NCBI GenBank assembly: GCA_028532855.1
Contig: JAQQAL010000049.1
Span: 1 to 56,498 of the forward strand
Reading direction: 5' to 3'
From: Candidatus Thalassospirochaeta sargassi
GTDB lineage: Bacteria; Spirochaetota; Spirochaetia; UBA9216
Length of the DNA stretch: 56,498 bases
The notes beneath the pieces are model-generated. The model was given only the letters and a program-made list of their open reading frames with translations, was not told the origin of the DNA and did not search any database. The position numbers were made by a program, and so were the translations under genes. This document shows positions 1-56,498 of this stretch, one piece after another. Each line of letters begins with the position of its first letter. The stretch's first letter is position 1.

Positions 1-1
1 G

Positions 2-142
2 TCAAATATTGTACACGAAGTAAATAAGGTTGGCCAGAATATGGGTTTCGGAGAGGAAAACGCCTCTGCGGTCGTAAAGGTTTTTGAGCATATGGCCGGG
101 ACTGAAGTAAAGAAAAATAGAGAAGGAAGTGAAAATAGTTGA
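2..142 (+). CDS. C-terminal end of an unidentified gene
   Basis: An open frame enters from the left edge and encodes 46 residues, starting SNIVHEVNKV and ending EGSENS before a TGA. I do not recognise the family from this short tail. The stop overlaps the TTG start of the next gene, so the two are probably translationally coupled members of one operon. The segment is rich in Glu, Lys, Asn and Val, with no membrane segment, and fits the end of a soluble enzyme. Confidence 0.55.
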   Translation, partial: SNIVHEVNKVGQNMGFGEENASAVVKVFEHMAGTEVKKNREGSENS

Positions 143-1392
143 AAAACGATAAGATTTTAATGCTGTTTTTTCCGCTGCTTATTGCTGGTTTTATTATTAT
201 GGCGGTAATAATTGACGGAGGGGCAGCCTTGTCGGGTTTTCTGCGGCTGCAGATAAAACCGGCGAGACTGATAAATGACTTTTTCATGACTGAAGGTGTT
301 GGTGCCGCCCTGGTTAATTCGGCAGCAGTCGGTTTGACTGGATTTCTGGTGATAGTCATAAACGGAACAAGGCTTTCCGGGCCTACATATGCGGCAATAT
401 TCACAATGATGGGGTTTGGTCTTTTCGGGAAAACCCCGCTGAACATATTGCCGATATTCGCCGGTGTTTTTTTTGCATCACGATTCGCTTTAAAGACATT
501 CAAGGAATATATAATAATAGCTCTTTTCGGTACGGCCCTGGGACCACTTGTCTCAGCCATAGCTTTTGAGGCGGGTCTTCCTGCGGCCATAGCTATTCCT
601 GCAGGAATTGCCGGCGGTGTTTTAACAGGCTTTTTTCTGCCGGCAATTGCAGTTTCAATGCTGCATCTGCATCAGGGATATAACCTTTACAATATGGGAC
701 TTACCTGCGGCTTTTTCAGTCTCTTTGCCGCGTCTCTGTTAAAAGCCGGAGGCAGCAGTCTTGCCGCCGACTCATACTGGTATATAGAGCCGTCGCTTGC
801 ACTGACCCTGCTGATTCCCGTAATATCGGTTCTGCTTATAATCGTCGGGTTCATTGACGGCCGGGGCGGTAGTCTGAAAACTTTTGTGAAAATACAGCGA
901 CAGGTTGGTCGTCTTCCTTCCGATTTCATAGATCTAGTATCCGTCGGAGGTTCGTTTATTAACAGCGGCATGGTCGGACTGTTCGGAACTGTCATTATTC
1001 TGATTATAGGCGGCGATTTCAACGGGCCGGTTATTGGCGGGCTTCTAACAATAATGGGCTTTGCGGCATTCGGTACGCATCTAAAGAACTCATGGCCCAT
1101 TGTTGCGGGTGTTATTATTGCGGCACTGGTATTCAGCATGCCGCTTACCTCGCCCGGAGTACAGCTTGCTATCATTTTCTGTACGACCCTTGCGCCTGTA
1201 GCCGGTCAGTTCGGTATATTTCCCGGTATCCTGGCAGGATTTCTTCACATGCTGATGGTTTCTCAGACAGGAAGCTGGCAGGGTGGGATGAATCTTTACA
1301 ATAACGGTTTTTCAGGCGGGTTGGTTGCTGCCCTGATAGTTGCTGTTGTGCAATGGTACAGATCAAACAGAAAGGAAAAGAAATTCAAATGA
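139..1392 (+). CDS. DUF1576 family polytopic membrane protein
   Basis: A 417-residue hydrophobic protein that resembles the DUF1576 family of uncharacterised bacterial membrane proteins. It has roughly ten or more hydrophobic segments. Two regions look like copies of each other: residues ~52-110 (GVGAALVNSA, then MMGFGLFGKTPLN and PIFAGV) and ~270-325 (GGSFINSGM, then IMGFAAFGTHLKN and PIVAGV). This suggests an internal duplication of a transporter-like half. The TTG start at 139 is chosen because AAGGAA at 123-128 lies at a usable distance and the start overlaps the previous stop. The substrate is unknown. Its 3' end overlaps the next gene by ATGA. Confidence 0.7.
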   Translation: MKNDKILMLFFPLLIAGFIIMAVIIDGGAALSGFLRLQIKPARLINDFFMTEGVGAALVNSAAVGLTGFLVIVINGTRLSGPTYAAIFTMMGFGLFGKTPLNILPIFAGVFFASRFALKTFKEYIIIALFGTALGPLVSAIAFEAGLPAAIAIPAGIAGGVLTGFFLPAIAVSMLHLHQGYNLYNMGLTCGFFSLFAASLLKAGGSSLAADSYWYIEPSLALTLLIPVISVLLIIVGFIDGRGGSLKTFVKIQRQVGRLPSDFIDLVSVGGSFINSGMVGLFGTVIILIIGGDFNGPVIGGLLTIMGFAAFGTHLKNSWPIVAGVIIAALVFSMPLTSPGVQLAIIFCTTLAPVAGQFGIFPGILAGFLHMLMVSQTGSWQGGMNLYNNGFSGGLVAALIVAVVQWYRSNRKEKKFK

Positions 1393-1769
1393 GAAGAAAA
1401 GACCTTATAACACATCTGATAGGCGAGATTTCAAGCTATGTTCTTGAAGGAGATCCCATGAGAATGGTAATCTCTCTTCATCAGGAAGAAGACGGGCTGC
1501 ACCTAAGCGTGATGGATGACGCCGAGCACAGCGATGATGAGATTGAGCAGATGGAAAAAGATCTGAACAGTCAGAAACGTCCTGAGCTCGCAGGGTATTA
1601 CGGAGCTATGACCGGTCATGATCTTCTGGGAGCCTCCAGGCTTAATCTGCTGGGCTGGCAGGTAAAGCATACCGATATCACCCGCATCGACAAGGGGATC
1701 AAGATCGATTTCTGGCTCGGCGGTGATCGCTTTGACAGCAGGCAGTTTTCCATTCCTGAGCAGGACTAA
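1389..1769 (+). CDS. small soluble protein, possibly HATPase-like
   Basis: A 126-residue protein beginning MRRKDLITHLIGEISS. The ATG at 1389 overlaps the previous stop (ATGA) and has AAAGGA upstream, so it is preferred over an earlier in-frame start at 1353. It is acidic, has no membrane segment, and contains the pattern MVISLHQEEDGLHLSVMDDAE, a strand-turn-strand that recalls Bergerat-fold or anti-sigma-like proteins. No clear N-box or G-box is visible, so that assignment is weak. Translational coupling to the DUF1576 gene suggests the two products work together. Confidence 0.55.
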   Translation: MRRKDLITHLIGEISSYVLEGDPMRMVISLHQEEDGLHLSVMDDAEHSDDEIEQMEKDLNSQKRPELAGYYGAMTGHDLLGASRLNLLGWQVKHTDITRIDKGIKIDFWLGGDRFDSRQFSIPEQD

Positions 1770-1790
1770 AATTCGGAGTATTACAGTATA

Positions 1791-2780
1791 ATGAATTTTC
1801 TCAAAAACAACTGGTTTATTATTGGTATATTCGCAGCCCTGGCGGCCGGGTTTCTCTTCAGTGATGCAGGGGTCTTCCTTAATACAGGTTCGTATTTCAG
1901 CACCTCTCTTGTGGTTCTTTTGTTTATCATAACCGGATTGAAACTACCGGTGAACTCGATTAAGTATGGGCTAAAGGATGTCAGGGTACATATTTATATC
2001 CAGTTATTTATTTTCATCTTTGTTCCCCTTTATTTTTTTCTTACATCCATGTTGTTTGAATCCAGTTTCAGCCCGCAGATAATCGTCGGTATATATGCCC
2101 TGGCTGTTCTCCCATGCACAATATCCAGCTGTATTGTCTTTACTCAGTCAGCGGGGGGTAATGTGGTTGCCACTATGTTCAATGCCGCTCTTGCAAATAT
2201 TGCCGGTGTTTTTGTCTCCCCACTGCTTCTGTCCCTGCTGCTGCGGACATCTGCGGAGGTGATGCCTGCGGCAGAGCTGCTTGCAACCTTCAGGAAGCTG
2301 GCGCTGATAATGCTACTGCCCATAGGTGCAGGACAGGTCCTGAGGCGATGGATTTCGGGTTTTGTGGATTCCCGTAAGAGAGAGCTGGGGGTTGTCAGTA
2401 ATATCTTTATCCTTCTGATTCTTTATTTTGCATTCTCAGCGAGTGCTGCTAAACCCTCCTTCGTGCAGAATCTTAAATCAATGGCGCTGCCCTATGTGTA
2501 TCTTGCACTGTCGTTTATTGTTCTTAATGCAATTGCAACCGGGGGGGCCGTTCTTCTTCGGTTTCGAAGGGAAGATCGTATTACAGTCACATTTACGGCT
2601 CCGAAGAAGACGCTGGCAATGGGAGTGCCTTTGTTAACGACTTATTTTGCTTCAGATGCTGAGCTCCTGGGAGCAGCTCTTCTTCCGCTCATCTTTTATC
2701 ATCCCTGGCAGCTCCTGGTATCCGGAATTATCCAGGAGCGTGTACGGAAGCGCAGTATGGAGCTTGAAGTCGAAAATTAA
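1791..2780 (+). CDS. SBF-like (YfeH/SLC10A7-type) membrane transporter
   Basis: A 329-residue protein with about ten hydrophobic helices that matches the SBF-like branch of the bile acid:Na+ symporter superfamily. The signature region is LPCTISSCIVFTQSAGGN, followed by FNAALANIAGVF, the characteristic helix-breaking segment of this family. Such proteins couple organic anion transport to Na+, but the substrate cannot be read from sequence. CGGAG at 1774-1778 is a distant Shine-Dalgarno. It sits 21 bp after the preceding gene on the same strand. Confidence 0.75.
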   Translation: MNFLKNNWFIIGIFAALAAGFLFSDAGVFLNTGSYFSTSLVVLLFIITGLKLPVNSIKYGLKDVRVHIYIQLFIFIFVPLYFFLTSMLFESSFSPQIIVGIYALAVLPCTISSCIVFTQSAGGNVVATMFNAALANIAGVFVSPLLLSLLLRTSAEVMPAAELLATFRKLALIMLLPIGAGQVLRRWISGFVDSRKRELGVVSNIFILLILYFAFSASAAKPSFVQNLKSMALPYVYLALSFIVLNAIATGGAVLLRFRREDRITVTFTAPKKTLAMGVPLLTTYFASDAELLGAALLPLIFYHPWQLLVSGIIQERVRKRSMELEVEN

Positions 2781-2819
2781 GATTCTTAAATAACATAATG
2801 TTGATGCATAAAATCTGAA

Positions 2820-4274
2820 TTGAAGATATTATTATCTATGCTTTTTATCATCATCGCTGTAGTAGCGCTAATACTAATAATCATTATAAATACGCTTAAC
2901 GCCTCAGGATTAGCCGGGCGTGAAGAATACAAACCTGAACCTGCTGACCCCTCAGCAGTTGAGAGGCTGGCCGGTGCAGTCAGGCTAGCCACTGTTTCAC
3001 ACTATGATAAGTCAAAGGATGATCTCAATGCCCACAGGCAGTTCCAGGCTTATCTTACAGAATGCTTTCCGCTTTTTCACAAGGTTGCTGAGAGGACAGT
3101 ACTGAGCGAATACGCCGTGATCTACTGCTGGCATGGAAAAAATGAGAGTCTTCCGCCCGTCCTGCTTACTGCTCATTATGATGTGGTGCCTGCCGATGCG
3201 TCGAAATGGAGCCGCCCGCCCTTCGCTGCTGTATCTGAAGACGGGTATCTCTGGGGACGGGGGACTCTAGATACCAAAAACACCCTGATGTCCAGTCTTG
3301 AAGCCGCCGAATCCCTTTGCAGGGATGGTTTTCAACCGGAGCGTACCGTATATTTCGCCTTCGGCGGAGACGAAGAGATTACCGGTTCGCACGGAGCGCT
3401 GAAATCAATGGAATGGTTTCAGGAGCAGGGGATTAATTTTGAATGGATGTGGGATGAAGGTGCAATAACCGCTGACGGGCTTATGCCGGGGATTAGAGGA
3501 AAGTTATCGCTGATTGGAACGGCTGAAAAGGGGCAGGTTAACGTGCTTCTAAAAGCAGTCTCTGAGAACGGAGGACATGCGGCTATGCCCCCGAAGCTTA
3601 CGCCTACTGGCCGGATTGCAAGGGCTGTTGCTCGTATAGAAGCAAAACCATTCCGGTTGAGGTGGCTTAAAACTACCAGGCTCTTTTTTAAAAGAATGGC
3701 GGCGGCTGGAATTCCTGTTTACCGGGTTGCCATGTCGAATCTATGGCTGACCGGCGGACTGCTTAAGCTTGTGCTGGGCGGCAGCCCTAATACGGCCGCT
3801 CTACTGAGAACTACAATGGCTCCGACAATGATCAGGGGAAGTCATAAGGAAAATGTCCTTGCTGATGAGGCCGAGGCTGTAGTTAATGTGAGAATCCTTC
3901 CCGGCGACAGTGTAGAAGGGGTTCTGCATCGAATAAAGAAGGTTGTTGCTGATGAGAAGGTCAGTGTAGGTCTTATCAGTGCCGACGATGCCGATGAACC
4001 TGTTTTTGAATCATCTATAAAAGCGGAAGGTTATCAGCTGCTTGAGCAGATGCTTAAAGAAACTATAAGCGATACCATTGTCCTGCCGTATCTGGCTACA
4101 ACAGCATCGGATTCAAGGCATTATGCGCCGGTCTGCCGTGATATTTACCGTTATGCTCCGATGATCCTGAATCAGGAAGAGTTGGATCGTATCCACGGAG
4201 TTGATGAAAGAATCAGTTTTGAAAATTACGGCCTTTCCATCAGGAGCTATCTTTGCCTGATGAAGAAATTATAA
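2820..4274 (+). CDS. M20 family metallopeptidase (PM20D1/carboxypeptidase S type)
   Basis: A 484-residue zinc peptidase of the M20 family. Metal and catalytic residues are visible: LTAHYDVVPAD (His ligand and catalytic Asp), RGTLDTKN (bridging Asp), GGDEEITG (Glu base and ligand), MWDEGA (Asp/Glu ligand), and IHGVDERIS near the end (C-terminal His). An N-terminal hydrophobic helix (MLFIIIAVVALILIII) indicates membrane anchoring or export, as in the long PM20D1-like branch. The start is TTG at 2820; ATG at 2838 is an alternative. The next gene, a YfcC-family carrier, starts 11 bp after its stop, which suggests uptake and hydrolysis of peptides or N-acyl amino acids (inference). Confidence 0.85.
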   Translation: MKILLSMLFIIIAVVALILIIIINTLNASGLAGREEYKPEPADPSAVERLAGAVRLATVSHYDKSKDDLNAHRQFQAYLTECFPLFHKVAERTVLSEYAVIYCWHGKNESLPPVLLTAHYDVVPADASKWSRPPFAAVSEDGYLWGRGTLDTKNTLMSSLEAAESLCRDGFQPERTVYFAFGGDEEITGSHGALKSMEWFQEQGINFEWMWDEGAITADGLMPGIRGKLSLIGTAEKGQVNVLLKAVSENGGHAAMPPKLTPTGRIARAVARIEAKPFRLRWLKTTRLFFKRMAAAGIPVYRVAMSNLWLTGGLLKLVLGGSPNTAALLRTTMAPTMIRGSHKENVLADEAEAVVNVRILPGDSVEGVLHRIKKVVADEKVSVGLISADDADEPVFESSIKAEGYQLLEQMLKETISDTIVLPYLATTASDSRHYAPVCRDIYRYAPMILNQEELDRIHGVDERISFENYGLSIRSYLCLMKKL

Positions 4275-4285
4275 GGGAAATAAAC

Positions 4286-5743
4286 ATGAGTGAAAACAAA
4301 TCAAGCATGAAGATTGGTAAGAATGCCTTTCTTGGTGCCGCCGGAATTATTCTGGTTCTTATGGTTGTGTCGGGAATCCTGACACTTATTCTGCCTTCGG
4401 GAGAATATGAGAGGGTTGAGGTTGAGGGGCGCACTATGATTGTCGCTGATTCATATACAGAAGTTGAGAAACCTGATTATCCGGTCTGGCGCTGGTTTAC
4501 CGCTCCGCTTGAAGTACTCGGAGCCCCGGGGAATATTGCCGTAATAACGATAATTCTATTTATTGTATTCGTCAGCGGCTCAATTGCTATACTCGAAGGC
4601 GCAGGGGTTATGAAAGACCTTGTGGCAAAGCTTGTTTCCCGGTTTAAGACCCGTAAATATCTGCTTATGGCGATAATGCTGTTTATGTTCATGTTTCTCT
4701 CATCATTTCTCGGTATATATGAGGGGCTGGTGCCGATGATAATCTTCATTGTCCCTCTGGCATATTCACTAGGCTGGGACTCTCTTACCGGTCTGGGAAT
4801 AAGCCTTCTGCCCCTTGCCTTCGGTTTTGCAGCAGCGGTTACCAATCCGTTTACTGTTGCAATAGCACAGGGGATAGCCGAGCTGCCTCTGTTTTCCGGC
4901 TCATGGCTGAGAATAATTTTCTTCGTAGTTGTTTATGTAATTCTCTATTTCTTTGTTTCCCGTTATGCTAAGAAGATTGATGCTAATCCGGAACGCTCTC
5001 TTGTTTATACAGAAGATCAGGCCCGTAAGGCGCTGCAGAATCCGGAAGAAAGCAGCGAGATCCTTGAAGCCTCGCATCCCGGAATGAAGAATGCTCTTAT
5101 TTGGTTTGCATGCTGCATGGGGATTGCAATAACCTTCGTGATTCTTACATCAATCATTCCCGCAATCAGTGATTTATCATTTCCGCTCATGGGGCTCATG
5201 TTCTTTATCGGCGGTATAGGTGCCGGTAATTTCGCCAGACTGTCCGGAAGGGAGATTGCTAAATCATTTGTAAATGGGATTACTGGAATGATTCCCGGAA
5301 TTGTGCTTATTCTTATGGCATACAGTGTGAAGCATATTATAGATCGAGGAATGATTACTGATACAATTCTCAATGCTGCTGCAGGCTGGATTGAATCAGC
5401 ACCAACTCTAGGGGCTGCGTTTCTTATCTATCTCATAACCCTGATAATGAACTTTTTTATAGGATCGGCTTCCGCTAAAGCCTTTCTGATGATGCCCATA
5501 CTAACTCCGCTTGCTGATTTAGTCGGAATTACAAGGCAGACGGCTGTTCTGGCCTTCGATTTCGGTGACGGTTTCAGCAACATGCTCTTTCCTTCGAATG
5601 CGCTGCTTTTAATTGCGCTTGGTTTTACTGTTGTAAGTTATCCGCGCTGGTTCAGGTGGACCTTTCCCTTGCAGATTATCATGCTGGCAGTGACTTCCTT
5701 ATTTCTGGTTTTTGCCGTATTTATTGAATTCGGGCCTTTTTAA
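4286..5743 (+). CDS. YfcC family (C4-dicarboxylate anaerobic carrier-like) membrane transporter
   Basis: A 485-residue integral membrane protein of the YfcC/DcuC-like superfamily, with about twelve hydrophobic segments and the extracytoplasmic loop GEYERVEVEGR typical after the first helix. Conserved features include a GIYEGLVPMI segment, an AVTNPFTVAIAQGI segment and a C-terminal FGDGFSNMLFPSNALL motif. YfcC-type proteins are linked to transport of arginine, ornithine or other amino acids and carboxylates; the substrate here is not determined. ATG 4286 is chosen over an upstream in-frame start because AAGGGA lies 7-8 nt before it. It is probably co-transcribed with the M20 peptidase. Confidence 0.8.
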   Translation: MSENKSSMKIGKNAFLGAAGIILVLMVVSGILTLILPSGEYERVEVEGRTMIVADSYTEVEKPDYPVWRWFTAPLEVLGAPGNIAVITIILFIVFVSGSIAILEGAGVMKDLVAKLVSRFKTRKYLLMAIMLFMFMFLSSFLGIYEGLVPMIIFIVPLAYSLGWDSLTGLGISLLPLAFGFAAAVTNPFTVAIAQGIAELPLFSGSWLRIIFFVVVYVILYFFVSRYAKKIDANPERSLVYTEDQARKALQNPEESSEILEASHPGMKNALIWFACCMGIAITFVILTSIIPAISDLSFPLMGLMFFIGGIGAGNFARLSGREIAKSFVNGITGMIPGIVLILMAYSVKHIIDRGMITDTILNAAAGWIESAPTLGAAFLIYLITLIMNFFIGSASAKAFLMMPILTPLADLVGITRQTAVLAFDFGDGFSNMLFPSNALLLIALGFTVVSYPRWFRWTFPLQIIMLAVTSLFLVFAVFIEFGPF

Positions 5744-5747
5744 TTGT

Positions 5748-6419
5748 TTACTTCGCAGGAAACGATTCGACAATTTCAATTGCGCTTTTAATATTGATGC
5801 CGAAGCGATGGATTCCAAGGGAATCGAGATGAATAAACTCCTCTCGGGTTCTCACGCCTCCGGCGGCTTTGAGTTTTATTGAGTCGCCGATAAAGTTCAT
5901 AATGGTCTCGATTCTTTCAAGATTCGCATCGCCGGGAATCCAGCCTGTTCCTGTTTTTATAAAGTCTGCACCGCCTTCAATCACAAGCTCGCAGGCTTTT
6001 TTCATTTCATCGTTGTTGAGGGCATTGATTTCAATAATGACTTTCAAAGGTATCTCTCCTGCGATGGTATTGACTTCTTTGATTTCATTAATGATATAGT
6101 TATATTCAGCGGATCTTAATTTTCCGATATTCATGACAAGATCCATTTCCTGTACACCGTCGGCAACAAGCTGCTTTGCTTCAAAAATCTTGGTTTCGGT
6201 TTTATGTGCACCTCCTGGAAACCCGACAGGAGATCCGACAAGGATTTCGGGAAAGTCCTTCAGCTGCTGTGCGAGATAGGACGTCCAGCATGGCAGTGCG
6301 TGCACATTGATAAAATTGTACTTTTTCCCGAGCCTGACTATTTCATCAATATCTTCTTTACCGTGATGTGTTCTGACCGCACTTATATCAATTTTTCTTG
6401 CTGCTTTATATGCATTCAT
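5748..6419 (-). CDS. deoC: deoxyribose-phosphate aldolase (class I, DeoC family)
   Basis: A 223-residue TIM-barrel class I aldolase. The family enzyme cleaves 2-deoxyribose 5-phosphate to glyceraldehyde 3-phosphate and acetaldehyde. The Schiff-base lysine lies in DFIKTGTGW and the second active-site lysine in KLKAAGGVRT; the conserved Asp is in MDLVMNIG. The length is normal. It is convergent with the YfcC gene (4 bp apart) and divergent from the sugar kinase at 6741. The shared intergenic region carries a palindrome also found near 11.9 kb, so it may serve the sugar pathway rather than nucleoside salvage. A related keto-deoxy sugar phosphate substrate cannot be excluded. Confidence 0.88.
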   Translation of the reverse strand: MNAYKAARKIDISAVRTHHGKEDIDEIVRLGKKYNFINVHALPCWTSYLAQQLKDFPEILVGSPVGFPGGAHKTETKIFEAKQLVADGVQEMDLVMNIGKLRSAEYNYIINEIKEVNTIAGEIPLKVIIEINALNNDEMKKACELVIEGGADFIKTGTGWIPGDANLERIETIMNFIGDSIKLKAAGGVRTREEFIHLDSLGIHRFGINIKSAIEIVESFPAK

Positions 6420-6740
6420 GATCTTATTGTAGTTGAATCGTTTTAAAAGTCAAGATAAAATCGTAAAGACTATAAATAATATAGTTAAATTGGAAATCCT
6501 ATGGTATAATCGATAATAAATTATGATGCTGGATTCGATGGTAGTGATTACGTTGCTGATTTTGTGATAGACTGCCCGGTTCCGTGGTTATTCTGAAGCT
6601 AACTCTGTATATGGTCAGTCGGGCTTTCGATTCCGTGCCGTAAATGAACGGGGCCTAAAAGCTATATGAAATAGATAAAGCATTCAGATATGTAATAAAT
6701 GATGATGAAGATGTGATAAAAACAATTGTGAGGATTTAGT
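6420..6740. promoter_or_regulatory. divergent promoter region and long leader of the sugar kinase gene
   Basis: This 321-bp gap lies between deoC (minus) and the kinase (plus). It contains the inverted repeat ACTATA-N5-TATAGT at 6469-6485 and a TATAAT -10 hexamer at 6505-6510 for rightward transcription. No good -35 is seen, which would fit an activated or repressed promoter with the palindrome at the -35 position. The ~230-bp leader reads in short pieces like a coding remnant (for example SVYGQSGFRFRAVNERGLKA* at about 6607-6669), but stops break it and no family can be named. Confidence 0.45.
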
Positions 6741-8270
6741 ATGATTCTGTCTTTTGATTTAGGAACCGGGGGCGCGAAAATCTGTATTTTCCATGACAAT
6801 GGAAGTCTGCATTCTAAAACCTTCAAACCTTATCCCACGGGGTATCCGGCTGTGGGATTTCATGTTCAGGATCCTGAGCAATGGTATGATTCAGTCAGGG
6901 AAGGTGTAATTGAGCTTATAGACAAATCCCCCGAGCTTAAAAAAGAGATCCATTCTATCAGCTCATCCGGTCACAGCCTTGCTGTTGTTCCAGTTGACAA
7001 AAACGGCGGCCTGCTTATTCATGATGTCCCAATCTGGTCAGACACCAGGGCTGGTAAGCAGTGCCGGCGGTTTTTTGAGACCATAGATAAAACTGAGTGG
7101 TACATAAAAACTGGTAGCGGGTTTACACCGGAATGCTATTCAATATTCAAGATAATGTGGTACCGGGAAAATTATCCGGAGGTCTTTGCGAAAACGAGCA
7201 GGATACTGGGTTCGAAGGATTATATTAATCTTCTTTTAACGGGAACTATTGCAACTGATTATTCATATGCTTCGGGCACTGGTGTATACAATCTGCTTGA
7301 ACGCAGATATGAGAGCCGGTTTCTTGATGCAGCGGGAATTGCTTTTTCGCTTCTTCCAGAACCTGTCAGAAGCGATGCCTTTGTAGGAAAGCTTACAACC
7401 CATGCTGCAGAGTCGCTTGGGCTCAGCACTGAAGTCAGTGTGTATTGCGGTGGGGTAGATAATTCATGTATGGCCTTAGGCGCCCGCAATATATCCGAAG
7501 GGCGGGCATACCTTTCTTTGGGGTCCTCTGCCTGGATTGCTGTCTCATCGGCAAAGCCGCTTATAGATACCACTGTCAAGCCTTTTGTTTTTGATCATGT
7601 TGTGCCCGGGATGTATACATCTGCCACATCGATTTTTTCTGCCGGCTCATCTTTAAAGTGGTTTAAGGATAATATTGCCCGGGGCCTGATAGTTGAAGCA
7701 GCTGAGAAGGGCCGTGATGTCTATGATATGATTACTGAAAAGGCAGCTGAAAGCGGGATCGGCGCAAACGGTGTTATATTCAACCCGACGCTTGCAGGTG
7801 CACCGGAGGCAAGCAGTTTTTCCAATATTACCGGCGCGTTTATGAATCTACGGCTCGGAGCCAGCTTCAGCGACCTGTGCAGGGCTGTGCTTGAGGGAAT
7901 TACCTATGAGCTGTATGCAATGTATGAGAAACTTAATGAACTCTGCGAACTATCGGATGAGGTCGTAATTGTCGGTGGCGGTAGCAGAAGTTCCTTCTGG
8001 CGGCAGATGTTCGCTGATATATTCGGTTGTCGCTTCTTCCGCATAAGTACCGATCAGGATGCTGCCGCACTCGGGGCCGCAGCCCTTGCGGCGGTTGGTT
8101 CAGGTTTATGGCATGATTATTCAGTCATAGAATCGGTTATCAAAGATGTTGAATCAGTCGAACCTGAAAAGAACGCAGTTGACAGTTACACGATTAAGGG
8201 TGGAAAATACAGAAAGACGTGGCAGATACTGTCGGAGCTTGGAGAAGTATTAAATGAAGGAAAGAGATAG
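6741..8270 (+). CDS. FGGY family carbohydrate kinase (xylulokinase-like)
   Basis: A 509-residue sugar kinase. The N-terminal phosphate motif FDLGTGGAK, the HVQDPEQWYD segment typical of xylulo/glucono-kinase branches, SSSGHS, and the C-terminal motifs IVGGGSRSSFWRQMFADIFG and DQDAAALGAA place it in the FGGY family. It would phosphorylate a pentulose or sugar acid using ATP. Next to a xylose-type ABC transporter a pentulose is plausible, but FGGY specificity cannot be read from sequence. ATG 6741 has GAGGA upstream. Its last 17 bp overlap the VOC gene. A 9-bp-stem terminator follows the pair. Confidence 0.82.
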   Translation: MILSFDLGTGGAKICIFHDNGSLHSKTFKPYPTGYPAVGFHVQDPEQWYDSVREGVIELIDKSPELKKEIHSISSSGHSLAVVPVDKNGGLLIHDVPIWSDTRAGKQCRRFFETIDKTEWYIKTGSGFTPECYSIFKIMWYRENYPEVFAKTSRILGSKDYINLLLTGTIATDYSYASGTGVYNLLERRYESRFLDAAGIAFSLLPEPVRSDAFVGKLTTHAAESLGLSTEVSVYCGGVDNSCMALGARNISEGRAYLSLGSSAWIAVSSAKPLIDTTVKPFVFDHVVPGMYTSATSIFSAGSSLKWFKDNIARGLIVEAAEKGRDVYDMITEKAAESGIGANGVIFNPTLAGAPEASSFSNITGAFMNLRLGASFSDLCRAVLEGITYELYAMYEKLNELCELSDEVVIVGGGSRSSFWRQMFADIFGCRFFRISTDQDAAALGAAALAAVGSGLWHDYSVIESVIKDVESVEPEKNAVDSYTIKGGKYRKTWQILSELGEVLNEGKR

Positions 8271-8664
8271 TCTTGAAAATGTAATGCATCATCTTGCTGT
8301 TGTTACAAATAAGAGCAGGGCAGAGGTCATACAGTTCTACAATGAAGTCATGGGGCTGCCGATGGTGGATGAGAAGATGAACCGCTCAGATGATCTTTTG
8401 TATTTTGAGCTTGCAATTAACCTGCAGCTTGAGGTTTTGCTGACAAGAGATGAACTTAACGACTGCAAGGCTCCGGCTAACAGGAATGCCGGTTTTGCGC
8501 ACTTCTCATTTACAGTTGCAGACGTTTACAAGTGGTATGATATGGTGAAAGATGCAGGCTTGGAGGTTATCTACGAGTTACAGGAAATTCCTGAACTCAA
8601 GATTGTTACCTTTTTGTTCAGGGACCCCTTTGATGCAGTCTGGGAAGTTATGCAGGATATGTAA
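8254..8664 (+). CDS. VOC superfamily (glyoxalase-like) protein
   Basis: A 136-residue vicinal oxygen chelate protein with two beta-alpha-beta3 modules. The first starts MHHLAVVTNKSRAEVIQFY, and the second is GFAHFSFTVADVYKWYDMV ending FRDPFDAVWEVMQ. Candidate metal ligands are His in HHLAVV and HFSF and Glu near the C-terminus. VOC proteins include lyases, epimerases and dioxygenases. Its start lies inside the kinase gene (17-bp overlap), so the two are translationally coupled and the protein probably modifies an intermediate of the same sugar pathway, for example as an epimerase or isomerase (inference). Confidence 0.72.
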   Translation: MKERDSLENVMHHLAVVTNKSRAEVIQFYNEVMGLPMVDEKMNRSDDLLYFELAINLQLEVLLTRDELNDCKAPANRNAGFAHFSFTVADVYKWYDMVKDAGLEVIYELQEIPELKIVTFLFRDPFDAVWEVMQDM

Positions 8665-8693
8665 AAAACAGGCGTTGCAGCCGGCTGTTTTTT
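8663..8693. terminator. intrinsic terminator between convergent units
   Basis: A nine-base stem AAAAAACAG (8663-8671) pairs with CTGTTTTTT (8685-8693) around a 13-nt GC-rich loop. It immediately follows the VOC stop codon. Because the stem is A-rich on one side and T-rich on the other, it can also stop leftward transcription arriving from the glycyl radical activase gene ending at 8728. Confidence 0.75.
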
Positions 8694-8727
8694 GCTTATT
8701 GTGCCGCAGCAGCGATAAAAACTTTTT

Positions 8728-9639
8728 TCACTTACTGAAGAGGAGCGTCCTGATTCCAGTGTTATTTAATATCATTGCATATTTTTCCATTTCTTTCTTC
8801 GGGGGACTCTCTGCGTCTCCCATCTTATATGGAAGGCCCAGGCTTGAGTATTTATTGCTGCCAAGGTTATGATAAGGCAGAAGATGGGCTGTTATTTTTT
8901 CTTTATACGGTAGAAGGAACTCTGCAATCAGTTTTATTTCGTTGTCATCAGCATTAAAGCCCGGTATTACCGGGATTCGGGCGGTGATGTCTGCATCGGT
9001 ATTAAGCAGCTTCGACAGGTTGTCAAGGATCAGGGTGTTGTCGACGCCTGTCCACTCAAGATGGGTCTCTCTGCTGATGCATTTGAGATCATAATAATAG
9101 AGGTCTGTCCACTGCAGCGATCTCTCAATCCTCTCATATGGAACAAATCCGCAGGTGTCGAGTACAATGTTGATGTTTTTGGTCTTGAGACCTTTCATTA
9201 GTTCAAAAATAAACTCTCCCTGTATCAGCGGCTCACCGCCTGAAAGGGTAACGCCGCCTTCTTCTTTATAGTAATTATGGTCGACAAGACATTCTGAGAG
9301 GATCTCATCGGTGCTCATTGCAGTGCCCTTCAGCTCAAGGGCATCTGCGCTGCAGGTCGGGATGCATTTACCGCAATTATCGCAGTTCTCCCGGTTAAGA
9401 TTTAGTTTATTGTTTCGAATGCTGAAACATTCTTGCGGACAAACCTCTACGCACCTGCCGCAGAGTGTGCAGAATTGGCTGTAGAACATCAGCTCCCTTC
9501 TTCCGGAAATAGCTTCGGGGTTGTGGCACCACCTGCAGTTCAACGGGCAGCCCTTGAAAAAAACCGTTGTACGAATTCCCGGTCCGTCGTGGAGGGAAAA
9601 ATGCTGTATGTCATTAATCAGGGCAGTCTGCTTTATCAT
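8728..9639 (-). CDS. glycyl radical enzyme activating enzyme (radical SAM)
   Basis: A 303-residue radical SAM protein that installs the glycyl radical on its partner. The SAM cluster motif is CPLNCRWC (CX3CX2C), preceded by HDGPGIRTTVF as in PflA-like activases. Two further ferredoxin-type 4Fe-4S motifs follow, CTLCGRCVEVCP and CDNCGKCIPTC, which are typical of activases for the dehydratase/lyase branches rather than classical PflA. GGVTLSGGEP is the conserved SAM-binding loop. ATG 9639 overlaps the stop of the partner gene by ATGA, and this start removes a non-homologous N-terminal extension. Coupling ensures matched expression with the glycyl radical enzyme. Confidence 0.93.
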   Translation of the reverse strand: MIKQTALINDIQHFSLHDGPGIRTTVFFKGCPLNCRWCHNPEAISGRRELMFYSQFCTLCGRCVEVCPQECFSIRNNKLNLNRENCDNCGKCIPTCSADALELKGTAMSTDEILSECLVDHNYYKEEGGVTLSGGEPLIQGEFIFELMKGLKTKNINIVLDTCGFVPYERIERSLQWTDLYYYDLKCISRETHLEWTGVDNTLILDNLSKLLNTDADITARIPVIPGFNADDNEIKLIAEFLLPYKEKITAHLLPYHNLGSNKYSSLGLPYKMGDAESPPKKEMEKYAMILNNTGIRTLLFSK

Positions 9640-11846
9640 CTTGCGCCAGTCTCCGCCCTCGCAATCAGTTCGTCCTGGTATTCCTTCTGCAGGGTAACAA
9701 AGTAGGCGTTGAATCCCCATACTCGTACGACGAGATCGCGGTACTTTTCGGGCTGAGCCTGCGCTGCCCGAAGGGTCTCCGGGTCCATTACATTATATTG
9801 GACTTCGAGACCGCCGCCTTCAAGAAAGACCTCGGTCATTGTTATGACCTTGTCGAGATCGGCTTCGGATTGCAAAAATGAGTTCTGCAGGGTTAAATCT
9901 ACCGAGGTCCCGACCGGAAGAATCTTATGATTTATGGTCATAGCAGAGCTCAGCGCGCATGTAGGACCTTTCTTCATCTGGCCTATCGACGGAGAGAGGC
10001 TTACGGCAAGAGCCTCGCCCTGAGCTCTGCCGTCAGGAGTAGCTCCGACAACCTTTCCAAGACGAACCTGGTGATGGGTCATCAGCCCTGGGATGAACCG
10101 GCCGCCCCGTGAGTTTTTCTGTTTTGCGACTTCTTCGCCAAAGATCCTTGCTATCTCGACTCCGTAGTCATCAACGATTTTATCAGCATTGCCCCATTTA
10201 GGGCTCTTGTTTTTGAGCATCAATCTAAGCTCATCATAACCTTCATAGTTTGCTTTCAGCGCTTTCGTCAGTGTTTTGGCGCTGACGTTTTTTTCGTCGA
10301 AGACGTGTTTCTTGATTGCGGCCAGACTGTCGACTATATTTACAAGACCGCCGCCAATGAATCCGGTGAAGTTGTATTTGGTTCCTCCGGCAGTTTTATC
10401 AATACCGTTTTTTATGCAGCCTTCAAGAGTCATGCTGAGCACCGGTGTGGGTGAAATCTGAGGCAGCATTGAATCTACACGGTTTGTTTCATCAGCTGTG
10501 ATAGCTACGTCCGACCGCAGCTCATCAAGCAGGGTTTTGTAGAATGAATCAAAGCTATTGTGTTCGGGTAGACTGGGAATGACTCGCTCAAATATTTTCA
10601 ACAGGTGAATTCCGTAGGTTCCGCCGAAAATCGGGTAGAAGTCCGACTTTCCACCGATAAGTACATCCTGACATGCATCTATACAGTAATCGCGCGCATC
10701 TTCTATCTCTACACCCATTTCATTCAGCCCGGGAATGAGTACTTCATCGTTGAAGATCATCGGCGGCATTGGGTGATGCCCCCTAATCTGCATTGCGCGG
10801 CGCATAAAGTCTGGATGTGTATTCTTATGCCATCTGATATTAATCTGCGGGTCAACTAGTTTGACCTGCTCGTAAGTTTCAATGAAAAGCCATGAAAGTT
10901 CATTTGTTCCATCGGTGCCGTCGGGTTTCAGTCCTGAGATAATTATATTAAGGCCGTTGTCTGTGTGAAGGTCTGAGCCGTCATTAAGCTTAATAAAGAA
11001 ACATGAGAGAAGCTCAAGTGCTCTTTCGGGGTTGAGTTTTCCTGATTCGATATCGCTTTTGTAGAAGCTGTAGAGGTACTGATCGGGCCTGCCGAGGCTC
11101 ATAAGATTGTAGTTTTCCATCAGCATGAACAGGTGGGTAAACCAGGTGAGCTGAAGTGCTTCCTGAAAATCCGCTGCCGGCTTTTCTTTAATATTGCGGC
11201 AGACCACTGCAGTATGTTCAAGCTCAGCACGGCGTTCTTCCTTGCATTTCAGCGCTTCTGATTCGGCAAGCGCTGCATATTCTTCTATAAACACCTGGAT
11301 CGCATCGATTATCATTAAGACTGAACGCAGAAAGGCTGCATTTTCGGTCTCTGGTTCAAATCCTGCAAGTGACGTTTGGGCCTCTTTTTTTAAACCGTTG
11401 AAACCTTTACTGAGAATATTAGCGAAACCGGCGGCACAGTGGCTAGTAACATAACCTTCGGCTATACCGACTTTGGCACCCCGGGCCTTCTCTTCTTCGG
11501 TGAGGTAGGAGGGGTAAAACTCAAAACCGGGATTCTCTACTGCGAGTGTTTCAGCATCCGGTGAAAAATCTAGGTTTTTACTTAATCTGCTTTCAGCAGA
11601 TAGGCCGCCTTCTGTGTTTTCTCCTGGGCGTGGAGCAAAAAGTGTTCTTGCCCCGACAATAAGCTCTCCTTCAAGAATGAACTTAGGCATCTGCTCGAGC
11701 ATTTTAATGAAACCAAGAGCTTTTCGTTCAATTACCGGCAGATTACGGTTCTCATCGGTCAGTATGGACATGTACTTTCGGATTCTGTATTGTTCATGTG
11801 CACAGTTAAGCGCTTTTTCCCTCAGGGAGTTAATTCTTTCATTCAT
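9636..11846 (-). CDS. glycyl radical enzyme (PFL-like lyase/dehydratase family), substrate unknown
   Basis: A 736-residue glycyl radical enzyme. The radical motif RVWGFNAYF places the radical glycine at about residue 711. The thiyl cysteine is in the ARDYCIDACQD segment, with Cys ~392 aligned to the Cys of the usual GC(V/I)E motif. Here the loop reads A-C-Q-D, so Asp replaces the Glu that serves as base in known dehydratases and lyases, and an extra Cys sits four residues upstream. That makes it unlike PFL (CC) and unlike standard glycerol or propanediol dehydratases. ATG 11846, with GAGG upstream, is preferred to a TTG at 11858. It is divergent from the lactonase gene and shares its promoter region. 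Confidence 0.9.
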   Translation of the reverse strand: MNERINSLREKALNCAHEQYRIRKYMSILTDENRNLPVIERKALGFIKMLEQMPKFILEGELIVGARTLFAPRPGENTEGGLSAESRLSKNLDFSPDAETLAVENPGFEFYPSYLTEEEKARGAKVGIAEGYVTSHCAAGFANILSKGFNGLKKEAQTSLAGFEPETENAAFLRSVLMIIDAIQVFIEEYAALAESEALKCKEERRAELEHTAVVCRNIKEKPAADFQEALQLTWFTHLFMLMENYNLMSLGRPDQYLYSFYKSDIESGKLNPERALELLSCFFIKLNDGSDLHTDNGLNIIISGLKPDGTDGTNELSWLFIETYEQVKLVDPQINIRWHKNTHPDFMRRAMQIRGHHPMPPMIFNDEVLIPGLNEMGVEIEDARDYCIDACQDVLIGGKSDFYPIFGGTYGIHLLKIFERVIPSLPEHNSFDSFYKTLLDELRSDVAITADETNRVDSMLPQISPTPVLSMTLEGCIKNGIDKTAGGTKYNFTGFIGGGLVNIVDSLAAIKKHVFDEKNVSAKTLTKALKANYEGYDELRLMLKNKSPKWGNADKIVDDYGVEIARIFGEEVAKQKNSRGGRFIPGLMTHHQVRLGKVVGATPDGRAQGEALAVSLSPSIGQMKKGPTCALSSAMTINHKILPVGTSVDLTLQNSFLQSEADLDKVITMTEVFLEGGGLEVQYNVMDPETLRAAQAQPEKYRDLVVRVWGFNAYFVTLQKEYQDELIARAETGAR

Positions 11847-11952
11847 AACTAACCTCAACTTCTTGATTTATTCTGTTTCTTGTGTATTATATCATGTAAA
11901 TGTAATATGTATAGTAAAAACTATAATAAATATAGTAAATAGGGGAGGCGAT
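11847..11952. promoter_or_regulatory. divergent promoter with ACTATA/TATAGT palindrome
   Basis: The AT-rich gap between the glycyl radical enzyme and the lactonase carries a perfect TATAGT-N4-ACTATA inverted repeat at 11910-11925, followed by a third ATATAGT at about 11930-11936. A rightward -10 TATAAT lies at 11922-11927 and a leftward TATAAT (as ATTATA on the plus strand) at 11886-11891. The palindrome overlaps the rightward -10, which suits a repressor. The same ACTATA/TATAGT elements, in inverted order, occur upstream of the sugar kinase at 6469-6485. Confidence 0.55.
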
Positions 11953-12783
11953 ATGTTTAATTTACTGGAAAAAGGTCCTTTTGACTGCGGGGAGACCCCG
12001 CTATGGGATGAGCAGAGCGGATCCGTTATCTGGGTTGATGCCTCATCGAATATGATTTACAGTCGTGAAATTGATTCCGGCAGGTTGAAAAGCTATAATA
12101 CAGGTCTTCCTGTTTCCGCGATAAGGAAGGCAGAAGACGGAAACTTCTATCTGCTGACGAAATGGGGCCTTTACCTGTGGTCCAGACGGGGGAGCGGCAT
12201 AGTAATCGGGGGGCGGGATTTCCTTGATTCAGGTGATACTTTACGGTTTAACGACGGGGTGCCGCTGGCCGGCGCAGGGTTTATAGCCGGTACATTTGAT
12301 GAAGCTGATTTGAGTAATGATCGTGGAGCTTTCTACAGAATAAACTTAAATGGAGGTTTTGAGGTTCTTGATACAGGATTGCATGTCACCAACGGGATTG
12401 CTGAAGACAGTTACGGTAACTATTATCTGTCCGAGATGTATAGAAACCGTATTCTGCGTTATGAAGTCTCTGCTGACGGCAGCGTAGGCGAAAGAATAGT
12501 TCATATTGAATTTAATGATGATGAAGGTAAGCCTGATGGGTTGCTATGCGACAAAGACGACAACTTATGGGTTGCTCACTGGCTAGGCTGGAAGCTTAGC
12601 TGTTGGTCAAGGGACGGTGAAAGGCTTCGAGAAGTGAGGGCTCCTATAGCATCTCCCACGTGTTTTTGTTTTGCTGATTCTGAAGAAAAGTCTCTGTACG
12701 TAACCACGGCCACACTTGAGTTGACCGAGGGTGATTTCAAGAAAGGGCCTGATGCAGGAGCGCTTTTCAGGCTTGATCTTTAA
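11953..12783 (+). CDS. SMP-30/gluconolactonase family lactonase
   Basis: A 276-residue six-bladed beta-propeller of the SMP-30/regucalcin/gluconolactonase family, which hydrolyses aldonolactones to aldonic acids using a divalent metal. The metal ligands known for the family are present: Glu in CGETPLWDE, Asn in VTNGIAED and Asp in KPDGLLCD. ATG 11953 follows a strong AGGGGAGG (11941-11948), so the longer open frame upstream is not used. Together with the enolase-superfamily dehydratase downstream it suggests that an oxidised sugar lactone is an intermediate. It heads the rightward arm of the locus, 67 bp before the IclR gene. Confidence 0.88.
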   Translation: MFNLLEKGPFDCGETPLWDEQSGSVIWVDASSNMIYSREIDSGRLKSYNTGLPVSAIRKAEDGNFYLLTKWGLYLWSRRGSGIVIGGRDFLDSGDTLRFNDGVPLAGAGFIAGTFDEADLSNDRGAFYRINLNGGFEVLDTGLHVTNGIAEDSYGNYYLSEMYRNRILRYEVSADGSVGERIVHIEFNDDEGKPDGLLCDKDDNLWVAHWLGWKLSCWSRDGERLREVRAPIASPTCFCFADSEEKSLYVTTATLELTEGDFKKGPDAGALFRLDL

Positions 12784-12850
12784 TCAGTTTGATTTTGTCG
12801 CTGATAGATTGTAGTATATCAATATAAATTATGACGACCGGAGAGCTAAT

Positions 12851-13600
12851 ATGCGAACGAACTCATCGCTTATCAAGGGACTGGGAATACTCGAACTGAT
12901 TATAAAAGAGGGCAGCGTCAGAATTGTCGATGTTGCCAGGGCCTTTGATATGCCGACATCGAATATCTCTCTGTTTATGAATTCCCTGGTATCATCCGGT
13001 TACATCTTCAAAAATGATATGGACGGTCGCTATCACCTGTCGTCAAAACTGATAAATATGATAAACCAGGCAGATGATCTGAATTACCGCTATATTTTTG
13101 AGGTAGCAATGCCTGAAATGCAGAAGCTTTTTGAGAAATTCAGAGAGAATACCCTGATAGCGGTGCTTGATGAAATGGTGACGCGCTATATAGGTAGAAT
13201 CCAGTCTGACCATATAATACAGATTATAAATGCGGAGGAAGAAGTATTTCCTCCGCATGTCACTGCAAATGGTAAAGCAATACTAGCTAATCTTTCGCAA
13301 AAGGAACTTAACCGTTACCTTGATCGTATGGATAATACCCCGTTCACTGAGAACTCGATCGTTGAGCCGGATATATTGAAGAAAGAACTAGCTGTTGTTA
13401 GAGAGCGAGGGTATTCAATAAATGCCGGAGAATTTGAACCGCACATAATGGCTGTCGGTGCTCCGCTGTTTCATGGCGGTGAAGTTATTGCCTCTCTTGT
13501 TGTTCAGTTTCCTGATTTCCGACATAGCAGGAGTGATCTTGAAGGCTATGCAGAAATAATTATGGCTGCATCAACTCGAATTACTGCCCTTTTTAATTAA
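12851..13600 (+). CDS. IclR family transcriptional regulator (first copy)
   Basis: A 249-residue IclR-type regulator. An N-terminal winged helix-turn-helix (residues ~5-65, VRIVDVARAFDMPTSNISLF) is followed by the effector domain with the PPHVTANGKAILANL motif and the C-terminal GEFEPHIMAVGAPLF. IclR proteins bind small acids or sugar derivatives through this domain. It lies between the lactonase and the transporter operon and is similar in both domains to the second IclR protein at 20972-21748, which suggests duplication. It is the most likely local regulator of the divergent promoters at 11.9 and 6.5 kb (inference). Confidence 0.88.
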   Translation: MRTNSSLIKGLGILELIIKEGSVRIVDVARAFDMPTSNISLFMNSLVSSGYIFKNDMDGRYHLSSKLINMINQADDLNYRYIFEVAMPEMQKLFEKFRENTLIAVLDEMVTRYIGRIQSDHIIQIINAEEEVFPPHVTANGKAILANLSQKELNRYLDRMDNTPFTENSIVEPDILKKELAVVRERGYSINAGEFEPHIMAVGAPLFHGGEVIASLVVQFPDFRHSRSDLEGYAEIIMAASTRITALFN

Positions 13601-13676
13601 GCAAATACATAGTACAGTTAAATGTGTATAAAATATACCAATAACTATTATTTGTATACTTTTACCAATGTTTTTC

Positions 13677-13723
13677 TTGACATATCCAAAATTCACTCTT
13701 AAGATGAGTGTATATTGTACATT
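13677..13723 (+). promoter_or_regulatory. promoter and operator of the xylose-type transporter operon
   Basis: TTGACA at 13677-13682 and TAAGAT at 13700-13705 are separated by 17 bp, a good vegetative promoter. Just downstream, at the expected start site, lies TGTATATTGTACATT (13709-13723), with TGTA/TACA half-sites resembling the palindrome in front of the second iclR gene (21769-21787), although the half-sites are two bases closer. The leader then runs about 95 nt to the substrate-binding protein gene. A repressor bound here would block transcription. Confidence 0.6.
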
Positions 13724-13818
13724 AAAAAGATGCAGCAATGTCTTATGTATCTTAAGAACTATCCGAGGTAGTCGGATATGAAGCTCATAAAGAGCGAAAA
13801 TTGTCAGGAGGACAGATG

Positions 13819-14913
13819 ATGAAAAGAGTAGTAGTAATGTTACTTATGCTCAGCGTATGTTTTGCAGCATTCGCAGGTGGACAGCAGGAAGCTGGAAGCA
13901 TGGAAAAAGAAATTAAGATTGGTGTTTCAATGCCTACTCTCCAGGAAGAGAGATGGAAAAAAGATGAAGCAATGATCAAAAATAAACTGATGGAATTAGG
14001 GGTTGCTGAAGAGAACATCCTTATTCAGTCTGCTGATGGCGACGAACAGAAACAGGTATCACAGTGTGAGAACCTTATAACCCAGGGTGTAGATGCCCTT
14101 GTTGTAATTCCGCAGAACGGTGATGCAATGGCTCCGGTTGTACAGTCTGCTCATGATGCAGGCGTAAAAATGGTTGCTGTTGACAGAATTATCAATAATG
14201 CAGATCTTGATTTTTATGTAACTTTCGACGCTTATTATATCGGTGTTCGTCAGGCTGAATACATGATTGAAGTTGCTAATTCAGGTAACTGGATTATGAT
14301 TGGTGGCGCTCCGACCGATCCTAACGCAGCTCTTATTAGACAGGGGCAACTCTCGATACTCCAGCCTTATATTGATAGTGGAGACATCAATGTAGTACTT
14401 GACCAGAATGCTGACTACTGGAATCCCGCAAACGCTCTTGTGCATGTTGAAGCAGGCCTCACTAAGGCTAACAATGATGTAGATGTTGTTTTCACATCAA
14501 ACGACGGTTGTGCCGGGGCAGCAATTGAAGCACTCACAGAACAGGGGCTTGCAGGAAAGGTACCTGTTCCCGGGCTTGATGCAGACCTTGCTGCATGTCA
14601 GAGAATTGTGAAGGGTACTCAGACAATGACTATATATAGAAAACTTTACATGCAGGCTGATTTTGCAGCACAGGCAGCTTACGCAATGGCAACTGGTCAG
14701 GATGTAGGTGATTTCATCGGTGTAGAAGTTGAAATGAAGAACAATGGTTTTAAAGACGTTCCTTCAATTCTTCTTAAAGACCTGGATGTAATGTTTGCAG
14801 TAGATGCAAACAATATGAAAACTGTTGTAGATGATGGATGGCTGACCGCTGATGCAATCTATGCTGATCTTGATGAATCACTCTGGCCTGAGTGGTACAA
14901 GTCAATGAAATAA
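13819..14913 (+). CDS. xylF: xylose-type ABC transporter substrate-binding protein
   Basis: A 364-residue periplasmic binding protein very like E. coli XylF. Shared stretches include ERWKKDEAM, QSADGDEQKQVSQCENLI, DRIINNADLDFYVTFD, GGAPTDPNAALIRQGQ, FTSNDG and GLDADLAACQRI. An N-terminal signal peptide ends AFAGGQQE, the usual spirochaete style. The XylF ligand-contact positions appear mostly kept (Arg in EERW, Asp/Arg in VDR, Asn in DPNAAL, Asp in GLDAD), but the Lys of TMTVYK is Arg here (TMTIYR), so the sugar may differ from xylose. AGGAGG at 13806-13811 supports ATG 13819; 13816 is an alternative. A terminator-like hairpin follows. Confidence 0.85.
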   Translation: MKRVVVMLLMLSVCFAAFAGGQQEAGSMEKEIKIGVSMPTLQEERWKKDEAMIKNKLMELGVAEENILIQSADGDEQKQVSQCENLITQGVDALVVIPQNGDAMAPVVQSAHDAGVKMVAVDRIINNADLDFYVTFDAYYIGVRQAEYMIEVANSGNWIMIGGAPTDPNAALIRQGQLSILQPYIDSGDINVVLDQNADYWNPANALVHVEAGLTKANNDVDVVFTSNDGCAGAAIEALTEQGLAGKVPVPGLDADLAACQRIVKGTQTMTIYRKLYMQADFAAQAAYAMATGQDVGDFIGVEVEMKNNGFKDVPSILLKDLDVMFAVDANNMKTVVDDGWLTADAIYADLDESLWPEWYKSMK

Positions 14914-14946
14914 TCTGTGATACAATAGATCAGACCATAAAATGTG

Positions 14947-14987
14947 CGGGGGAGTATGAACTGTGATGGTTTTACTCTCCCGTTTTT
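14947..14987 (+). terminator. attenuating hairpin between xylF and xylG
   Basis: CGGGGGAGTA (14947-14956) pairs with TACTCTCCCG (14973-14982) with one G-U pair, and five Ts follow directly. It sits in the 93-bp gap between the binding-protein gene and the ATPase gene of one operon. Partial termination here would raise binding-protein output over the membrane components, a common arrangement in ABC sugar operons. Confidence 0.75.
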
Positions 14988-15006
14988 ATAAGGATTGAGT
15001 GTAGTT

Positions 15007-16533
15007 GTGAAAGATACAGTTTTAGAAATGAGAAATATTACCAAGGAATTCCCTGGTGTGAAAGCATTGGATAATGTAACTCTGGAAGTAAAGCGTGGTG
15101 ATACACATGCGCTTGTAGGGGAGAACGGAGCCGGAAAATCGACTCTGATGAAGGTATTAAGCGGAGTCTATCCTTATAAAACATATGACGGGGAGATTCT
15201 AATAAATGGTGAAATAGCAACGTTTCATACAACACGGGATTCAGAGAAGGCCGGCGTTGCGATAATCTACCAGGAACTTGCACTGGTTAAAGACCTTAAT
15301 GTAGCCGAAAACATCTTTTTGGGTAAATTGCATCAAAGAGGCGGTGTTGTCAGCTGGGATAAGGTCTATTTTGAGGCGCAGAAATTGCTTGATGATCTTG
15401 GGGTAGAGGTTGATCTAAGCAAAAAAATTAAAGATATAGGAATCGGCCAGCAACAGCTGGTTGAAATAGTAAAAGCCCTGTCTGTTGATGCTGATATTCT
15501 TATACTTGATGAACCTACAGCCGCCCTTACTGAGGCGGAAGTAGAGTTGTTAATGGAAATTATTCGAAAGTTGAAGGCTAAAGGAGTAACCTGCATCCTG
15601 ATTTCACATAAGTTGAATGAAGTCATGGAAATATGCGACAGATGTACGGTTATCCGTGATGGTGCAACAATCGGCACCAATGATATAAGTGAACTTGATG
15701 AAGACAAGATAATCAAGATGATGGCAGGTCGGGAATTGACTCAGCGATACCCCGATAAAACTGCAGTGATTCAAGATCGTGTAATGCTTGAAGTTAAGTC
15801 TTTATGTAAATGGAGTAAAGAAGATGACAGCAAGAAAATTCTTGATGATATAAGCTTTAATGTGAAGGCTGGAGAGATACTGGGAATTTCAGGATTGATG
15901 GGCGCCGGCCGGACAGAGCTTCTGATGAGTATTTTCGGTTATATGAAGGGACGACAGGAGGGCGAGATAATAATCGATGGTGAGGCTGTCAAGATAAGCA
16001 CTCCAAAAAAGGCTATCGAACTTGGTATGGGACTTGTAACTGAGGACCGAAAAAAGCTTGGATTGGTGCTTATTCAGAGCATTGTAAATAATGCAACCCT
16101 TGCCTCACTTAAAAAGGTGAGCCGAAATGGTGTACTTAATGCCGACATGGAAGTTCACGAAACTAATAAATTTGTAGACAGCATTGGAATAAAAACTCCA
16201 TCTGTTGATGTTCAGGTTCAAAAGCTTTCGGGTGGTAACCAGCAGAAGGTTCTTCTTGCAAGATGTTTGATGACTAAACCCAAGGTGCTTTTTCTTGATG
16301 AACCAACCAGGGGTATTGATGTCGGTGCAAAATATGAAATATATACGCTGATGAATGAGCTGGCTGCTCAGGGTACGGCGATTGTAATGGTATCTTCGGA
16401 GATGCCCGAAGTGATTGGGATGAGTGATCGTGTAGTTGTAATGCACGAGGGGGAAATAGTCTGTGAGTATAGCCGTAATGAGGTGTCACAGGAAAAAATT
16501 ATGCTATATGCATCAGGTGGTTGTAATGATTAA
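15007..16533 (+). CDS. xylG: xylose-type ABC transporter ATP-binding protein
   Basis: A ~508-residue duplicated ATPase typical of sugar importers of the Rbs/Xyl class. The first domain has Walker A GENGAGKST, a variant signature IGIGQQQ and Walker B ILILDEPTAAL. The second has the degenerate GLMGAGRTEL loop, a canonical LSGGNQQK signature and LFLDEPTRGID. AGGA at 14991-14994 lies directly before an in-frame TTG at 14995 and 12 nt before GTG 15007; I prefer GTG 15007 but the start is uncertain by four codons. The 3' end overlaps xylH by 8 bp. Confidence 0.88.
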   Translation: MKDTVLEMRNITKEFPGVKALDNVTLEVKRGDTHALVGENGAGKSTLMKVLSGVYPYKTYDGEILINGEIATFHTTRDSEKAGVAIIYQELALVKDLNVAENIFLGKLHQRGGVVSWDKVYFEAQKLLDDLGVEVDLSKKIKDIGIGQQQLVEIVKALSVDADILILDEPTAALTEAEVELLMEIIRKLKAKGVTCILISHKLNEVMEICDRCTVIRDGATIGTNDISELDEDKIIKMMAGRELTQRYPDKTAVIQDRVMLEVKSLCKWSKEDDSKKILDDISFNVKAGEILGISGLMGAGRTELLMSIFGYMKGRQEGEIIIDGEAVKISTPKKAIELGMGLVTEDRKKLGLVLIQSIVNNATLASLKKVSRNGVLNADMEVHETNKFVDSIGIKTPSVDVQVQKLSGGNQQKVLLARCLMTKPKVLFLDEPTRGIDVGAKYEIYTLMNELAAQGTAIVMVSSEMPEVIGMSDRVVVMHEGEIVCEYSRNEVSQEKIMLYASGGCND

Positions 16534-17659
16534 ATTGAACTTCAAGAAAAATATAAGCGCTTTTATTATGCTGATATCGCTTGTAGTGATTGCGGCTGTT
16601 TTTAGTATCTTATCGGATGGAATATTCTTCTATCCCCGGAATATCGCAATGTTGGCGCGTCAGACTACGATTGTAGCAATTATGGCAATAGGAATGATGT
16701 TTGTAATTGTGGCAGGACATATCGATCTTTCCGTTGGTCAGATGATGGGTTTTGCCGGAACAGTAGCTGCAGTACTGCAGGTCTGGTACAAGTGGGACAC
16801 TGCCCCGGCGATAATTGCCGCACTTTTTGTCGGTATCCTCGGTGGGGTATGGCATGGATACTGGGTCGCGTACAGGAAGATACCTGCTTTTATCGCTACT
16901 CTTGGCGGCATGCTTATTTTTCAGGGTGCTAAAATTGGCCTTGGCAAGAGTATGTCGATAGCTCCTATGAATGAATCATTTGCCAAGCTTGGTCAGGCCT
17001 ATATCCCGGCGTATATCGGATGGATCATCGGATCAATAGCAGTAATTGCCATGATTATTTCAGTAATTATGAACCGTAGATCTAAAATTAAATTCAATTT
17101 CCAAACTGTGCCGGTTGGTGTTGATATTGCAAAAACAATTGGAATTACACTCGTTATTTTTGTGGCTGTATGGTATCTAAACAGGTATCAGGGCATCCCG
17201 ATGCCGGTTATGATAATGCTGGTTCTGGCTTTGATTTTTTCGTTTGTTGCTAAGAAGACTATACTTGGAAGAAATATTTTTGCTTTAGGTGGAAACTTTG
17301 AGGCGGCCACCCTCTCGGGTATCAAGACTAAGATGAATACGGTAATTGTTTTTGTTATAAGTTCCGGCCTCGCCGCCGCCGCCGGTATCATTCTGACGGC
17401 TCGTCTGAATGCTGCAACACCCGCAGCAGGTGATGGTAAAGAGCTCGATGCGATTGCAGCCTGTGTAATAGGCGGTACTTCTATGACCGGCGGAGTAGGC
17501 AGTATTCCCGCAGTAATTGTCGGCGCCCTTGTTATGGCCGCTCTCGACAATGGGATGAGTCTTATAAACCTTGAAACCTACTGGCAGTACATTGTAAAAG
17601 GTCTCGTTTTGACCTTTGCAGTATGGGCTGACACGATGTCTAAAAGCAGATCTGAATAG
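16526..17659 (+). CDS. xylH: xylose-type ABC transporter permease
   Basis: A 377-residue permease of the BPD_transp_2 family with about ten membrane segments. It carries the family signature GHIDLSVGQMMGFAG and the C-terminal GGTSMTGGVGSIPAVIVGALVMA. The length matches XylH, which is longer than RbsC. ATG 16526 lies inside the end of xylG with AGGTGG at 16515-16520, so it is chosen over an earlier in-frame start. It is the membrane channel of the XylFGH importer, and the next gene follows 10 bp later. Confidence 0.88.
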   Translation: MIKLNFKKNISAFIMLISLVVIAAVFSILSDGIFFYPRNIAMLARQTTIVAIMAIGMMFVIVAGHIDLSVGQMMGFAGTVAAVLQVWYKWDTAPAIIAALFVGILGGVWHGYWVAYRKIPAFIATLGGMLIFQGAKIGLGKSMSIAPMNESFAKLGQAYIPAYIGWIIGSIAVIAMIISVIMNRRSKIKFNFQTVPVGVDIAKTIGITLVIFVAVWYLNRYQGIPMPVMIMLVLALIFSFVAKKTILGRNIFALGGNFEAATLSGIKTKMNTVIVFVISSGLAAAAGIILTARLNAATPAAGDGKELDAIAACVIGGTSMTGGVGSIPAVIVGALVMAALDNGMSLINLETYWQYIVKGLVLTFAVWADTMSKSRSE

Positions 17660-17669
17660 GCGGACGATA

Positions 17670-18809
17670 ATGAAAATCACTAATGTTGCATCATATGCAC
17701 TCGAGCAGAAACTCGAGAAAAAAGACCAGTTTGCCTTTTCTCAGGCCTGGTGTGATAAACGCACGGTCTTCATCTGTAAAATTGAAACAGATGAAGGGAT
17801 TACCGGTTGGGGAGAAGCTTTCGGGCCATCTCTGATTCATAAAACAATTGTGGACAAGTTTTACCGGGATTATTTAATCGGGAAGAACCCATTTGATTCT
17901 CAGGTGATATGGGAGACCTTGCATAATAAATTCCGGGACAATGGGCAGAAGGGGGTTACTGTGCAGGCTTTGAGTGCAGTGGACATCGCCCTTTGGGATA
18001 TTAAAGGCAAGGCTGCGGATGTTCCTGTATACCAGCTTATGGGGGGACGATTCAGAGACAGGCTTAAAGCCTATGCAACCGGCATGTACCGAAAATATAC
18101 CCCAAATGAGATTGAGGAAACTGCCGCAGAGGCCGCCAGTTATGTTGAGCGTGGTTTTCGGGCTGTTAAGGTTAAAACGGGTTTTGGATTTGATTATGAT
18201 TACGCTGTAATTAAAGCAGTTCGCGAGGCGATAGGTGATGATATCAACATGATGATCGATGCTAACCACGGGTACAATGCTTCTACAGCAATTAAGATTG
18301 GGCGTGCTGTTGAGAAGTTTGATATTACCTGGTACGAAGAGCCTGTGCCGCCTGAAGACCTAGAGGGATATAAGGAAGTGAAGGCTTCGCTGAATATCCC
18401 TATTGCTGGCGGAGAAGCCGAATTTACCCGTTGGGGGCTTAACGATTTTATTAGATATCGCTGTGCTGATTATGTCCAGGCGGATTGCACTATAACCGGT
18501 GGACTGTCCGAATTTATGCGTGTAGGACTGCTTTGCAGTATTGCCAATATTCAGTGCATGCCTCATATCTGGGGCTCTTCAATTGCACTTGCAACAGGTA
18601 TTAATGCTGCGTTTTCTGTTCCGGATTTCCCTCCCGGGCTTGAACCTGCTGATGTTTATCTTGAATATGATCAAACTGAGAATATATTTCGTGAAGAGCT
18701 TGCGTCACCAAAGCCGATAGTTAAAGACGGCTGGCTGTACCCGTCTGAAAAGCCGGGACTTGGAATTGAAGTCAATGAAGATCTGATTAAGCATTATGCT
18801 GTGGAGTAA
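17670..18809 (+). CDS. mandelate racemase/enolase superfamily protein (probable sugar-acid dehydratase)
   Basis: A 379-residue enolase-superfamily enzyme of the mandelate racemase subgroup. The KxK base is in AVKVKTG, the metal ligands are Asp of IDANHGY, Glu of YEEPVPPED and Glu of AGGEAEFT, and the second general base is His of MPHIWGSS with an Asp in YVQADCT. This set is typical of acid-sugar dehydratases that turn aldonates into 2-keto-3-deoxy acids. Beside a lactonase and a xylose-type importer, a pentonate such as xylonate or arabinonate is the first guess (inference). ATG 17670 lies 10 bp after xylH. The stop is 3 bp before the AOR start, so they are co-translated. Confidence 0.87.
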   Translation: MKITNVASYALEQKLEKKDQFAFSQAWCDKRTVFICKIETDEGITGWGEAFGPSLIHKTIVDKFYRDYLIGKNPFDSQVIWETLHNKFRDNGQKGVTVQALSAVDIALWDIKGKAADVPVYQLMGGRFRDRLKAYATGMYRKYTPNEIEETAAEAASYVERGFRAVKVKTGFGFDYDYAVIKAVREAIGDDINMMIDANHGYNASTAIKIGRAVEKFDITWYEEPVPPEDLEGYKEVKASLNIPIAGGEAEFTRWGLNDFIRYRCADYVQADCTITGGLSEFMRVGLLCSIANIQCMPHIWGSSIALATGINAAFSVPDFPPGLEPADVYLEYDQTENIFREELASPKPIVKDGWLYPSEKPGLGIEVNEDLIKHYAVE

Positions 18810-18812
18810 ATT

Positions 18813-20729
18813 ATGGCTGATTATAAGGGCTACAATAATAAACTGCTTAGGGTTAACCTGAGCAGTTCTGATATCAGGACTGAAGAGATTGGAGAAGATG
18901 TTCTGCGTAAGTATATTGGCGGCACATCGCTGGGGTACTACTATATGCTTAAAGAGATCTGTTCAAAAATAGATCCTCTGTCTGATGAAAATAGAATTTA
19001 TTTTACAACATCTCCAATCACCGGCGTCAGGTTTTCTGGAAATGGGCGTCACTCAGTAACAACTGTTTCCCCACTGACAGGGGGCGGAACAAGTTCCGAG
19101 GCCGGAGGTTGGTGGGGTGCTGCATTAAAGCTGTCGGGGATAGATGCTATAGCTGTTGAGGGAGTATCTAATAAACCGGTATATTTATACGTCGAAGATG
19201 ATAAATATGAACTACATGATGCAGATGATCTTTGGGGCCGGTCTACCGGGGATGTTCAGAATATTCTGAAACAACGACATGGAAAAAATGCGAGAGTGCT
19301 GCAGACGGGACCGGCCGGTGAAAAACTTATTCGATTTGCCTGTATAACCAATGAACTGAGGCATTTCAACGGCCGAGGCGGTACCGGTGCAGTTATGGGA
19401 CATAAAAAGCTTCGTGCTATAGTTGTGAAAAACAACAGAAAAGCTCTTCCGGTTGCGGATCAGAACGGCGTAGGTGATTTTGCAGCCTACCTGAACCGAA
19501 ATATGAAGGACCACCCGGCCCTTGCTCCACACCGACAACTTGGAACGCAGCGTTTTCTGCTTCCCACTAACGCAGGCGGAATGCTTCCGACATATAATTT
19601 CAGGGACGGTTCATTTGATGCCGCCGAACAGGTTTCGGGTGAAGAAATTAATCGGCTGTACGGGGACGGTTCGCATACCTGCTATGCATGCGCCGTTTCT
19701 TGTAAACGTAAAATGAAAAGTATCGAAGGAGCCGAGGTTGATACTTCGATTTATGGAGGCCCTGAATATGAAACAATGGCGATGCTTGGGCCGGTGCTTG
19801 GAATTGAGAATCCAAAGGCGATTGTGGAGCTGAATGCGGTCTGTAATGCCTACGGACTGGATACCATCGCAGTTGGGGCGGCCATCGGCTGGCTGATTGA
19901 GGCAATGGAGAAAGAGCCTGATCTTCCCGTATTCGAGGGTGTCGAAAAAATTGGATGGAATGAGCCTGATAAAGTCTTTGCAATTATTGAGAAGATAATG
20001 AACTATGATGGAATCGGGGCACTCCTTGCCCAAGGCACAAGAGCTGCCGCTGTTAAAGCTGGCGGTTCGACTATGGACTACGCGATGCAGGTCAAAGGAC
20101 AGGATTTCCCGGCCCATGAGCCGCGTGGGAAGTGGACTGTCGGTCTGGGCATGGCTGTGAATGCGGCCGGTGCCGATCATCTTGTCGCCGCACATGATGT
20201 AGTTATTGATCATCCCGGTGATGCAGGTCCGAAATTCGGTGGAGCTGACTTAACCGATATTGAAGGAATCGGTCTACTGGAACCTTTGCCGGCAGAGAGC
20301 CTTTCTGCGAAGAAGGTGCGTAATTTTGTCTACCTTCAGCAGCTGTGGATGCTTTATGACGTCCTGGACTGGTGCAAGTTTACGGGAGTCCCTGAGACCA
20401 GATCATACACATTGAAACATATCGTTGAGATAGTCGAGATGGCGACAGGGTGGAAAACATCCATTTTTGATTTGATGAAATGTGCTGAACGGACAATCAA
20501 TATGGGGCGGATATTCAATAACCGTATGGGCTTCACCAGTTCTGATGACACCCTGCCTGAGCGCATGTTTGAGCCGATTAGTGCAGGACCCCTTAAGGGT
20601 CATTCGATTGATAAGGAGCAGTTTGAAAAAGCTGTTGAACTATATTATCAGATGATGGGCTGGAACGAAAGAGGAGAGCCTCAATTCGGAAAACTTGTTG
20701 AGCTGGGATTAGAGGAACTCGCTGGTTGA
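18813..20729 (+). CDS. aldehyde:ferredoxin oxidoreductase (tungsten-type AOR family)
   Basis: A 638-residue AOR-family enzyme that oxidises aldehydes to acids using a tungstopterin and one 4Fe-4S cluster, passing electrons to ferredoxin. Family features include the N-terminal YNNKLLRVNLSSSDI, TGPAGEKLIRFACI, and RGGTGAVMGHKKLRAI in the pterin-binding domain. The cluster cysteines are CYACAVSC plus a C-terminal Cys in LDWCKFTGVPE. ATG 18813 follows the dehydratase stop directly. The enzyme could oxidise a sugar aldehyde to a sugar acid or remove the aldehyde product of an aldol cleavage. Its presence inside a sugar ABC operon is unusual. Confidence 0.92.
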   Translation: MADYKGYNNKLLRVNLSSSDIRTEEIGEDVLRKYIGGTSLGYYYMLKEICSKIDPLSDENRIYFTTSPITGVRFSGNGRHSVTTVSPLTGGGTSSEAGGWWGAALKLSGIDAIAVEGVSNKPVYLYVEDDKYELHDADDLWGRSTGDVQNILKQRHGKNARVLQTGPAGEKLIRFACITNELRHFNGRGGTGAVMGHKKLRAIVVKNNRKALPVADQNGVGDFAAYLNRNMKDHPALAPHRQLGTQRFLLPTNAGGMLPTYNFRDGSFDAAEQVSGEEINRLYGDGSHTCYACAVSCKRKMKSIEGAEVDTSIYGGPEYETMAMLGPVLGIENPKAIVELNAVCNAYGLDTIAVGAAIGWLIEAMEKEPDLPVFEGVEKIGWNEPDKVFAIIEKIMNYDGIGALLAQGTRAAAVKAGGSTMDYAMQVKGQDFPAHEPRGKWTVGLGMAVNAAGADHLVAAHDVVIDHPGDAGPKFGGADLTDIEGIGLLEPLPAESLSAKKVRNFVYLQQLWMLYDVLDWCKFTGVPETRSYTLKHIVEIVEMATGWKTSIFDLMKCAERTINMGRIFNNRMGFTSSDDTLPERMFEPISAGPLKGHSIDKEQFEKAVELYYQMMGWNERGEPQFGKLVELGLEELAG

Positions 20730-20962
20730 TGAAAATTAGCATATCGTTTTATGGCAATTTAATAATACATCGCACTGAAGCAAATGAGCTGAAACGGCAA
20801 ATACAAATACCCGGGGGAATGACAGTCTCCGGGCTTCTTGTCAGCTATGGAATATCTGAAAAAACTGTGAAAGCGGTATGTAACGGAAAAAAGGTAGACG
20901 TCCGCCACATTTTGATGGAAGATGATTACCTTCAGTTTTACAGTCTTAACAGTGGGGGCTGA
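20729..20962 (+). CDS. MoaD/ThiS-like small sulfur carrier protein
   Basis: A 77-residue beta-grasp protein ending in Gly-Gly (LNSGG), the hallmark of MoaD/ThiS sulfur carriers whose C-terminus is thiocarboxylated. The ATG overlaps the AOR stop by one base (TGATG), so the two are tightly coupled. MoaD-like proteins next to AOR genes are common and are thought to support pterin cofactor synthesis or assembly for that enzyme (established gene context, exact role unproven). It ends the operon and is convergent with the second iclR gene. Confidence 0.85.
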   Translation: MKISISFYGNLIIHRTEANELKRQIQIPGGMTVSGLLVSYGISEKTVKAVCNGKKVDVRHILMEDDYLQFYSLNSGG

Positions 20963-20971
20963 GGTTAAAAT

Positions 20972-21748
20972 TTATGTACTGTAATCAGCGATGGTTGAGC
21001 AAATGTTTTCTTCTATTATTTTAGCTGATTCGACAATTCTAATGCCGAACTCAGACAGGGAACTCTCAGAGTATCTAAAATTAGGGAACTGCACTACCAG
21101 GCTTCCAATAACCTTCGCCTCCATCATCACAGGAGCCGCTACAGCCATAATTTCGTTCTCAAACTCTCCCCTGTTTATCGCGAAACCGTTTTGTTTTACG
21201 TTTTTTAATTCTTCACGAAGCATTTTAGGATTGACAAGTGATTTTTCTGTGAATCGATGATAAAGGCCATCTTCAAGATAATGTTCTCTGAGGTCTTCTG
21301 GCAGAAAAGCCAGAATAGCTTTTCCGGCTGCTGTGACATGGGGGGGGTAATAAACATCCGAGTTTTCGTGAATCTGTATGCTTCGTCTTGACTGCAGTTT
21401 ATATATGAAATTCACATCATGGCCGCGCATAACAGAAATAAGGACGTTCTCATTGAATTCATCTCTGAGCTCTTCCATTACTTCGAGTGCACAATTTTTC
21501 AACAATGAGTTTTGGGCTTTGTTTATATTCTCTGCTATATCCGAGATTTTCTGCGATATAAAATATTTTCCGGTTGTTTCGTCTTTATTCACAAAGCCAG
21601 AAAGAATTAACGAGTTAAGAAAAAGTGTGATATTTGAAATGGGATCCTTTATCTGCTCTGCTATATCCTTTACACGGATACCTCTCGGGGCAACTGCAAT
21701 AGTTTCAAGTATTTCAAGGCCTCTTTCTAGTGATTTTATAGAACGCAT
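20972..21748 (-). CDS. IclR family transcriptional regulator (second copy)
   Basis: A 258-residue IclR regulator with an N-terminal winged helix (GIRVKDIAEQIKDPISNITLF) and an effector domain (YYPPHVTAAGKAILAFLP, NRGEFENEIMAVAAPVM, GSLVVQFPNFRYSESSL). It resembles the first IclR protein at 12851-13600 along its whole length, including the unusual VVQFP(D/N)FR ending. The two copies bracket the transporter, dehydratase and AOR genes. A perfect palindrome lies 21 bp upstream of its start (21769-21787), which suggests autoregulation. A related sequence lies at the xylF promoter. Confidence 0.88.
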   Translation of the reverse strand: MRSIKSLERGLEILETIAVAPRGIRVKDIAEQIKDPISNITLFLNSLILSGFVNKDETTGKYFISQKISDIAENINKAQNSLLKNCALEVMEELRDEFNENVLISVMRGHDVNFIYKLQSRRSIQIHENSDVYYPPHVTAAGKAILAFLPEDLREHYLEDGLYHRFTEKSLVNPKMLREELKNVKQNGFAINRGEFENEIMAVAAPVMMEAKVIGSLVVQFPNFRYSESSLSEFGIRIVESAKIIEENICSTIADYST

Positions 21749-21768
21749 TTCAACTCCTGTAGTCTTTA

Positions 21769-21787
21769 AATGTATATTATATACATT
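21769..21787. promoter_or_regulatory. perfect palindromic operator upstream of the second iclR gene
   Basis: AATGTATAT-T-ATATACATT is a perfect nine-base inverted repeat around a central T, directly before the iclR start. A degenerate copy (TATATTATACATTA) lies at 21836-21849, between the iclR and YgiN-like genes. A likely -10 for iclR overlaps the palindrome, consistent with self-repression. Confidence 0.65.
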
Positions 21788-21845
21788 AATGCGTATTTTG
21801 TCTCTTAAAAAATAGTAAAAAACGAAAAATGATCTATATTATACA

Positions 21846-22121
21846 TTAAACAGGGTCGTGTAATGTGATTTCAGATTCTTCAATAAACTCAGAGACCCCT
21901 GAGTTAACATAATGTGGGGCAGCCTGATGGGCCTTGATAGCCTCCATATCTTTCCATTTTTCAACCATATGGAAGAGGCTGCTGTCTTCATGGTTTCTGT
22001 AGAGGATGTATTCAATACAGCCTTTTTCAGCGTTGCTGCCTGCAATAAGTGGTTTGGTTTTTTCAATGAAGGCTTCAGCCAATCCTGCTTTAACTTTAAG
22101 TTTTGCAATAATAAGAACCAT
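21846..22121 (-). CDS. YgiN/ABM family protein (quinol monooxygenase-like)
   Basis: A 91-residue single-domain dimeric alpha+beta barrel protein of the antibiotic biosynthesis monooxygenase family. Landmarks are the N-terminal strand VLIIAKLKVKAGL, GCIEYILYRN, FHMVEKWKDMEAIKAHQ and a C-terminal acidic segment. The family includes quinol monooxygenase YgiN and the isomerase LsrG, so either a redox or an isomerase role is possible. It precedes the second iclR gene on the same strand with a 97-bp gap containing an operator, so it may belong to the sugar regulon (inference). Confidence 0.75.
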   Translation of the reverse strand: MVLIIAKLKVKAGLAEAFIEKTKPLIAGSNAEKGCIEYILYRNHEDSSLFHMVEKWKDMEAIKAHQAAPHYVNSGVSEFIEESEITLHDPV

Positions 22122-22185
22122 ACTTTTCTCCTGTAGAATGATTTTACTATTCTACAGGAAAAATGTTAGAGATAGAAGCCTTAGC

Positions 22186-22932
22186 CTAAATGCTGTAATC
22201 AGGATCCGTGATTGGGGCAGATTCCCTGTTATATTTCAGAATCTTTTCGTAGTACTCATCATCAACATAAGTCGGAATATATTCCATATTGTACTTTGCA
22301 AGCTGGGATGAAAATGATCTCATGTGATTTCTCGAACCCTTCATAAGATTCTGATAGAGAATCTTTATCTCATCGTTTTCTGCATCTGAAATAAGATTCT
22401 GCAGGTCTGCAATGTCCAGGTCCTCAATCGTCGCGCCAACCTGAAGTGCCGCTTCTACTGATTCTTCACCTGCAGATGTGAGGTTGTCATAATGCTCCTG
22501 AATAATCGCACTATCGTATGCTCCCGGTGTCCCGATTTCTGAGGGCAGGCTTACATTGTATGCTTTCAGCATCAATTCAACAGCCTCCATATGCTGTTGT
22601 TCACTCTCTGCAATGTTTTTGAATATAGGTACATTCCAGGTCTCATAAAGATTCAGATAAACATCTCTTGCAAGTTTTTCTTCCTCCACCATCAGCAGAA
22701 GGCCTTCTTTTTCATCTGCATTCAATATACCGGAGCCGGGCTCAATGCCGTAAACTTCGGAGAGTTCTTCTATAAAATTTTCTTTATACTCTCCTCCGGC
22801 TCCCCGGCCCTGACCTTTACCCTGGCCGCTTCCGCTGCCGTATTTTTTTGCTGATTCCTTGATTCCGTTTGCTGAAAGTCCGGCTGCAAATACAACCAAA
22901 AGTGTTAATACAATAATCATAATCTTTTTCAT
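22186..22932 (-). CDS. secreted DUF2202 ferritin-like protein
   Basis: A 248-residue protein with an N-terminal signal peptide (MKKIMIIVLTLLVVFAAG), a low-complexity Gly/Lys/Gln linker (GSGSGQGKGQGRGAGGE), and a DUF2202 domain. The domain shows the diagnostic EEEKLARDVYLNLYETW and NIAESEQQHMEAVELML helices, with Glu and ExxH residues as in ferritin-like diiron folds, and a later GSRNHMRSF helix. Function in the family is not established; an exported metal-binding or oxidative-stress role is inferred. It is divergent from the NapH-like gene, and the shared region carries repeat arrays facing both genes. Confidence 0.85.
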   Translation of the reverse strand: MKKIMIIVLTLLVVFAAGLSANGIKESAKKYGSGSGQGKGQGRGAGGEYKENFIEELSEVYGIEPGSGILNADEKEGLLLMVEEEKLARDVYLNLYETWNVPIFKNIAESEQQHMEAVELMLKAYNVSLPSEIGTPGAYDSAIIQEHYDNLTSAGEESVEAALQVGATIEDLDIADLQNLISDAENDEIKILYQNLMKGSRNHMRSFSSQLAKYNMEYIPTYVDDEYYEKILKYNRESAPITDPDYSI

Positions 22933-22977
22933 GACTGTCTCCTTGTCGTGTTTGATGTTTCTAATGTAGTTTCCGAT

Positions 22978-23060
22978 TGTGAAGAAATGGTGAAGCAGTT
23001 TTGAAGAGATTGAAAAGAAATCAAAAAGATATAAATCTACATCTTCACCTAATCTTCACA
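22978..23060. promoter_or_regulatory. divergent operator arrays, GTGAAG and CTTCAC with 11-bp spacing
   Basis: Three GTGAAG/TTGAAG hexamers begin at 22979, 22990 and 23001, exactly 11 bp apart. On the other side ATCTTCAC begins at 23041 and again at 23052, also 11 bp apart and in inverted orientation. Direct repeats with 11-bp spacing are typical sites for OmpR/PhoB-type response regulators. The arrays lie between the DUF2202 gene and the NapH-like gene, whose operon encodes such a regulator (24713), so autoregulation is likely. Confidence 0.65.
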
Positions 23061-23136
23061 TTTGCTCCATAAAGTTTTTGCATTGGCTGGATAGTTTGAG
23101 TACAATGAAAACAAAGAAAAGTGCAGGAGGCAACAT

Positions 23137-24702
23137 GTGAAGAAGAAAAAAACTAGAATTCGTCTATTTATTCAGATTTTATTTCTTGTTTTAATCGCCC
23201 TTATTGCATTCAACCATACTCTGGAAGAATTGGGTCAGGCAATCCCGCTGCTCAGCAGCGCATCGCTTCATGCAGTATGTCCGTTCGGCGGAGTTGTATC
23301 TATTTATCAGTATGCAACCGGGGGCACTTTCGTAAAGAAAACGCATGAGTCTTCTTTTATATTGATGATAATAGTTGCGGCCCTGGCTGTTTTTATGGGG
23401 CCAGTCTTCTGCGGATGGATTTGTCCTTTCGGAACCGTGCAGGAGTTTTTCGGAAAAATCGGCAAAAAGCTCTTTAAAAAGAAATTCAACCGCTTTATTC
23501 CTTATAAATTTGATCGGTGGCTGCGTTTCCTGCGATACATCGTACTTGTCTGGGTCATATATATGACTGCGGTTACCGGTAAGATTATCTTTGCCGATTA
23601 TGATCCCTACTTTGCTCTGTTCAACTTCTGGACCGGTGAGGTTGCAATATCAGGTCTTGTGATTCTGTTCATTAGTCTTCTGCTCTCTATATTTGTAGAG
23701 CGTCCATTCTGCAAATATGCTTGTCCCTACGGTGCTGTTTTAGGCATATCCAATTTCTTTAGAATTTTTAAGATTAAAAGGACTGAATCAAGCTGTATAA
23801 ATTGCGGCGCATGTGATAAAGCCTGTCCAATGAACATTCAAGTTTCCAGATCTGCAACGGTGCGCAATCATCAGTGTATCAGCTGTATGAAATGTACGAG
23901 CGAACAGGTTTGTCCGGTTGCTGATACTGTTGACCTTCGAGTTGGCGCAAATCCCGGAAATAAAACAATCGGCTCAAAGTTGATTGCACCGATTGTTCTT
24001 GCCGTCTTTATTGTCGGAATTGGATTATCGATGATTTTTAATATTTGGGTGACCGAATCAAGCAAGACTCCGGCGGTATATTCAAGCGGAGAGTTTGAGG
24101 GGATCGCAAATCCCGCGGATATTCGCGGCTCATATTTTTTCTCCGATATATCAAAGGCTTTTGATATAGATGTAGAGATCCTCGCACAAGCCTTCGGTGT
24201 CGATGATCCGGATCCTTCAGGTTTTCAGGTTAAAGAATTTGAGGAGATCCTCCTTCCTCTGGACGATGGGGCTGAGGTCGGCACCGACTCAGTGCGCCTC
24301 TTCGTTGCACGCTATCTCGGGCTTCCGTATACTCCGGAGGAGACTACTCGTCTTCCGTTCCCGGCTATAAATCTCCTGAAAGATAAATTGACTCCCGCTG
24401 ATATTGAGTCTCTGCAGGAAATTTCCATCAGATTAAGTGATGTTAAACCTGAATATACCGATGAAGCCGGGGAATCAAATACTCTAGTCGAAGAATACGA
24501 TGAAGAGGAAACTGTTATCAAGGGAAAAACTACATTTGATGATCTCTTGAAATGGGGACTCGCTATCGAAGAGATTGAGTCTGTTCTCGGTATTGAGCTT
24601 GGAGCACGCGGTACATCTGTCAGGGATTATCTGATGGAGAATGAGCTTGAATTCTCTGTGTATAAAGAGAAGCTTCAGGTATTGGTAGACGCAAGGCAAT
24701 AG
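23137..24702 (+). CDS. NapH/NosR-like polyferredoxin membrane protein with C-terminal extracytoplasmic domain
   Basis: A 521-residue membrane iron-sulfur protein. An N-terminal signal/anchor helix is followed by about five helices bearing the paired CGWICPFG and CKYACPYG motifs of NapH/NosR/CcoG-like proteins. Two ferredoxin clusters come next (CINCGACDKACP and CISCMKCTSEQVCP), then a last membrane helix (~280-300) and a ~220-residue C-terminal region. That region contains a repeated helical module (FDIDVEILAQAFGV and GLAIEEIESVLGIEL, each followed by a short partner helix). It probably moves electrons across the membrane to an exported partner; the partner is unknown. GTG start with AGGAGG at 23125-23130. 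Followed by a two-component system. Confidence 0.85.
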   Translation: MKKKKTRIRLFIQILFLVLIALIAFNHTLEELGQAIPLLSSASLHAVCPFGGVVSIYQYATGGTFVKKTHESSFILMIIVAALAVFMGPVFCGWICPFGTVQEFFGKIGKKLFKKKFNRFIPYKFDRWLRFLRYIVLVWVIYMTAVTGKIIFADYDPYFALFNFWTGEVAISGLVILFISLLLSIFVERPFCKYACPYGAVLGISNFFRIFKIKRTESSCINCGACDKACPMNIQVSRSATVRNHQCISCMKCTSEQVCPVADTVDLRVGANPGNKTIGSKLIAPIVLAVFIVGIGLSMIFNIWVTESSKTPAVYSSGEFEGIANPADIRGSYFFSDISKAFDIDVEILAQAFGVDDPDPSGFQVKEFEEILLPLDDGAEVGTDSVRLFVARYLGLPYTPEETTRLPFPAINLLKDKLTPADIESLQEISIRLSDVKPEYTDEAGESNTLVEEYDEEETVIKGKTTFDDLLKWGLAIEEIESVLGIELGARGTSVRDYLMENELEFSVYKEKLQVLVDARQ

Positions 24703-24712
24703 GGAAGACGGT

Positions 24713-25423
24713 TTGAAAATTTACATCGTCGAAGACAATGAAAATGTCCGAGAGGCAGCTGCAGGTTATCTTAAACTTGAAGGATTTGAAATAGAAGAAT
24801 TTGCTGCGTTGAAACCAGTGCGCAGGACTCTTTTGTCCGGCGAAGAGCTGCCGGATCTTATTGTGCTTGATGTGATGCTACCTGACGGCGATGGGTTTCT
24901 TTTTGCCAAACAGCTTAAAGAGGAGTCGATGGAAATCCCTTCATCATCGATTCCAATTATTTTTCTTACGGCAAGGGATCAGGAATCGGACCGAATTACC
25001 GGGCTGGAACTTGGTGCAGACGACTACATAATAAAACCGTTCTCAACACGAGAACTGGTTCTCAGGGTAAAGGCGGTTCTCAGGCGCAGCTCGGCTGTAG
25101 ACAATAATGCAACTCTTGATATCAGCTACGGTATTGGTGCGAACAGGCTTGAAATCTCCGAGTTAAACCATCAGATATTGTATAACGGTGAAGCTTTGCA
25201 GTTAACTGCCGCCGAATGGAGTATTCTGCTGTTTCTTTCGGCTAAATCACCACAGGTTTTCAGCAGGCTTCAGATTCTTGAGAATTGTCTTGATTCATTT
25301 GCGGAGGGCTCGGAGAGAACCGTTGATACGCATATTAAAAACATCCGGCATAAGCTTTTGGGTGCTGACTGGATCGAAACAGTCAGGGGGTTCGGATATC
25401 GATTTAACGGGCAGGCTATATGA
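24713..25423 (+). CDS. OmpR family response regulator (first system)
   Basis: A 236-residue regulator with a receiver domain (residues 1-122) and a winged-helix DNA-binding domain. The phospho-acceptor is Asp53 in VLDVMLPDGDG, with the acidic pocket in VEDNE and Lys in IIKPFS. The output domain has LTAAEWSILLFL and the recognition region RTVDTHIKNIRHKL ending ETVRGFGYRF. The TTG start at 24713 follows AGGGAAGACGG. It overlaps the kinase gene by ATGA. It is paralogous to the regulator at 29949, but the candidate operators near the two genes differ. Confidence 0.92.
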   Translation: MKIYIVEDNENVREAAAGYLKLEGFEIEEFAALKPVRRTLLSGEELPDLIVLDVMLPDGDGFLFAKQLKEESMEIPSSSIPIIFLTARDQESDRITGLELGADDYIIKPFSTRELVLRVKAVLRRSSAVDNNATLDISYGIGANRLEISELNHQILYNGEALQLTAAEWSILLFLSAKSPQVFSRLQILENCLDSFAEGSERTVDTHIKNIRHKLLGADWIETVRGFGYRFNGQAI

Positions 25424-26676
25424 TCAGGCTTTTTCCCTGGTTACTAAGGCGATTCATCTTTGCCTTTGCAATTCTCGTTGCAGTTCAGTTAATTCTCTAC
25501 TTTTCCGGATTGAATCTGATTCTCTCGGGTTATGAGGATGATATGCTCGAGAGGTATGAGTCAGCTGCAGTTAAGGTTCTTACAGGGAATGAATCCGGTG
25601 TTGAACTGGAGCTTCCCGGAACCGGCTCATTCTTTGTTTTCACTGAGGATAGAACCCTTGTTTTTACAAATAAGGGCAAGGGACGGTCAATATCAGAAAG
25701 TGATCTGCGCCCGGTATATTTAAATGATAGTATTGTCGGCTATTTTCATGCTGGAGAGCTCGGCTTCACTGATAATCAGGCCAACCGTGTTTTTCTTTCT
25801 TCTATTATTATACTTGGAGTTTTTTCAGCCGTTTTATCTATTGTAATTGGTTTGATTGCAGCCCTGTACAGTTCAAGAAAAATAGCCGGGCCTATCAGCC
25901 TCCTACGCAGCGATATACATGATATACGCTCAATGAAGGTTGTCGATTCGAGAGAATTCGCAATAAGCGAACTTCGTGTAATGTCGCAGGATGTTTCCAA
26001 TGCTTCAAAGACACTGTCAAGTCAGGAGGAATATAAGAGACAGTGGCTGCGTGATCTTGCTCATGACCTACGCACCCCGCTCAGCGGACTTAAATCCCAG
26101 CTTGAAGCAATGGCTGACGGGGTTCTTGAGCCTACGGCTGAACGATTCCGGCGCCACCTGCTTGAAATCGAAAGGCTTGAAAATTTAGCCTCATCAATAG
26201 GTGAACTTACCTCGGTAGAATCGAAAGAGAATATAGAGAAAACTGAAATTGACGCCCGCAGCTTTGCAGAACGCCTGGTCTCGCCGTTTGAACAGGAAGC
26301 TGTAGACAAAGGTATCAGAATTGAAACCCGGATTGATGAAGGTAGAATTTTTGTTGATGAACAGTTGCTGCTCAGAGCCCTGGGTAATATTCTGTCCAAT
26401 GCCGTGAAATATATAGATGACGGGGACTGCATCAGGCTTGATTTAGCAATCAACCCAGGATTTCTGCATATTGAGATAACAAACAACGGACCAAATATTC
26501 CTGAAAAGCAGCAGGAACTTATCTTTACACGTCTTTACCGCGGAGAATCCGGGCGTACAAGCCCGGGCAGCGGATTGGGTCTATCAATTACCCGAGAAAT
26601 TATTAAACTTCACGGTGGAGCGATTCATATCAATAATCTTACCCCCCGCGGTGTCTGTTTTGTTATAAATATATAG
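25420..26676 (+). CDS. sensor histidine kinase (first system)
   Basis: A 418-residue kinase with two membrane helices (~10-32 and ~125-148) enclosing a short ~90-residue sensor region. The phospho-acceptor His is in DLAHDLRTPLSGLK. The ATPase domain shows the N-box LGNILSNAVKY, a G1-like NNGPNIP, the F-box region IFTRLYRGES and the G2-box GSGLGLSI. It starts inside the regulator stop codon (ATGA). The small periplasmic domain and the upstream Fe-S and DUF2202 genes suggest that it senses a redox or metal signal (inference). Confidence 0.92.
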   Translation: MIRLFPWLLRRFIFAFAILVAVQLILYFSGLNLILSGYEDDMLERYESAAVKVLTGNESGVELELPGTGSFFVFTEDRTLVFTNKGKGRSISESDLRPVYLNDSIVGYFHAGELGFTDNQANRVFLSSIIILGVFSAVLSIVIGLIAALYSSRKIAGPISLLRSDIHDIRSMKVVDSREFAISELRVMSQDVSNASKTLSSQEEYKRQWLRDLAHDLRTPLSGLKSQLEAMADGVLEPTAERFRRHLLEIERLENLASSIGELTSVESKENIEKTEIDARSFAERLVSPFEQEAVDKGIRIETRIDEGRIFVDEQLLLRALGNILSNAVKYIDDGDCIRLDLAINPGFLHIEITNNGPNIPEKQQELIFTRLYRGESGRTSPGSGLGLSITREIIKLHGGAIHINNLTPRGVCFVINI

Positions 26677-26863
26677 ACTTATCATTATATAATAGCCCGA
26701 ATTCCTATGACATTGGTTACATCGCCGCGAATTTTATTTGTGGAGAAGATTATGGCAATAAACGACTATAACGAAATAATCTCGGGAGCTTGACATTGAT
26801 TTGTCCAGATCAATATCAGCAATCTGTCCGCTGATTTATACGGTTTCTGACCGATAATATAAT
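26677..26863 (+). promoter_or_regulatory. gap before the cyclase gene with a 13-codon open frame
   Basis: The 187-bp gap contains a short frame MAINDYNEIISGA at 26752-26793, with TGGAGAAG upstream as a plausible ribosome site. TTGACA occurs at 26790-26795 without a convincing -10. The peptide could be a leader or chance. No terminator with a T-run is evident after the kinase gene, so read-through into the cyclase is possible. Confidence 0.3.
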
Positions 26864-28345
26864 GTGGAGCAGTCTAATTTTTTAAATGACAGCACAAATG
26901 AATCCCGTCTCTTACTTGAGCTTTATGGAAAGATCATCGATGGTGAGTTGACGACTTTTGAATCGCTTAAAAAGGCAGTTTCCAGATACAAGGTGACTAA
27001 TGATCTTCGCAGATGCCTATTCCGGGCCTTTGAACTGCAGCGAAAGTTGTATTGGGGCTTTTTCCGTGATTTAACTCCCAAGGCTTATCCTCTTCTGTGG
27101 CAGGAAATAGTTATAGTTGATAGTCAGTTCCGTTTCGGGGGGGACCTGAAAAGGCTCATGTCCATTCCCGATATCTACCTCGGGCTGCTTGATATCCACG
27201 GTTACACAAGGTACTGCAACGATAAAAAGCGTAATATGTCGATGATTGATCTTCTTGATCGAATGATCTATGAAGATGTGGATGCTATTTGTGCGGAAAA
27301 CGGGGTTATAAGCAAGAGGGCTCAGGGGGATGAAATTCTTGTCCTTGGAGCCTCAGCGGCGAATGTACTTAAATCCGTACTGCAGATAATGAATTACTTC
27401 AATACCCAGGGGCGCTCGTTTCGAAACACCGTATTAAGCAGAAAGCTTCCGGGGACTGTATTGCCGAAGTTCCAGATCTCAGCCGGTATTGCCGGCGGTC
27501 AGAAGTTTACCCCGCTTGTTATAACCCGGGATGGTGATATCTCCGGTGACATTGTAAATACTGCCGCGCGTCTGCAGGCCAAGGCAAATAAAATCAGCCC
27601 TGACAAAAACAGGATAATGATTACAAGCCATGTATATCAAAAGCTGAGAGCTGCAGAAGCTGAGAAGCCTGATGAAGAGTTTGCATCGATAGATTATTTC
27701 AATATGGGAACGATTGAGTTCAAGGGTGTCAGCCAGAATGTTTATGATATTGTTTTCCTGCCGGAAGAAAAAGACAGACTCAACCTGCGGGAGCAGATGG
27801 AGGTTCTGTATACAAGCCTGGAGAAACGACGATGGAAAACGAAGATTTTCAAAGACGCTCTTGATACGACAACGAAGCTTCTATCCAATCAGCTTTCAAA
27901 AGGCTGTAAAGATACAGCGGCCGGAAGAAGGCTCGAGAACAGTTATAGGGAAACCCTGGAGCTGCTGAAAAAGACCTATACACTTTTTAACAGCATGTAT
28001 TATGAGGCGGCTATCAGTTCATTCTCACGTATAATCGACAGCCTTTCAGGGCTTGGGAATCTGGACAGGATTGTGATTGAATACCTTGAACTTGTTAAAC
28101 GAAACTACCTCGTTCTGAATGACCGATATTCCGGGGTTCTGGATGAGGAGGTTGTCGTCCGTCTGAATGAGGTGTGCAGTCCTCAGGAAAAAGAGAATTA
28201 TCTGCTGCTTAAAAAGCACAGAGCAATGTATGACAAGCTCCGTTCATCCACCAGGTTGAAACTCAAGAGCCGCAAAACGACCTGGCATAGAATTACTGAT
28301 GAGATTGGCGAAGAGCTCAACATCAACCTTCAATCGTTCAAATAA
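26864..28345 (+). CDS. class III adenylate/guanylate cyclase-like protein
   Basis: A 493-residue soluble protein with a central class III nucleotide cyclase domain (residues ~103-300). Metal-binding Asp110 lies in GLLDIHGYTRY and Asp156 in RAQGDEILVLG. The transition-state Asn/Arg pair is in GDISGDIVNTAARLQ, and EFKGVSQNVYDIVF closes the fold. The N-terminal ~100 and C-terminal ~190 residues are helical, with no membrane segment, and I do not recognise them as named domains. GTG 26864 is the likely start. The key residues look intact, so cAMP or cGMP synthesis is plausible. The gene lies between two two-component systems and converges on the second kinase gene with an 8-bp overlap. Confidence 0.8.
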   Translation: MEQSNFLNDSTNESRLLLELYGKIIDGELTTFESLKKAVSRYKVTNDLRRCLFRAFELQRKLYWGFFRDLTPKAYPLLWQEIVIVDSQFRFGGDLKRLMSIPDIYLGLLDIHGYTRYCNDKKRNMSMIDLLDRMIYEDVDAICAENGVISKRAQGDEILVLGASAANVLKSVLQIMNYFNTQGRSFRNTVLSRKLPGTVLPKFQISAGIAGGQKFTPLVITRDGDISGDIVNTAARLQAKANKISPDKNRIMITSHVYQKLRAAEAEKPDEEFASIDYFNMGTIEFKGVSQNVYDIVFLPEEKDRLNLREQMEVLYTSLEKRRWKTKIFKDALDTTTKLLSNQLSKGCKDTAAGRRLENSYRETLELLKKTYTLFNSMYYEAAISSFSRIIDSLSGLGNLDRIVIEYLELVKRNYLVLNDRYSGVLDEEVVVRLNEVCSPQEKENYLLLKKHRAMYDKLRSSTRLKLKSRKTTWHRITDEIGEELNINLQSFK

Positions 28346-29795
28346 CATTGATATTCTTCGCAGTCTCTGAATAGGTTAGAGGCAGCTCAACCGTGAACCG
28401 GACCAAACCCTGTTGCGTATTTTGTGCCGACAGATGTCCATCATTCTTTTCAACAATAGTCTTTGATATTGCAAGTCCCAGCCCGTTACCGGTGTACCCT
28501 GATTTCTTGCTGCGGTAGAGTCGGTCGAAGATAAGCGGAAGATCCGCTTCATCAATCCTTCCCTCATTTTCAAAATCAATGATGAATATTTCCCTCTGGT
28601 CAATCATTCGGTAAGATGTTCGCAGTGAGATTGTGATACTGCTGTTTTCAGGCGCATTATTAAGAGCGTTTGCAGTAAGGTTGTTTAAAACCCGCATTAA
28701 GCCCAGTTTGTCTGTTTCAACGGAAAGAGGCTCGCTGATTTTATTAAAGAAGAGCTTCTGGCCCTTTTTTTCAGCCTGGAGAACGAATCTTTCCGTTGTT
28801 TCTGCTATCAGCTTTTTCAAATCAAAGACTTCAATGTCAGGTATATAGTCTTCCGAGCTAAACTTTGTATACTTAGAAAGCTCCGCTATTATTTCTTCAA
28901 TTCTGCCGAATTCAGATGATAAGAGTGTAATGCGTTCATCGTCTACCTGCAGCACACCGTCACGAACAGCCTCAAACTGAATACCGAGGGCTGCAACCGG
29001 GGTTTTCAGGTCATGTACAATGTCCTGCAGCTTGCGAAGCTGTGCCTGTTCGTTATGTTTCAGCTGCCGCTGCAGATCTTCAGCCGCTGCAGCAGTAGAA
29101 CGTATTTCCTCTGTCTGGCCATATTTGAAATTGATATCACGTGACCCGGCGGCAAGCTGTGAAAGCTGTTTTGCAAGGACTCTGGAATTTTTACTGAGAG
29201 ATTTTGATATGAAGATTGAAACGATAAATGAAATTATTGTAGCGGAAATTACGCCTACCAAAAAGAATATGGAAATTATCTGATCAAAAAAAGTCGCGTA
29301 TTTTATCCCCATTAAAGGAAATGATTTAATCCTAATCGATCCTAGAAGTTTGCCGTCGGTTCCGGTGATTTCATTATTTTGCTCCGTTCTGTCACCTTTT
29401 ATAAAATGACTTATTTCTGAAGTCCACCGTAGCAATTGGAAATGAAATATCGTATTATCGGGCTGATCCATTGAATCAACAATATCTATGTCATAGATAG
29501 ACTCACCGGTATTAGAGAATAAAGTTACGTTGCGCAGCCTTCCCCTATGACTTTCGAGAGCTTTATCGGATATTTCTTTAAGTTGGTAATCGCTCAATTC
29601 AGCCAAGTTTTCTAATTCTGGATATGTGTGGTTGAGCTCTCGATTAATTGCGGCTGCTATATCAATCGATAATCCTCCTTCCCAGCTGAGAGTCATTTGG
29701 AATATACCAATAACCAGGCTGGCGCTCATAAGTATTATGACTAGAATATTTACCGATATAAGGGAAACTGCAATGCTTGCTCTGATACTCTTCAT
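28338..29795 (-). CDS. sensor histidine kinase (second system)
   Basis: A 485-residue kinase with membrane helices at ~8-35 and ~170-195 enclosing a ~130-residue extracytoplasmic sensor. A HAMP-like linker follows, then the phospho-acceptor region DIVHDLKTPVAALG. The ATPase domain carries VLNNLTANALNNAPE (N-box), FENEGRI (G1-like) and GNGLGLAIS (G2). ATG 29795 (MKSIRASIAV) is preferred to an ATG at 29876 because it gives a normal signal-anchor start. It is divergent from its probable partner regulator at 29949, across a region with four 11-bp-spaced repeats. Confidence 0.9.
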   Translation of the reverse strand: MKSIRASIAVSLISVNILVIILMSASLVIGIFQMTLSWEGGLSIDIAAAINRELNHTYPELENLAELSDYQLKEISDKALESHRGRLRNVTLFSNTGESIYDIDIVDSMDQPDNTIFHFQLLRWTSEISHFIKGDRTEQNNEITGTDGKLLGSIRIKSFPLMGIKYATFFDQIISIFFLVGVISATIISFIVSIFISKSLSKNSRVLAKQLSQLAAGSRDINFKYGQTEEIRSTAAAAEDLQRQLKHNEQAQLRKLQDIVHDLKTPVAALGIQFEAVRDGVLQVDDERITLLSSEFGRIEEIIAELSKYTKFSSEDYIPDIEVFDLKKLIAETTERFVLQAEKKGQKLFFNKISEPLSVETDKLGLMRVLNNLTANALNNAPENSSITISLRTSYRMIDQREIFIIDFENEGRIDEADLPLIFDRLYRSKKSGYTGNGLGLAISKTIVEKNDGHLSAQNTQQGLVRFTVELPLTYSETAKNINVI

Positions 29796-29859
29796 GCTTA
29801 TCAATACTACCCGCAGAATAGATAAGATCAATAAACAATAGTACCAGACTGCTTCAGTT

Positions 29860-29898
29860 TTACATAGTTTACACATAGATTACACATACTTAACACAT
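29860..29898. promoter_or_regulatory. four 11-bp-spaced ACACAT repeats in the kinase/regulator intergenic region
   Basis: TTACAT, ACACAT, ACACAT and ACACAT begin at 29860, 29871, 29882 and 29893, exactly 11 bp apart. This direct-repeat geometry is typical of OmpR/PhoB-type regulators. Similar repeats precede the genes at 30765, 31975 and 33130, so the site is a candidate for binding by the regulator encoded at 29949 and for its autoregulation. Confidence 0.65.
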
Positions 29899-29948
29899 TA
29901 AAATCCGAAGTTAAATATAATCAATTATCTTTTATGGAAGGTGTGAAC

Positions 29949-30647
29949 ATGCAGACAGTAGCAATAGTTGAAGATAACAAGGCAATAAGGGAGGCTGTAA
30001 CAGCCTACCTTAAACTCGATGATTTCAATGTTGTCGGGTTTGAATCCTGCAGCGGTGTTGTCGATTATATGAGAAATAACACTGTCGATTTGACGCTTAT
30101 GGACATCACTCTACCGGACGGCGACGGTTTTCTGCTGGTAAAGGAGATAAGAGGCTTCTCTGATATGCCAATAATTTTTCTGACATCAAGGGCGGAAGAA
30201 TCCGACCGCATCCTTGGTTTTGAACTTGGGGGAGACGACTATGTTCAAAAGCCGTTTTCTCATAAGGAGCTTATTCTCAGGATAAAGGCTGTGCTGAGGC
30301 GAAGAGGCGGGGGGGCTCTTGAAGAATCCGCAGATGACTTTCAGTGCTGGCAGTCGGGCGACAGCATAATTCAGCTTGATATACCAGGGCATAAATTCAT
30401 GCTTGACGGTGAATCTGTTAAATTCACTTCAACGGAGTGGAAAATAATAACTTATCTGATATCAAATGCCCATGTAGTTTTATCTCGTGAACAGATCCTT
30501 GACCATTCACTTGAATACAGTTTTGAAGGATACGACAGGATAGTCGATACCCATATAAAAAACATCAGAGCCAAGCTTGGAAATGAGGAATGGATTGAAA
30601 CTGTCCGGGGATACGGGTACAGCTTTAGCGGCAGTAGCTGCAGCTGA
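29949..30647 (+). CDS. OmpR family response regulator (second system)
   Basis: A 232-residue receiver plus winged-helix regulator. Asp52 in LMDITLPDGDG is the acceptor, with VEDNK forming the acidic pocket and Lys in VQKPFS. The DNA-binding domain has FTSTEWKIITYL and RIVDTHIKNIRAKL, ending ETVRGYGYSF. ATG 29949 is preferred over 29934 because GGAAGGTG is then correctly spaced. It is clearly paralogous to the first regulator (shared LPDGDGFL, ESDRI, VDTHIKNIR). The CACA-type repeats around its own promoter and the next genes define its probable regulon. Confidence 0.92.
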   Translation: MQTVAIVEDNKAIREAVTAYLKLDDFNVVGFESCSGVVDYMRNNTVDLTLMDITLPDGDGFLLVKEIRGFSDMPIIFLTSRAEESDRILGFELGGDDYVQKPFSHKELILRIKAVLRRRGGGALEESADDFQCWQSGDSIIQLDIPGHKFMLDGESVKFTSTEWKIITYLISNAHVVLSREQILDHSLEYSFEGYDRIVDTHIKNIRAKLGNEEWIETVRGYGYSFSGSSCS

Positions 30648-30683
30648 GCAGCACTGATAATCTCCATTAAAAAAACAAGTACA

Positions 30684-30736
30684 CCACACAAAATTCACAT
30701 ATACTCCACACATAGCGGGACCATCCTTTTTATAAA
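30684..30736 (+). promoter_or_regulatory. response-regulator box and promoter of the porin-like gene
   Basis: CCACACA, TCACATA and CCACACA begin at 30684, 30695 and 30706, 11 bp apart. A -10 TATAAA at 30731-30736 follows, so the last repeat occupies the -35 position. This matches activation by an OmpR/PhoB-type regulator lacking a proper -35. Confidence 0.6.
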
Positions 30737-30764
30737 TTAATTTTACTTAAGGAGAAAATTAGGT

Positions 30765-31775
30765 ATGAAAAAATCTTTGATTGTACTTGCAGTGCTGCTG
30801 CTTGTCGGAGGATTTGTTTTTGCAGAGGCTGGCGTAAGCGGAGAATTTACACTAGGCGCATCCGATGTTTTTACTACTGATGCATCAACTTCCGTAATTA
30901 ATGCTGAGATTAACATCACTGCGGATGTTGACGAGTATACCTCTGTTGCAGTTGAGCTTGATTCAGAAGGTGATGACTGGACTGACCAGAATGTCGCGCT
31001 GGATGACTTTAGATTGTCGTCAAACATTCTTGGTGCGCTGGGCGTTGAAGAAGTAAGTCTCGATTTGACTGTAGGCCTTTTCACTTCATATTTCAGTAAC
31101 TGGAACTATGTTTCAAGAAGCGGTGAAGAATTTTACTATTCAACTGCTTCCGGTGTGATTTTCACATCTGCCGAGACCACTGATCTGGCTTTTTCTCTTG
31201 ATCTTGGATACAAGGGTTATGACGTAATGTATTGGATGGATATGTATGCTTCTGAAATGGCAGCGGCAATTTCCGGTACACCTGTTGAAGGGGCAAACTT
31301 TCTTGTTGGTTACGCCGCATCAATTGCGGATATGACTGCAGGTGGAATCTGGGTTGAAGGTGGCTATGAATTTGAGGCAGGGCCTGCAAGTCTCTTGATT
31401 CCGGCCTCTTTTGTTTATGATCTCGCCAGTGAGTCATACGGATGGAGTTCAGGTATTGCAGTTGATGTTGATGCTTATCATTTTTCAACAGCCGTCGGCG
31501 GCAGTACAGATAAATCAGCATTTGCCGATTGTCTTATTGAGTTGAGCACCTCAGTTGTTGAGAATGCGGATATTTATGTTATTGCAGATATGGATTTCTC
31601 TGCTGACTCAGCATTCCAGTCAGTTGACCTCGGCGGTATGTATAACTTTGGCGCATTTGGTCTTGGTGCAGGATATGTGCTTGCTTCAGCGGACGATGTT
31701 GAAACAATCATCCTAAGCGATTCTTCCTCCATGAACGGCAGCGGTATTTACCTCTGTGCAGATGTGGATTTCTAA
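30765..31775 (+). CDS. outer membrane beta-barrel (porin-like) protein
   Basis: A 336-residue exported protein with a signal peptide (MKKSLIVLAVLLLVGGFVFA) followed by alternating polar and nonpolar strands rich in Gly, Ser, Asp and Tyr. It ends in Phe (CADVDF), the C-terminal signal expected for BAM-inserted barrels. No named family was recognised, but the pattern is common among spirochaete surface proteins. GGAG lies before ATG 30765. Promoter repeats put it under the adjacent two-component system, and a strong terminator follows. Confidence 0.75.
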   Translation: MKKSLIVLAVLLLVGGFVFAEAGVSGEFTLGASDVFTTDASTSVINAEINITADVDEYTSVAVELDSEGDDWTDQNVALDDFRLSSNILGALGVEEVSLDLTVGLFTSYFSNWNYVSRSGEEFYYSTASGVIFTSAETTDLAFSLDLGYKGYDVMYWMDMYASEMAAAISGTPVEGANFLVGYAASIADMTAGGIWVEGGYEFEAGPASLLIPASFVYDLASESYGWSSGIAVDVDAYHFSTAVGGSTDKSAFADCLIELSTSVVENADIYVIADMDFSADSAFQSVDLGGMYNFGAFGLGAGYVLASADDVETIILSDSSSMNGSGIYLCADVDF

Positions 31776-31814
31776 GTAACCTCTCCATTGCGTTTTTACG
31801 GATGGATTTTAGGG

Positions 31815-31843
31815 CGGAAACTCCGGTTTCCGTCTTTTTTTTT
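31815..31843 (+). terminator. intrinsic terminator after the porin-like gene
   Basis: CGGAAAC (31815-31821) pairs with GTTTCCG (31826-31832) around a TCCG loop, and a run of nine Ts follows at 31835-31843. It lies about 40 bp after the stop codon. Confidence 0.9.
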
Positions 31844-31849
31844 GCTCTT

Positions 31850-31946
31850 TCACACCCGAACCACACAGTCCTTCATAAAACCCCGACAATACTCCGCCCA
31901 ATTTACATTTTTGTTTCATTTTTACTACACAGACAAGCTTTAGATT
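31850..31946 (+). promoter_or_regulatory. two response-regulator repeat groups and promoter of the secreted-protein gene
   Basis: A distal group TCACACC, CCACACA, TTCATAA begins at 31850, 31861 and 31872. A proximal group TTACATT, TTTCATT, CTACACA begins at 31903, 31914 and 31925. Both have exact 11-bp spacing. A -10-like TAGATT at 31941-31946 lies just after the proximal group, so the repeats again stand in for a -35. Confidence 0.5.
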
Positions 31947-31974
31947 ATGTTCATAAACATTAAGGAGTTTCGAA

Positions 31975-32811
31975 ATGAGAAACAAGAGAAGTCTTATATT
32001 ATTGGCAACCTGCCTTATAACAATTGTCGGCGCACTACCAATCTTCGCAATGGGCAGCAGCGAAGGCATCAATGGAGAAAACGCCCTGTGGTACCAGGCT
32101 GAAGAGATTGTTGAAAACAGCGCCTCTGTGCTGCCTGCAGAGAAAACCCTTGTATGGTCCGAACTAAGCCCATCAGGCGATGTTATCAGTGAAGATTCGG
32201 TAACCTTTTTTTACAGCGAGGCTGAAGAGGAAGTCCTGATTTCCGAGCTTGGTGAAAAAGGCAAATATGTAGACGGCTATGAGATTCAGGTTGATATTGC
32301 CGGCGACTATGATACATTTGTAAAACGAAGCCTTGTAAACGACGGCCTTCTTTGGACCCCCTTTGACGATGATGTTGATGCTGAGGACGTAACTGTAGCA
32401 AACACTGGCAGGGTAGAGCTTGTAAACGGTACCGAATGTTCAGTATTCGACTACACCCTGTACAGAGATGCTGCACAGTACGGTTACGACTTCGAAGAGA
32501 CTGTAAGGGATAGCAGAGACCTTATTGCAGACTACGAAGATCCTGAAAGCAATTCAACAATAGTTGTAAAAGGGCTTGCCTGGATTGACGGAAATGGGGT
32601 TCTTCGCCAGCTTGTATCAAATGTAGATTATGATGGAGTGACATACACTGAAACTATTAAATATGAGTTTGATGGAAGCACACTGTACCCTACTGCCTCT
32701 ACCATCGAAGGTGTTATTGATAGGACTGTAGACGACATTATAATTGAATCTAACTTCAGAGCCGAGGAAACAATGTTCGGCTATTGGACTGCGACAGATT
32801 TCTACAGATAA
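31975..32811 (+). CDS. secreted protein of unknown function
   Basis: A 278-residue protein with a signal peptide ending IFAMGSSEG, the common spirochaete processing region. The mature part is acidic and rich in beta strands, with paired-strand segments such as EKTLVWSELSPSGDVISE and KGLAWIDGNGVLRQLV. It resembles in outline the lipid-carrying LolA/LolB-like or outer-membrane lipoprotein-sorting fold, but I cannot assign it. ATG 31975 has AAGGAG upstream. Its promoter carries the same 11-bp repeats as its neighbours, suggesting an envelope role under the second two-component system. Confidence 0.6.
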   Translation: MRNKRSLILLATCLITIVGALPIFAMGSSEGINGENALWYQAEEIVENSASVLPAEKTLVWSELSPSGDVISEDSVTFFYSEAEEEVLISELGEKGKYVDGYEIQVDIAGDYDTFVKRSLVNDGLLWTPFDDDVDAEDVTVANTGRVELVNGTECSVFDYTLYRDAAQYGYDFEETVRDSRDLIADYEDPESNSTIVVKGLAWIDGNGVLRQLVSNVDYDGVTYTETIKYEFDGSTLYPTASTIEGVIDRTVDDIIIESNFRAEETMFGYWTATDFYR

Positions 32812-32840
32812 TTCGAAGGTAGAGTATGTATAAAAAAAAG

Positions 32841-32889
32841 AGGCCGGTTTGTTAGAGAGGGGTATTCCTGAATCACAACCGGCCTTTTT
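32841..32889 (+). terminator. intrinsic terminator after the secreted-protein gene
   Basis: AGGCCGGTT (32841-32849) pairs perfectly with AACCGGCCT (32877-32885), followed by T residues to 32889. The upstream A-run could pair with the T-run and make it bidirectional. The loop is 27 nt. Confidence 0.88.
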
Positions 32890-32921
32890 GGGATTTAATA
32901 ATCACCCAAACTACAGATAAA

Positions 32922-32981
32922 CGACAATTATTCCACATATAATCCACACATTTGAAAACTAATCTATTCATACTTCATATT
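32922..32981 (+). promoter_or_regulatory. response-regulator box and promoter of the diguanylate cyclase unit
   Basis: CGACAAT, CCACATA and CCACACA begin at 32922, 32933 and 32944, 11 bp apart. TTGAAA at 32952-32957 follows directly, with CATATT at 32976-32981 as a weak -10. The repeats abut the -35, as in class II activation. Confidence 0.5.
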
Positions 32982-32989
32982 AATTCGGT

Positions 32990-33067
32990 CCGGTTTCCTA
33001 ACAACAAAACCGGGCAGTTTCCTCCCGGAAGGCAGTTTTAGACAAGTTCTGCTTTTCGGGATTTTTT
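32990..33067 (+). promoter_or_regulatory. attenuator-like leader (or small RNA) before the diguanylate cyclase gene
   Basis: Three mutually exclusive hairpins can be drawn. The first is CCGGTTT (32990-32996) with AAACCGG (33007-33013). An alternative pairs CCGGG (33010-33014) with CCCGG (33024-33028). The terminator pairs CCCGGAAGGCAG (33024-33035) with CTGCTTTTCGGG (33049-33060), two G-U pairs, then six Ts at 33062-33067. The alternative hairpin would break both others. The terminator lies 63 bp before the start codon, downstream of a separate promoter. It may control read-through into the gene or end a ~85-nt small RNA. Confidence 0.6.
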
Positions 33068-33129
33068 ATACTTTTTTATACCACCACAGGCGCTTATATA
33101 GTAAAATAATTACAGGTGGATATTTTAAG

Positions 33130-34230
33130 TTGAAAAAAATAATCAATTTTATATGGAATAATGGAATATCCGACGATATATCTATCTATGATATCAGTAA
33201 AACCAGGCTTTTGAATTTATCAGTATTACTTTGCCTGATTTTTTTGGGGCCCCTGGCGGTAAAAAGCTATATGTCCGAGGCCTATGTTTTTGTTGTTATT
33301 GATCTCATGGTTTTATTCCTTTTTATTTTCAGCTTTATCTATATTCGAATAACATCAAATTATCGGCCGGCTTCTCATATAATGATTCATTCGTTATTTT
33401 TTCTGCTTTTGTTTCTGATTTATTCGGGGGGCATTGGAAAAACAGGATATCTATGGATGTTTATTTTTCCTATGGCCACGTTCTTTCTATATGATTTGAA
33501 GAGGGGGCTTGTTTATCTGGCCGTTTTTACCGCTGCAGCAGCATTTCTGGTTTTTGCACCAATCAGGTTGCATGGGGCGGTTGAGTATCCTGTTCTGTTC
33601 AGATCAAGATTGTTTGCGGCTTTCACCGTTGTGTCGGTATGTGCCGCACTTTATGAAACGGTGAGAGCGAAAAGCTATAAAAGTCTGAAGGAAGCAAGTA
33701 TAAAGCTTGAGAAAATGGCCAAACATGATGCCTTGACAGGATTACTGAACCGCTACGGTATCTCGGAGCGCTTCGACTATGAGTTCAGCAGGGCAAAACG
33801 AAATAAAACCTCATTAACTGTTATAATCTGTGACATAGATCTGTTTAAATCTGTGAACGACAGGTATGGACATGATGCGGGCGATGATGTGCTTATCAAC
33901 ATATCACAACTGTTTGAAGAATATAAACGTTCCCAGGATATTATAGCCCGTTGGGGAGGCGAGGAGTTTCTGCTTCTGCTTCCGGATACCGATCTTTCGG
34001 GCGGGCTGGTGCTTGCTGAAAAAATGCGCTCAAAAATAAGCGATATGATTGTTGTTTATGAAAAAAATGAGATAAAAGTAACCATGAGTTTCGGGGTGTC
34101 GGAGCTGGAAATGTCGGAATCGGCATCAATCGGTATCCGGAAAGCTGATCGTCAGTTGCTGAAAGCTAAAGAAAACGGTAAAGACAGGGTCTTTCCGGAA
34201 CCGATTGAAGGCTTCCTTAGAAATGCTTAG
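33130..34230 (+). CDS. membrane-bound GGDEF diguanylate cyclase
   Basis: A 366-residue protein with about six N-terminal membrane helices (residues ~25-185), a short coiled linker, and a complete GGDEF domain. The active site reads RWGGEEFLLLLPD and the Mg-binding Asp is in ICDIDLFKSVND. An inhibitory site RxxD (RSQD) lies five residues before GGEEF, so feedback inhibition by c-di-GMP is expected. It should make c-di-GMP in response to a membrane signal. The start is TTG 33130 with AGGTGG at 33114-33119. The upstream hairpin leader suggests extra control at the RNA level. Confidence 0.9.
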   Translation: MKKIINFIWNNGISDDISIYDISKTRLLNLSVLLCLIFLGPLAVKSYMSEAYVFVVIDLMVLFLFIFSFIYIRITSNYRPASHIMIHSLFFLLLFLIYSGGIGKTGYLWMFIFPMATFFLYDLKRGLVYLAVFTAAAAFLVFAPIRLHGAVEYPVLFRSRLFAAFTVVSVCAALYETVRAKSYKSLKEASIKLEKMAKHDALTGLLNRYGISERFDYEFSRAKRNKTSLTVIICDIDLFKSVNDRYGHDAGDDVLINISQLFEEYKRSQDIIARWGGEEFLLLLPDTDLSGGLVLAEKMRSKISDMIVVYEKNEIKVTMSFGVSELEMSESASIGIRKADRQLLKAKENGKDRVFPEPIEGFLRNA

Positions 34231-34855
34231 CTTCTGAGTTCAGATAAGAACTGAGCATTATTACAGCCTCATCAATTATGCGTTCTTTTTCTATTTCAGT
34301 GTCTTCATAAGTCAGGAAATGAGTCAGGTCCTCAATAATCCTGTGGACGATAATTGACGCTGCTTCGATATCTTCTGTACTGATAATATCAGATTTCGCT
34401 TTGAGAATGGACTTAGTCTGTTCGTATGATTTTTTTTCTGATTCTTCAAGCTGTTTTCTGATGTCGGGCTCAGTCTGTTTTAATGATTTCATGTCACGGT
34501 GAAAAACCGGCAGTAATCTGTGAACCTCAATATTGGATTCTATGATAGAGCGAATGAACTCCTTGATATCGACTTTTGTGCTGTCTGTAAATCGCTCCTC
34601 TGTTTCTACATTTGTCATATTCTCTTTAATCTTCTCATGACCTATGCGGATAGATTCCAGCAGTACACCCTTTTTGTCAGTGAAGTATGCATATACGCTG
34701 CCAACTGGGACGCCGGCTCGCTTTGCAATGAGTTTTGTTGTAGTCTTATAATATCCAAGTTCAGCAAAGAGTTCGTTGGCGGCCGAGATAATTTTGCCCT
34801 TTGTTTCAATGCTTCGGGCCTGATTGGGTTTTCTGATTGTTTTTTCAGGCTTCAT
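34217..34855 (-). CDS. TetR family transcriptional regulator
   Basis: A 212-residue regulator with a TetR N-terminal helix-turn-helix (SIETKGKIISAANELFAELG, then TTTKLIAKRAGVPVGSVYAYF). The C-terminal ligand domain has no recognised specificity. ATG 34855 is used because the HTH begins shortly afterwards; an upstream extension to 34975 would encode a hydrophobic segment unlike the family. It overlaps the end of the diguanylate cyclase gene by 14 bp and is divergent from the methyltransferase gene. Two similar palindromes lie in the intergenic region. Confidence 0.9.
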   Translation of the reverse strand: MKPEKTIRKPNQARSIETKGKIISAANELFAELGYYKTTTKLIAKRAGVPVGSVYAYFTDKKGVLLESIRIGHEKIKENMTNVETEERFTDSTKVDIKEFIRSIIESNIEVHRLLPVFHRDMKSLKQTEPDIRKQLEESEKKSYEQTKSILKAKSDIISTEDIEAASIIVHRIIEDLTHFLTYEDTEIEKERIIDEAVIMLSSYLNSEAKHF

Positions 34856-34909
34856 CACACAAATTATAAATAAAAGATCCGTGTATAACAACAAGATTAA
34901 GCTAAAATG

Positions 34910-34974
34910 TGAATTAAAGTTCATAAACCCTTGACAATTACATCCTGGGGGTGTTATATGTGAACTATAGTTCA
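34910..34974. promoter_or_regulatory. promoter with two TetR-type operators
   Basis: TGAACTATAGTTCA at 34961-34974 is a perfect 14-bp palindrome. TGAATTAAAGTTCA at 34910-34923 is a close copy. Between them TTGACA (34931-34936) and TTATAT (34954-34959) form a rightward promoter with 17-bp spacing. One operator overlaps the start site of the methyltransferase gene and the other faces the regulator gene. Confidence 0.72.
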
Positions 34975-34988
34975 TATTTGGGGGTCCT

Positions 34989-35492
34989 ATGGCACATCAC
35001 GATCACGATAGAAATGATATTGGCAGGGAACATCCGGCGAACCATCCCGGACAGATAATCGGGGCACTGCTTTTCTTTGCTGTGCAGGTTGCAGACAATT
35101 TCTTTTTCAGGTTAACACTTATACCGATCCGGAATATGTATTTACAGATTCCGATTGCTGCTGTAATTATAATTATAGCTGTATACATGATTAGAACCGG
35201 TCTGACAACAGTATTCGAAGAGCGTCGCGATCCTCCGGAAGTAATCAGCAAGGGTGTGTTCAGCCGGGTAAGGCATCCGGTTTATTCAGGTGCAATGATG
35301 ATAATGCTCGGTATTCTTGTGACGGGACCTTCCGGTGCGGCTTTCGGGATTCTTGTTCTGAATTTCATCTTCTATAACTCGATGGCATCATATGAGGAAT
35401 CCCTCTTGATTAAGATGTTTGGCAATGAATATCTTGAATACATGGAAACGGCGGGTCGCTGGCTTCCGAAATTTCGGAAGCCAGCTGCCTGA
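34989..35492 (+). CDS. isoprenylcysteine/phospholipid methyltransferase-like membrane protein
   Basis: A 167-residue protein with four hydrophobic segments and the SAM-binding hallmark of the ICMT/PEMT family: RHPVYSGAM, then a C-terminal SYEESLLIKMFGNEYLEYM with the conserved Glu pair. Bacterial members methylate small lipid-like or isoprenoid substrates; the substrate here is unknown. The His/Asp-rich N-terminus (MAHHDHDRND) is unusual and might bind metal. It is controlled by a promoter with TetR-type operators. The last 30 bp contain a perfect 28-bp palindrome. Confidence 0.78.
   Translation: MAHHDHDRNDIGREHPANHPGQIIGALLFFAVQVADNFFFRLTLIPIRNMYLQIPIAAVIIIIAVYMIRTGLTTVFEERRDPPEVISKGVFSRVRHPVYSGAMMIMLGILVTGPSGAAFGILVLNFIFYNSMASYEESLLIKMFGNEYLEYMETAGRWLPKFRKPAA
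35458..35485. repeat. perfect 28-bp palindrome at the end of the methyltransferase gene
   Basis: The arms GCTGGCTTCCGAAA and TTTCGGAAGCCAGC meet with no spacer. The sequence encodes the last residues of the methyltransferase and lies between convergent genes. It can form a strong hairpin in either transcript, but no T-run follows, so it is more likely a transcript-end stabiliser or a protein-binding site than a classical terminator. Confidence 0.6.
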
Positions 35493-35504
35493 TTTAGGGG
35501 AAAA

Positions 35505-36278
35505 CTAATAGCTGACAGTTACCCTTCCGTCGCCGATATCAATGATTCTTACTGCAATCCCGTAGAGAGCGGAGAGCTTCTCTTCGGTGAAGAGCTTGCC
35601 GAAGCGTCCGTATTCAACGCTGCCGTCGGCATGCATCAGCACAAGGTAATCAGCAAGCCCGGCGGCGGATTCGGGGTCATGTGTTGTGAAGATGACAGTT
35701 TTTTGTTGATTTTTAAGTCTGAGGATTATATCAAGCATATGACGGCGTCTTGCAGGATCCAGATGATTAGCCGGCTCGTCAAGCAGCATTATTTCCGGCT
35801 CCTGTGTGAGAGAGCGGGCCATCAGGGTTGATTGCGTCTCGCCGCCGCTTAATAAGGGTATTCTGCGCGATTTCAGCTCAAGGGCATCAGCCTGTTTTAA
35901 TGCAGTGGAAGCAATATTATGATCGTTCTCGCCAGGTTGCTGTAACGGGTGAAGATGAGGTGCTCTGCCTAACAGTATATATTCCATTACAGTATAATCA
36001 AAACTGAGGTTTTCAGTCTGAGGCAGCAGGCTGATAAGCTGTCCCCTTGTACGGGGACTCAAGTCTGCAAGTTCCTGTCCGGCGGCAAATACGCGCCCGT
36101 GTTCGGGTTTATTCCAGCCCAGCATTATATGCAGCAGGGTTGTTTTTCCGCAGCCGTTGGGGCCCATAACAGCACATATGCTTCCGGCGGGGATAGTCAG
36201 CGACAGTCTGCTTATAATTTTTCTGCTGTTGTAGGAAAAGCTGATGTTCTCAAGTTCAAAGGCGTTTCTGCTCAGCAT
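35505..36278 (-). CDS. iron/cobalamin-type ABC transporter ATP-binding protein
   Basis: A 257-residue FecE/BtuD-type ATPase. Walker A is GPNGCGKTT, the Q-loop LPQTENLSF, the signature LSGGETQ, Walker B IMLLDEPANHLD and the switch His in FTTHD. It is the last gene of a binding protein-permease-ATPase operon on the minus strand and overlaps the permease by 7 bp. It powers uptake of a siderophore, heme or corrinoid. Confidence 0.92.
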   Translation of the reverse strand: MLSRNAFELENISFSYNSRKIISRLSLTIPAGSICAVMGPNGCGKTTLLHIMLGWNKPEHGRVFAAGQELADLSPRTRGQLISLLPQTENLSFDYTVMEYILLGRAPHLHPLQQPGENDHNIASTALKQADALELKSRRIPLLSGGETQSTLMARSLTQEPEIMLLDEPANHLDPARRRHMLDIILRLKNQQKTVIFTTHDPESAAGLADYLVLMHADGSVEYGRFGKLFTEEKLSALYGIAVRIIDIGDGRVTVSY

Positions 36279-37273
36279 GTCTGCTCCGTTTCAGGCCGGG
36301 TAAGTATAATTATAAACAGCGTAACTCCCAGCAGGGCTGTCATGATGCCGAGCGGAATCTCTCCCGGAAACAGCAGCCTGGCGGCATTATCGCAGACGAG
36401 ACCGAATATCCCGCCGATGAGAATTGCGCCCGGCAGTGAACGCGAGGCGTCGGCACCAAATAGTTTTCTGGCCAGGTGCGGTACAATCAGGCCGACCCAC
36501 ATTACAATGCCGGAGAGTGCCGTGACTGCTGCAACCGGTATTACCGCCAGGCAGAGAATAAGCAACCGGCCTGCCTTTGGATTCAGACCCATAGAATAGG
36601 CGCTTTGATCACGTGCCGACAGGATGTTGATCCTCCAGCGAAGGGTAAAGAGTATGAGCATTGGTAATACTATTGCAGGCAGAGCTTTAAGCAGCTGCTG
36701 TGCTGTGATTCCCGACAGGCCTCCAAGCATCCAGTACGACAGCTCCGGCAATTGGGTGAGCGGGTCCGCGACTGTCTTGATAAAGCCCAGACCCGCTGAA
36801 AACAGGGCTGACACGGCAATGCCTGCAAGCAGGAGCCGCAGAAGCCAGCCACCGAAGCGGAGTCGCTGTGCAAGAAAATAACTTAAGGCAAGTCCTGCCA
36901 GCGCTGCTGCAGCGGCAAAGAGCTGAATCTGCAGCAGCGCCTGACCCCCGAGTAGTATCGCAAGTCCTGCTCCGAACGCGGCTCCCTGACTGATTCCAAG
37001 GAAGCCCGGTTCGACAAGGGGGTTGGCGAAAATCAGCTGGAAGACCAGACCGCCGCACCCAAGAGCTGCACCCAGGAGCACGGCTGCAGTACAGCGGGGC
37101 AACCGGATAGAGGTAAGAATCAGCTGAGCCATCCTGTCGCCTCGAAGTACGGCCGGGGAGGTGAGTCCGGGGGTGGGGTAGCGCCCGAGCAGCAGCGAGA
37201 CAGCGTACAGGATTAATAGTGCGGCGGCAAGCAGCAGAAGCCTAAGGCCGGCATTCTTGCGGTTGTTCATCAA
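36272..37273 (-). CDS. iron/cobalamin-type ABC transporter permease (FecCD family)
   Basis: A 333-residue permease with about nine to ten membrane helices. FecCD family landmarks include the N-terminal ILTSIRLPRCTAAVLLGAAL, the QLIFANPLVEPGFLGIS motif near residue 85, and the coupling region SGIVMWVGLIVPHLARKLFG. The length is normal. It overlaps the binding-protein stop by ATGA and the ATPase start by 7 bp, so all three are co-translated. The import substrate is not fixed by the sequence. Confidence 0.92.
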   Translation of the reverse strand: MMNNRKNAGLRLLLLAAALLILYAVSLLLGRYPTPGLTSPAVLRGDRMAQLILTSIRLPRCTAAVLLGAALGCGGLVFQLIFANPLVEPGFLGISQGAAFGAGLAILLGGQALLQIQLFAAAAALAGLALSYFLAQRLRFGGWLLRLLLAGIAVSALFSAGLGFIKTVADPLTQLPELSYWMLGGLSGITAQQLLKALPAIVLPMLILFTLRWRINILSARDQSAYSMGLNPKAGRLLILCLAVIPVAAVTALSGIVMWVGLIVPHLARKLFGADASRSLPGAILIGGIFGLVCDNAARLLFPGEIPLGIMTALLGVTLFIIILTRPETEQTC

Positions 37274-38298
37274 CGATAGCTGCCGGTTATCCTCGGGATA
37301 ATTTCATCAGCTGTTTTCTTGCGGCTGAAGCCGTAGGCCGTACTGTAAAAATCGTATATTTTTTCTTCGAGTCTCTCTTCAGAGAATATCTGCGGCTGAA
37401 GTTTTGTTCCCATCCAGTTAAGCCCCAGAATCCAGCGGGGCGAGGGCTGATCCCAGCTCATGAAGTCGCCGGGGACACCGAATATTCTATCCTGCTGCCC
37501 GGCTTCAGTCAGCCTCCACAAGGGATCATCAGCTATCATGTTTCGTGCTTCATCAATGTCACTGTGATAGGTAACCATGAAAACAGTATCGGGGTTCCAT
37601 GCTGCAATCTGCTCGAAACTTACAGTCTGCCATCCGGTACTGGTTACTGCATCCTTCCATACCGGTATTCCTCCTGCCCATTCTATCATCCTTGTCTGAA
37701 TCCAGTCGGCCGGAGGAACTCTCATCGATGCAATGCCGCCCTTTACGCTGTAGTAGATGAATAATACCCCCGGTTTTTCCGAATCCCTGAGGGGGCCTGT
37801 AAGCTTTACAACCTCTGACTTTTCTGAGTTAAAGTAGGTTTTGAGTTCCTCAGCCCGGGCGGGGTTTTCAAACAGCTCCCCCAATCTGGTCAGATCACTC
37901 TCATACTGCTCCGGAGATTCCATATCTATGAACATAACCGGAATATCAAGCTTCGCAAGTCCCTCTGCAGCTCCGCGCATATAGCTTTTCAGGATAATAT
38001 GAGTCGGGTTGTATGATGCAGCCGTCTCATCCTGAAGATCCATCTCAAGCACTGCCTTTTTCCTGTAATCGCTGTCGAGAAGTTTTTGAAAATAGCCTCC
38101 GGCCTGTGTTCCGCTTCCCATTGCAACTATACTTTCTTCGGCCTCGGGGAACATATAGAGCATATCTAACACCAGGCTGTAACCTCTTCCCCAGCTGATA
38201 ATTCTTGGAGTTTCTCCGGAATCGGATGATGCAGGGAAAGCGGCGAAAATTGAAAGCATGAGAACTGTTGTTAGTATCTTTCTTAAAGGATTATTCAT
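37270..38298 (-). CDS. iron/cobalamin-type ABC transporter substrate-binding protein
   Basis: A 342-residue class III periplasmic binding protein with a signal peptide (MNNPLRKILTTVLMLSIFAAFP). The fold shows RIISWGRGYSLVLDML near the N-terminus, a long central helix around residues 150-175, and PDTVFMVTYHSD in the second lobe. Such proteins bind ferric siderophores, heme or cobalamin. It is the first gene of the operon and is divergent from nagB. No Fur-type box was recognised in the 85-bp gap. Confidence 0.85.
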   Translation of the reverse strand: MNNPLRKILTTVLMLSIFAAFPASSDSGETPRIISWGRGYSLVLDMLYMFPEAEESIVAMGSGTQAGGYFQKLLDSDYRKKAVLEMDLQDETAASYNPTHIILKSYMRGAAEGLAKLDIPVMFIDMESPEQYESDLTRLGELFENPARAEELKTYFNSEKSEVVKLTGPLRDSEKPGVLFIYYSVKGGIASMRVPPADWIQTRMIEWAGGIPVWKDAVTSTGWQTVSFEQIAAWNPDTVFMVTYHSDIDEARNMIADDPLWRLTEAGQQDRIFGVPGDFMSWDQPSPRWILGLNWMGTKLQPQIFSEERLEEKIYDFYSTAYGFSRKKTADEIIPRITGSYR

Positions 38299-38383
38299 AT
38301 TCGGTTCCTTTGAATTTTCTGTAACTATTGTGCCATCCGCTACCCCTGTTTTGTCAAGGAAAATATTATGATAGTATTAATTT

Positions 38384-39106
38384 ATGAATATTGTACGATG
38401 TGGAAATTATGATGATGCATCACGACAGGCGTATCATCATCTGCTATCGAGGCTCAGGGATAATGAAAAGGCTGTCCTGGGGCTGCCTACAGGCTCTACA
38501 CCGCTGGGGCTGTATCGCTGTATGACGCAGGGATACGTAAATGGTGATTTCGACTACAGCGGAATTACAACCTTTAATATAGATGAATATGCCGGGATGG
38601 AAAGGAATAATCCAGACAGCTACTATTTGTTTATGCAGAGAAAATTGTTCAACGGAATAAACGTGGCTGAAGAGCGTCGTCATATTCCTTCAGGTCTTGG
38701 TAATCTGGAGCATAACTGCCTGGAATACGACAGGTTAATGGAGGCTGCCGGAGGAATTGATATTCTGGTGCTGGCGGTGGGTGCAAACGGGCATATCGGG
38801 TTTAATGAGCCCGGCACGCCCTTTGAATCTACAACACACATTATTGAGCTGACTGGGAGGACAAGGGCTGATAACGCCAGATTCTTCAAGTCACCGGAGG
38901 ATGTGCCTGAGCAGGCTTTGACCATGGGGATAAAGTTGATGATGAACGCGCGGGAAATCATTTTTATCGGTACAGGAAAAGAGAAAGCTGATGCAGTTAG
39001 ACGAATGGTCAATGGTCCTGTCACCACAGATTGCCCGGCATCGGTGTTGCAGCTGCACCCGAATATCACTCTGTATCTGGATAGCGAGGCAGCCGGCGAT
39101 CTTTAA
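38384..39106 (+). CDS. nagB: glucosamine-6-phosphate deaminase
   Basis: A 240-residue enzyme that converts glucosamine 6-phosphate to fructose 6-phosphate and ammonia. Motifs are LGLPTGSTPLGLY (phosphate loop), TFNIDEYAGM (catalytic Asp) and AVGANGHIGFNEPGTPF (His and Glu of the catalytic triad). Asn replaces the Asp seen before Gly-His in E. coli NagB, but NGHIGFNEPG is normal in the short Bacillus-type enzymes, which also match the length. It is a single gene and feeds amino sugars into glycolysis. Confidence 0.93.
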   Translation: MNIVRCGNYDDASRQAYHHLLSRLRDNEKAVLGLPTGSTPLGLYRCMTQGYVNGDFDYSGITTFNIDEYAGMERNNPDSYYLFMQRKLFNGINVAEERRHIPSGLGNLEHNCLEYDRLMEAAGGIDILVLAVGANGHIGFNEPGTPFESTTHIIELTGRTRADNARFFKSPEDVPEQALTMGIKLMMNAREIIFIGTGKEKADAVRRMVNGPVTTDCPASVLQLHPNITLYLDSEAAGDL

Positions 39107-39151
39107 TGCTGCTGTTCAAGCGTTTTAAGGTTAAAAAAAACATAGCACGAG

Positions 39152-39204
39152 TTGACAAATAATTTCACCCCTCCTAAAATGACGCTTGGACAGGATCAGT
39201 CCAA
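39152..39204 (+). promoter_or_regulatory. promoter and inverted repeat before the amino acid ABC operon
   Basis: TTGACA (39152-39157) and TAAAAT (39175-39180) are 17 bp apart. TTGGAC-N7-GTCCAA (39186-39204) covers the expected start site and could be a repressor site or a hairpin at the mRNA 5' end. Confidence 0.6.
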
Positions 39205-39230
39205 AAATCACCAAAAAAGGATTCATACAT

Positions 39231-40037
39231 ATGAAAAGAACTGTTTTATTAATCAGTATTTTAGTGCTTATCGCGTCTTTTGCGATTGCAGGCGGCCAAC
39301 AGGAATCGATCACCGACGACTGGGCATATATTCAGGATAAGGGAGAGCTGATTGTCGGTATAACAATCTTCTCCCCTATGAACTACTATGACGATAATGG
39401 TGAGCTGATAGGTTTTGAGACCGAGTTCACTGAAGCTGTTTGTGAGAAACTCGGAATTACTCCCGAATTTGTAGAGATCAACTGGGATACAAAAGAAATT
39501 GAATTAGCCTCAAAGAAAATTGATGCCATCTGGAATGGAATGACTGTAACTCCGGAAAGAGCGGAGAAAGTTTTATTTTCTACTTCTTATATTCGAAATA
39601 TGCAGGTAGCTGTAGTTAAGAAAGCCAATTTAAAGGATTATACATCAAAAGATGATCTTATGGGAAAAGTTATTGCCGCTGAAGTCGGGTCGGCAGGAGA
39701 AGATGCTGCCCGTACTCAGGTGAGCGATGCTTCTGTTATATCAGTTTCCAAGCAGACGGATGCTCTTCTGGAGGTAAAAGCCGGTACGGTCGATGCAGCT
39801 ATTCTGGATTATACATTAGCAGTATCAATGACCGGCAGCAAAGGGGATTATGCGGACCTGGCTATTGCCGGTGAGGATCTTTATTTTGCAATTGAAGAGT
39901 ATGCTGTTGCTTTTCGTCTGGGAAGTTCAATAGTTCCTTTAGTTAATGAGGCAATTGAAGAACTTGCACAGGACGGCACCCTTCAGGCAATTGCTGAGAA
40001 ATACGAACTGGAAAGTCAGCTGCTTATTAATCAGTAA
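39231..40037 (+). CDS. polar amino acid ABC transporter substrate-binding protein
   Basis: A 268-residue family 3 solute-binding protein. The signal region ends FAIAGGQQES, in spirochaete style. Core motifs are GELIVGITIFSPMNYYDDNGELIGFETEFTEAV (shown here as landmarks at residues ~35-65) and IDAIWNGMTVTPERAEKVLFS. The ligand-binding Arg lies in the TPERAEK segment. ATG 39231 has AAAAAGG upstream and removes a non-signal extension. It is the first gene of a three-gene uptake operon; the exact amino acid is unknown. Confidence 0.9.
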   Translation: MKRTVLLISILVLIASFAIAGGQQESITDDWAYIQDKGELIVGITIFSPMNYYDDNGELIGFETEFTEAVCEKLGITPEFVEINWDTKEIELASKKIDAIWNGMTVTPERAEKVLFSTSYIRNMQVAVVKKANLKDYTSKDDLMGKVIAAEVGSAGEDAARTQVSDASVISVSKQTDALLEVKAGTVDAAILDYTLAVSMTGSKGDYADLAIAGEDLYFAIEEYAVAFRLGSSIVPLVNEAIEELAQDGTLQAIAEKYELESQLLINQ

Positions 40038-40057
40038 ATCAGCCCCGGGAGCAATCA

Positions 40058-40708
40058 ATGTTTTGGAATGTAACCTTAAAACTTTTCGAAGGCTTTAGTC
40101 AGACTTTATTAATTTTTATTCTTACCCTGGTCTTCTCACTCATTTTAGGGTTGCCCATCGCCTTCGGTTCAATGAGCCGTTTCAAGCCACTGCGTTGGTT
40201 ATCCCGAACCTTTGTCTGGATCATCAGGGGAACCCCCCTGATGCTTCAGGTGATTATTGTTTTTTACGGACCGGCATTAATCTGGGAAGGGATCAGTCCC
40301 CTTTCCAGAATGGCAGCGGTTCTTATTGCTTTTATAATTAATTATTCCGCCTATTTTTCAGAAATATATCGTGGCGGGATAGAAGCCATTCCCAAAGGGC
40401 AGTACGAGGCGGCCCAGACGCTTGGCATGACCCGAAAACAGATCTTTTTCAAGGTTGTTCTTCTTCAGGTTGTAAAACGTATCGTTCCGCCGATGTCGAA
40501 TGAAATTCTGACCCTGGTTAAAGATACCTCTCTGGCAAGAATTGTTGCCGTAAAGGAAATTATCTGGGTTGGTCAGGAATTTATTGCCAGCCGGGCACTG
40601 CTTTGGCCTTTGTTTTATACCGGGGTATTCTACCTGGTATTCTGTGGAATCCTGACTCTGGTATTCGGCAAGATTGAAGAAAAATTAGACTATTTCAAGG
40701 TGCAGTAG
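40058..40708 (+). CDS. polar amino acid ABC transporter permease
   Basis: A 216-residue HisM/GlnP-type permease with about five membrane helices. It contains WIIRGTPLMLQVIIVFYG near residue 55 and the EAA coupling loop GQYEAAQTLGMTRKQIFFKVVL. The length is normal for a homodimeric permease. It lies 20 bp after the binding-protein gene and 2 bp before the ATPase gene. Confidence 0.92.
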   Translation: MFWNVTLKLFEGFSQTLLIFILTLVFSLILGLPIAFGSMSRFKPLRWLSRTFVWIIRGTPLMLQVIIVFYGPALIWEGISPLSRMAAVLIAFIINYSAYFSEIYRGGIEAIPKGQYEAAQTLGMTRKQIFFKVVLLQVVKRIVPPMSNEILTLVKDTSLARIVAVKEIIWVGQEFIASRALLWPLFYTGVFYLVFCGILTLVFGKIEEKLDYFKVQ

Positions 40709-40710
40709 CG

Positions 40711-41514
40711 ATGGCAGAAAAAGAAAATCCCATTCTGGAAGTTAAAAATCTCAGTAAAAGTTTTGGAAAGGTAGAAGTTTTTAGCGACATATGTTTTGCC
40801 ATTGAAAAAGGCTCTGCAATGGCCGTTATAGGCTCTTCTGGCAGTGGAAAGACGACCCTGCTCAGGTGTCTTAATTTCCTGGAAACTCCGGAGCATGGTC
40901 AAATTGTGGTTAAAGGTAATTGTCTGTTTGATGCGGATGACAGCAGTACTCAACAGGAAAAAGATATACGTCATAAGCGCTTGCATTTCGGCCTGGTGTT
41001 TCAATCTTTCAATCTGTTTCCTCAATACTCAGCCTTCAGAAATGTTACACTGGCATCTGAGCTTTTGGCAAAAGAGCAGCCGGGTTACAGTTCGAACCGG
41101 GGACGCCTGATAAAGGAAATTCAGGAAAGAGCGGAATATCTTCTTGGACAGGTCGGTTTATCAGATAAGTTAAATAACTATCCCCATGAACTGTCGGGCG
41201 GGCAGCAGCAGAGGGTTGCTATTGCCAGGGCATTGGCTGTAAATCCGGATATTCTCTGCTTTGACGAACCGACAAGCGCTCTTGATCCTGAGCTCACAGG
41301 AGAGGTTCTCAAGGTAATTAAGAGTTTGGCGGATCTGAACACAACAATGCTTATAGTCACCCATGAGATGTCTTTTGCAAGGGATGTTGCAGATACAGTA
41401 GCCTTTATGGATGCCGGAAGTATTGTGGAGCAGGGGCCTCCGTCTCAGGTAATATCAAACCCGAAACAAGCCAGAACAAGGCAGTTTCTGGAACGATACC
41501 TTGGGAATAATTAA
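40711..41514 (+). CDS. polar amino acid ABC transporter ATP-binding protein
   Basis: A 267-residue GlnQ/HisP-type ATPase with Walker A GSSGSGKTT, signature LSGGQQQR, Walker B ILCFDEPTSALD and switch His in VTHEMSFARDVAD. It ends the operon started at 39231. The C-terminal PPSQVISNPKQARTRQFLERY is typical of the family. Confidence 0.94.
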   Translation: MAEKENPILEVKNLSKSFGKVEVFSDICFAIEKGSAMAVIGSSGSGKTTLLRCLNFLETPEHGQIVVKGNCLFDADDSSTQQEKDIRHKRLHFGLVFQSFNLFPQYSAFRNVTLASELLAKEQPGYSSNRGRLIKEIQERAEYLLGQVGLSDKLNNYPHELSGGQQQRVAIARALAVNPDILCFDEPTSALDPELTGEVLKVIKSLADLNTTMLIVTHEMSFARDVADTVAFMDAGSIVEQGPPSQVISNPKQARTRQFLERYLGNN

Positions 41515-41713
41515 TTTCTACCGGACTTTGCCATTGGAATGGAATCCTCCAGTATCTATATTTATTAAGAATTGCTCACAAGTTTACATACTTTACAAGA
41601 CCTTTACATTGCATTAACCAACGACTCCTCGTAAATCATTAAATTACACCCATAAGGACTAAAAATAGTCACTTAAGGAAAGAATTAAGTTATTTCTTAA
41701 ATAAGGGTGAAAA
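41515..41713 (+). promoter_or_regulatory. promoter region of the MacAB-TolC-like operon with TTACA repeats
   Basis: The 199-bp gap contains TTACATA (41584), TTACAAG (41593) and TTACATT (41604). The last two are 11 bp apart; the first is out of phase. They resemble the CACA-type boxes upstream of the genes at 30-33 kb but are weaker. A small GACTA/TAGTC hairpin lies near 41660. No consensus -35/-10 pair was convincing. Confidence 0.35.
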
Positions 41714-43165
41714 ATGAGAAATCTAATACGTAATATGAGTTTAATTCTATTAGTAATATTTTCTTCATCGATTGGATGGGCACAGGATCTTGCTGAAGGA
41801 ACAAAATCCATTGAGTTTTATCTTGCCGGTTATCTTGAAAATAATATCGATTTACAGCAATTAATGCTCGATGTTGAGGAAGCCGACGCTGAGCTGTATG
41901 AACTATATGTTGAAAATGGTGTTAATGTGGAAATATCAACAGGAAGTTCTACACTTACCTTCTCGGAAAGTGATGTGGAAATTGCTGCCTCGCCGTCTGT
42001 ATCGGTTACTATACCGAATGCAAATAATACATCTATAACAACTACTGTTCCGCTTACAGTAACTTTAGGGGATAGCACAGGAACATCCCTGGATGATGCA
42101 GGTGTATCCTTGAGTACAGAGATTATTTCGAGCACAGCAGATGAGAATTTGTTAACAAAAGAAGAATACCAGCGCGCTGTTACAGAAGCCGAGCAGGCAG
42201 TAGAAACAAAAAAAATATCTCTGCAGGTAGATTTTTGGGATGATGTTAGGGACATATACACCGCTGATCAGACGATGAAGACTGATGCAGACGAATTATA
42301 TGATAATAAAATTGCCTTAGATACCATTATTGCTCAGGGTTATGCGGAGAGTTCCTCAATATATCGAACGGCACAATTAGAGTTAAAAGAATCTGAATTT
42401 ACAGTTCAAAAAGATGAACGTGATTTACAGAAACTTCTCGGAGATTTTGCAGTTTCCTGTGGATTAAGCCCCAACTCAATAACGGAATTACCTGTAATTG
42501 ACGAAAACTATTTCAATATCGAATTGGTCTCTTTTGATAATTATCGTCGGGAAAATTTTATTGACCTTGAAGATGTAGTTTGGGATCACGAATACAATGA
42601 AAGACTTCGAGATGCCGAATCTGACTTTTCACTCTCACTTGATGCCGGTTATGGATATTCTGCATCATATGGTTCCATCGCAACCGAAGCAGAAAATGAG
42701 GTTTCCACCGGTTTAACCACCAGCTATAAAGGGCTCTCCACAAGTATAGGGGTGAGTACAAAGCTTGAAGATCCAGATGAACCTTCGATTACTTTTTCAT
42801 TCTCTTATGATTTTGGAACTGCAGAATTGGAAGACGTTTACGATATTATGGACGAAATAGATGAAAAGGGAGAACTGCTTGATATTGAGAGTGCGATAGA
42901 ATCCTGGGTTGAATATAGACAGGATGCATTTTCCGAAAAAGCTACACTTGAATGGACACGAGAGCAGAATGCAGAGCAACTGGCTCTCTATAAAGAAATG
43001 TATGAAGATTCCCAAAAATGGTTTGAGAGTGGCGACATTCCTGAAACTGATTTACTGCAGGCTGAGAACAGCTATGAAACCAAACTTGATGATTCAATAA
43101 TAACTATTATTGATTGCATCACATATAACATTGAAATCGAAGAACTTTTTATAGGAGAAAATTAA
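41714..43165 (+). CDS. TolC-like outer membrane efflux protein
   Basis: A 483-residue exported protein with a signal peptide (IRNMSLILLVIFSSSIGWAQ). It has long alpha-helical, Glu/Lys-rich segments alternating with strand regions: helix ~35-60, strands ~62-125, helix ~150-240, strands ~290-365 and helix ~370-470. This two-fold helix/strand arrangement matches TolC-type channels though sequence similarity is low. Its place directly before a periplasmic adaptor and a MacB-type ABC exporter (2-bp spacing) supports the call. Confidence 0.75.
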   Translation: MRNLIRNMSLILLVIFSSSIGWAQDLAEGTKSIEFYLAGYLENNIDLQQLMLDVEEADAELYELYVENGVNVEISTGSSTLTFSESDVEIAASPSVSVTIPNANNTSITTTVPLTVTLGDSTGTSLDDAGVSLSTEIISSTADENLLTKEEYQRAVTEAEQAVETKKISLQVDFWDDVRDIYTADQTMKTDADELYDNKIALDTIIAQGYAESSSIYRTAQLELKESEFTVQKDERDLQKLLGDFAVSCGLSPNSITELPVIDENYFNIELVSFDNYRRENFIDLEDVVWDHEYNERLRDAESDFSLSLDAGYGYSASYGSIATEAENEVSTGLTTSYKGLSTSIGVSTKLEDPDEPSITFSFSYDFGTAELEDVYDIMDEIDEKGELLDIESAIESWVEYRQDAFSEKATLEWTREQNAEQLALYKEMYEDSQKWFESGDIPETDLLQAENSYETKLDDSIITIIDCITYNIEIEELFIGEN

Positions 43166-43166
43166 T

Positions 43167-44213
43167 ATGAAGAATAAAAAAATAATTATTATTGTTTCAA
43201 TAATTCTGCTTATTGTGATAGCAGCAGTCAGTGTAATTCTTGTGAATAATTACAGAACAGCTTCAACCCTCGAAGGTGTAACATACACAGTAAGAAGTGA
43301 AACATATGAAAATCAAATTGATGTTTCCGGTTATATCGATGCTGCTGAAACTCAAACCTTATATGTTGCTTCAGACGCAACCGTTACAGCGATAAATGTA
43401 AGCGAAGGAGACTTTGTGAAAGCTGGTGATGTGCTGGTTCAATTCACAGATTCAGAAGAACAATATGATGTCGCTGAGGAAGAGTATAACATTGAACAGG
43501 CTGAAATAAGCGGCTCTGTAAAAGAAGTAGCTTTGATGAAAAAGAAACTTGAGATGCTGCAGGATGATTTAAAGGATAAACAGATCATTGCAACCTTTGA
43601 TGGTATTGTTGCATCCCTTGAAGCATCAGTTGGGGATTATTATGAAGCTGCTGATACAATCGGTACATTAATTAACCGCAAGTATTTAACTGCTGATGTT
43701 GAGGTTGTTGAAACGGATGTGTCAAAGCTGGAGGTTGGGCAAAAAATTACCCTTGATTTTCCTGCATATCCGGATGAGGAGATAGAAGGGGTTGTATATT
43801 CATGGCCCGCTATTGCCGAAATCAGTGATTCCGGTTCCACCGTTGTAATGGTAGAAATGCGTATTCTTGATGCTCCGGATGAGATTTTACCGAATTATTC
43901 ATTCACCGGTACTATAGCTGTCAGCGAGGCACAAGACATCCTTTTAGTTGAACGATATGCGATAGGACATGACGAGGAAACAGGTGCATTTGTAGAAGTA
44001 GTTGAAGAAAATAATTCAACCACAAAAATACCTGTAAAGGTTGAATCGTACGGCACCAATTATGTAAAAATACTAAGCGGAGTAGAAGAGGGTGCTGTAT
44101 TAACAGCACAGATAGAGAATACCTCCGGCAGTGCAGTTGAACAGGGCGGCGTAATGAGCGGTATGATAGGCGGGGGAGCTGCCGGTGGGCCGCCTGCCGG
44201 CGGCCCGCAATAA
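43167..44213 (+). CDS. periplasmic adaptor (MacA/HlyD family)
   Basis: A 348-residue membrane fusion protein with one N-terminal membrane helix (KIIIIVSIILLIVIAAVSVI). A lipoyl-like half motif IDAAETQTLYVASDATVTAI pairs with IIATFDGIVASLEASVGDYY around a short hairpin (~100-135). A beta-barrel domain and a membrane-proximal domain (GTNYVKILSGVEEGAVLTAQ) follow. The short hairpin matches MacA-type adaptors. The C-terminus is a Gly/Pro-rich tail. It links the ABC exporter to the TolC-like channel. Confidence 0.88.
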   Translation: MKNKKIIIIVSIILLIVIAAVSVILVNNYRTASTLEGVTYTVRSETYENQIDVSGYIDAAETQTLYVASDATVTAINVSEGDFVKAGDVLVQFTDSEEQYDVAEEEYNIEQAEISGSVKEVALMKKKLEMLQDDLKDKQIIATFDGIVASLEASVGDYYEAADTIGTLINRKYLTADVEVVETDVSKLEVGQKITLDFPAYPDEEIEGVVYSWPAIAEISDSGSTVVMVEMRILDAPDEILPNYSFTGTIAVSEAQDILLVERYAIGHDEETGAFVEVVEENNSTTKIPVKVESYGTNYVKILSGVEEGAVLTAQIENTSGSAVEQGGVMSGMIGGGAAGGPPAGGPQ

Positions 44214-44225
44214 AAGAGGTTTGAA

Positions 44226-44975
44226 ATGGGACAGAATACAATAATCAGTTTAGCTGATGTACGCAAAATATATATTATGGGTGAAACAGAGGTTCATGCA
44301 CTTAGAGGTGTTGCATTCGACATTGAACAGGGCGAACTCGTTTCAATTATGGGACCTTCGGGATCCGGTAAATCTACCTGTATGAACATGATAGGTTGTC
44401 TTGATCGTCCTACGAGTGGAGATGTTGCGATAAATGGAAAACTTACAGCACAAATGACTGAGAAAGAACTTGCCCATTTGCGAAATGAAACTGTTGGATT
44501 TGTTTTTCAGCAATACCATCTTCTGACAAATATGACTGTGTCGGAAAATGTTATGCTGCCCCTCAGGTATCAGGGCATATCTGTACCGGAGCGGAAGGAG
44601 AGAGCTGAAGCAGCCTTAAGGCTGGTAGGTCTTGAAGACCGGCTGAATCATCGTCCTTCTGAGCTTTCCGGTGGTCAAAAACAGCGGGTTGCAATTGCCC
44701 GGGCTACTGCAAGCCGGCCTAAAATTATTCTGGCGGACGAACCGACAGGTGCCCTGGATTCTGAAACCGGAAGAAATGTTATGAAACTGTTCCGTGAAAT
44801 CAATAAAACAGGAACAACGGTTGTTCTAATAACTCATGATCCTGGAATTGGACACAGTGCTGACCGCTGCATAAATATTTTTGATGGTAAAATTTCCAGC
44901 GATGAACGAACTGATAAAACGCTGGCAGCGCATCTTGATGAAGAATCCCTCGGGAAGGAGGCGTGTAATGTTTGA
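44226..44975 (+). CDS. MacB-type ABC exporter ATP-binding protein
   Basis: A 249-residue LolD/MacB-type ATPase with Walker A GPSGSGKST, signature LSGGQKQR, Walker B IILADEPTGALD and the MacB-class sequence GFVFQQYHLLTNMTVSENVMLPL. A ~25-residue tail follows the nucleotide-binding domain. The gene overlaps the permease by 8 bp. With the adaptor and channel it forms a tripartite exporter for a peptide, lipid or drug. Confidence 0.93.
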   Translation: MGQNTIISLADVRKIYIMGETEVHALRGVAFDIEQGELVSIMGPSGSGKSTCMNMIGCLDRPTSGDVAINGKLTAQMTEKELAHLRNETVGFVFQQYHLLTNMTVSENVMLPLRYQGISVPERKERAEAALRLVGLEDRLNHRPSELSGGQKQRVAIARATASRPKIILADEPTGALDSETGRNVMKLFREINKTGTTVVLITHDPGIGHSADRCINIFDGKISSDERTDKTLAAHLDEESLGKEACNV

Positions 44976-46167
44976 AGATTTATTAAATGCGCTTAAGAAT
45001 TTCGGGCAGAACAGAGTACGTACATTTTTGTCTTTGCTTGGTATTATCATCGGCGTTGGTTCTGTAATTATCATAACAACTCTCGGATACAGTGCTACAC
45101 AAAGTGTGACCTCAACCTTTGGCGACAGCGGACTGGATCAATTACAAATTTCCGAAGGATTCATGAGCCGCCAGGGGCAAAGTGCTTACGATTTGAGTTT
45201 TGATGAAGATTTTAGAGAAGATCTATGGGACAACATCGATGGTTTAGATACTATTTATTACGTTAATAATGTTAGCAGCACATTACGTCTTACAGAAGGC
45301 TCGGAAGCATCGGTAACCGTCAGCGGCATCGAACACAATTATCTCGAATCAGCCGGAGCTGAGCTTATGGAAGGCGAGTGGTTTTCTGTTAGTGATGATT
45401 ACATGGGAGCTCAAAAAATAATTTTAGGTTATGATACAGCTGATTCCCTCTTTCCTAATGGCGATGGACTTGGTCAAAAAATAATTGTAGACACAGGTGA
45501 ATATACATATGGCTTCACCGTCGCAGGAATTCTCGAAGATAAGGATTCCGGGATGGTAGACACAAGTGAGGCGGCTTATTTCCCAAGAGGTTTTTACATA
45601 AAAAAAATTAATGCAAACCCGGAAGCAGACTCAATTCTGGTACAGGTATTAGATCAAAATGAAACATCTGATACTGAAGATGAAATTACAGATTGGGTAG
45701 AAAGTTTTTCAGGGGAGGAAGATCTGGTCAGTGTCCGTTCGATGGCGAGTATGCTCGAGAAAGTAGATGAAACTCTAAGCACTATTTCGCTTCTGCTTGC
45801 CAGTGTTGCTGGGATCTCTCTCTTAGTTGGCGGTATCGGAATTATGAACATCATGATTGTTACAGTGACAGAGCGGCGCAAAGAGATTGGAATTAGAAAA
45901 GCCCTGGGGGCGACTCCTTCAGCAATAAAAAGTCAATTTTTGGTAGAGGCTGCGGCAATTACGATTATAGGTGGCACCATTGGTATTATTGTTGGTATTA
46001 TAATCAGTGTAATTGCAACATACATCATGAACTGGAGTTTTAATATTCAATGGAGCGCGGTACTCTTCAGTTTCGCCTTTAGTGCCCTGGTTGGATTATT
46101 TTTCGGATACAACCCTGCCGCACGCGCAGCAAGGCTTGATCCTGTAGATGCACTTGCTTCTGAATAA
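44968..46167 (+). CDS. MacB-type ABC exporter permease
   Basis: A 399-residue permease with four membrane helices: one near residues 20-45, then three C-terminal ones at ~275-385. A large extracytoplasmic MacB_PCD domain lies between them. Landmarks are FGQNRVRTFLSLLGIIIGVGSVI, TVTERRKEIGIRKALGATPS and PAARAARLDPVDALASE at the end. ATG 44968 with AAGGAGG at 44955-44961 is chosen over an earlier in-frame start at 44881. It ends the four-gene export operon, and a terminator follows. Confidence 0.93.
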   Translation: MFEDLLNALKNFGQNRVRTFLSLLGIIIGVGSVIIITTLGYSATQSVTSTFGDSGLDQLQISEGFMSRQGQSAYDLSFDEDFREDLWDNIDGLDTIYYVNNVSSTLRLTEGSEASVTVSGIEHNYLESAGAELMEGEWFSVSDDYMGAQKIILGYDTADSLFPNGDGLGQKIIVDTGEYTYGFTVAGILEDKDSGMVDTSEAAYFPRGFYIKKINANPEADSILVQVLDQNETSDTEDEITDWVESFSGEEDLVSVRSMASMLEKVDETLSTISLLLASVAGISLLVGGIGIMNIMIVTVTERRKEIGIRKALGATPSAIKSQFLVEAAAITIIGGTIGIIVGIIISVIATYIMNWSFNIQWSAVLFSFAFSALVGLFFGYNPAARAARLDPVDALASE

Positions 46168-46187
46168 CATCATCATCCAGCTCGAAT

Positions 46188-46224
46188 AAAAAACCGGACA
46201 ACAATGAACTGATGCCCGGTTTTT
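46188..46224 (+). terminator. intrinsic terminator after the MacB operon
   Basis: AAAAACCGG, within the A-rich run ending at 46197, pairs with CCGGTTTTT (46216-46224). The loop is ~18 nt. It lies 20 bp after the permease stop. Confidence 0.8.
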
Positions 46225-46309
46225 CTATTTTTCAAGGTATCTGCCTTTTTTTTTATTTCCCAAATATTAAAAGATACACTTTAGTCTCAGGCAGTGTTAA
46301 AATATTATC

Positions 46310-47257
46310 ATGAATAAAATAAAAATCGGAATAAGCAGCTGCCTTCTGGGCAATGAGGTCAGGTTCGACGGCCAGCATAAACATGACAGGTTTATTACAG
46401 GTACTCTTGGGAAATGGTGCGAATTTGTTCCAGTCTGTCCCGAGGTAGAATGTGGACTATCTATACCCCGTGAGTCAATGCGGCTCGTGGGTACTAAGGA
46501 CAGCTTTCGACTTATAACAAATAAAACCCGGGAGGATATAACCCCAAGAATGCTCAGCTGGGCGGAAAAAAGACTTGATGAGCTGGAAACCGAGGATCTT
46601 GTGGCGTTTATCTTCAAGACAAAGAGCCCATCAAGCGGACTGCGCGCGGTTAAGATCTATAAAGAAGACGGTAATGTAGCTTATAGAAATGGACGGGGGC
46701 TATTTACCGGGCTTTTTACGGAACGCTTTCCTCATATTCCTGTTGAGGATGAGGGCCGGCTGCATGACCCGGGGATAAGGGAGAATTTTATTGAGAAGAT
46801 CTTTATCCTCGAGAGATGGAAGGAAAGTGTGCGCGGGGGGGCGGAATCGGCCCTTGTCGATTTTCACGCAAGACATAAGTACACCCTGATGGCCCACAGC
46901 CCGCAGAAGCTGAAGGAGCTGGGAAAAATTACCGCTTCAGTTGGGAATTCGGATTATACCGCTGCGCGGGACAAATACCTGGATATTCTGCTTGGAGCAC
47001 TTGATAACAAAAAAACTGTTTCTAAAAATACAAACGTTCTGCAGCATATTATGGGGTATTTTAAAAAAAATCTGGACTCTGATGAGAAAGCTGAGCTTGC
47101 TGAGATTATCGGCAGGTATAAATCAGGCTATGTTCCCCTGATTGTTCCGGTAACCCTCCTGAATCACTTTGTCAGAAAATATGATCAGCCTTATCTTAAA
47201 AATCAGTACTACCTTAATCCTCATCCGTTTGAGATTGGGCTGCTTAACCATGTATAG
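46310..47257 (+). CDS. DUF523-DUF1722 fusion protein (YbgA-like)
   Basis: A 315-residue two-domain protein. The N-terminal DUF523 part (~1-150) shows KIGISSCLLGNEVRFDGQHK, PVCPEVECGLSIPRE and an FKTKSPSSGLRAVKIY segment, with paired cysteines that may bind metal or a sulfur substrate. The C-terminal DUF1722 part (~185-310) contains FHARHKYTLMAHSP and ends near NPHPFEIGLL. The same fusion is common in bacteria. Neither domain has a settled role, although DUF523/DUF1722 proteins have been linked to tRNA or thiouracil chemistry. The last 14 bp overlap a gene remnant on the other strand. Confidence 0.85.
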   Translation: MNKIKIGISSCLLGNEVRFDGQHKHDRFITGTLGKWCEFVPVCPEVECGLSIPRESMRLVGTKDSFRLITNKTREDITPRMLSWAEKRLDELETEDLVAFIFKTKSPSSGLRAVKIYKEDGNVAYRNGRGLFTGLFTERFPHIPVEDEGRLHDPGIRENFIEKIFILERWKESVRGGAESALVDFHARHKYTLMAHSPQKLKELGKITASVGNSDYTAARDKYLDILLGALDNKKTVSKNTNVLQHIMGYFKKNLDSDEKAELAEIIGRYKSGYVPLIVPVTLLNHFVRKYDQPYLKNQYYLNPHPFEIGLLNHV

Positions 47258-47372
47258 TGAGGTGTTCTGTGGATGATAAACGAAAGCTGTTGTCAAGGTT
47301 GTCAGGATTATCGAATAGCTCTATCATTTTTTCACGAGGTAAATCTACTAAAACTTCAACTTTATAATGCAT
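47244..47372 (-). pseudogene. truncated SRPBCC (START/polyketide cyclase-like) gene remnant
   Basis: A 42-codon frame starting MHYKVEVLVDLPREKMIELF and continuing DNPDNLDNSF matches the N-terminus of SRPBCC-family proteins, which are normally ~150 residues. A strong GGAGGA lies just before the ATG. The frame ends 14 bp inside the 3' end of the DUF523-DUF1722 gene on the other strand, so the rest of the gene has been lost, probably by deletion. A short product may still be translated. Confidence 0.65.
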
Positions 47373-47422
47373 TGTTTACTATCCTCCGAACTTGAATACT
47401 AACCTAAGCCTATAATTATTTA

Positions 47423-47845
47423 TCAATCTTCCTCAGGCAATACAAACTCCAGACCCCAACTTGTGCTGTACTTGTCTATAAGGTCCCCATAAATAGAACC
47501 CCAGAATGTATTGCCGATTGGCATGTTTACTCTACCTTCTTCAGACAGGGCTTTGTAAGCTTTTCGTAGTTCATTCTCCGAATCAAATACAACATGCAGA
47601 AATACTGTGTTGTTTACAGAGGTTTCGTCTACTATTGAATCTGACAAGTAGATTGACAGGTCTTTATTAATGTTGAGAGTACCGTGCATGATCTTGTTCT
47701 GCCAGTCATCATGCACGGGCATCTTGGGATCAGGCGGCATCTCCCTCCATCGCATAACCTCTATTGTTCCTCCAAAAATGCTCTGATAAAAGTTTATTGC
47801 TTCTTCAGCATTACCGGGTAAATTGATATAAGGAGTTATCGTCAT
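47423..47845 (-). CDS. PhnB-like VOC family protein
   Basis: A 140-residue VOC protein of the PhnB/3-dmu-9 type. Landmarks are TPYINLPGNAEEAINFYQSIFGG, IMHGTLNINKDLSIYLSD and a C-terminal FWGSIYGDLIDKYSTSWGLEF, close to the family form (FG..YG...D.fG..W). These proteins are widespread single-gene products without an assigned reaction. The truncated SRPBCC remnant lies 51 bp downstream on the same strand. Confidence 0.85.
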   Translation of the reverse strand: MTITPYINLPGNAEEAINFYQSIFGGTIEVMRWREMPPDPKMPVHDDWQNKIMHGTLNINKDLSIYLSDSIVDETSVNNTVFLHVVFDSENELRKAYKALSEEGRVNMPIGNTFWGSIYGDLIDKYSTSWGLEFVLPEED

Positions 47846-48004
47846 CTATTTTTCTCCTTGATTCTATATATAAAAAGTAATACTTTGCAGATCAAATGGC
47901 AATTAAATTCCCATTTACTTATAATTACACAAGAGTCCAATCGACTTTGCAGGAAATATCCTGAAAACTGATATCCAGGATCAGGCAAAACTGCCTCTGA
48001 TGAA

Positions 48005-48070
48005 TTGAACTGAGTATGTATCGCTATGTTGTCCATATACTGCTGTATTTAGCAGCATATGGATAGCTTG
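48005..48070. repeat. dispersed hairpin repeat, copy 1 (partial)
   Basis: About 40 bases (48024-48063) are nearly identical to repeats at 52.2 and 56.15 kb, with the core hairpin CTGCT-GTATTT-AGCAG. The left part (TTGAACTGAGTATG) is a diverged form of the other copies' TGAACTCAGTGTG. The right part is lost and replaced by transposase sequence. Confidence 0.8.
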
Positions 48071-48071
48071 T

Positions 48072-48400
48072 ATGGGAAACCATATGAAAAAGGAATTATG
48101 CATTCAGGCCATTGACGACGCATATAAAAGCAAAACTCCCGGAAGCGGTGTATTTATTCATAGTGACGTCGGGAAGTGCTATGACAATGCCCGGATGGAA
48201 AGTTTCTTTGTAACACTGAAGAAAGAGAAACTGTATAAAATGAATACAAGGAAAATGAGATGATAACAATAAAAAACCATAATCAGGCGTTACGTCATGG
48301 TTTACTATCATTGGAAGCGTATCAGTATGGGTGAACCAAAAGGAGGCTGGCCTCCTGTTATTTACAAGGAGAAAGAAGCTACTCAGGAAAAGGCTTCATA
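48072..48400 (+). pseudogene. IS3-family transposase remnant with internal deletion
   Basis: A frame (ATG 48072) reads KELCIQAIDDAYKSKTPGSG, then VFIHSDVG joined directly to KCYDNARMESFFVTLKKEKLY. In intact IS3/IS150-type ORFB proteins the HSD(R)G motif and the CYDNA-x-ESFF motif are about 25 residues apart, so an internal piece of the DDE domain is missing. After the stop at 48263, another frame reads YYHWKRISMGEPKGG, which may be a decayed end (YNxxRxHxxLG). The element is inactive. Confidence 0.72.
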
Positions 48401-48786
48401 AAATAATTGGGGTATTTAGAGACTGCACCGATGTTGACATTTCCAATCACCTGATTCACCTGAATCGTCATCCTCCCATTCTGTATCGAAAAGAGAGCAT
48501 CCTGCTAACACAACTACGAGAAGAACTGCAGAAAAAAATATTTATTTATATACACAACCTTTCCTATAAATTTTAATTTTATATTATTGTCACAATGTTA
48601 ATGCTTAATGAGAATACAGAATAAATTTCAGCAGTCTGGAGGGCTTGATGGTTGTGGTGCAGGCCATGTCGTATGGATTTCTCATACTCTGAGATAAAAC
48701 CTATTTTGAATTTTCTCGAACTATTTAAACTAAATTTAAGTTTCATGTTTTACAGTCTTCTAAAAATAATTTTTCGAGGAGATTTT
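48401..48786. other. non-coding stretch between IS remnant and lipoprotein gene
   Basis: No protein family, strong hairpin or promoter is evident across this ~390-bp stretch. Open frames exist (for example one reaching 48576) but their translations resemble no family and have no good ribosome site. The stretch directly before 48787 has GAGGAG as the ribosome site of the lipoprotein gene. Confidence 0.4.
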
Positions 48787-49620
48787 ATGAAAATACCGAA
48801 GGCCTTTTTGTTGCAGAAATTGTTCGTGCTATTTCTGCTGACTGTTTTCAGCGGTTGTTCGATGCTACTTTCTGCACCAGAGCCAATGATTACAAATATT
48901 ACAGACACCGATTTTGATTTTTCCACAGAAACTGGAGGAACTGCAAAAATAACTGTTACAGGGTCAACGATAGGCGATTCCGAGGGACTGATCACTAATT
49001 ATACCGGAACCCTAAAGTTGTATTATGCAAGCTCATATGGAACTGACTATGCAGTGAGGATTGGGGATGAAATAACCGTTGATGGTGTTTTTTCGGAGGA
49101 AATTACACTAACATTCACAAGTGTTGGAGAATATAAGCTTACTGCTGAACTTTCAGATACATATGATAATGTGGTAACCAAAACATTCACTGTTAGGTTT
49201 TATCCTAGTATCCTTGATGATGTTGATACAATCACTGAAATTGATGATAGTAGTGCTCCTTATAGAATAGAGAAAACAAGAACTTCGACATCTGATGTTT
49301 GGTATTCAATGACAATGAATGATGAAGATGCAGATGTTAGACAATGTTTCCACTGGGGAGACTACTATGATAAGTCTACTTCAGACAGTTACACGGCAGA
49401 TATCTATGTTTCAATATATGATCATTCAGGAGCTTTAATCGAAGGGCCTAGAGATAATGGTTGGTGGGCCTCGGGGAGTTATGCTTCAGATATCGATTCG
49501 ATTAACGATGGGATTGAGCTTTTTTGTGACACTCATTATTCTCTAGGAGAAACCTTGTTCGTCAAAGTTACAGGCAGTAGCGGAACATTTGGATTTTATA
49601 CATACTGTCCGGGATATTAA
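48787..49620 (+). CDS. predicted lipoprotein with Ig/PKD-like domain
   Basis: A 277-residue exported lipoprotein. The signal peptide ends LTVFSGCSM, a clear lipobox. The mature protein has a beta-sandwich-like segment, ITGDS-like turns and the strands FSEEITLTFTSVGEYKLTAEL (PKD/Ig-like, ~55-140). A second Asp/Ser/Tyr-rich domain with several Trp and a final TFGFYTYCPGY follows. ATG 48787 follows GAGGAG at a good distance; upstream in-frame codons are ignored. It lies alone among IS fragments, so it is probably acquired DNA. A hairpin terminator follows. Confidence 0.65.
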   Translation: MKIPKAFLLQKLFVLFLLTVFSGCSMLLSAPEPMITNITDTDFDFSTETGGTAKITVTGSTIGDSEGLITNYTGTLKLYYASSYGTDYAVRIGDEITVDGVFSEEITLTFTSVGEYKLTAELSDTYDNVVTKTFTVRFYPSILDDVDTITEIDDSSAPYRIEKTRTSTSDVWYSMTMNDEDADVRQCFHWGDYYDKSTSDSYTADIYVSIYDHSGALIEGPRDNGWWASGSYASDIDSINDGIELFCDTHYSLGETLFVKVTGSSGTFGFYTYCPGY

Positions 49621-49631
49621 TCCATCTGCAG

Positions 49632-49660
49632 AAAGAGGTAGGCTGACCACCTGCCTCTTT
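49632..49660 (+). terminator. hairpin after the lipoprotein gene
   Basis: AAAGAGGTAGG (49632-49642) pairs with CCTGCCTCTTT (49650-49660) with one G-U pair and a 7-nt loop. The final T's are part of the stem, so it is only a fair intrinsic terminator. Confidence 0.6.
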
Positions 49661-49769
49661 GATATGGAAATTGCAGAACGAAATCATTGGCATGGAAAAA
49701 GAACCTGTAAATATATTGTTTAACTGCAATTTTTATTCATCGATGATCCGTTCTCTGTATTTAATCTGG

Positions 49770-50265
49770 AAGCGGTTCATTGCAGGTTTCCATTCACGAA
49801 GTTGAAGTGCTAAAGCAGCGAAATAACAAAGATGAAAATAAAGAAATCAAAGAAGGCGAAGTGCCTAAAGACTGGACAGATAATAAATTATGCACTCACC
49901 AGTGCCGAACTACATGATTCACAAGTATTAGAAGAGTTATTGGAAGAATCGAATTCGCATCATGAATTATCTGCTGACAGTGCTTACTCTGAAGCACCGA
50001 TAAAAGAAATAGTGTCTGAATTGAAAATAAGAAATCGAATACATGAAAAAGGATATAAAAATAATCCATTGACCGAAAAACAAAAATTAAAGAATCGTAA
50101 AAAATCCAAGACACGAGCGAGAGTGGAACACGTGTTTGGATTTATGGTTAATTCTATGCAGGAGAATTTTATCCGGTATATAGGTCAGGAAATAGCGGAA
50201 ATTGTTATTGGATGAAATAATCTTGTTTATAATATGATGAGGTATATTCAAATATGCCCTACATA
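49770..50265 (+). pseudogene. IS5-family transposase remnant
   Basis: Two frames carry parts of an IS5-type DDE transposase. From ~49790 one reads EVEVLKQRNNKDENKEIKEG then EVPKDW; the frame at 49832-50215 reads ALTSAELHDSQVLEELLEES, SADSAYSE, IHEKGYKNNPLTEKQK and RARVEHVFGFMVNSM. The middle (the first catalytic block) is missing, and the two pieces are in different frames. At 50213 an in-frame TGA breaks the C-terminus, which continues as NNLVYNMMRY. At least one deletion and one nonsense change make it inactive. Confidence 0.78.
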
Positions 50266-50366
50266 ATGGGACATTATAGGATGATGGATGTATCGGAATT
50301 CCGATGCAATGACAAATGAGCTACTTATGTTTCAATTAGCATAGCAGAAGGTTTTTCGGGTAGTTT

Positions 50367-50560
50367 TTAGAGGTGTCCAGGAATCAAATTCCCTTCTGCA
50401 ATAAGCTGATTAACATAGGTCCGGGCTTCATGTTTTTTCGCCTTTCCGGTGGACAGACGAATTCTTTTCCCCTCCGGGGAGTACACACGGTAATAATAAA
50501 CTGACTCCCCGGAGGCATTGTTCGTTTATAAAGTTGAACTTCTTCTTTCTTGTATCTCAT
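50367..50560 (-). pseudogene. tyrosine recombinase N-terminal fragment with frameshift
   Basis: The ATG overlaps the stop of the AbiEii gene (ATGA) and starts MRYKKEEVQLYKR. After about 13 codons the homologous reading shifts by one frame to NASGESVYYYRVYSPEGKRI, then RLSTGKAKKHEARTYVNQL, ending at 50367. This is the arm-binding N-terminal domain of phage-type integrases. The SAM-like core and the catalytic R-H-R-Y domain are absent. It is probably the remnant of the integrase that brought in this region. Confidence 0.65.
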
Positions 50561-51414
50561 TTACTTGTATCCTTGAGATTCAAATAAATCGGTTTAAGAT
50601 GCTTTGAAATTGTTGAAACAACCTCATCTAAAGAAATATATTCCGACTTTATTCTTTTGAGAAATGCCTCCCATAAGCCAAGGTTCCGGGCATCAGTTGA
50701 AAATCCCTCAGAAAAGACTGCCGGATTGTCGGGTAATACAGTATGTCTTGTATTGAATGTCTGTCTTACAGCCTCAGAAATAGTGTTTCCGGAAAGTGAG
50801 TTTTCCTTAAGAATCTGATGAATATCATAGAAATCCTTCATCCTGCTGTTCAGTGCATCCAGGACAATCATAGCTTCAAACTTCTCCGCAATAACAGATT
50901 CCAGTTAATAAGCGAGTACTCTGAATCCATCTTCGCCGAGTAACTGCGGATAGTCCATTTCAACCGGAGCAGGATAAACGGAATCTCCGAATCCAAAATC
51001 AAGTTTAAGATTAGTTTTCATATTTCCCAGGGTGCAGAGTATTTTCATACGTTTCCCCTGGTAGTCTGCACCTTCGGTAATATCAGTAAATTCAATTGTA
51101 TCAATGTGAAAGTTAAGACCGTCATCGGCATCAATAGTCAATATATCAGTCATGATTTTTCTAAGCTCTGATTCTTCTCTTGATACATTAGAACCGAGTA
51201 AATCAATGTCTTGTGTCGGTCTGCTTGAAAAACCGGATAATGAATAGAGAAGGAGTCTTCCTTTCAGGTAGAAAGAATCCGGATATGAGGATAATGATAT
51301 TCTTCTTAGAAAACCTTCCTGCATATACAGACGTGAGACTAGAGTGTAATCAAGGCCGGATTCTTTAGAGAAATTCTTCAGTCTTGCCTGGATTGACGCT
51401 GATATATTTTTCAT
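50557..51414 (-). pseudogene. AbiEii/AbiGii-type nucleotidyltransferase toxin with in-frame stop
   Basis: The first frame (51414-50905, 169 aa) has the DUF1814/AbiEii nucleotidyltransferase motif YLKGRLLLYSLSG, then RPTQDIDLLG with the catalytic Asp pair. A TAA at 50905-50907 follows VLAY, and the same frame continues LESVIAEKFEAMIVLDALNS and RMKDFYDIHQIL to 50557. That continuation is the expected next block of the family (usually YPxESVIAEKFEA). A single nonsense codon therefore splits an otherwise complete ~286-residue protein. The toxin is likely inactive unless the stop is read through. It overlaps its antitoxin gene by ATGA. Confidence 0.82.
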
Positions 51415-52013
51415 ATAAGCACCTCAAGATATTGTCTTAGAACAGAACTGATTTTGAGGTTTTTCGCATATGAATTGAGTTTATTCAGGTTCTTTTCCTT
51501 ACTCTTTATGTATTCTCCCAGTGCTTCTTTCATAATATCTATCCCTATTTTATTCCGGAATCTGATTACATCGCAGATTGTTTTTTCCCTGTCGTATATC
51601 TGTATAGTTTCTCCTGAATCAAGCTTTTCAGTTGTGATTCCTGTTTTGTAAAACTCCCCGGAGAAATAAAAAAGTTTAACAGGCGGGTAGTCTGGGGTTT
51701 TTACTTTCCGGCTTTTAGGAATGGCAATATGTATATCAGGAGGGTCCCAGGTTGTTAGATCGTAGAAAGAAAGTGCAGACCCCATACATATGATCCCATC
51801 AGGAATAGAGAGTTGAGATTCAATAAGTGAACTGTATTGGCTGTTTTCAGTAAGACTGAATAGCCCGTGTTTTACTTTTATTATTGTTCCGTCTCCCTGA
51901 AGTTCTTTTAGATGAGAATGATGAATCCCTTGTTCTTTAATATCCCTGGTGCGTACGTATCCTGATTGTTGTCGGAATATTTCAAGAATTTTCTCACGGG
52001 TATTCTGTTTCAT
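51411..52013 (-). CDS. AbiEi-type antitoxin
   Basis: A 200-residue protein of the AbiEi family (type IV toxin-antitoxin antitoxin). It has an N-terminal winged helix (EKILEIFRQQSGYVRTRDIK, then HHSHLKELQGDGTIIKV) and a C-terminal domain with GIICMGSALSFYDLT and IQIYDREKTICDVIRFRNKIG. It appears intact and starts the operon with the toxin gene. AbiE systems give phage protection in other bacteria. With the toxin gene broken, the antitoxin may persist as a solitary DNA-binding repressor. Confidence 0.85.
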   Translation of the reverse strand: MKQNTREKILEIFRQQSGYVRTRDIKEQGIHHSHLKELQGDGTIIKVKHGLFSLTENSQYSSLIESQLSIPDGIICMGSALSFYDLTTWDPPDIHIAIPKSRKVKTPDYPPVKLFYFSGEFYKTGITTEKLDSGETIQIYDREKTICDVIRFRNKIGIDIMKEALGEYIKSKEKNLNKLNSYAKNLKISSVLRQYLEVLI

Positions 52014-52145
52014 TAACTGACATTATACACGTTATTTAGCGCTATGTGAAGTCTTAAATGTCAGAGAAATAATGTTCGTATACAGGTTTCAGGGAATTAA
52101 ATTGACACACAACTGACACACTAACGACTGAAAAATCATCAGGAC

Positions 52146-52184
52146 AAAAATAAAGCCTTATTTAATAAGGAATTACATAAGGCT
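52146..52184 (-). terminator. terminator downstream of the tRNA-like fragment
   Basis: On the minus strand AGCCTTAT pairs with ATAAGGCT (plus-strand arms 52154-52161 and 52177-52184), followed by a T-rich run (plus-strand A-run at 52146-52153). It sits just past the 3' end of the tRNA-like fragment, where a tRNA terminator would lie. Confidence 0.7.
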
Positions 52185-52191
52185 GGTAAAA

Positions 52192-52212
52192 TGGGCCCAC
52201 TAGGACTTGAAC
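52192..52212 (-). tRNA. tRNA 3'-end fragment (T-loop and acceptor strand)
   Basis: On the minus strand GTTCAAGTCCTAGTGGGCCCA gives a canonical T-loop (TTCAAGT), the 3' T-stem strand CCTAG and a seven-base acceptor strand. The 5' T-stem strand needed to pair (CTAGG) is absent: the sequence before the loop is CTGAG, from the dispersed repeat. It is therefore a fragment, not a working gene. The break is in the T-arm, a usual place for integrase crossover. Confidence 0.55.
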
Positions 52213-52338
52213 TCAGTGTGCTTCCTTATGTTGTCCATATACTGCTGTATTTAGCAGCATATGGAGAGCTTATGTAGTAACCTTTCCGTATATTGCTTCT
52301 CAGTTTATATAATAAAGGCGTCGGTATCAGCGTCGATA
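52208..52338. repeat. dispersed hairpin repeat, copy 2
   Basis: A ~130-bp element very similar to 56131-56262 across its length: the shared left part AACTCAGTGTGCTTCC, the core hairpin CTGCT-GTATTT-AGCAG with flanking CATAT/ATATG, a middle GTAACCTTTCC block, TATAATAAA and a right end GCGTCGATAG. There is no coding potential. The left end merges with a tRNA 3' fragment, as in copy 3. Confidence 0.82.
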
Positions 52339-52452
52339 GATTACAAGATTAATCGACTTCAATAAATTCTCTAAATATACTGAACGAACTACTATGCTTG
52401 ACCATAATTATTACGCTAAATTGCGTAAAAAGCCATCGCACGTCGATCTCCT

Positions 52453-53316
52453 TCATTCTTCCGAATCTGGGCAGGATTTTACATCCAAATCTTCCGGTTT
52501 TGTGAAGCTGTCTTCCATAATGGACGCCATCATCTTCGCCATCATCCGGCCTGCTTTTACAGGCGCAATTCTGCTTAGAAGATCCATCAGCTTTGCATCT
52601 TTCCCAACGAGAATTCTTGGGGAGCCCTTTTCAATCCCTTTAATAATAGTAGCAGCCGCACTCTCGGCAGAGGTCGTTTTATTAGCCTGCTTGTCCGACT
52701 GGAATTTCGCTTCCGTAGTTGATATTCCGGAGTTCCTTGTGATATTCGTACTCACTCCGCCCGGGAACACTACCGAAACACTAATTGAGGTTTTAGACAG
52801 CTCAGCCCTAAGCCCTTCGGTCAGAAGCTTTACCGCGGCCTTTGATGCGCCGTACAATGTCTGCCCCGGTACAGGCAAAAATCCTCCCATACTGGACACA
52901 TTGACTATATGAGCCGTATTCTGTTCTCCCAGATAAGGCAGAAAAGCTCTTATCATCAGCATTGTTCCATATACATTGATATCGATAACCCGTTTGATTT
53001 GGTCATAGCTCAATTCGTTGAAAGGCACAAAGGGCTGAATTATCCCTGCATTATTGATTAGAACATCTATTCCTTTATGTATCTCATTTATTTGCTCCGG
53101 AAGTGAACAAACTGCTGCTCTATCTGTGATATCAGCGACATGTGTCGAAAGACGCGCTGCATCCGTTCCGGAAAGCTGTTTTGTTTCATCTAGTGATGCC
53201 TGATTAACATCGATTGCTGCAACCCTGTTGCCTTTGTTTAAAAGCTGTAAGACCAACTGCCGCCCGATGCCGCTGCCGCCTCCGGTTACTACTACTGTTT
53301 TCTTGATAAGTTTCAT
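52453..53316 (-). CDS. short-chain dehydrogenase/reductase (SDR)
   Basis: A 287-residue classical SDR. The cofactor motif is VVTGGGSGIGRQ, with Asp in AAIDVNQ favouring NAD(H). The NNAG motif, the Ser in NVSSMGG and the YGASKAA catalytic Tyr/Lys pair are all present. The last ~70 residues form a variable substrate domain with DUF-like helices. It is the third gene of a minus-strand operon, 9 bp after the dioxygenase-like gene. The substrate is unknown. Confidence 0.88.
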   Translation of the reverse strand: MKLIKKTVVVTGGGSGIGRQLVLQLLNKGNRVAAIDVNQASLDETKQLSGTDAARLSTHVADITDRAAVCSLPEQINEIHKGIDVLINNAGIIQPFVPFNELSYDQIKRVIDINVYGTMLMIRAFLPYLGEQNTAHIVNVSSMGGFLPVPGQTLYGASKAAVKLLTEGLRAELSKTSISVSVVFPGGVSTNITRNSGISTTEAKFQSDKQANKTTSAESAAATIIKGIEKGSPRILVGKDAKLMDLLSRIAPVKAGRMMAKMMASIMEDSFTKPEDLDVKSCPDSEE

Positions 53317-53325
53317 ATTACCCCC

Positions 53326-54135
53326 TTACCATTTCAACGCTATTCCGCGCTTGCCGACTATGTAATCATCAAAAATTACTTTACCATTTCGTCCTGCTAT
53401 GCCCTGACAGACATGTAGCGGCAACAGGTGTTCTTCCCTGGGATTGCAATAGCGGGCGAAAGGTGCTTCCGTCCAGTTTGCCAGCCGATGAGCACGAACT
53501 TCCTGCTCTTCCGTTTCACAGCATGTTTCAATCAGCCAATCCTGAAAGGCATCATTATCTGGATCAGCAGGCGCATTCTCATCCAAAGAAAAAGCCCGCA
53601 TGTTATGAAAGGAAAACCCGGAGCCGATTATCAGGATATTGCGGCTCATCAATTCCTGTAGAGCCTCCCCTATCCGGACATGTTCTGCTGCGTTTAATTT
53701 CTTTTTAAGTGACAGCTGGGTAACAGGAATATCCGCTTTCGGATAAATCACTTTCAATGGAATGAACACACCATGATCCAGCCCCCGGTTGGAATCTCCC
53801 CGGGCCTTAATACCGTTTTTGTTCAGCAATTCGATGACTTTTGCAGCAAGTTCAGGTGCTCCGGGAGCCGGATACTCGATTTCATAAGCTGCCTGCTGAA
53901 ACCCGTAGTAATCATAAAGCAGCTTAGGCTCTCCGGAGGTAATTATAGTCGGGATCCGTTCTTCCCAATGAGCGCTGATTACTAGGATTTCATCGTGTAC
54001 GGGCAGAATGGAAGAGAGGCCTTTCAGAAACGAAATAAGCCGGTCATGACCCATACCGCCTAAAACCGGAAACGGGCCGCCTCCATGGGGGAGGTAGACA
54101 ATCGTCCCTTTGGACAATTTGTTTTCATCTTTCAT
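53326..54135 (-). CDS. LigB-type extradiol dioxygenase family protein (4,5-DOPA dioxygenase-like)
   Basis: A 269-residue class III extradiol ring-cleavage dioxygenase family protein like E. coli YgiD. Metal-binding and catalytic histidines are in YLPHGGGPFPV, SAHWEE, GLDHGVFIPL and GSGFSFHNM. Family members open catechol-type rings or act on DOPA. Ring cleavage needs oxygen, so a role under oxygen exposure or on another substrate is possible in a presumed anaerobe. It is the middle gene between a flavin-type reductase and an SDR. Confidence 0.85.
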   Translation of the reverse strand: MKDENKLSKGTIVYLPHGGGPFPVLGGMGHDRLISFLKGLSSILPVHDEILVISAHWEERIPTIITSGEPKLLYDYYGFQQAAYEIEYPAPGAPELAAKVIELLNKNGIKARGDSNRGLDHGVFIPLKVIYPKADIPVTQLSLKKKLNAAEHVRIGEALQELMSRNILIIGSGFSFHNMRAFSLDENAPADPDNDAFQDWLIETCCETEEQEVRAHRLANWTEAPFARYCNPREEHLLPLHVCQGIAGRNGKVIFDDYIVGKRGIALKW

Positions 54136-54150
54136 ACTCTACCTCACAAA

Positions 54151-54840
54151 CTAATATCCCAGAAACGGATCGTTTATAATCTGACTCTTCTTAACTCCTG
54201 CTTTTTTAAGATTCTCTGTAACCTGATTAATCAGTTTTGGATTACCAGAAATATAGAAGTAGTCAGCCCTGCTGCTACTCGCAAGATGTTCATCGAGCTT
54301 CCGGTAAAAATTATCCCGGGATTCAATGAAGGCTGTATTTGAGCTTCCCCATGATTCCAGCTCGTTCATAAAGATATGAGAATCGGATACAAAGAACAGT
54401 TCGGTCTCAAATTCTGATTTTTCAGAATCAATTTGTTTGTAGAGGGCACGAATTGGGGTAATACCGATACCGCCGGCAAGAAAAAGCAGTTTGCTTTTAG
54501 TCTTGGGGAGCTTAAACCAGCCAAAGGGTCCTCGCAGCTTCAAGTGGTCCCCTGGATTCATAGCCCGTAATTTATCCTTGAAATCGCTGGGTTTATCTAT
54601 AATTTTCGTACCGATTTTAATTACGCCCTCATCAGGAGTAGACGCTATACTGAAGCTTCTAGATTTCTTCCCTGTAATTTTCTTATCCGGAAAAGAAAAT
54701 AATCCATGCTCACCCGGAGTCCAGGTCAAGCCGCCCGGAATTTCAAAATCAAAGACCCAGTAATCTCCAACGGGATTTTCCTTGTTAATAAGTTTGATTT
54801 TATTATTCTTAAAAATTCCTCTAAAATCTGAAAGTTTCAT
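54151..54840 (-). CDS. FAD/NAD(P)-binding ferredoxin reductase-type oxidoreductase
   Basis: A 229-residue FNR-family protein with an N-terminal FAD-binding barrel (the RSFSIAST motif that binds FAD) and a C-terminal NAD domain (LFLAGGIGITPIRALY, then FYISGNPKLINQV). It lacks a 2Fe-2S domain, so it may pass electrons directly or through a separate carrier. It is the first gene of the operon, divergent from the marR gene, and likely supplies reducing power to the LigB-type enzyme or handles quinones. Confidence 0.85.
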   Translation of the reverse strand: MKLSDFRGIFKNNKIKLINKENPVGDYWVFDFEIPGGLTWTPGEHGLFSFPDKKITGKKSRSFSIASTPDEGVIKIGTKIIDKPSDFKDKLRAMNPGDHLKLRGPFGWFKLPKTKSKLLFLAGGIGITPIRALYKQIDSEKSEFETELFFVSDSHIFMNELESWGSSNTAFIESRDNFYRKLDEHLASSSRADYFYISGNPKLINQVTENLKKAGVKKSQIINDPFLGY

Positions 54841-54870
54841 ATCGACTCCTCGTTACAATGCTTAATAATG

Positions 54871-54918
54871 ATAAATTATAATAATATTATATCACAATAT
54901 TTTATTATTATAATTTAT
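54871..54918. promoter_or_regulatory. 16-bp inverted repeat pair between the reductase and marR genes
   Basis: ATAAATTATAATAATA (54871-54886) and TATTATTATAATTTAT (54903-54918) are perfect inverted copies separated by 16 bp. Each arm also contains the small palindrome ATTATAAT. The layout, with one site near each divergent start, fits binding of two MarR dimers. Confidence 0.7.
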
Positions 54919-54967
54919 TACCAAAGTACTCAACAAGTCAAGAAAAAAGTGCTATATTGATTGTGTT

Positions 54968-55375
54968 ATGGATTTTTTACCTGCTAACATACAAGTTTTT
55001 TACTTCTTCCAAAACTTATCAGAGGAAATTAAATCTGAGCTGTCAAAAGGAGCTGAAGGATTCAGCCCGACTGAAATTGATATACTTATAAACCTGGGCT
55101 CCCCGCTGCGGATGAATGAATTGGCGAAAGCTGTTTACTGCCTGCCGACCAACATCACAGCACTGGTCGTTAAATTAGAAAATGATAGTTTCGTTGAAAG
55201 AAAACGCTCCACCCAGGATAAGCGGGTTATTGAGGTAGCCCTTACCGAAAAAGGATTAGAATCCAGACAAAAAATAATCGACAGAATTTCAGCCGTCATA
55301 AGAGAAAAATCACCCCTCAATGATGATGATTATAATAAGATTATGGAAATGATTTTAAACAATATGTCAAGGTAA
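54968..55375 (+). CDS. MarR family transcriptional regulator
   Basis: A 135-residue regulator with a winged helix (LGSPLRMNELAKAVYCLPTN, then ITALVVKLENDSFVERKRS) and the beta-wing STQDKRVIEVALTEKG typical of MarR. Dimerisation helices flank it. It is divergent from the reductase/dioxygenase/SDR operon with operator-like repeats between, so it probably represses that operon until a phenolic or quinone ligand appears (inference). Confidence 0.9.
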   Translation: MDFLPANIQVFYFFQNLSEEIKSELSKGAEGFSPTEIDILINLGSPLRMNELAKAVYCLPTNITALVVKLENDSFVERKRSTQDKRVIEVALTEKGLESRQKIIDRISAVIREKSPLNDDDYNKIMEMILNNMSR

Positions 55376-55381
55376 TACGAG

Positions 55382-55955
55382 CCACAATTCTTCATTGTCA
55401 AATCTACTATAAAACGCAAAGATCGACTCTTCCTATCATTAATTGCCAAACTCTCAAAAAGAGCAATCAACCACCTGACATTGGTTAAACCTTCAACTCT
55501 TCTTGATTGGCAACGCAGATTCATTAAGAATTACTGGAGCTACATACATATAACACCTGGCAGGAAGCCGGTATCAAGCGAAATAAAGAGGCTCATTCTT
55601 GAGATGAAGCAAACCAACCCGCTTTGGGGCTGCCATCGTATAGCTTACGAGTTGAAGAAAATATATATTGATTTGAACCCTACAACTGTAAACAGAATCA
55701 TTCAGACTTTTAGAAAGCAGGGTAAAATTCAGCCAACCGGCGGCTGGAAAAAGTTTCTAAAATCTCATTGGGAGACTCTTTTTGCTATGGATTTCATGAC
55801 GATTGATACATTACTCGGGAAGAGATTGTATCTTTTACTCATAATAGAATTGAAATCAAGAAAAATTGTCCGCTGTAATATAACTGAACATCCGTCACGC
55901 GAGTTCGTTAAACAACAGATTCAACTCTTCTCGGGGAGTGTAAAATACACTAATA
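55382..55955 (+). pseudogene. integrase-core (rve) transposase fragment, truncated at both ends
   Basis: A frame without a proper start encodes KRKDRLFLSLIAKLSKRAIN, then LVKPSTLLDWQRRFI, KPVSSEIKRLILEMKQTNPL-WGCHRI and the rve core LFAMDFMTIDTLLGKRLYLL, then IIELKSRKIVRCNITEHPS. This is the IS481-like family in which LVKPxTLLxWHRR precedes the DDE domain. Sequence beyond HPSREFVKQQIQLF is lost, so only the first catalytic Asp (AMDF) remains. A frame stays open to 56134, but past ~55955 it reads through unrelated DNA. Confidence 0.75.
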
Positions 55956-56083
55956 TAGCAAAATTACCCCATTCAACCAGTCCAATCACCTTTTTTCTGG
56001 CGTCAGTCCAAAATTTTGGCCAAAAAAAAGAGTTCAGCCAAATTGACCAAACTCCTAATCTCTTACCCCGAAAGGGTTTATTT

Positions 56084-56169
56084 TGCCCAGAACTGGACTC
56101 GAACCAGCACGTCCGTGAAGACACTATACCCTGAACTCAGTGTGCTTCCTTATGTTGTCCATATACTGC
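56084..56169 (-). tRNA. tRNA-Leu-like pseudo-tRNA (intact 3' half, diverged 5' half)
   Basis: On the minus strand the 3' half is a good type II tRNA: a TTCAGGG anticodon loop (CAG, Leu), a long variable arm GTCTTCACGGAC, a T-arm GCTGG-TTCGAGT-CCAGT and acceptor strand TCTGGGC. The full 86-nt length fits tRNA-Leu. The 5' half lacks the matching GCCCAGA acceptor strand and a regular D-arm, and instead is the dispersed repeat. CCA is not encoded. It is probably a recombination product and not functional. Confidence 0.5.
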
Positions 56170-56262
56170 TGTATTTAGCAGCATATGAAGGGGTTATGCA
56201 GTAACCTTTCCATATAAAGCTTCTGGGCTCGTATAATAAAAGCGTCAGTTCTGGCGTCGATA
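56131..56262. repeat. dispersed hairpin repeat, copy 3
   Basis: A ~130-bp copy of the element at 52208-52338, with the same left end (AACTCAGTGTGCTTCC), the core hairpin around 56162-56188, the GTAACCTTTCC block and the right end GCGTCGATAG. Differences are mostly scattered point changes. Both full copies join tRNA 3' sequence on the left. Confidence 0.82.
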
Positions 56263-56325
56263 GCTGCAAGCAATATATGAAAAACTATATAAAGCAATAA
56301 TCTCTTACGGGGTAAGGGTTTAGAC

Positions 56326-56356
56326 ATAAAAAAAGCACCCTGTTAAAAGGTGCTTT
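56326..56356 (-). terminator. terminator of a minus-strand transcript entering from the right
   Basis: On the minus strand AAAGCACC pairs with GGTGCTTT (plus-strand arms 56332-56339 and 56349-56356) with a 9-nt loop and a T-run (plus-strand A-run from 56327). It follows a tRNA-like 3' end at 56359-56376. Confidence 0.75.
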
Positions 56357-56358
56357 CA

Positions 56359-56498
56359 TGGGCCCACTAGGACTTGCCTTTCAGTCGACAACGTCGTGTT
56401 GTCTCCTTACAGGCCGCCTCAAGCGCCTGTCGCCGACATCGTGTCGGCTAATCCTCCCTATACGGTCGGCGGCACTTTCAGTTCAAGTCCTACCGGTG
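56359..56498 (-). ncRNA. multi-hairpin structured element ending in a tRNA-like acceptor sequence
   Basis: TAGGACTTG (from 56368) and CAAGTCCTA near the window end form a long outer stem. Inside lie three tight hairpins: GACAAC/GTTGTC (56387-56403), ACAGGC/GCCTGT (56409-56430) and GCCGACA/TGTCGGC (56432-56448). The minus-strand 3' end (CAAGTCCTAGTGGGCCCA) repeats the tRNA fragment at 52192-52212 and leads into a terminator. It may be a structured RNA or the folded end of a mobile element; the window edge cuts the right side. Confidence 0.4.

Follow-up and report, generated by a model that had tools for sequence, protein, structure and literature searches.

Direct repeats with an 11-bp period recur upstream of neighboring genes in a 56,498-nucleotide stretch of DNA from Candidatus Thalassospirochaeta sargassi (the window). 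We propose, with a probability of roughly 0.78, that the repeats at sites 2, 3b and 4 and at a further position on contig C35 are tandem operators of the adjacent response regulator RR2, that site 1 is composite, and that a porin-like gene, a pair of paralogous secreted-protein (SEC) genes and a candidate small RNA would be their targets (Table 1).

Table 1. Features of the window discussed in the text
Feature	Position	Strand	Description and basis
TTCAC-type 11-bp arrays	22985..23072	both	between RR1 operon and DUF2202 gene; sequence and other-genome matrix
HK2	28338..29795	-	membrane sensor histidine kinase; Pfam HATPase_c, HisKA weak
Site 1	29859..29899	+	TTACATA/ACACATA/ACACATA/ACACATT, 11-bp register
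TATAAT	29916..29921	+	-10 of RR2 promoter, exactly 20 nt past TTAACA
RR2	29949..30647	+	OmpR/PhoB-family response regulator; Pfam Response_reg, Trans_reg_C; proposed binder of sites 2–4
Site 2	30684..30716	+	CCACACA/TCACATA/CCACACA, three 11-bp direct repeats, 5' of porin-like gene
Porin-like gene	30765..31775	+	putative outer-membrane protein; similarity to G031 gene at same place
Site 3a	31851..31865	+	two CACA copies; weaker first group of site 3
Site 3b	31903..31935	+	TTACATT/TTTCATT/CTACACA, three 11-bp direct repeats, 5' of SEC gene
SEC	31975..32811	+	secreted protein, family without name; paralogue on C35 (64%)
Site 4	32922..32954	+	weak CGACAAT plus good CCACATA/CCACACA, 11-bp repeats
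Candidate small RNA (or attenuator leader)	32984..33068	+	two hairpins and intrinsic terminator, between site 4 and cyclase
Diguanylate cyclase	33130..34230	+	MASE6-GGDEF; Pfam

A sequence-only reading of this DNA had described (A/C/T)CACA(C/T)A repeats with exact 11-bp spacing in front of four units, and we found the repeats where it had placed them. CACA pairs at a lag of 11 number seven on the plus strand of the window and none on the minus strand, against 0–2 at other lags (5–10 and 12), so that the sites have the 11-bp direct-repeat layout of OmpR/PhoB-type operators. Measured independently of any matrix, lag-11 self-similarity is conclusive at site 1 (0 of 2000 shuffles as good), modest for sites 4 (p 0.02) and 2 (p 0.04), and non-significant for site 3 alone (p 0.15). 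The same reading had put three of the groups at or beside a -35 position, which is clear for sites 1 and 2 (the latter with TATAAA at 30731, as CACACA-N18-TATAAA) but less so elsewhere: the -10 of site 4 is a weak CATACT at 32969 (CACACA-N18-CATACT), and at site 3 the -10 is weak and the position relative to it ambiguous.

Pattern searches of the 3.84-Mb genome revealed that CACAYW-N5-CACAYW occurs seven times, with five matches inside this 3-kb stretch, all on the same strand; the motif thus survived the comparison proposed for it at the outset, namely that it might be equally frequent elsewhere in the genome. Matches to the three-copy pattern with 0–1 mismatch are confined to this stretch. 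Allowing up to two mismatches genome-wide removes the excess (20+12 matches versus 26+22 for the control), and several two-mismatch matches elsewhere fall inside genes. One further match at this threshold, at C35:80296, lies in the promoter of the SEC paralogue and is the clearest additional site in the genome. On another contig (C11), a pair of 11-bp TTATACACA repeats in an intergenic region 5' of a gyrB-like gene resembles DnaA boxes and is a different thing.

The repeats are conserved before the same kinds of gene in other genomes of the class. A matrix trained on this genome alone was tested on ~10-kb loci containing an RR2 homologue, and the best position lay at most 130 bp upstream of a porin or SEC gene in 13 of 17 test loci, which belong mostly to one family (f26) and hence are not independent; at L089, L224 and L229 the highest-scoring position fell elsewhere. 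When a matrix was built from other genomes only, its highest-scoring positions in the 56-kb window were sites 1–4 and the RR1 promoter. Comparable arrays adjoin RR2 homologues elsewhere, distant SEC homologues adjoin RR2 homologues in G034, G054 and G361, and in this genome site 3b is conserved 5' of the SEC paralogue, which is also preceded by TCACACCCGA, a sequence similar to site 3a. Because of this cross-species footprinting and the paralogue's promoter, the earlier assignment of the repeats to an RR2 regulon holds up well, as a prediction, for sites 2 and 3; site 1, with its efflux-type architecture, departs from it.

RR2 contains the receiver and winged-helix Trans_reg_C domains of its family (PF00072, E 2.3e-25; PF00486, E 3.7e-21), its phospho-acceptor aspartate is conserved (LMDITLPDGDG aligned to LLDVMLPDGDG in relatives), and its structural relatives are PhoP, RegX3 and BaeR structures. 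By NCBIfam cut-offs it is neither an OmpR nor a PhoB orthologue: none of the listed equivalogs reached its own cut-off, and the score for OmpR in the E. coli sense (NF007005) was 131 bits against a required 331. The best NCBIfam match of HK2 is BaeS-like and below cut-off. A search of genome contigs with RR2 returned relatives of 32–41% identity that came almost entirely from other phyla, and we left this search unused. Among the putative targets, the porin-like protein itself has no Pfam match; it has a signal-like start and a C-terminal phenylalanine, and resembles (34% over 100 aa; pairwise identity about 23%) a G031 gene that matches Porin_4 above cut-off (E 1.8e-8). Single-sequence AlphaFold models of the porin-like and SEC proteins reached a pLDDT of 32–34.

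Site 1 combines two architectures. One is an efflux-type motif, TTTACA-N3-TTTACA-N5-TTTACA-N5-TTAAC, followed at a distance of 20 nt by a TAnnnT hexamer; it has seven sites in this genome versus none for the control, and recurs in the class 5' of an efflux operon carrying its own kinase and regulator. Site 1 matches TTTACATAG-TTTACACATAG-ATTACACATAC-TTAAC with one mismatch, placing it in this WalR-like set, and also carries RR2-like ACACATA repeats. Because of its efflux-linked architecture, including TTAACA-N20-TATAAT, site 1 appears to be a composite at best, built on the plan of a different regulon. That all four sites instead form a single RR2 regulon, with simple autoregulation at site 1 and read-through from site 4 into the diguanylate cyclase, is unlikely: site 1 does score 23.0 with a matrix from which it had been left out, compared with 6.4–15.6 for the other efflux-type sites, and the first annotated gene after site 4 is the cyclase, but the single-mismatch motif with TATAAT at the fixed N20, the terminator separating site 4 from the cyclase, and the fact that no cyclase was recognized near the regulator in other porin/SEC loci argue against it.

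The element between site 4 and the cyclase is predicted to fold at -32.6 kcal/mol, with a z of -4.86 and 0 of 200 shuffles reaching that stability. As this two-hairpin element with an intrinsic terminator precedes the cyclase, transcription from site 4 probably yields a small RNA, and the cyclase is probably not read from site 4. The proposed link of surface proteins to c-di-GMP synthesis is therefore unsupported, given the strong hairpin terminator in between. The candidate has the fold and terminator of a small RNA, and its own promoter is weak; a promoter-like TTTATA-16-TATAGT (33075–33102) lies nearer to the cyclase than site 4 does. Searching 60 relatives for the element returned short partial matches only, none full-length, and predicted duplexes with the start regions of window genes (porin, SEC, RR2, HK2 and cyclase) did not clearly beat shuffled targets. 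An Rfam snoRNA match at L260 was below the gathering score and outside the element, and we took it as chance. Alternatively, the element could be a leader whose terminator opens conditionally, so that site 4 would control the cyclase by attenuation. A riboswitch or attenuator would likewise show a promoter, hairpins and a terminator 5' of a regulatory gene, yet we consider this improbable, since the ensemble showed no alternative antiterminator fold (the centroid equals the MFE structure), Rfam gave no match across positions 28000–36000, and the separate promoter-like match lies 3' of the terminator.

Five kilobases away lies RR1 (24713–25423), a 46% identical paralogue of RR2, and the TTCAC-type arrays near it are, judged by their sequence, putative operators of the same kind, for RR1. 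Since RR1 would prefer a TTCAC-type box, which is similar, it may bind the sites as well. A reading in which RR1 is the main binder, or both paralogues bind and two cross-talking systems share one regulon, is unlikely: RR1's own promoter region, with 11-bp TTCAC arrays on both strands, has the highest score by the other-genome matrix, and few positions differ between the two recognition helices, but it is RR2 that adjoins the sites, as its homologues adjoin such arrays elsewhere, and the TACA-like sites 2–4 match the RR2-type isoleucine, which pairs with TACA half-sites, rather than the RR1-type threonine, which pairs mostly with TTCA. In its recognition-helix region RR2 almost matches the regulators that adjoin such arrays. 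A chance cluster within CA-rich sequence would fit site 3, which alone is not self-periodic beyond shuffles, but is ruled out by the rarity of the pattern, the one-strand bias and the cross-genome matrix result; the repeats are genuine and far above chance.

We infer that the RR2 operator would be two to four head-to-tail copies of a 7-bp half-site, CY[A/T]CAYA, each followed by a 4-bp spacer. Phosphorylated RR2 would presumably bind in tandem, as a dimer or an oligomer with a subunit for each helical turn, would cover part of the -35 or take its place, and would activate the porin-like gene and both secreted proteins; from site 4 it would direct a ~85-nt RNA ended by the terminator. With efflux-type architecture and RR2-like repeats together in RR2's own promoter, the level of RR2 would probably be set by another two-component system, and possibly also by RR2 itself. 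An extension that we regard as tentative, at somewhat less than even odds, is a two-tier envelope circuit in which an efflux-type system with a WalR-like box turns on the PhoP/OmpR-like system through site 1; the lower tier would drive the porin, the two secreted proteins and the small RNA, and the upper tier two further paralogous small RNAs (C12:9222–9318 and C15:32560–32649). If true, OmpR/MicF-like logic would have been put together independently in spirochetes.

Searches of open-licence papers turned up no comparable OmpR-family regulon that has been mapped in a spirochete, and to our knowledge response-regulator/small-RNA circuits are little studied in the phylum. The sites supply a position matrix and a defined target list, the isoleucine/threonine difference at the second position of the recognition helix, set against TACA and TTCA half-sites, offers a testable specificity residue, and three candidate small RNAs come under putative response-regulator control.

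The operator kind itself is already textbook. In E. coli, 11-bp direct repeats stand in place of the -35 in the PhoB pho box and at OmpR porin promoters, and OmpR targets both porins and the small RNA micF. The system described here shares the 11-bp repeats, a porin-like putative target and possibly a small-RNA co-target, and differs in its half-site and in the candidate small RNA, which is unrelated in sequence. For site 1 the comparison set comprises the CpxR, RpaB and WalR/YycF boxes. The WalR/YycF (VicR) box is TGTWAH-N5-TGTWAH (PMC4168254), and its reverse complement, DTWACA-N5-DTWACA, fits the efflux-type motif, which differs in its four parts, arrayed as 9+11+11, in the near-fixed N20 that leads to its -10, and in standing 5' of an efflux operon in the class; site 1 is built likewise. 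M. tuberculosis PhoP, among the nearest solved relatives of RR2, recognizes TCACAGC-N4 repeats in the form of a tandem dimer for which the 4-bp spacing is strict, and arrays of up to four copies have been tested (PMC4832192). Its box has the same OmpR/PhoB-family plan, with head-to-tail copies of a 7-bp half-site, each with a 4-bp spacer for a period of 11 bp, around a TCACA core, whereas here the half-site is CY[A/T]CAYA and, in a Gram-negative spirochete, the repeats would lie over the -35, or stand in for it, at porin-like and secreted-protein genes.

The 11-bp-spaced repeats described in the sequence-only reading are confirmed, all on the plus strand, before four units: the gene of the second OmpR-type regulator RR2 (site 1), a porin-like gene (site 2), the gene of SEC, a secreted protein of unknown family (site 3), and a diguanylate cyclase gene (site 4). 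CACA pairs at a lag of 11 number seven on the plus strand and none on the minus strand, and lags of 5–10 and 12 give 0–2. The motif is rare elsewhere in the 3.84-Mb host genome, as CACAYW-N5-CACAYW has seven matches in total, five of them within sites 1–4. If no more than one mismatch is allowed, the three-copy pattern has no other occurrence; if two are allowed, its count does not exceed the control, and one such match is the promoter of a SEC paralogue (64% identical) on contig C35, which keeps TTACATTT-N4-TTCATT-N1-TTACT-N1-CACAGA. When self-similarity at lag 11 was tested without a matrix, site 1 stood out decisively, sites 4 and 2 gave a modest signal, and site 3 did not reach significance. 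The genome also has three FlaA flagellar-sheath matches (PF04620), versus none in 14 control genomes, and is therefore most likely that of a spirochete.

Features of the regulator region and sites elsewhere in the host genome (G000); positions are in the window (contig C49) unless another contig is named
Feature	Position	Strand	Remark
HK2, sensor kinase	28338-29795	-	divergent from RR2
Site 1	29859-29899	+	~7-bp repeats, exact 11-bp period
RR2, OmpR/PhoB-family regulator	29949-30647	+	
Site 2	30684-30716	+	~7-bp repeats, exact 11-bp period
Porin-like gene	30765-31775	+	downstream of RR2
Site 3	31903-31935	+	~7-bp repeats, exact 11-bp period; weaker group upstream at 31851
SEC, secreted-protein gene	31975-32811	+	
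Site 4	32922-32954	+	~7-bp repeats, exact 11-bp period
Hairpin element	32984-33068		
Promoter-like match	33075-33102		
Diguanylate cyclase, MASE6-GGDEF	33130-34230	+	
Efflux-motif site	41583-41618	+	
Efflux-motif site	C8:124396		
Efflux-motif site	C15:42493		
Efflux-motif site	C15:32681		
Efflux-motif site	C29:29569		
Efflux-motif site	C12:9349		
Candidate small RNA (L280)	C12:9222-9318	-	after efflux-motif site
Candidate small RNA (L281)	C15:32560-32649	-	after efflux-motif site

A half-site matrix trained on the host genome only was scanned over loci around RR2 homologues in other genomes. Its best-scoring position, out of roughly 13,000–26,000 per locus, lay at most 130 bp upstream of the porin-like or SEC gene in 13 of the 17 loci having such a gene near the regulator (CTTCACATTCTCTTCATATCATCAACATA in G031 and CTACACATAATCTACATAC in G034 are two such sites), and this upstream site ranked second in a fourteenth, G081. 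The loci belong to three families (f26, which dominates, f3, whose two loci are near-duplicates, and f4) and so do not count as independent trials. The reverse test used a matrix built from other genomes only; across the whole window it ranked highest sites 1–4 and the promoter region (22985-23072) of RR1, the first OmpR-type regulator. Where the operator survives, the regulators are only 48–57% identical, a case of phylogenetic footprinting in which the operator was kept while the regulator diverged.

For the porin and the secreted proteins, sites conserved across genomes and the C35 paralogue thus support the proposed RR2 regulon, but RR2's own promoter does not stand as a simple RR2 site because site 1 contains a second motif. 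Exact copies of its first repeats, TTTACATAGTTTACA, stand ahead of two efflux operons, a TolC-RND operon on C8 and an MFP-ABC operon on C15 that has a divergent kinase and regulator of its own. The underlying pattern, TTTACA-N3-TTTACA-N5-TTTACA-N5-TTAAC, has seven genome sites versus none in the control (three mismatches allowed, none exceeding two), including site 1 with one mismatch. The sites other than site 1 precede TolC-like and efflux genes, a ferredoxin-type operon and two sRNA-like elements. At most sites TTAACC is followed, at exactly 20 nt, by a TAnnnT hexamer, which in site 1 is a perfect TATAAT. In relatives across the class the motif repeatedly precedes an MFP-ABC operon that has a two-component system of its own and diverges from the kinase gene; from the position of the motif, the C15 regulator would bind it. 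Despite the efflux motif, site 1 scored 23.0 on a matrix trained on sites 2–4 and C35 only, versus 6.4–15.6 for the other efflux-type sites, and we therefore read it as a putative composite site for both regulators.

Two efflux-motif sites lead directly not into a gene but into terminator-ended segments without a recognised gene. These segments, on C12 and C15, are paralogous (75% identity, E 6e-7, with GGACAAGTGCTGAGAT in common) and were not found in 40 relatives. They are candidate small RNAs, in line with response regulators driving such RNAs in this genome.

The suggested link of site 4 to the cyclase and c-di-GMP is not supported, as a terminator-form element lies between them. It consists of two hairpins, of 9 bp and 13 bp, and a U run after them (predicted fold −32.6 kcal/mol, z −4.86), so site-4 transcripts should end before the cyclase, which has a promoter-like match nearer to it. 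The element matches nothing in Rfam, is not matched over its full length in any of 60 relatives and has no predicted target in porin or SEC; we give it roughly even odds of being a small RNA, and an attenuator leader is less likely.

RR2 and the f26 regulators adjoining such arrays have in common the recognition-helix region EYSFEGYDRxVDTHIKN, where RR1 has EGSERTVDTHIKN. RR1 is a possible second binder of the sites; its promoter region scored in the reverse test. The DNA separating the RR1 operon from a DUF2202 gene carries RR1's own TTCAC-type 11-bp arrays, on either strand; this sister operator is not listed in this finding of the sequence-only reading. One more OmpR-family regulator gene has an 11-bp array, TTTTCACTTAATCTTCACACATTAGACACATC (C31:16866-16904, minus strand, L061), ~100 bp upstream of it, so a box variant of its own may belong to each of several regulators of this type. 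TTATACACA repeats 11 bp apart in intergenic DNA before a gyrB-like gene (C11:160696-160723, plus strand, L049) are likely to be DnaA boxes close to the replication origin.

Among arrays that score high, the half-sites are of TACA type where the regulator's second helix position is Ile (10 A, 2 C, 0 T; four loci, three families) and mostly of TTCA type where it is Thr (48 T, 10 A, 2 C in 20 loci; at least one of these arrays, that of L082, is probably a chance match). Because the count ignores phylogeny, this candidate specificity residue is a lead, not proof.

In the mechanism we propose, an envelope signal would lead HK2 to phosphorylate RR2, which would bind two to four repeats overlapping the −35 region in cooperative tandem and activate the porin, the secreted proteins and a small RNA; RR2 levels may in turn be set, via site 1, by an efflux-type system above it. 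The analysis itself shows the sites, how rare and how conserved they are, and the predicted hairpins, and from these phosphorylation, binding, the direction of regulation and production of the RNA are inferred. In the RR2 homologues of G081 and G111 (L233:4786-5472; L243:4997-5683), Glu replaces the phospho-Asp and the acidic pocket is changed; no kinase gene was recognised beside them, and two arrays ~200 nt apart precede the adjacent exported-protein gene. They are possibly natural phosphomimetic orphans, and retained arrays beside a Glu-for-Asp regulator hint that phosphorylation matters.

PhoP of M. tuberculosis is among the nearest solved relatives of RR2, and its Val213 aligns, by eye, with the second helix residue. 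Val213 contacts the 5’ part of TCACAGC. On such repeats PhoP forms a tandem dimer that needs a spacer of strictly 4 bp, its cooperative binding reaching trimers and tetramers on longer arrays (PMC4832192). Systems of this kind are well known, and the new details are this regulon, a candidate residue for the regulator's specificity and the candidate small RNAs.
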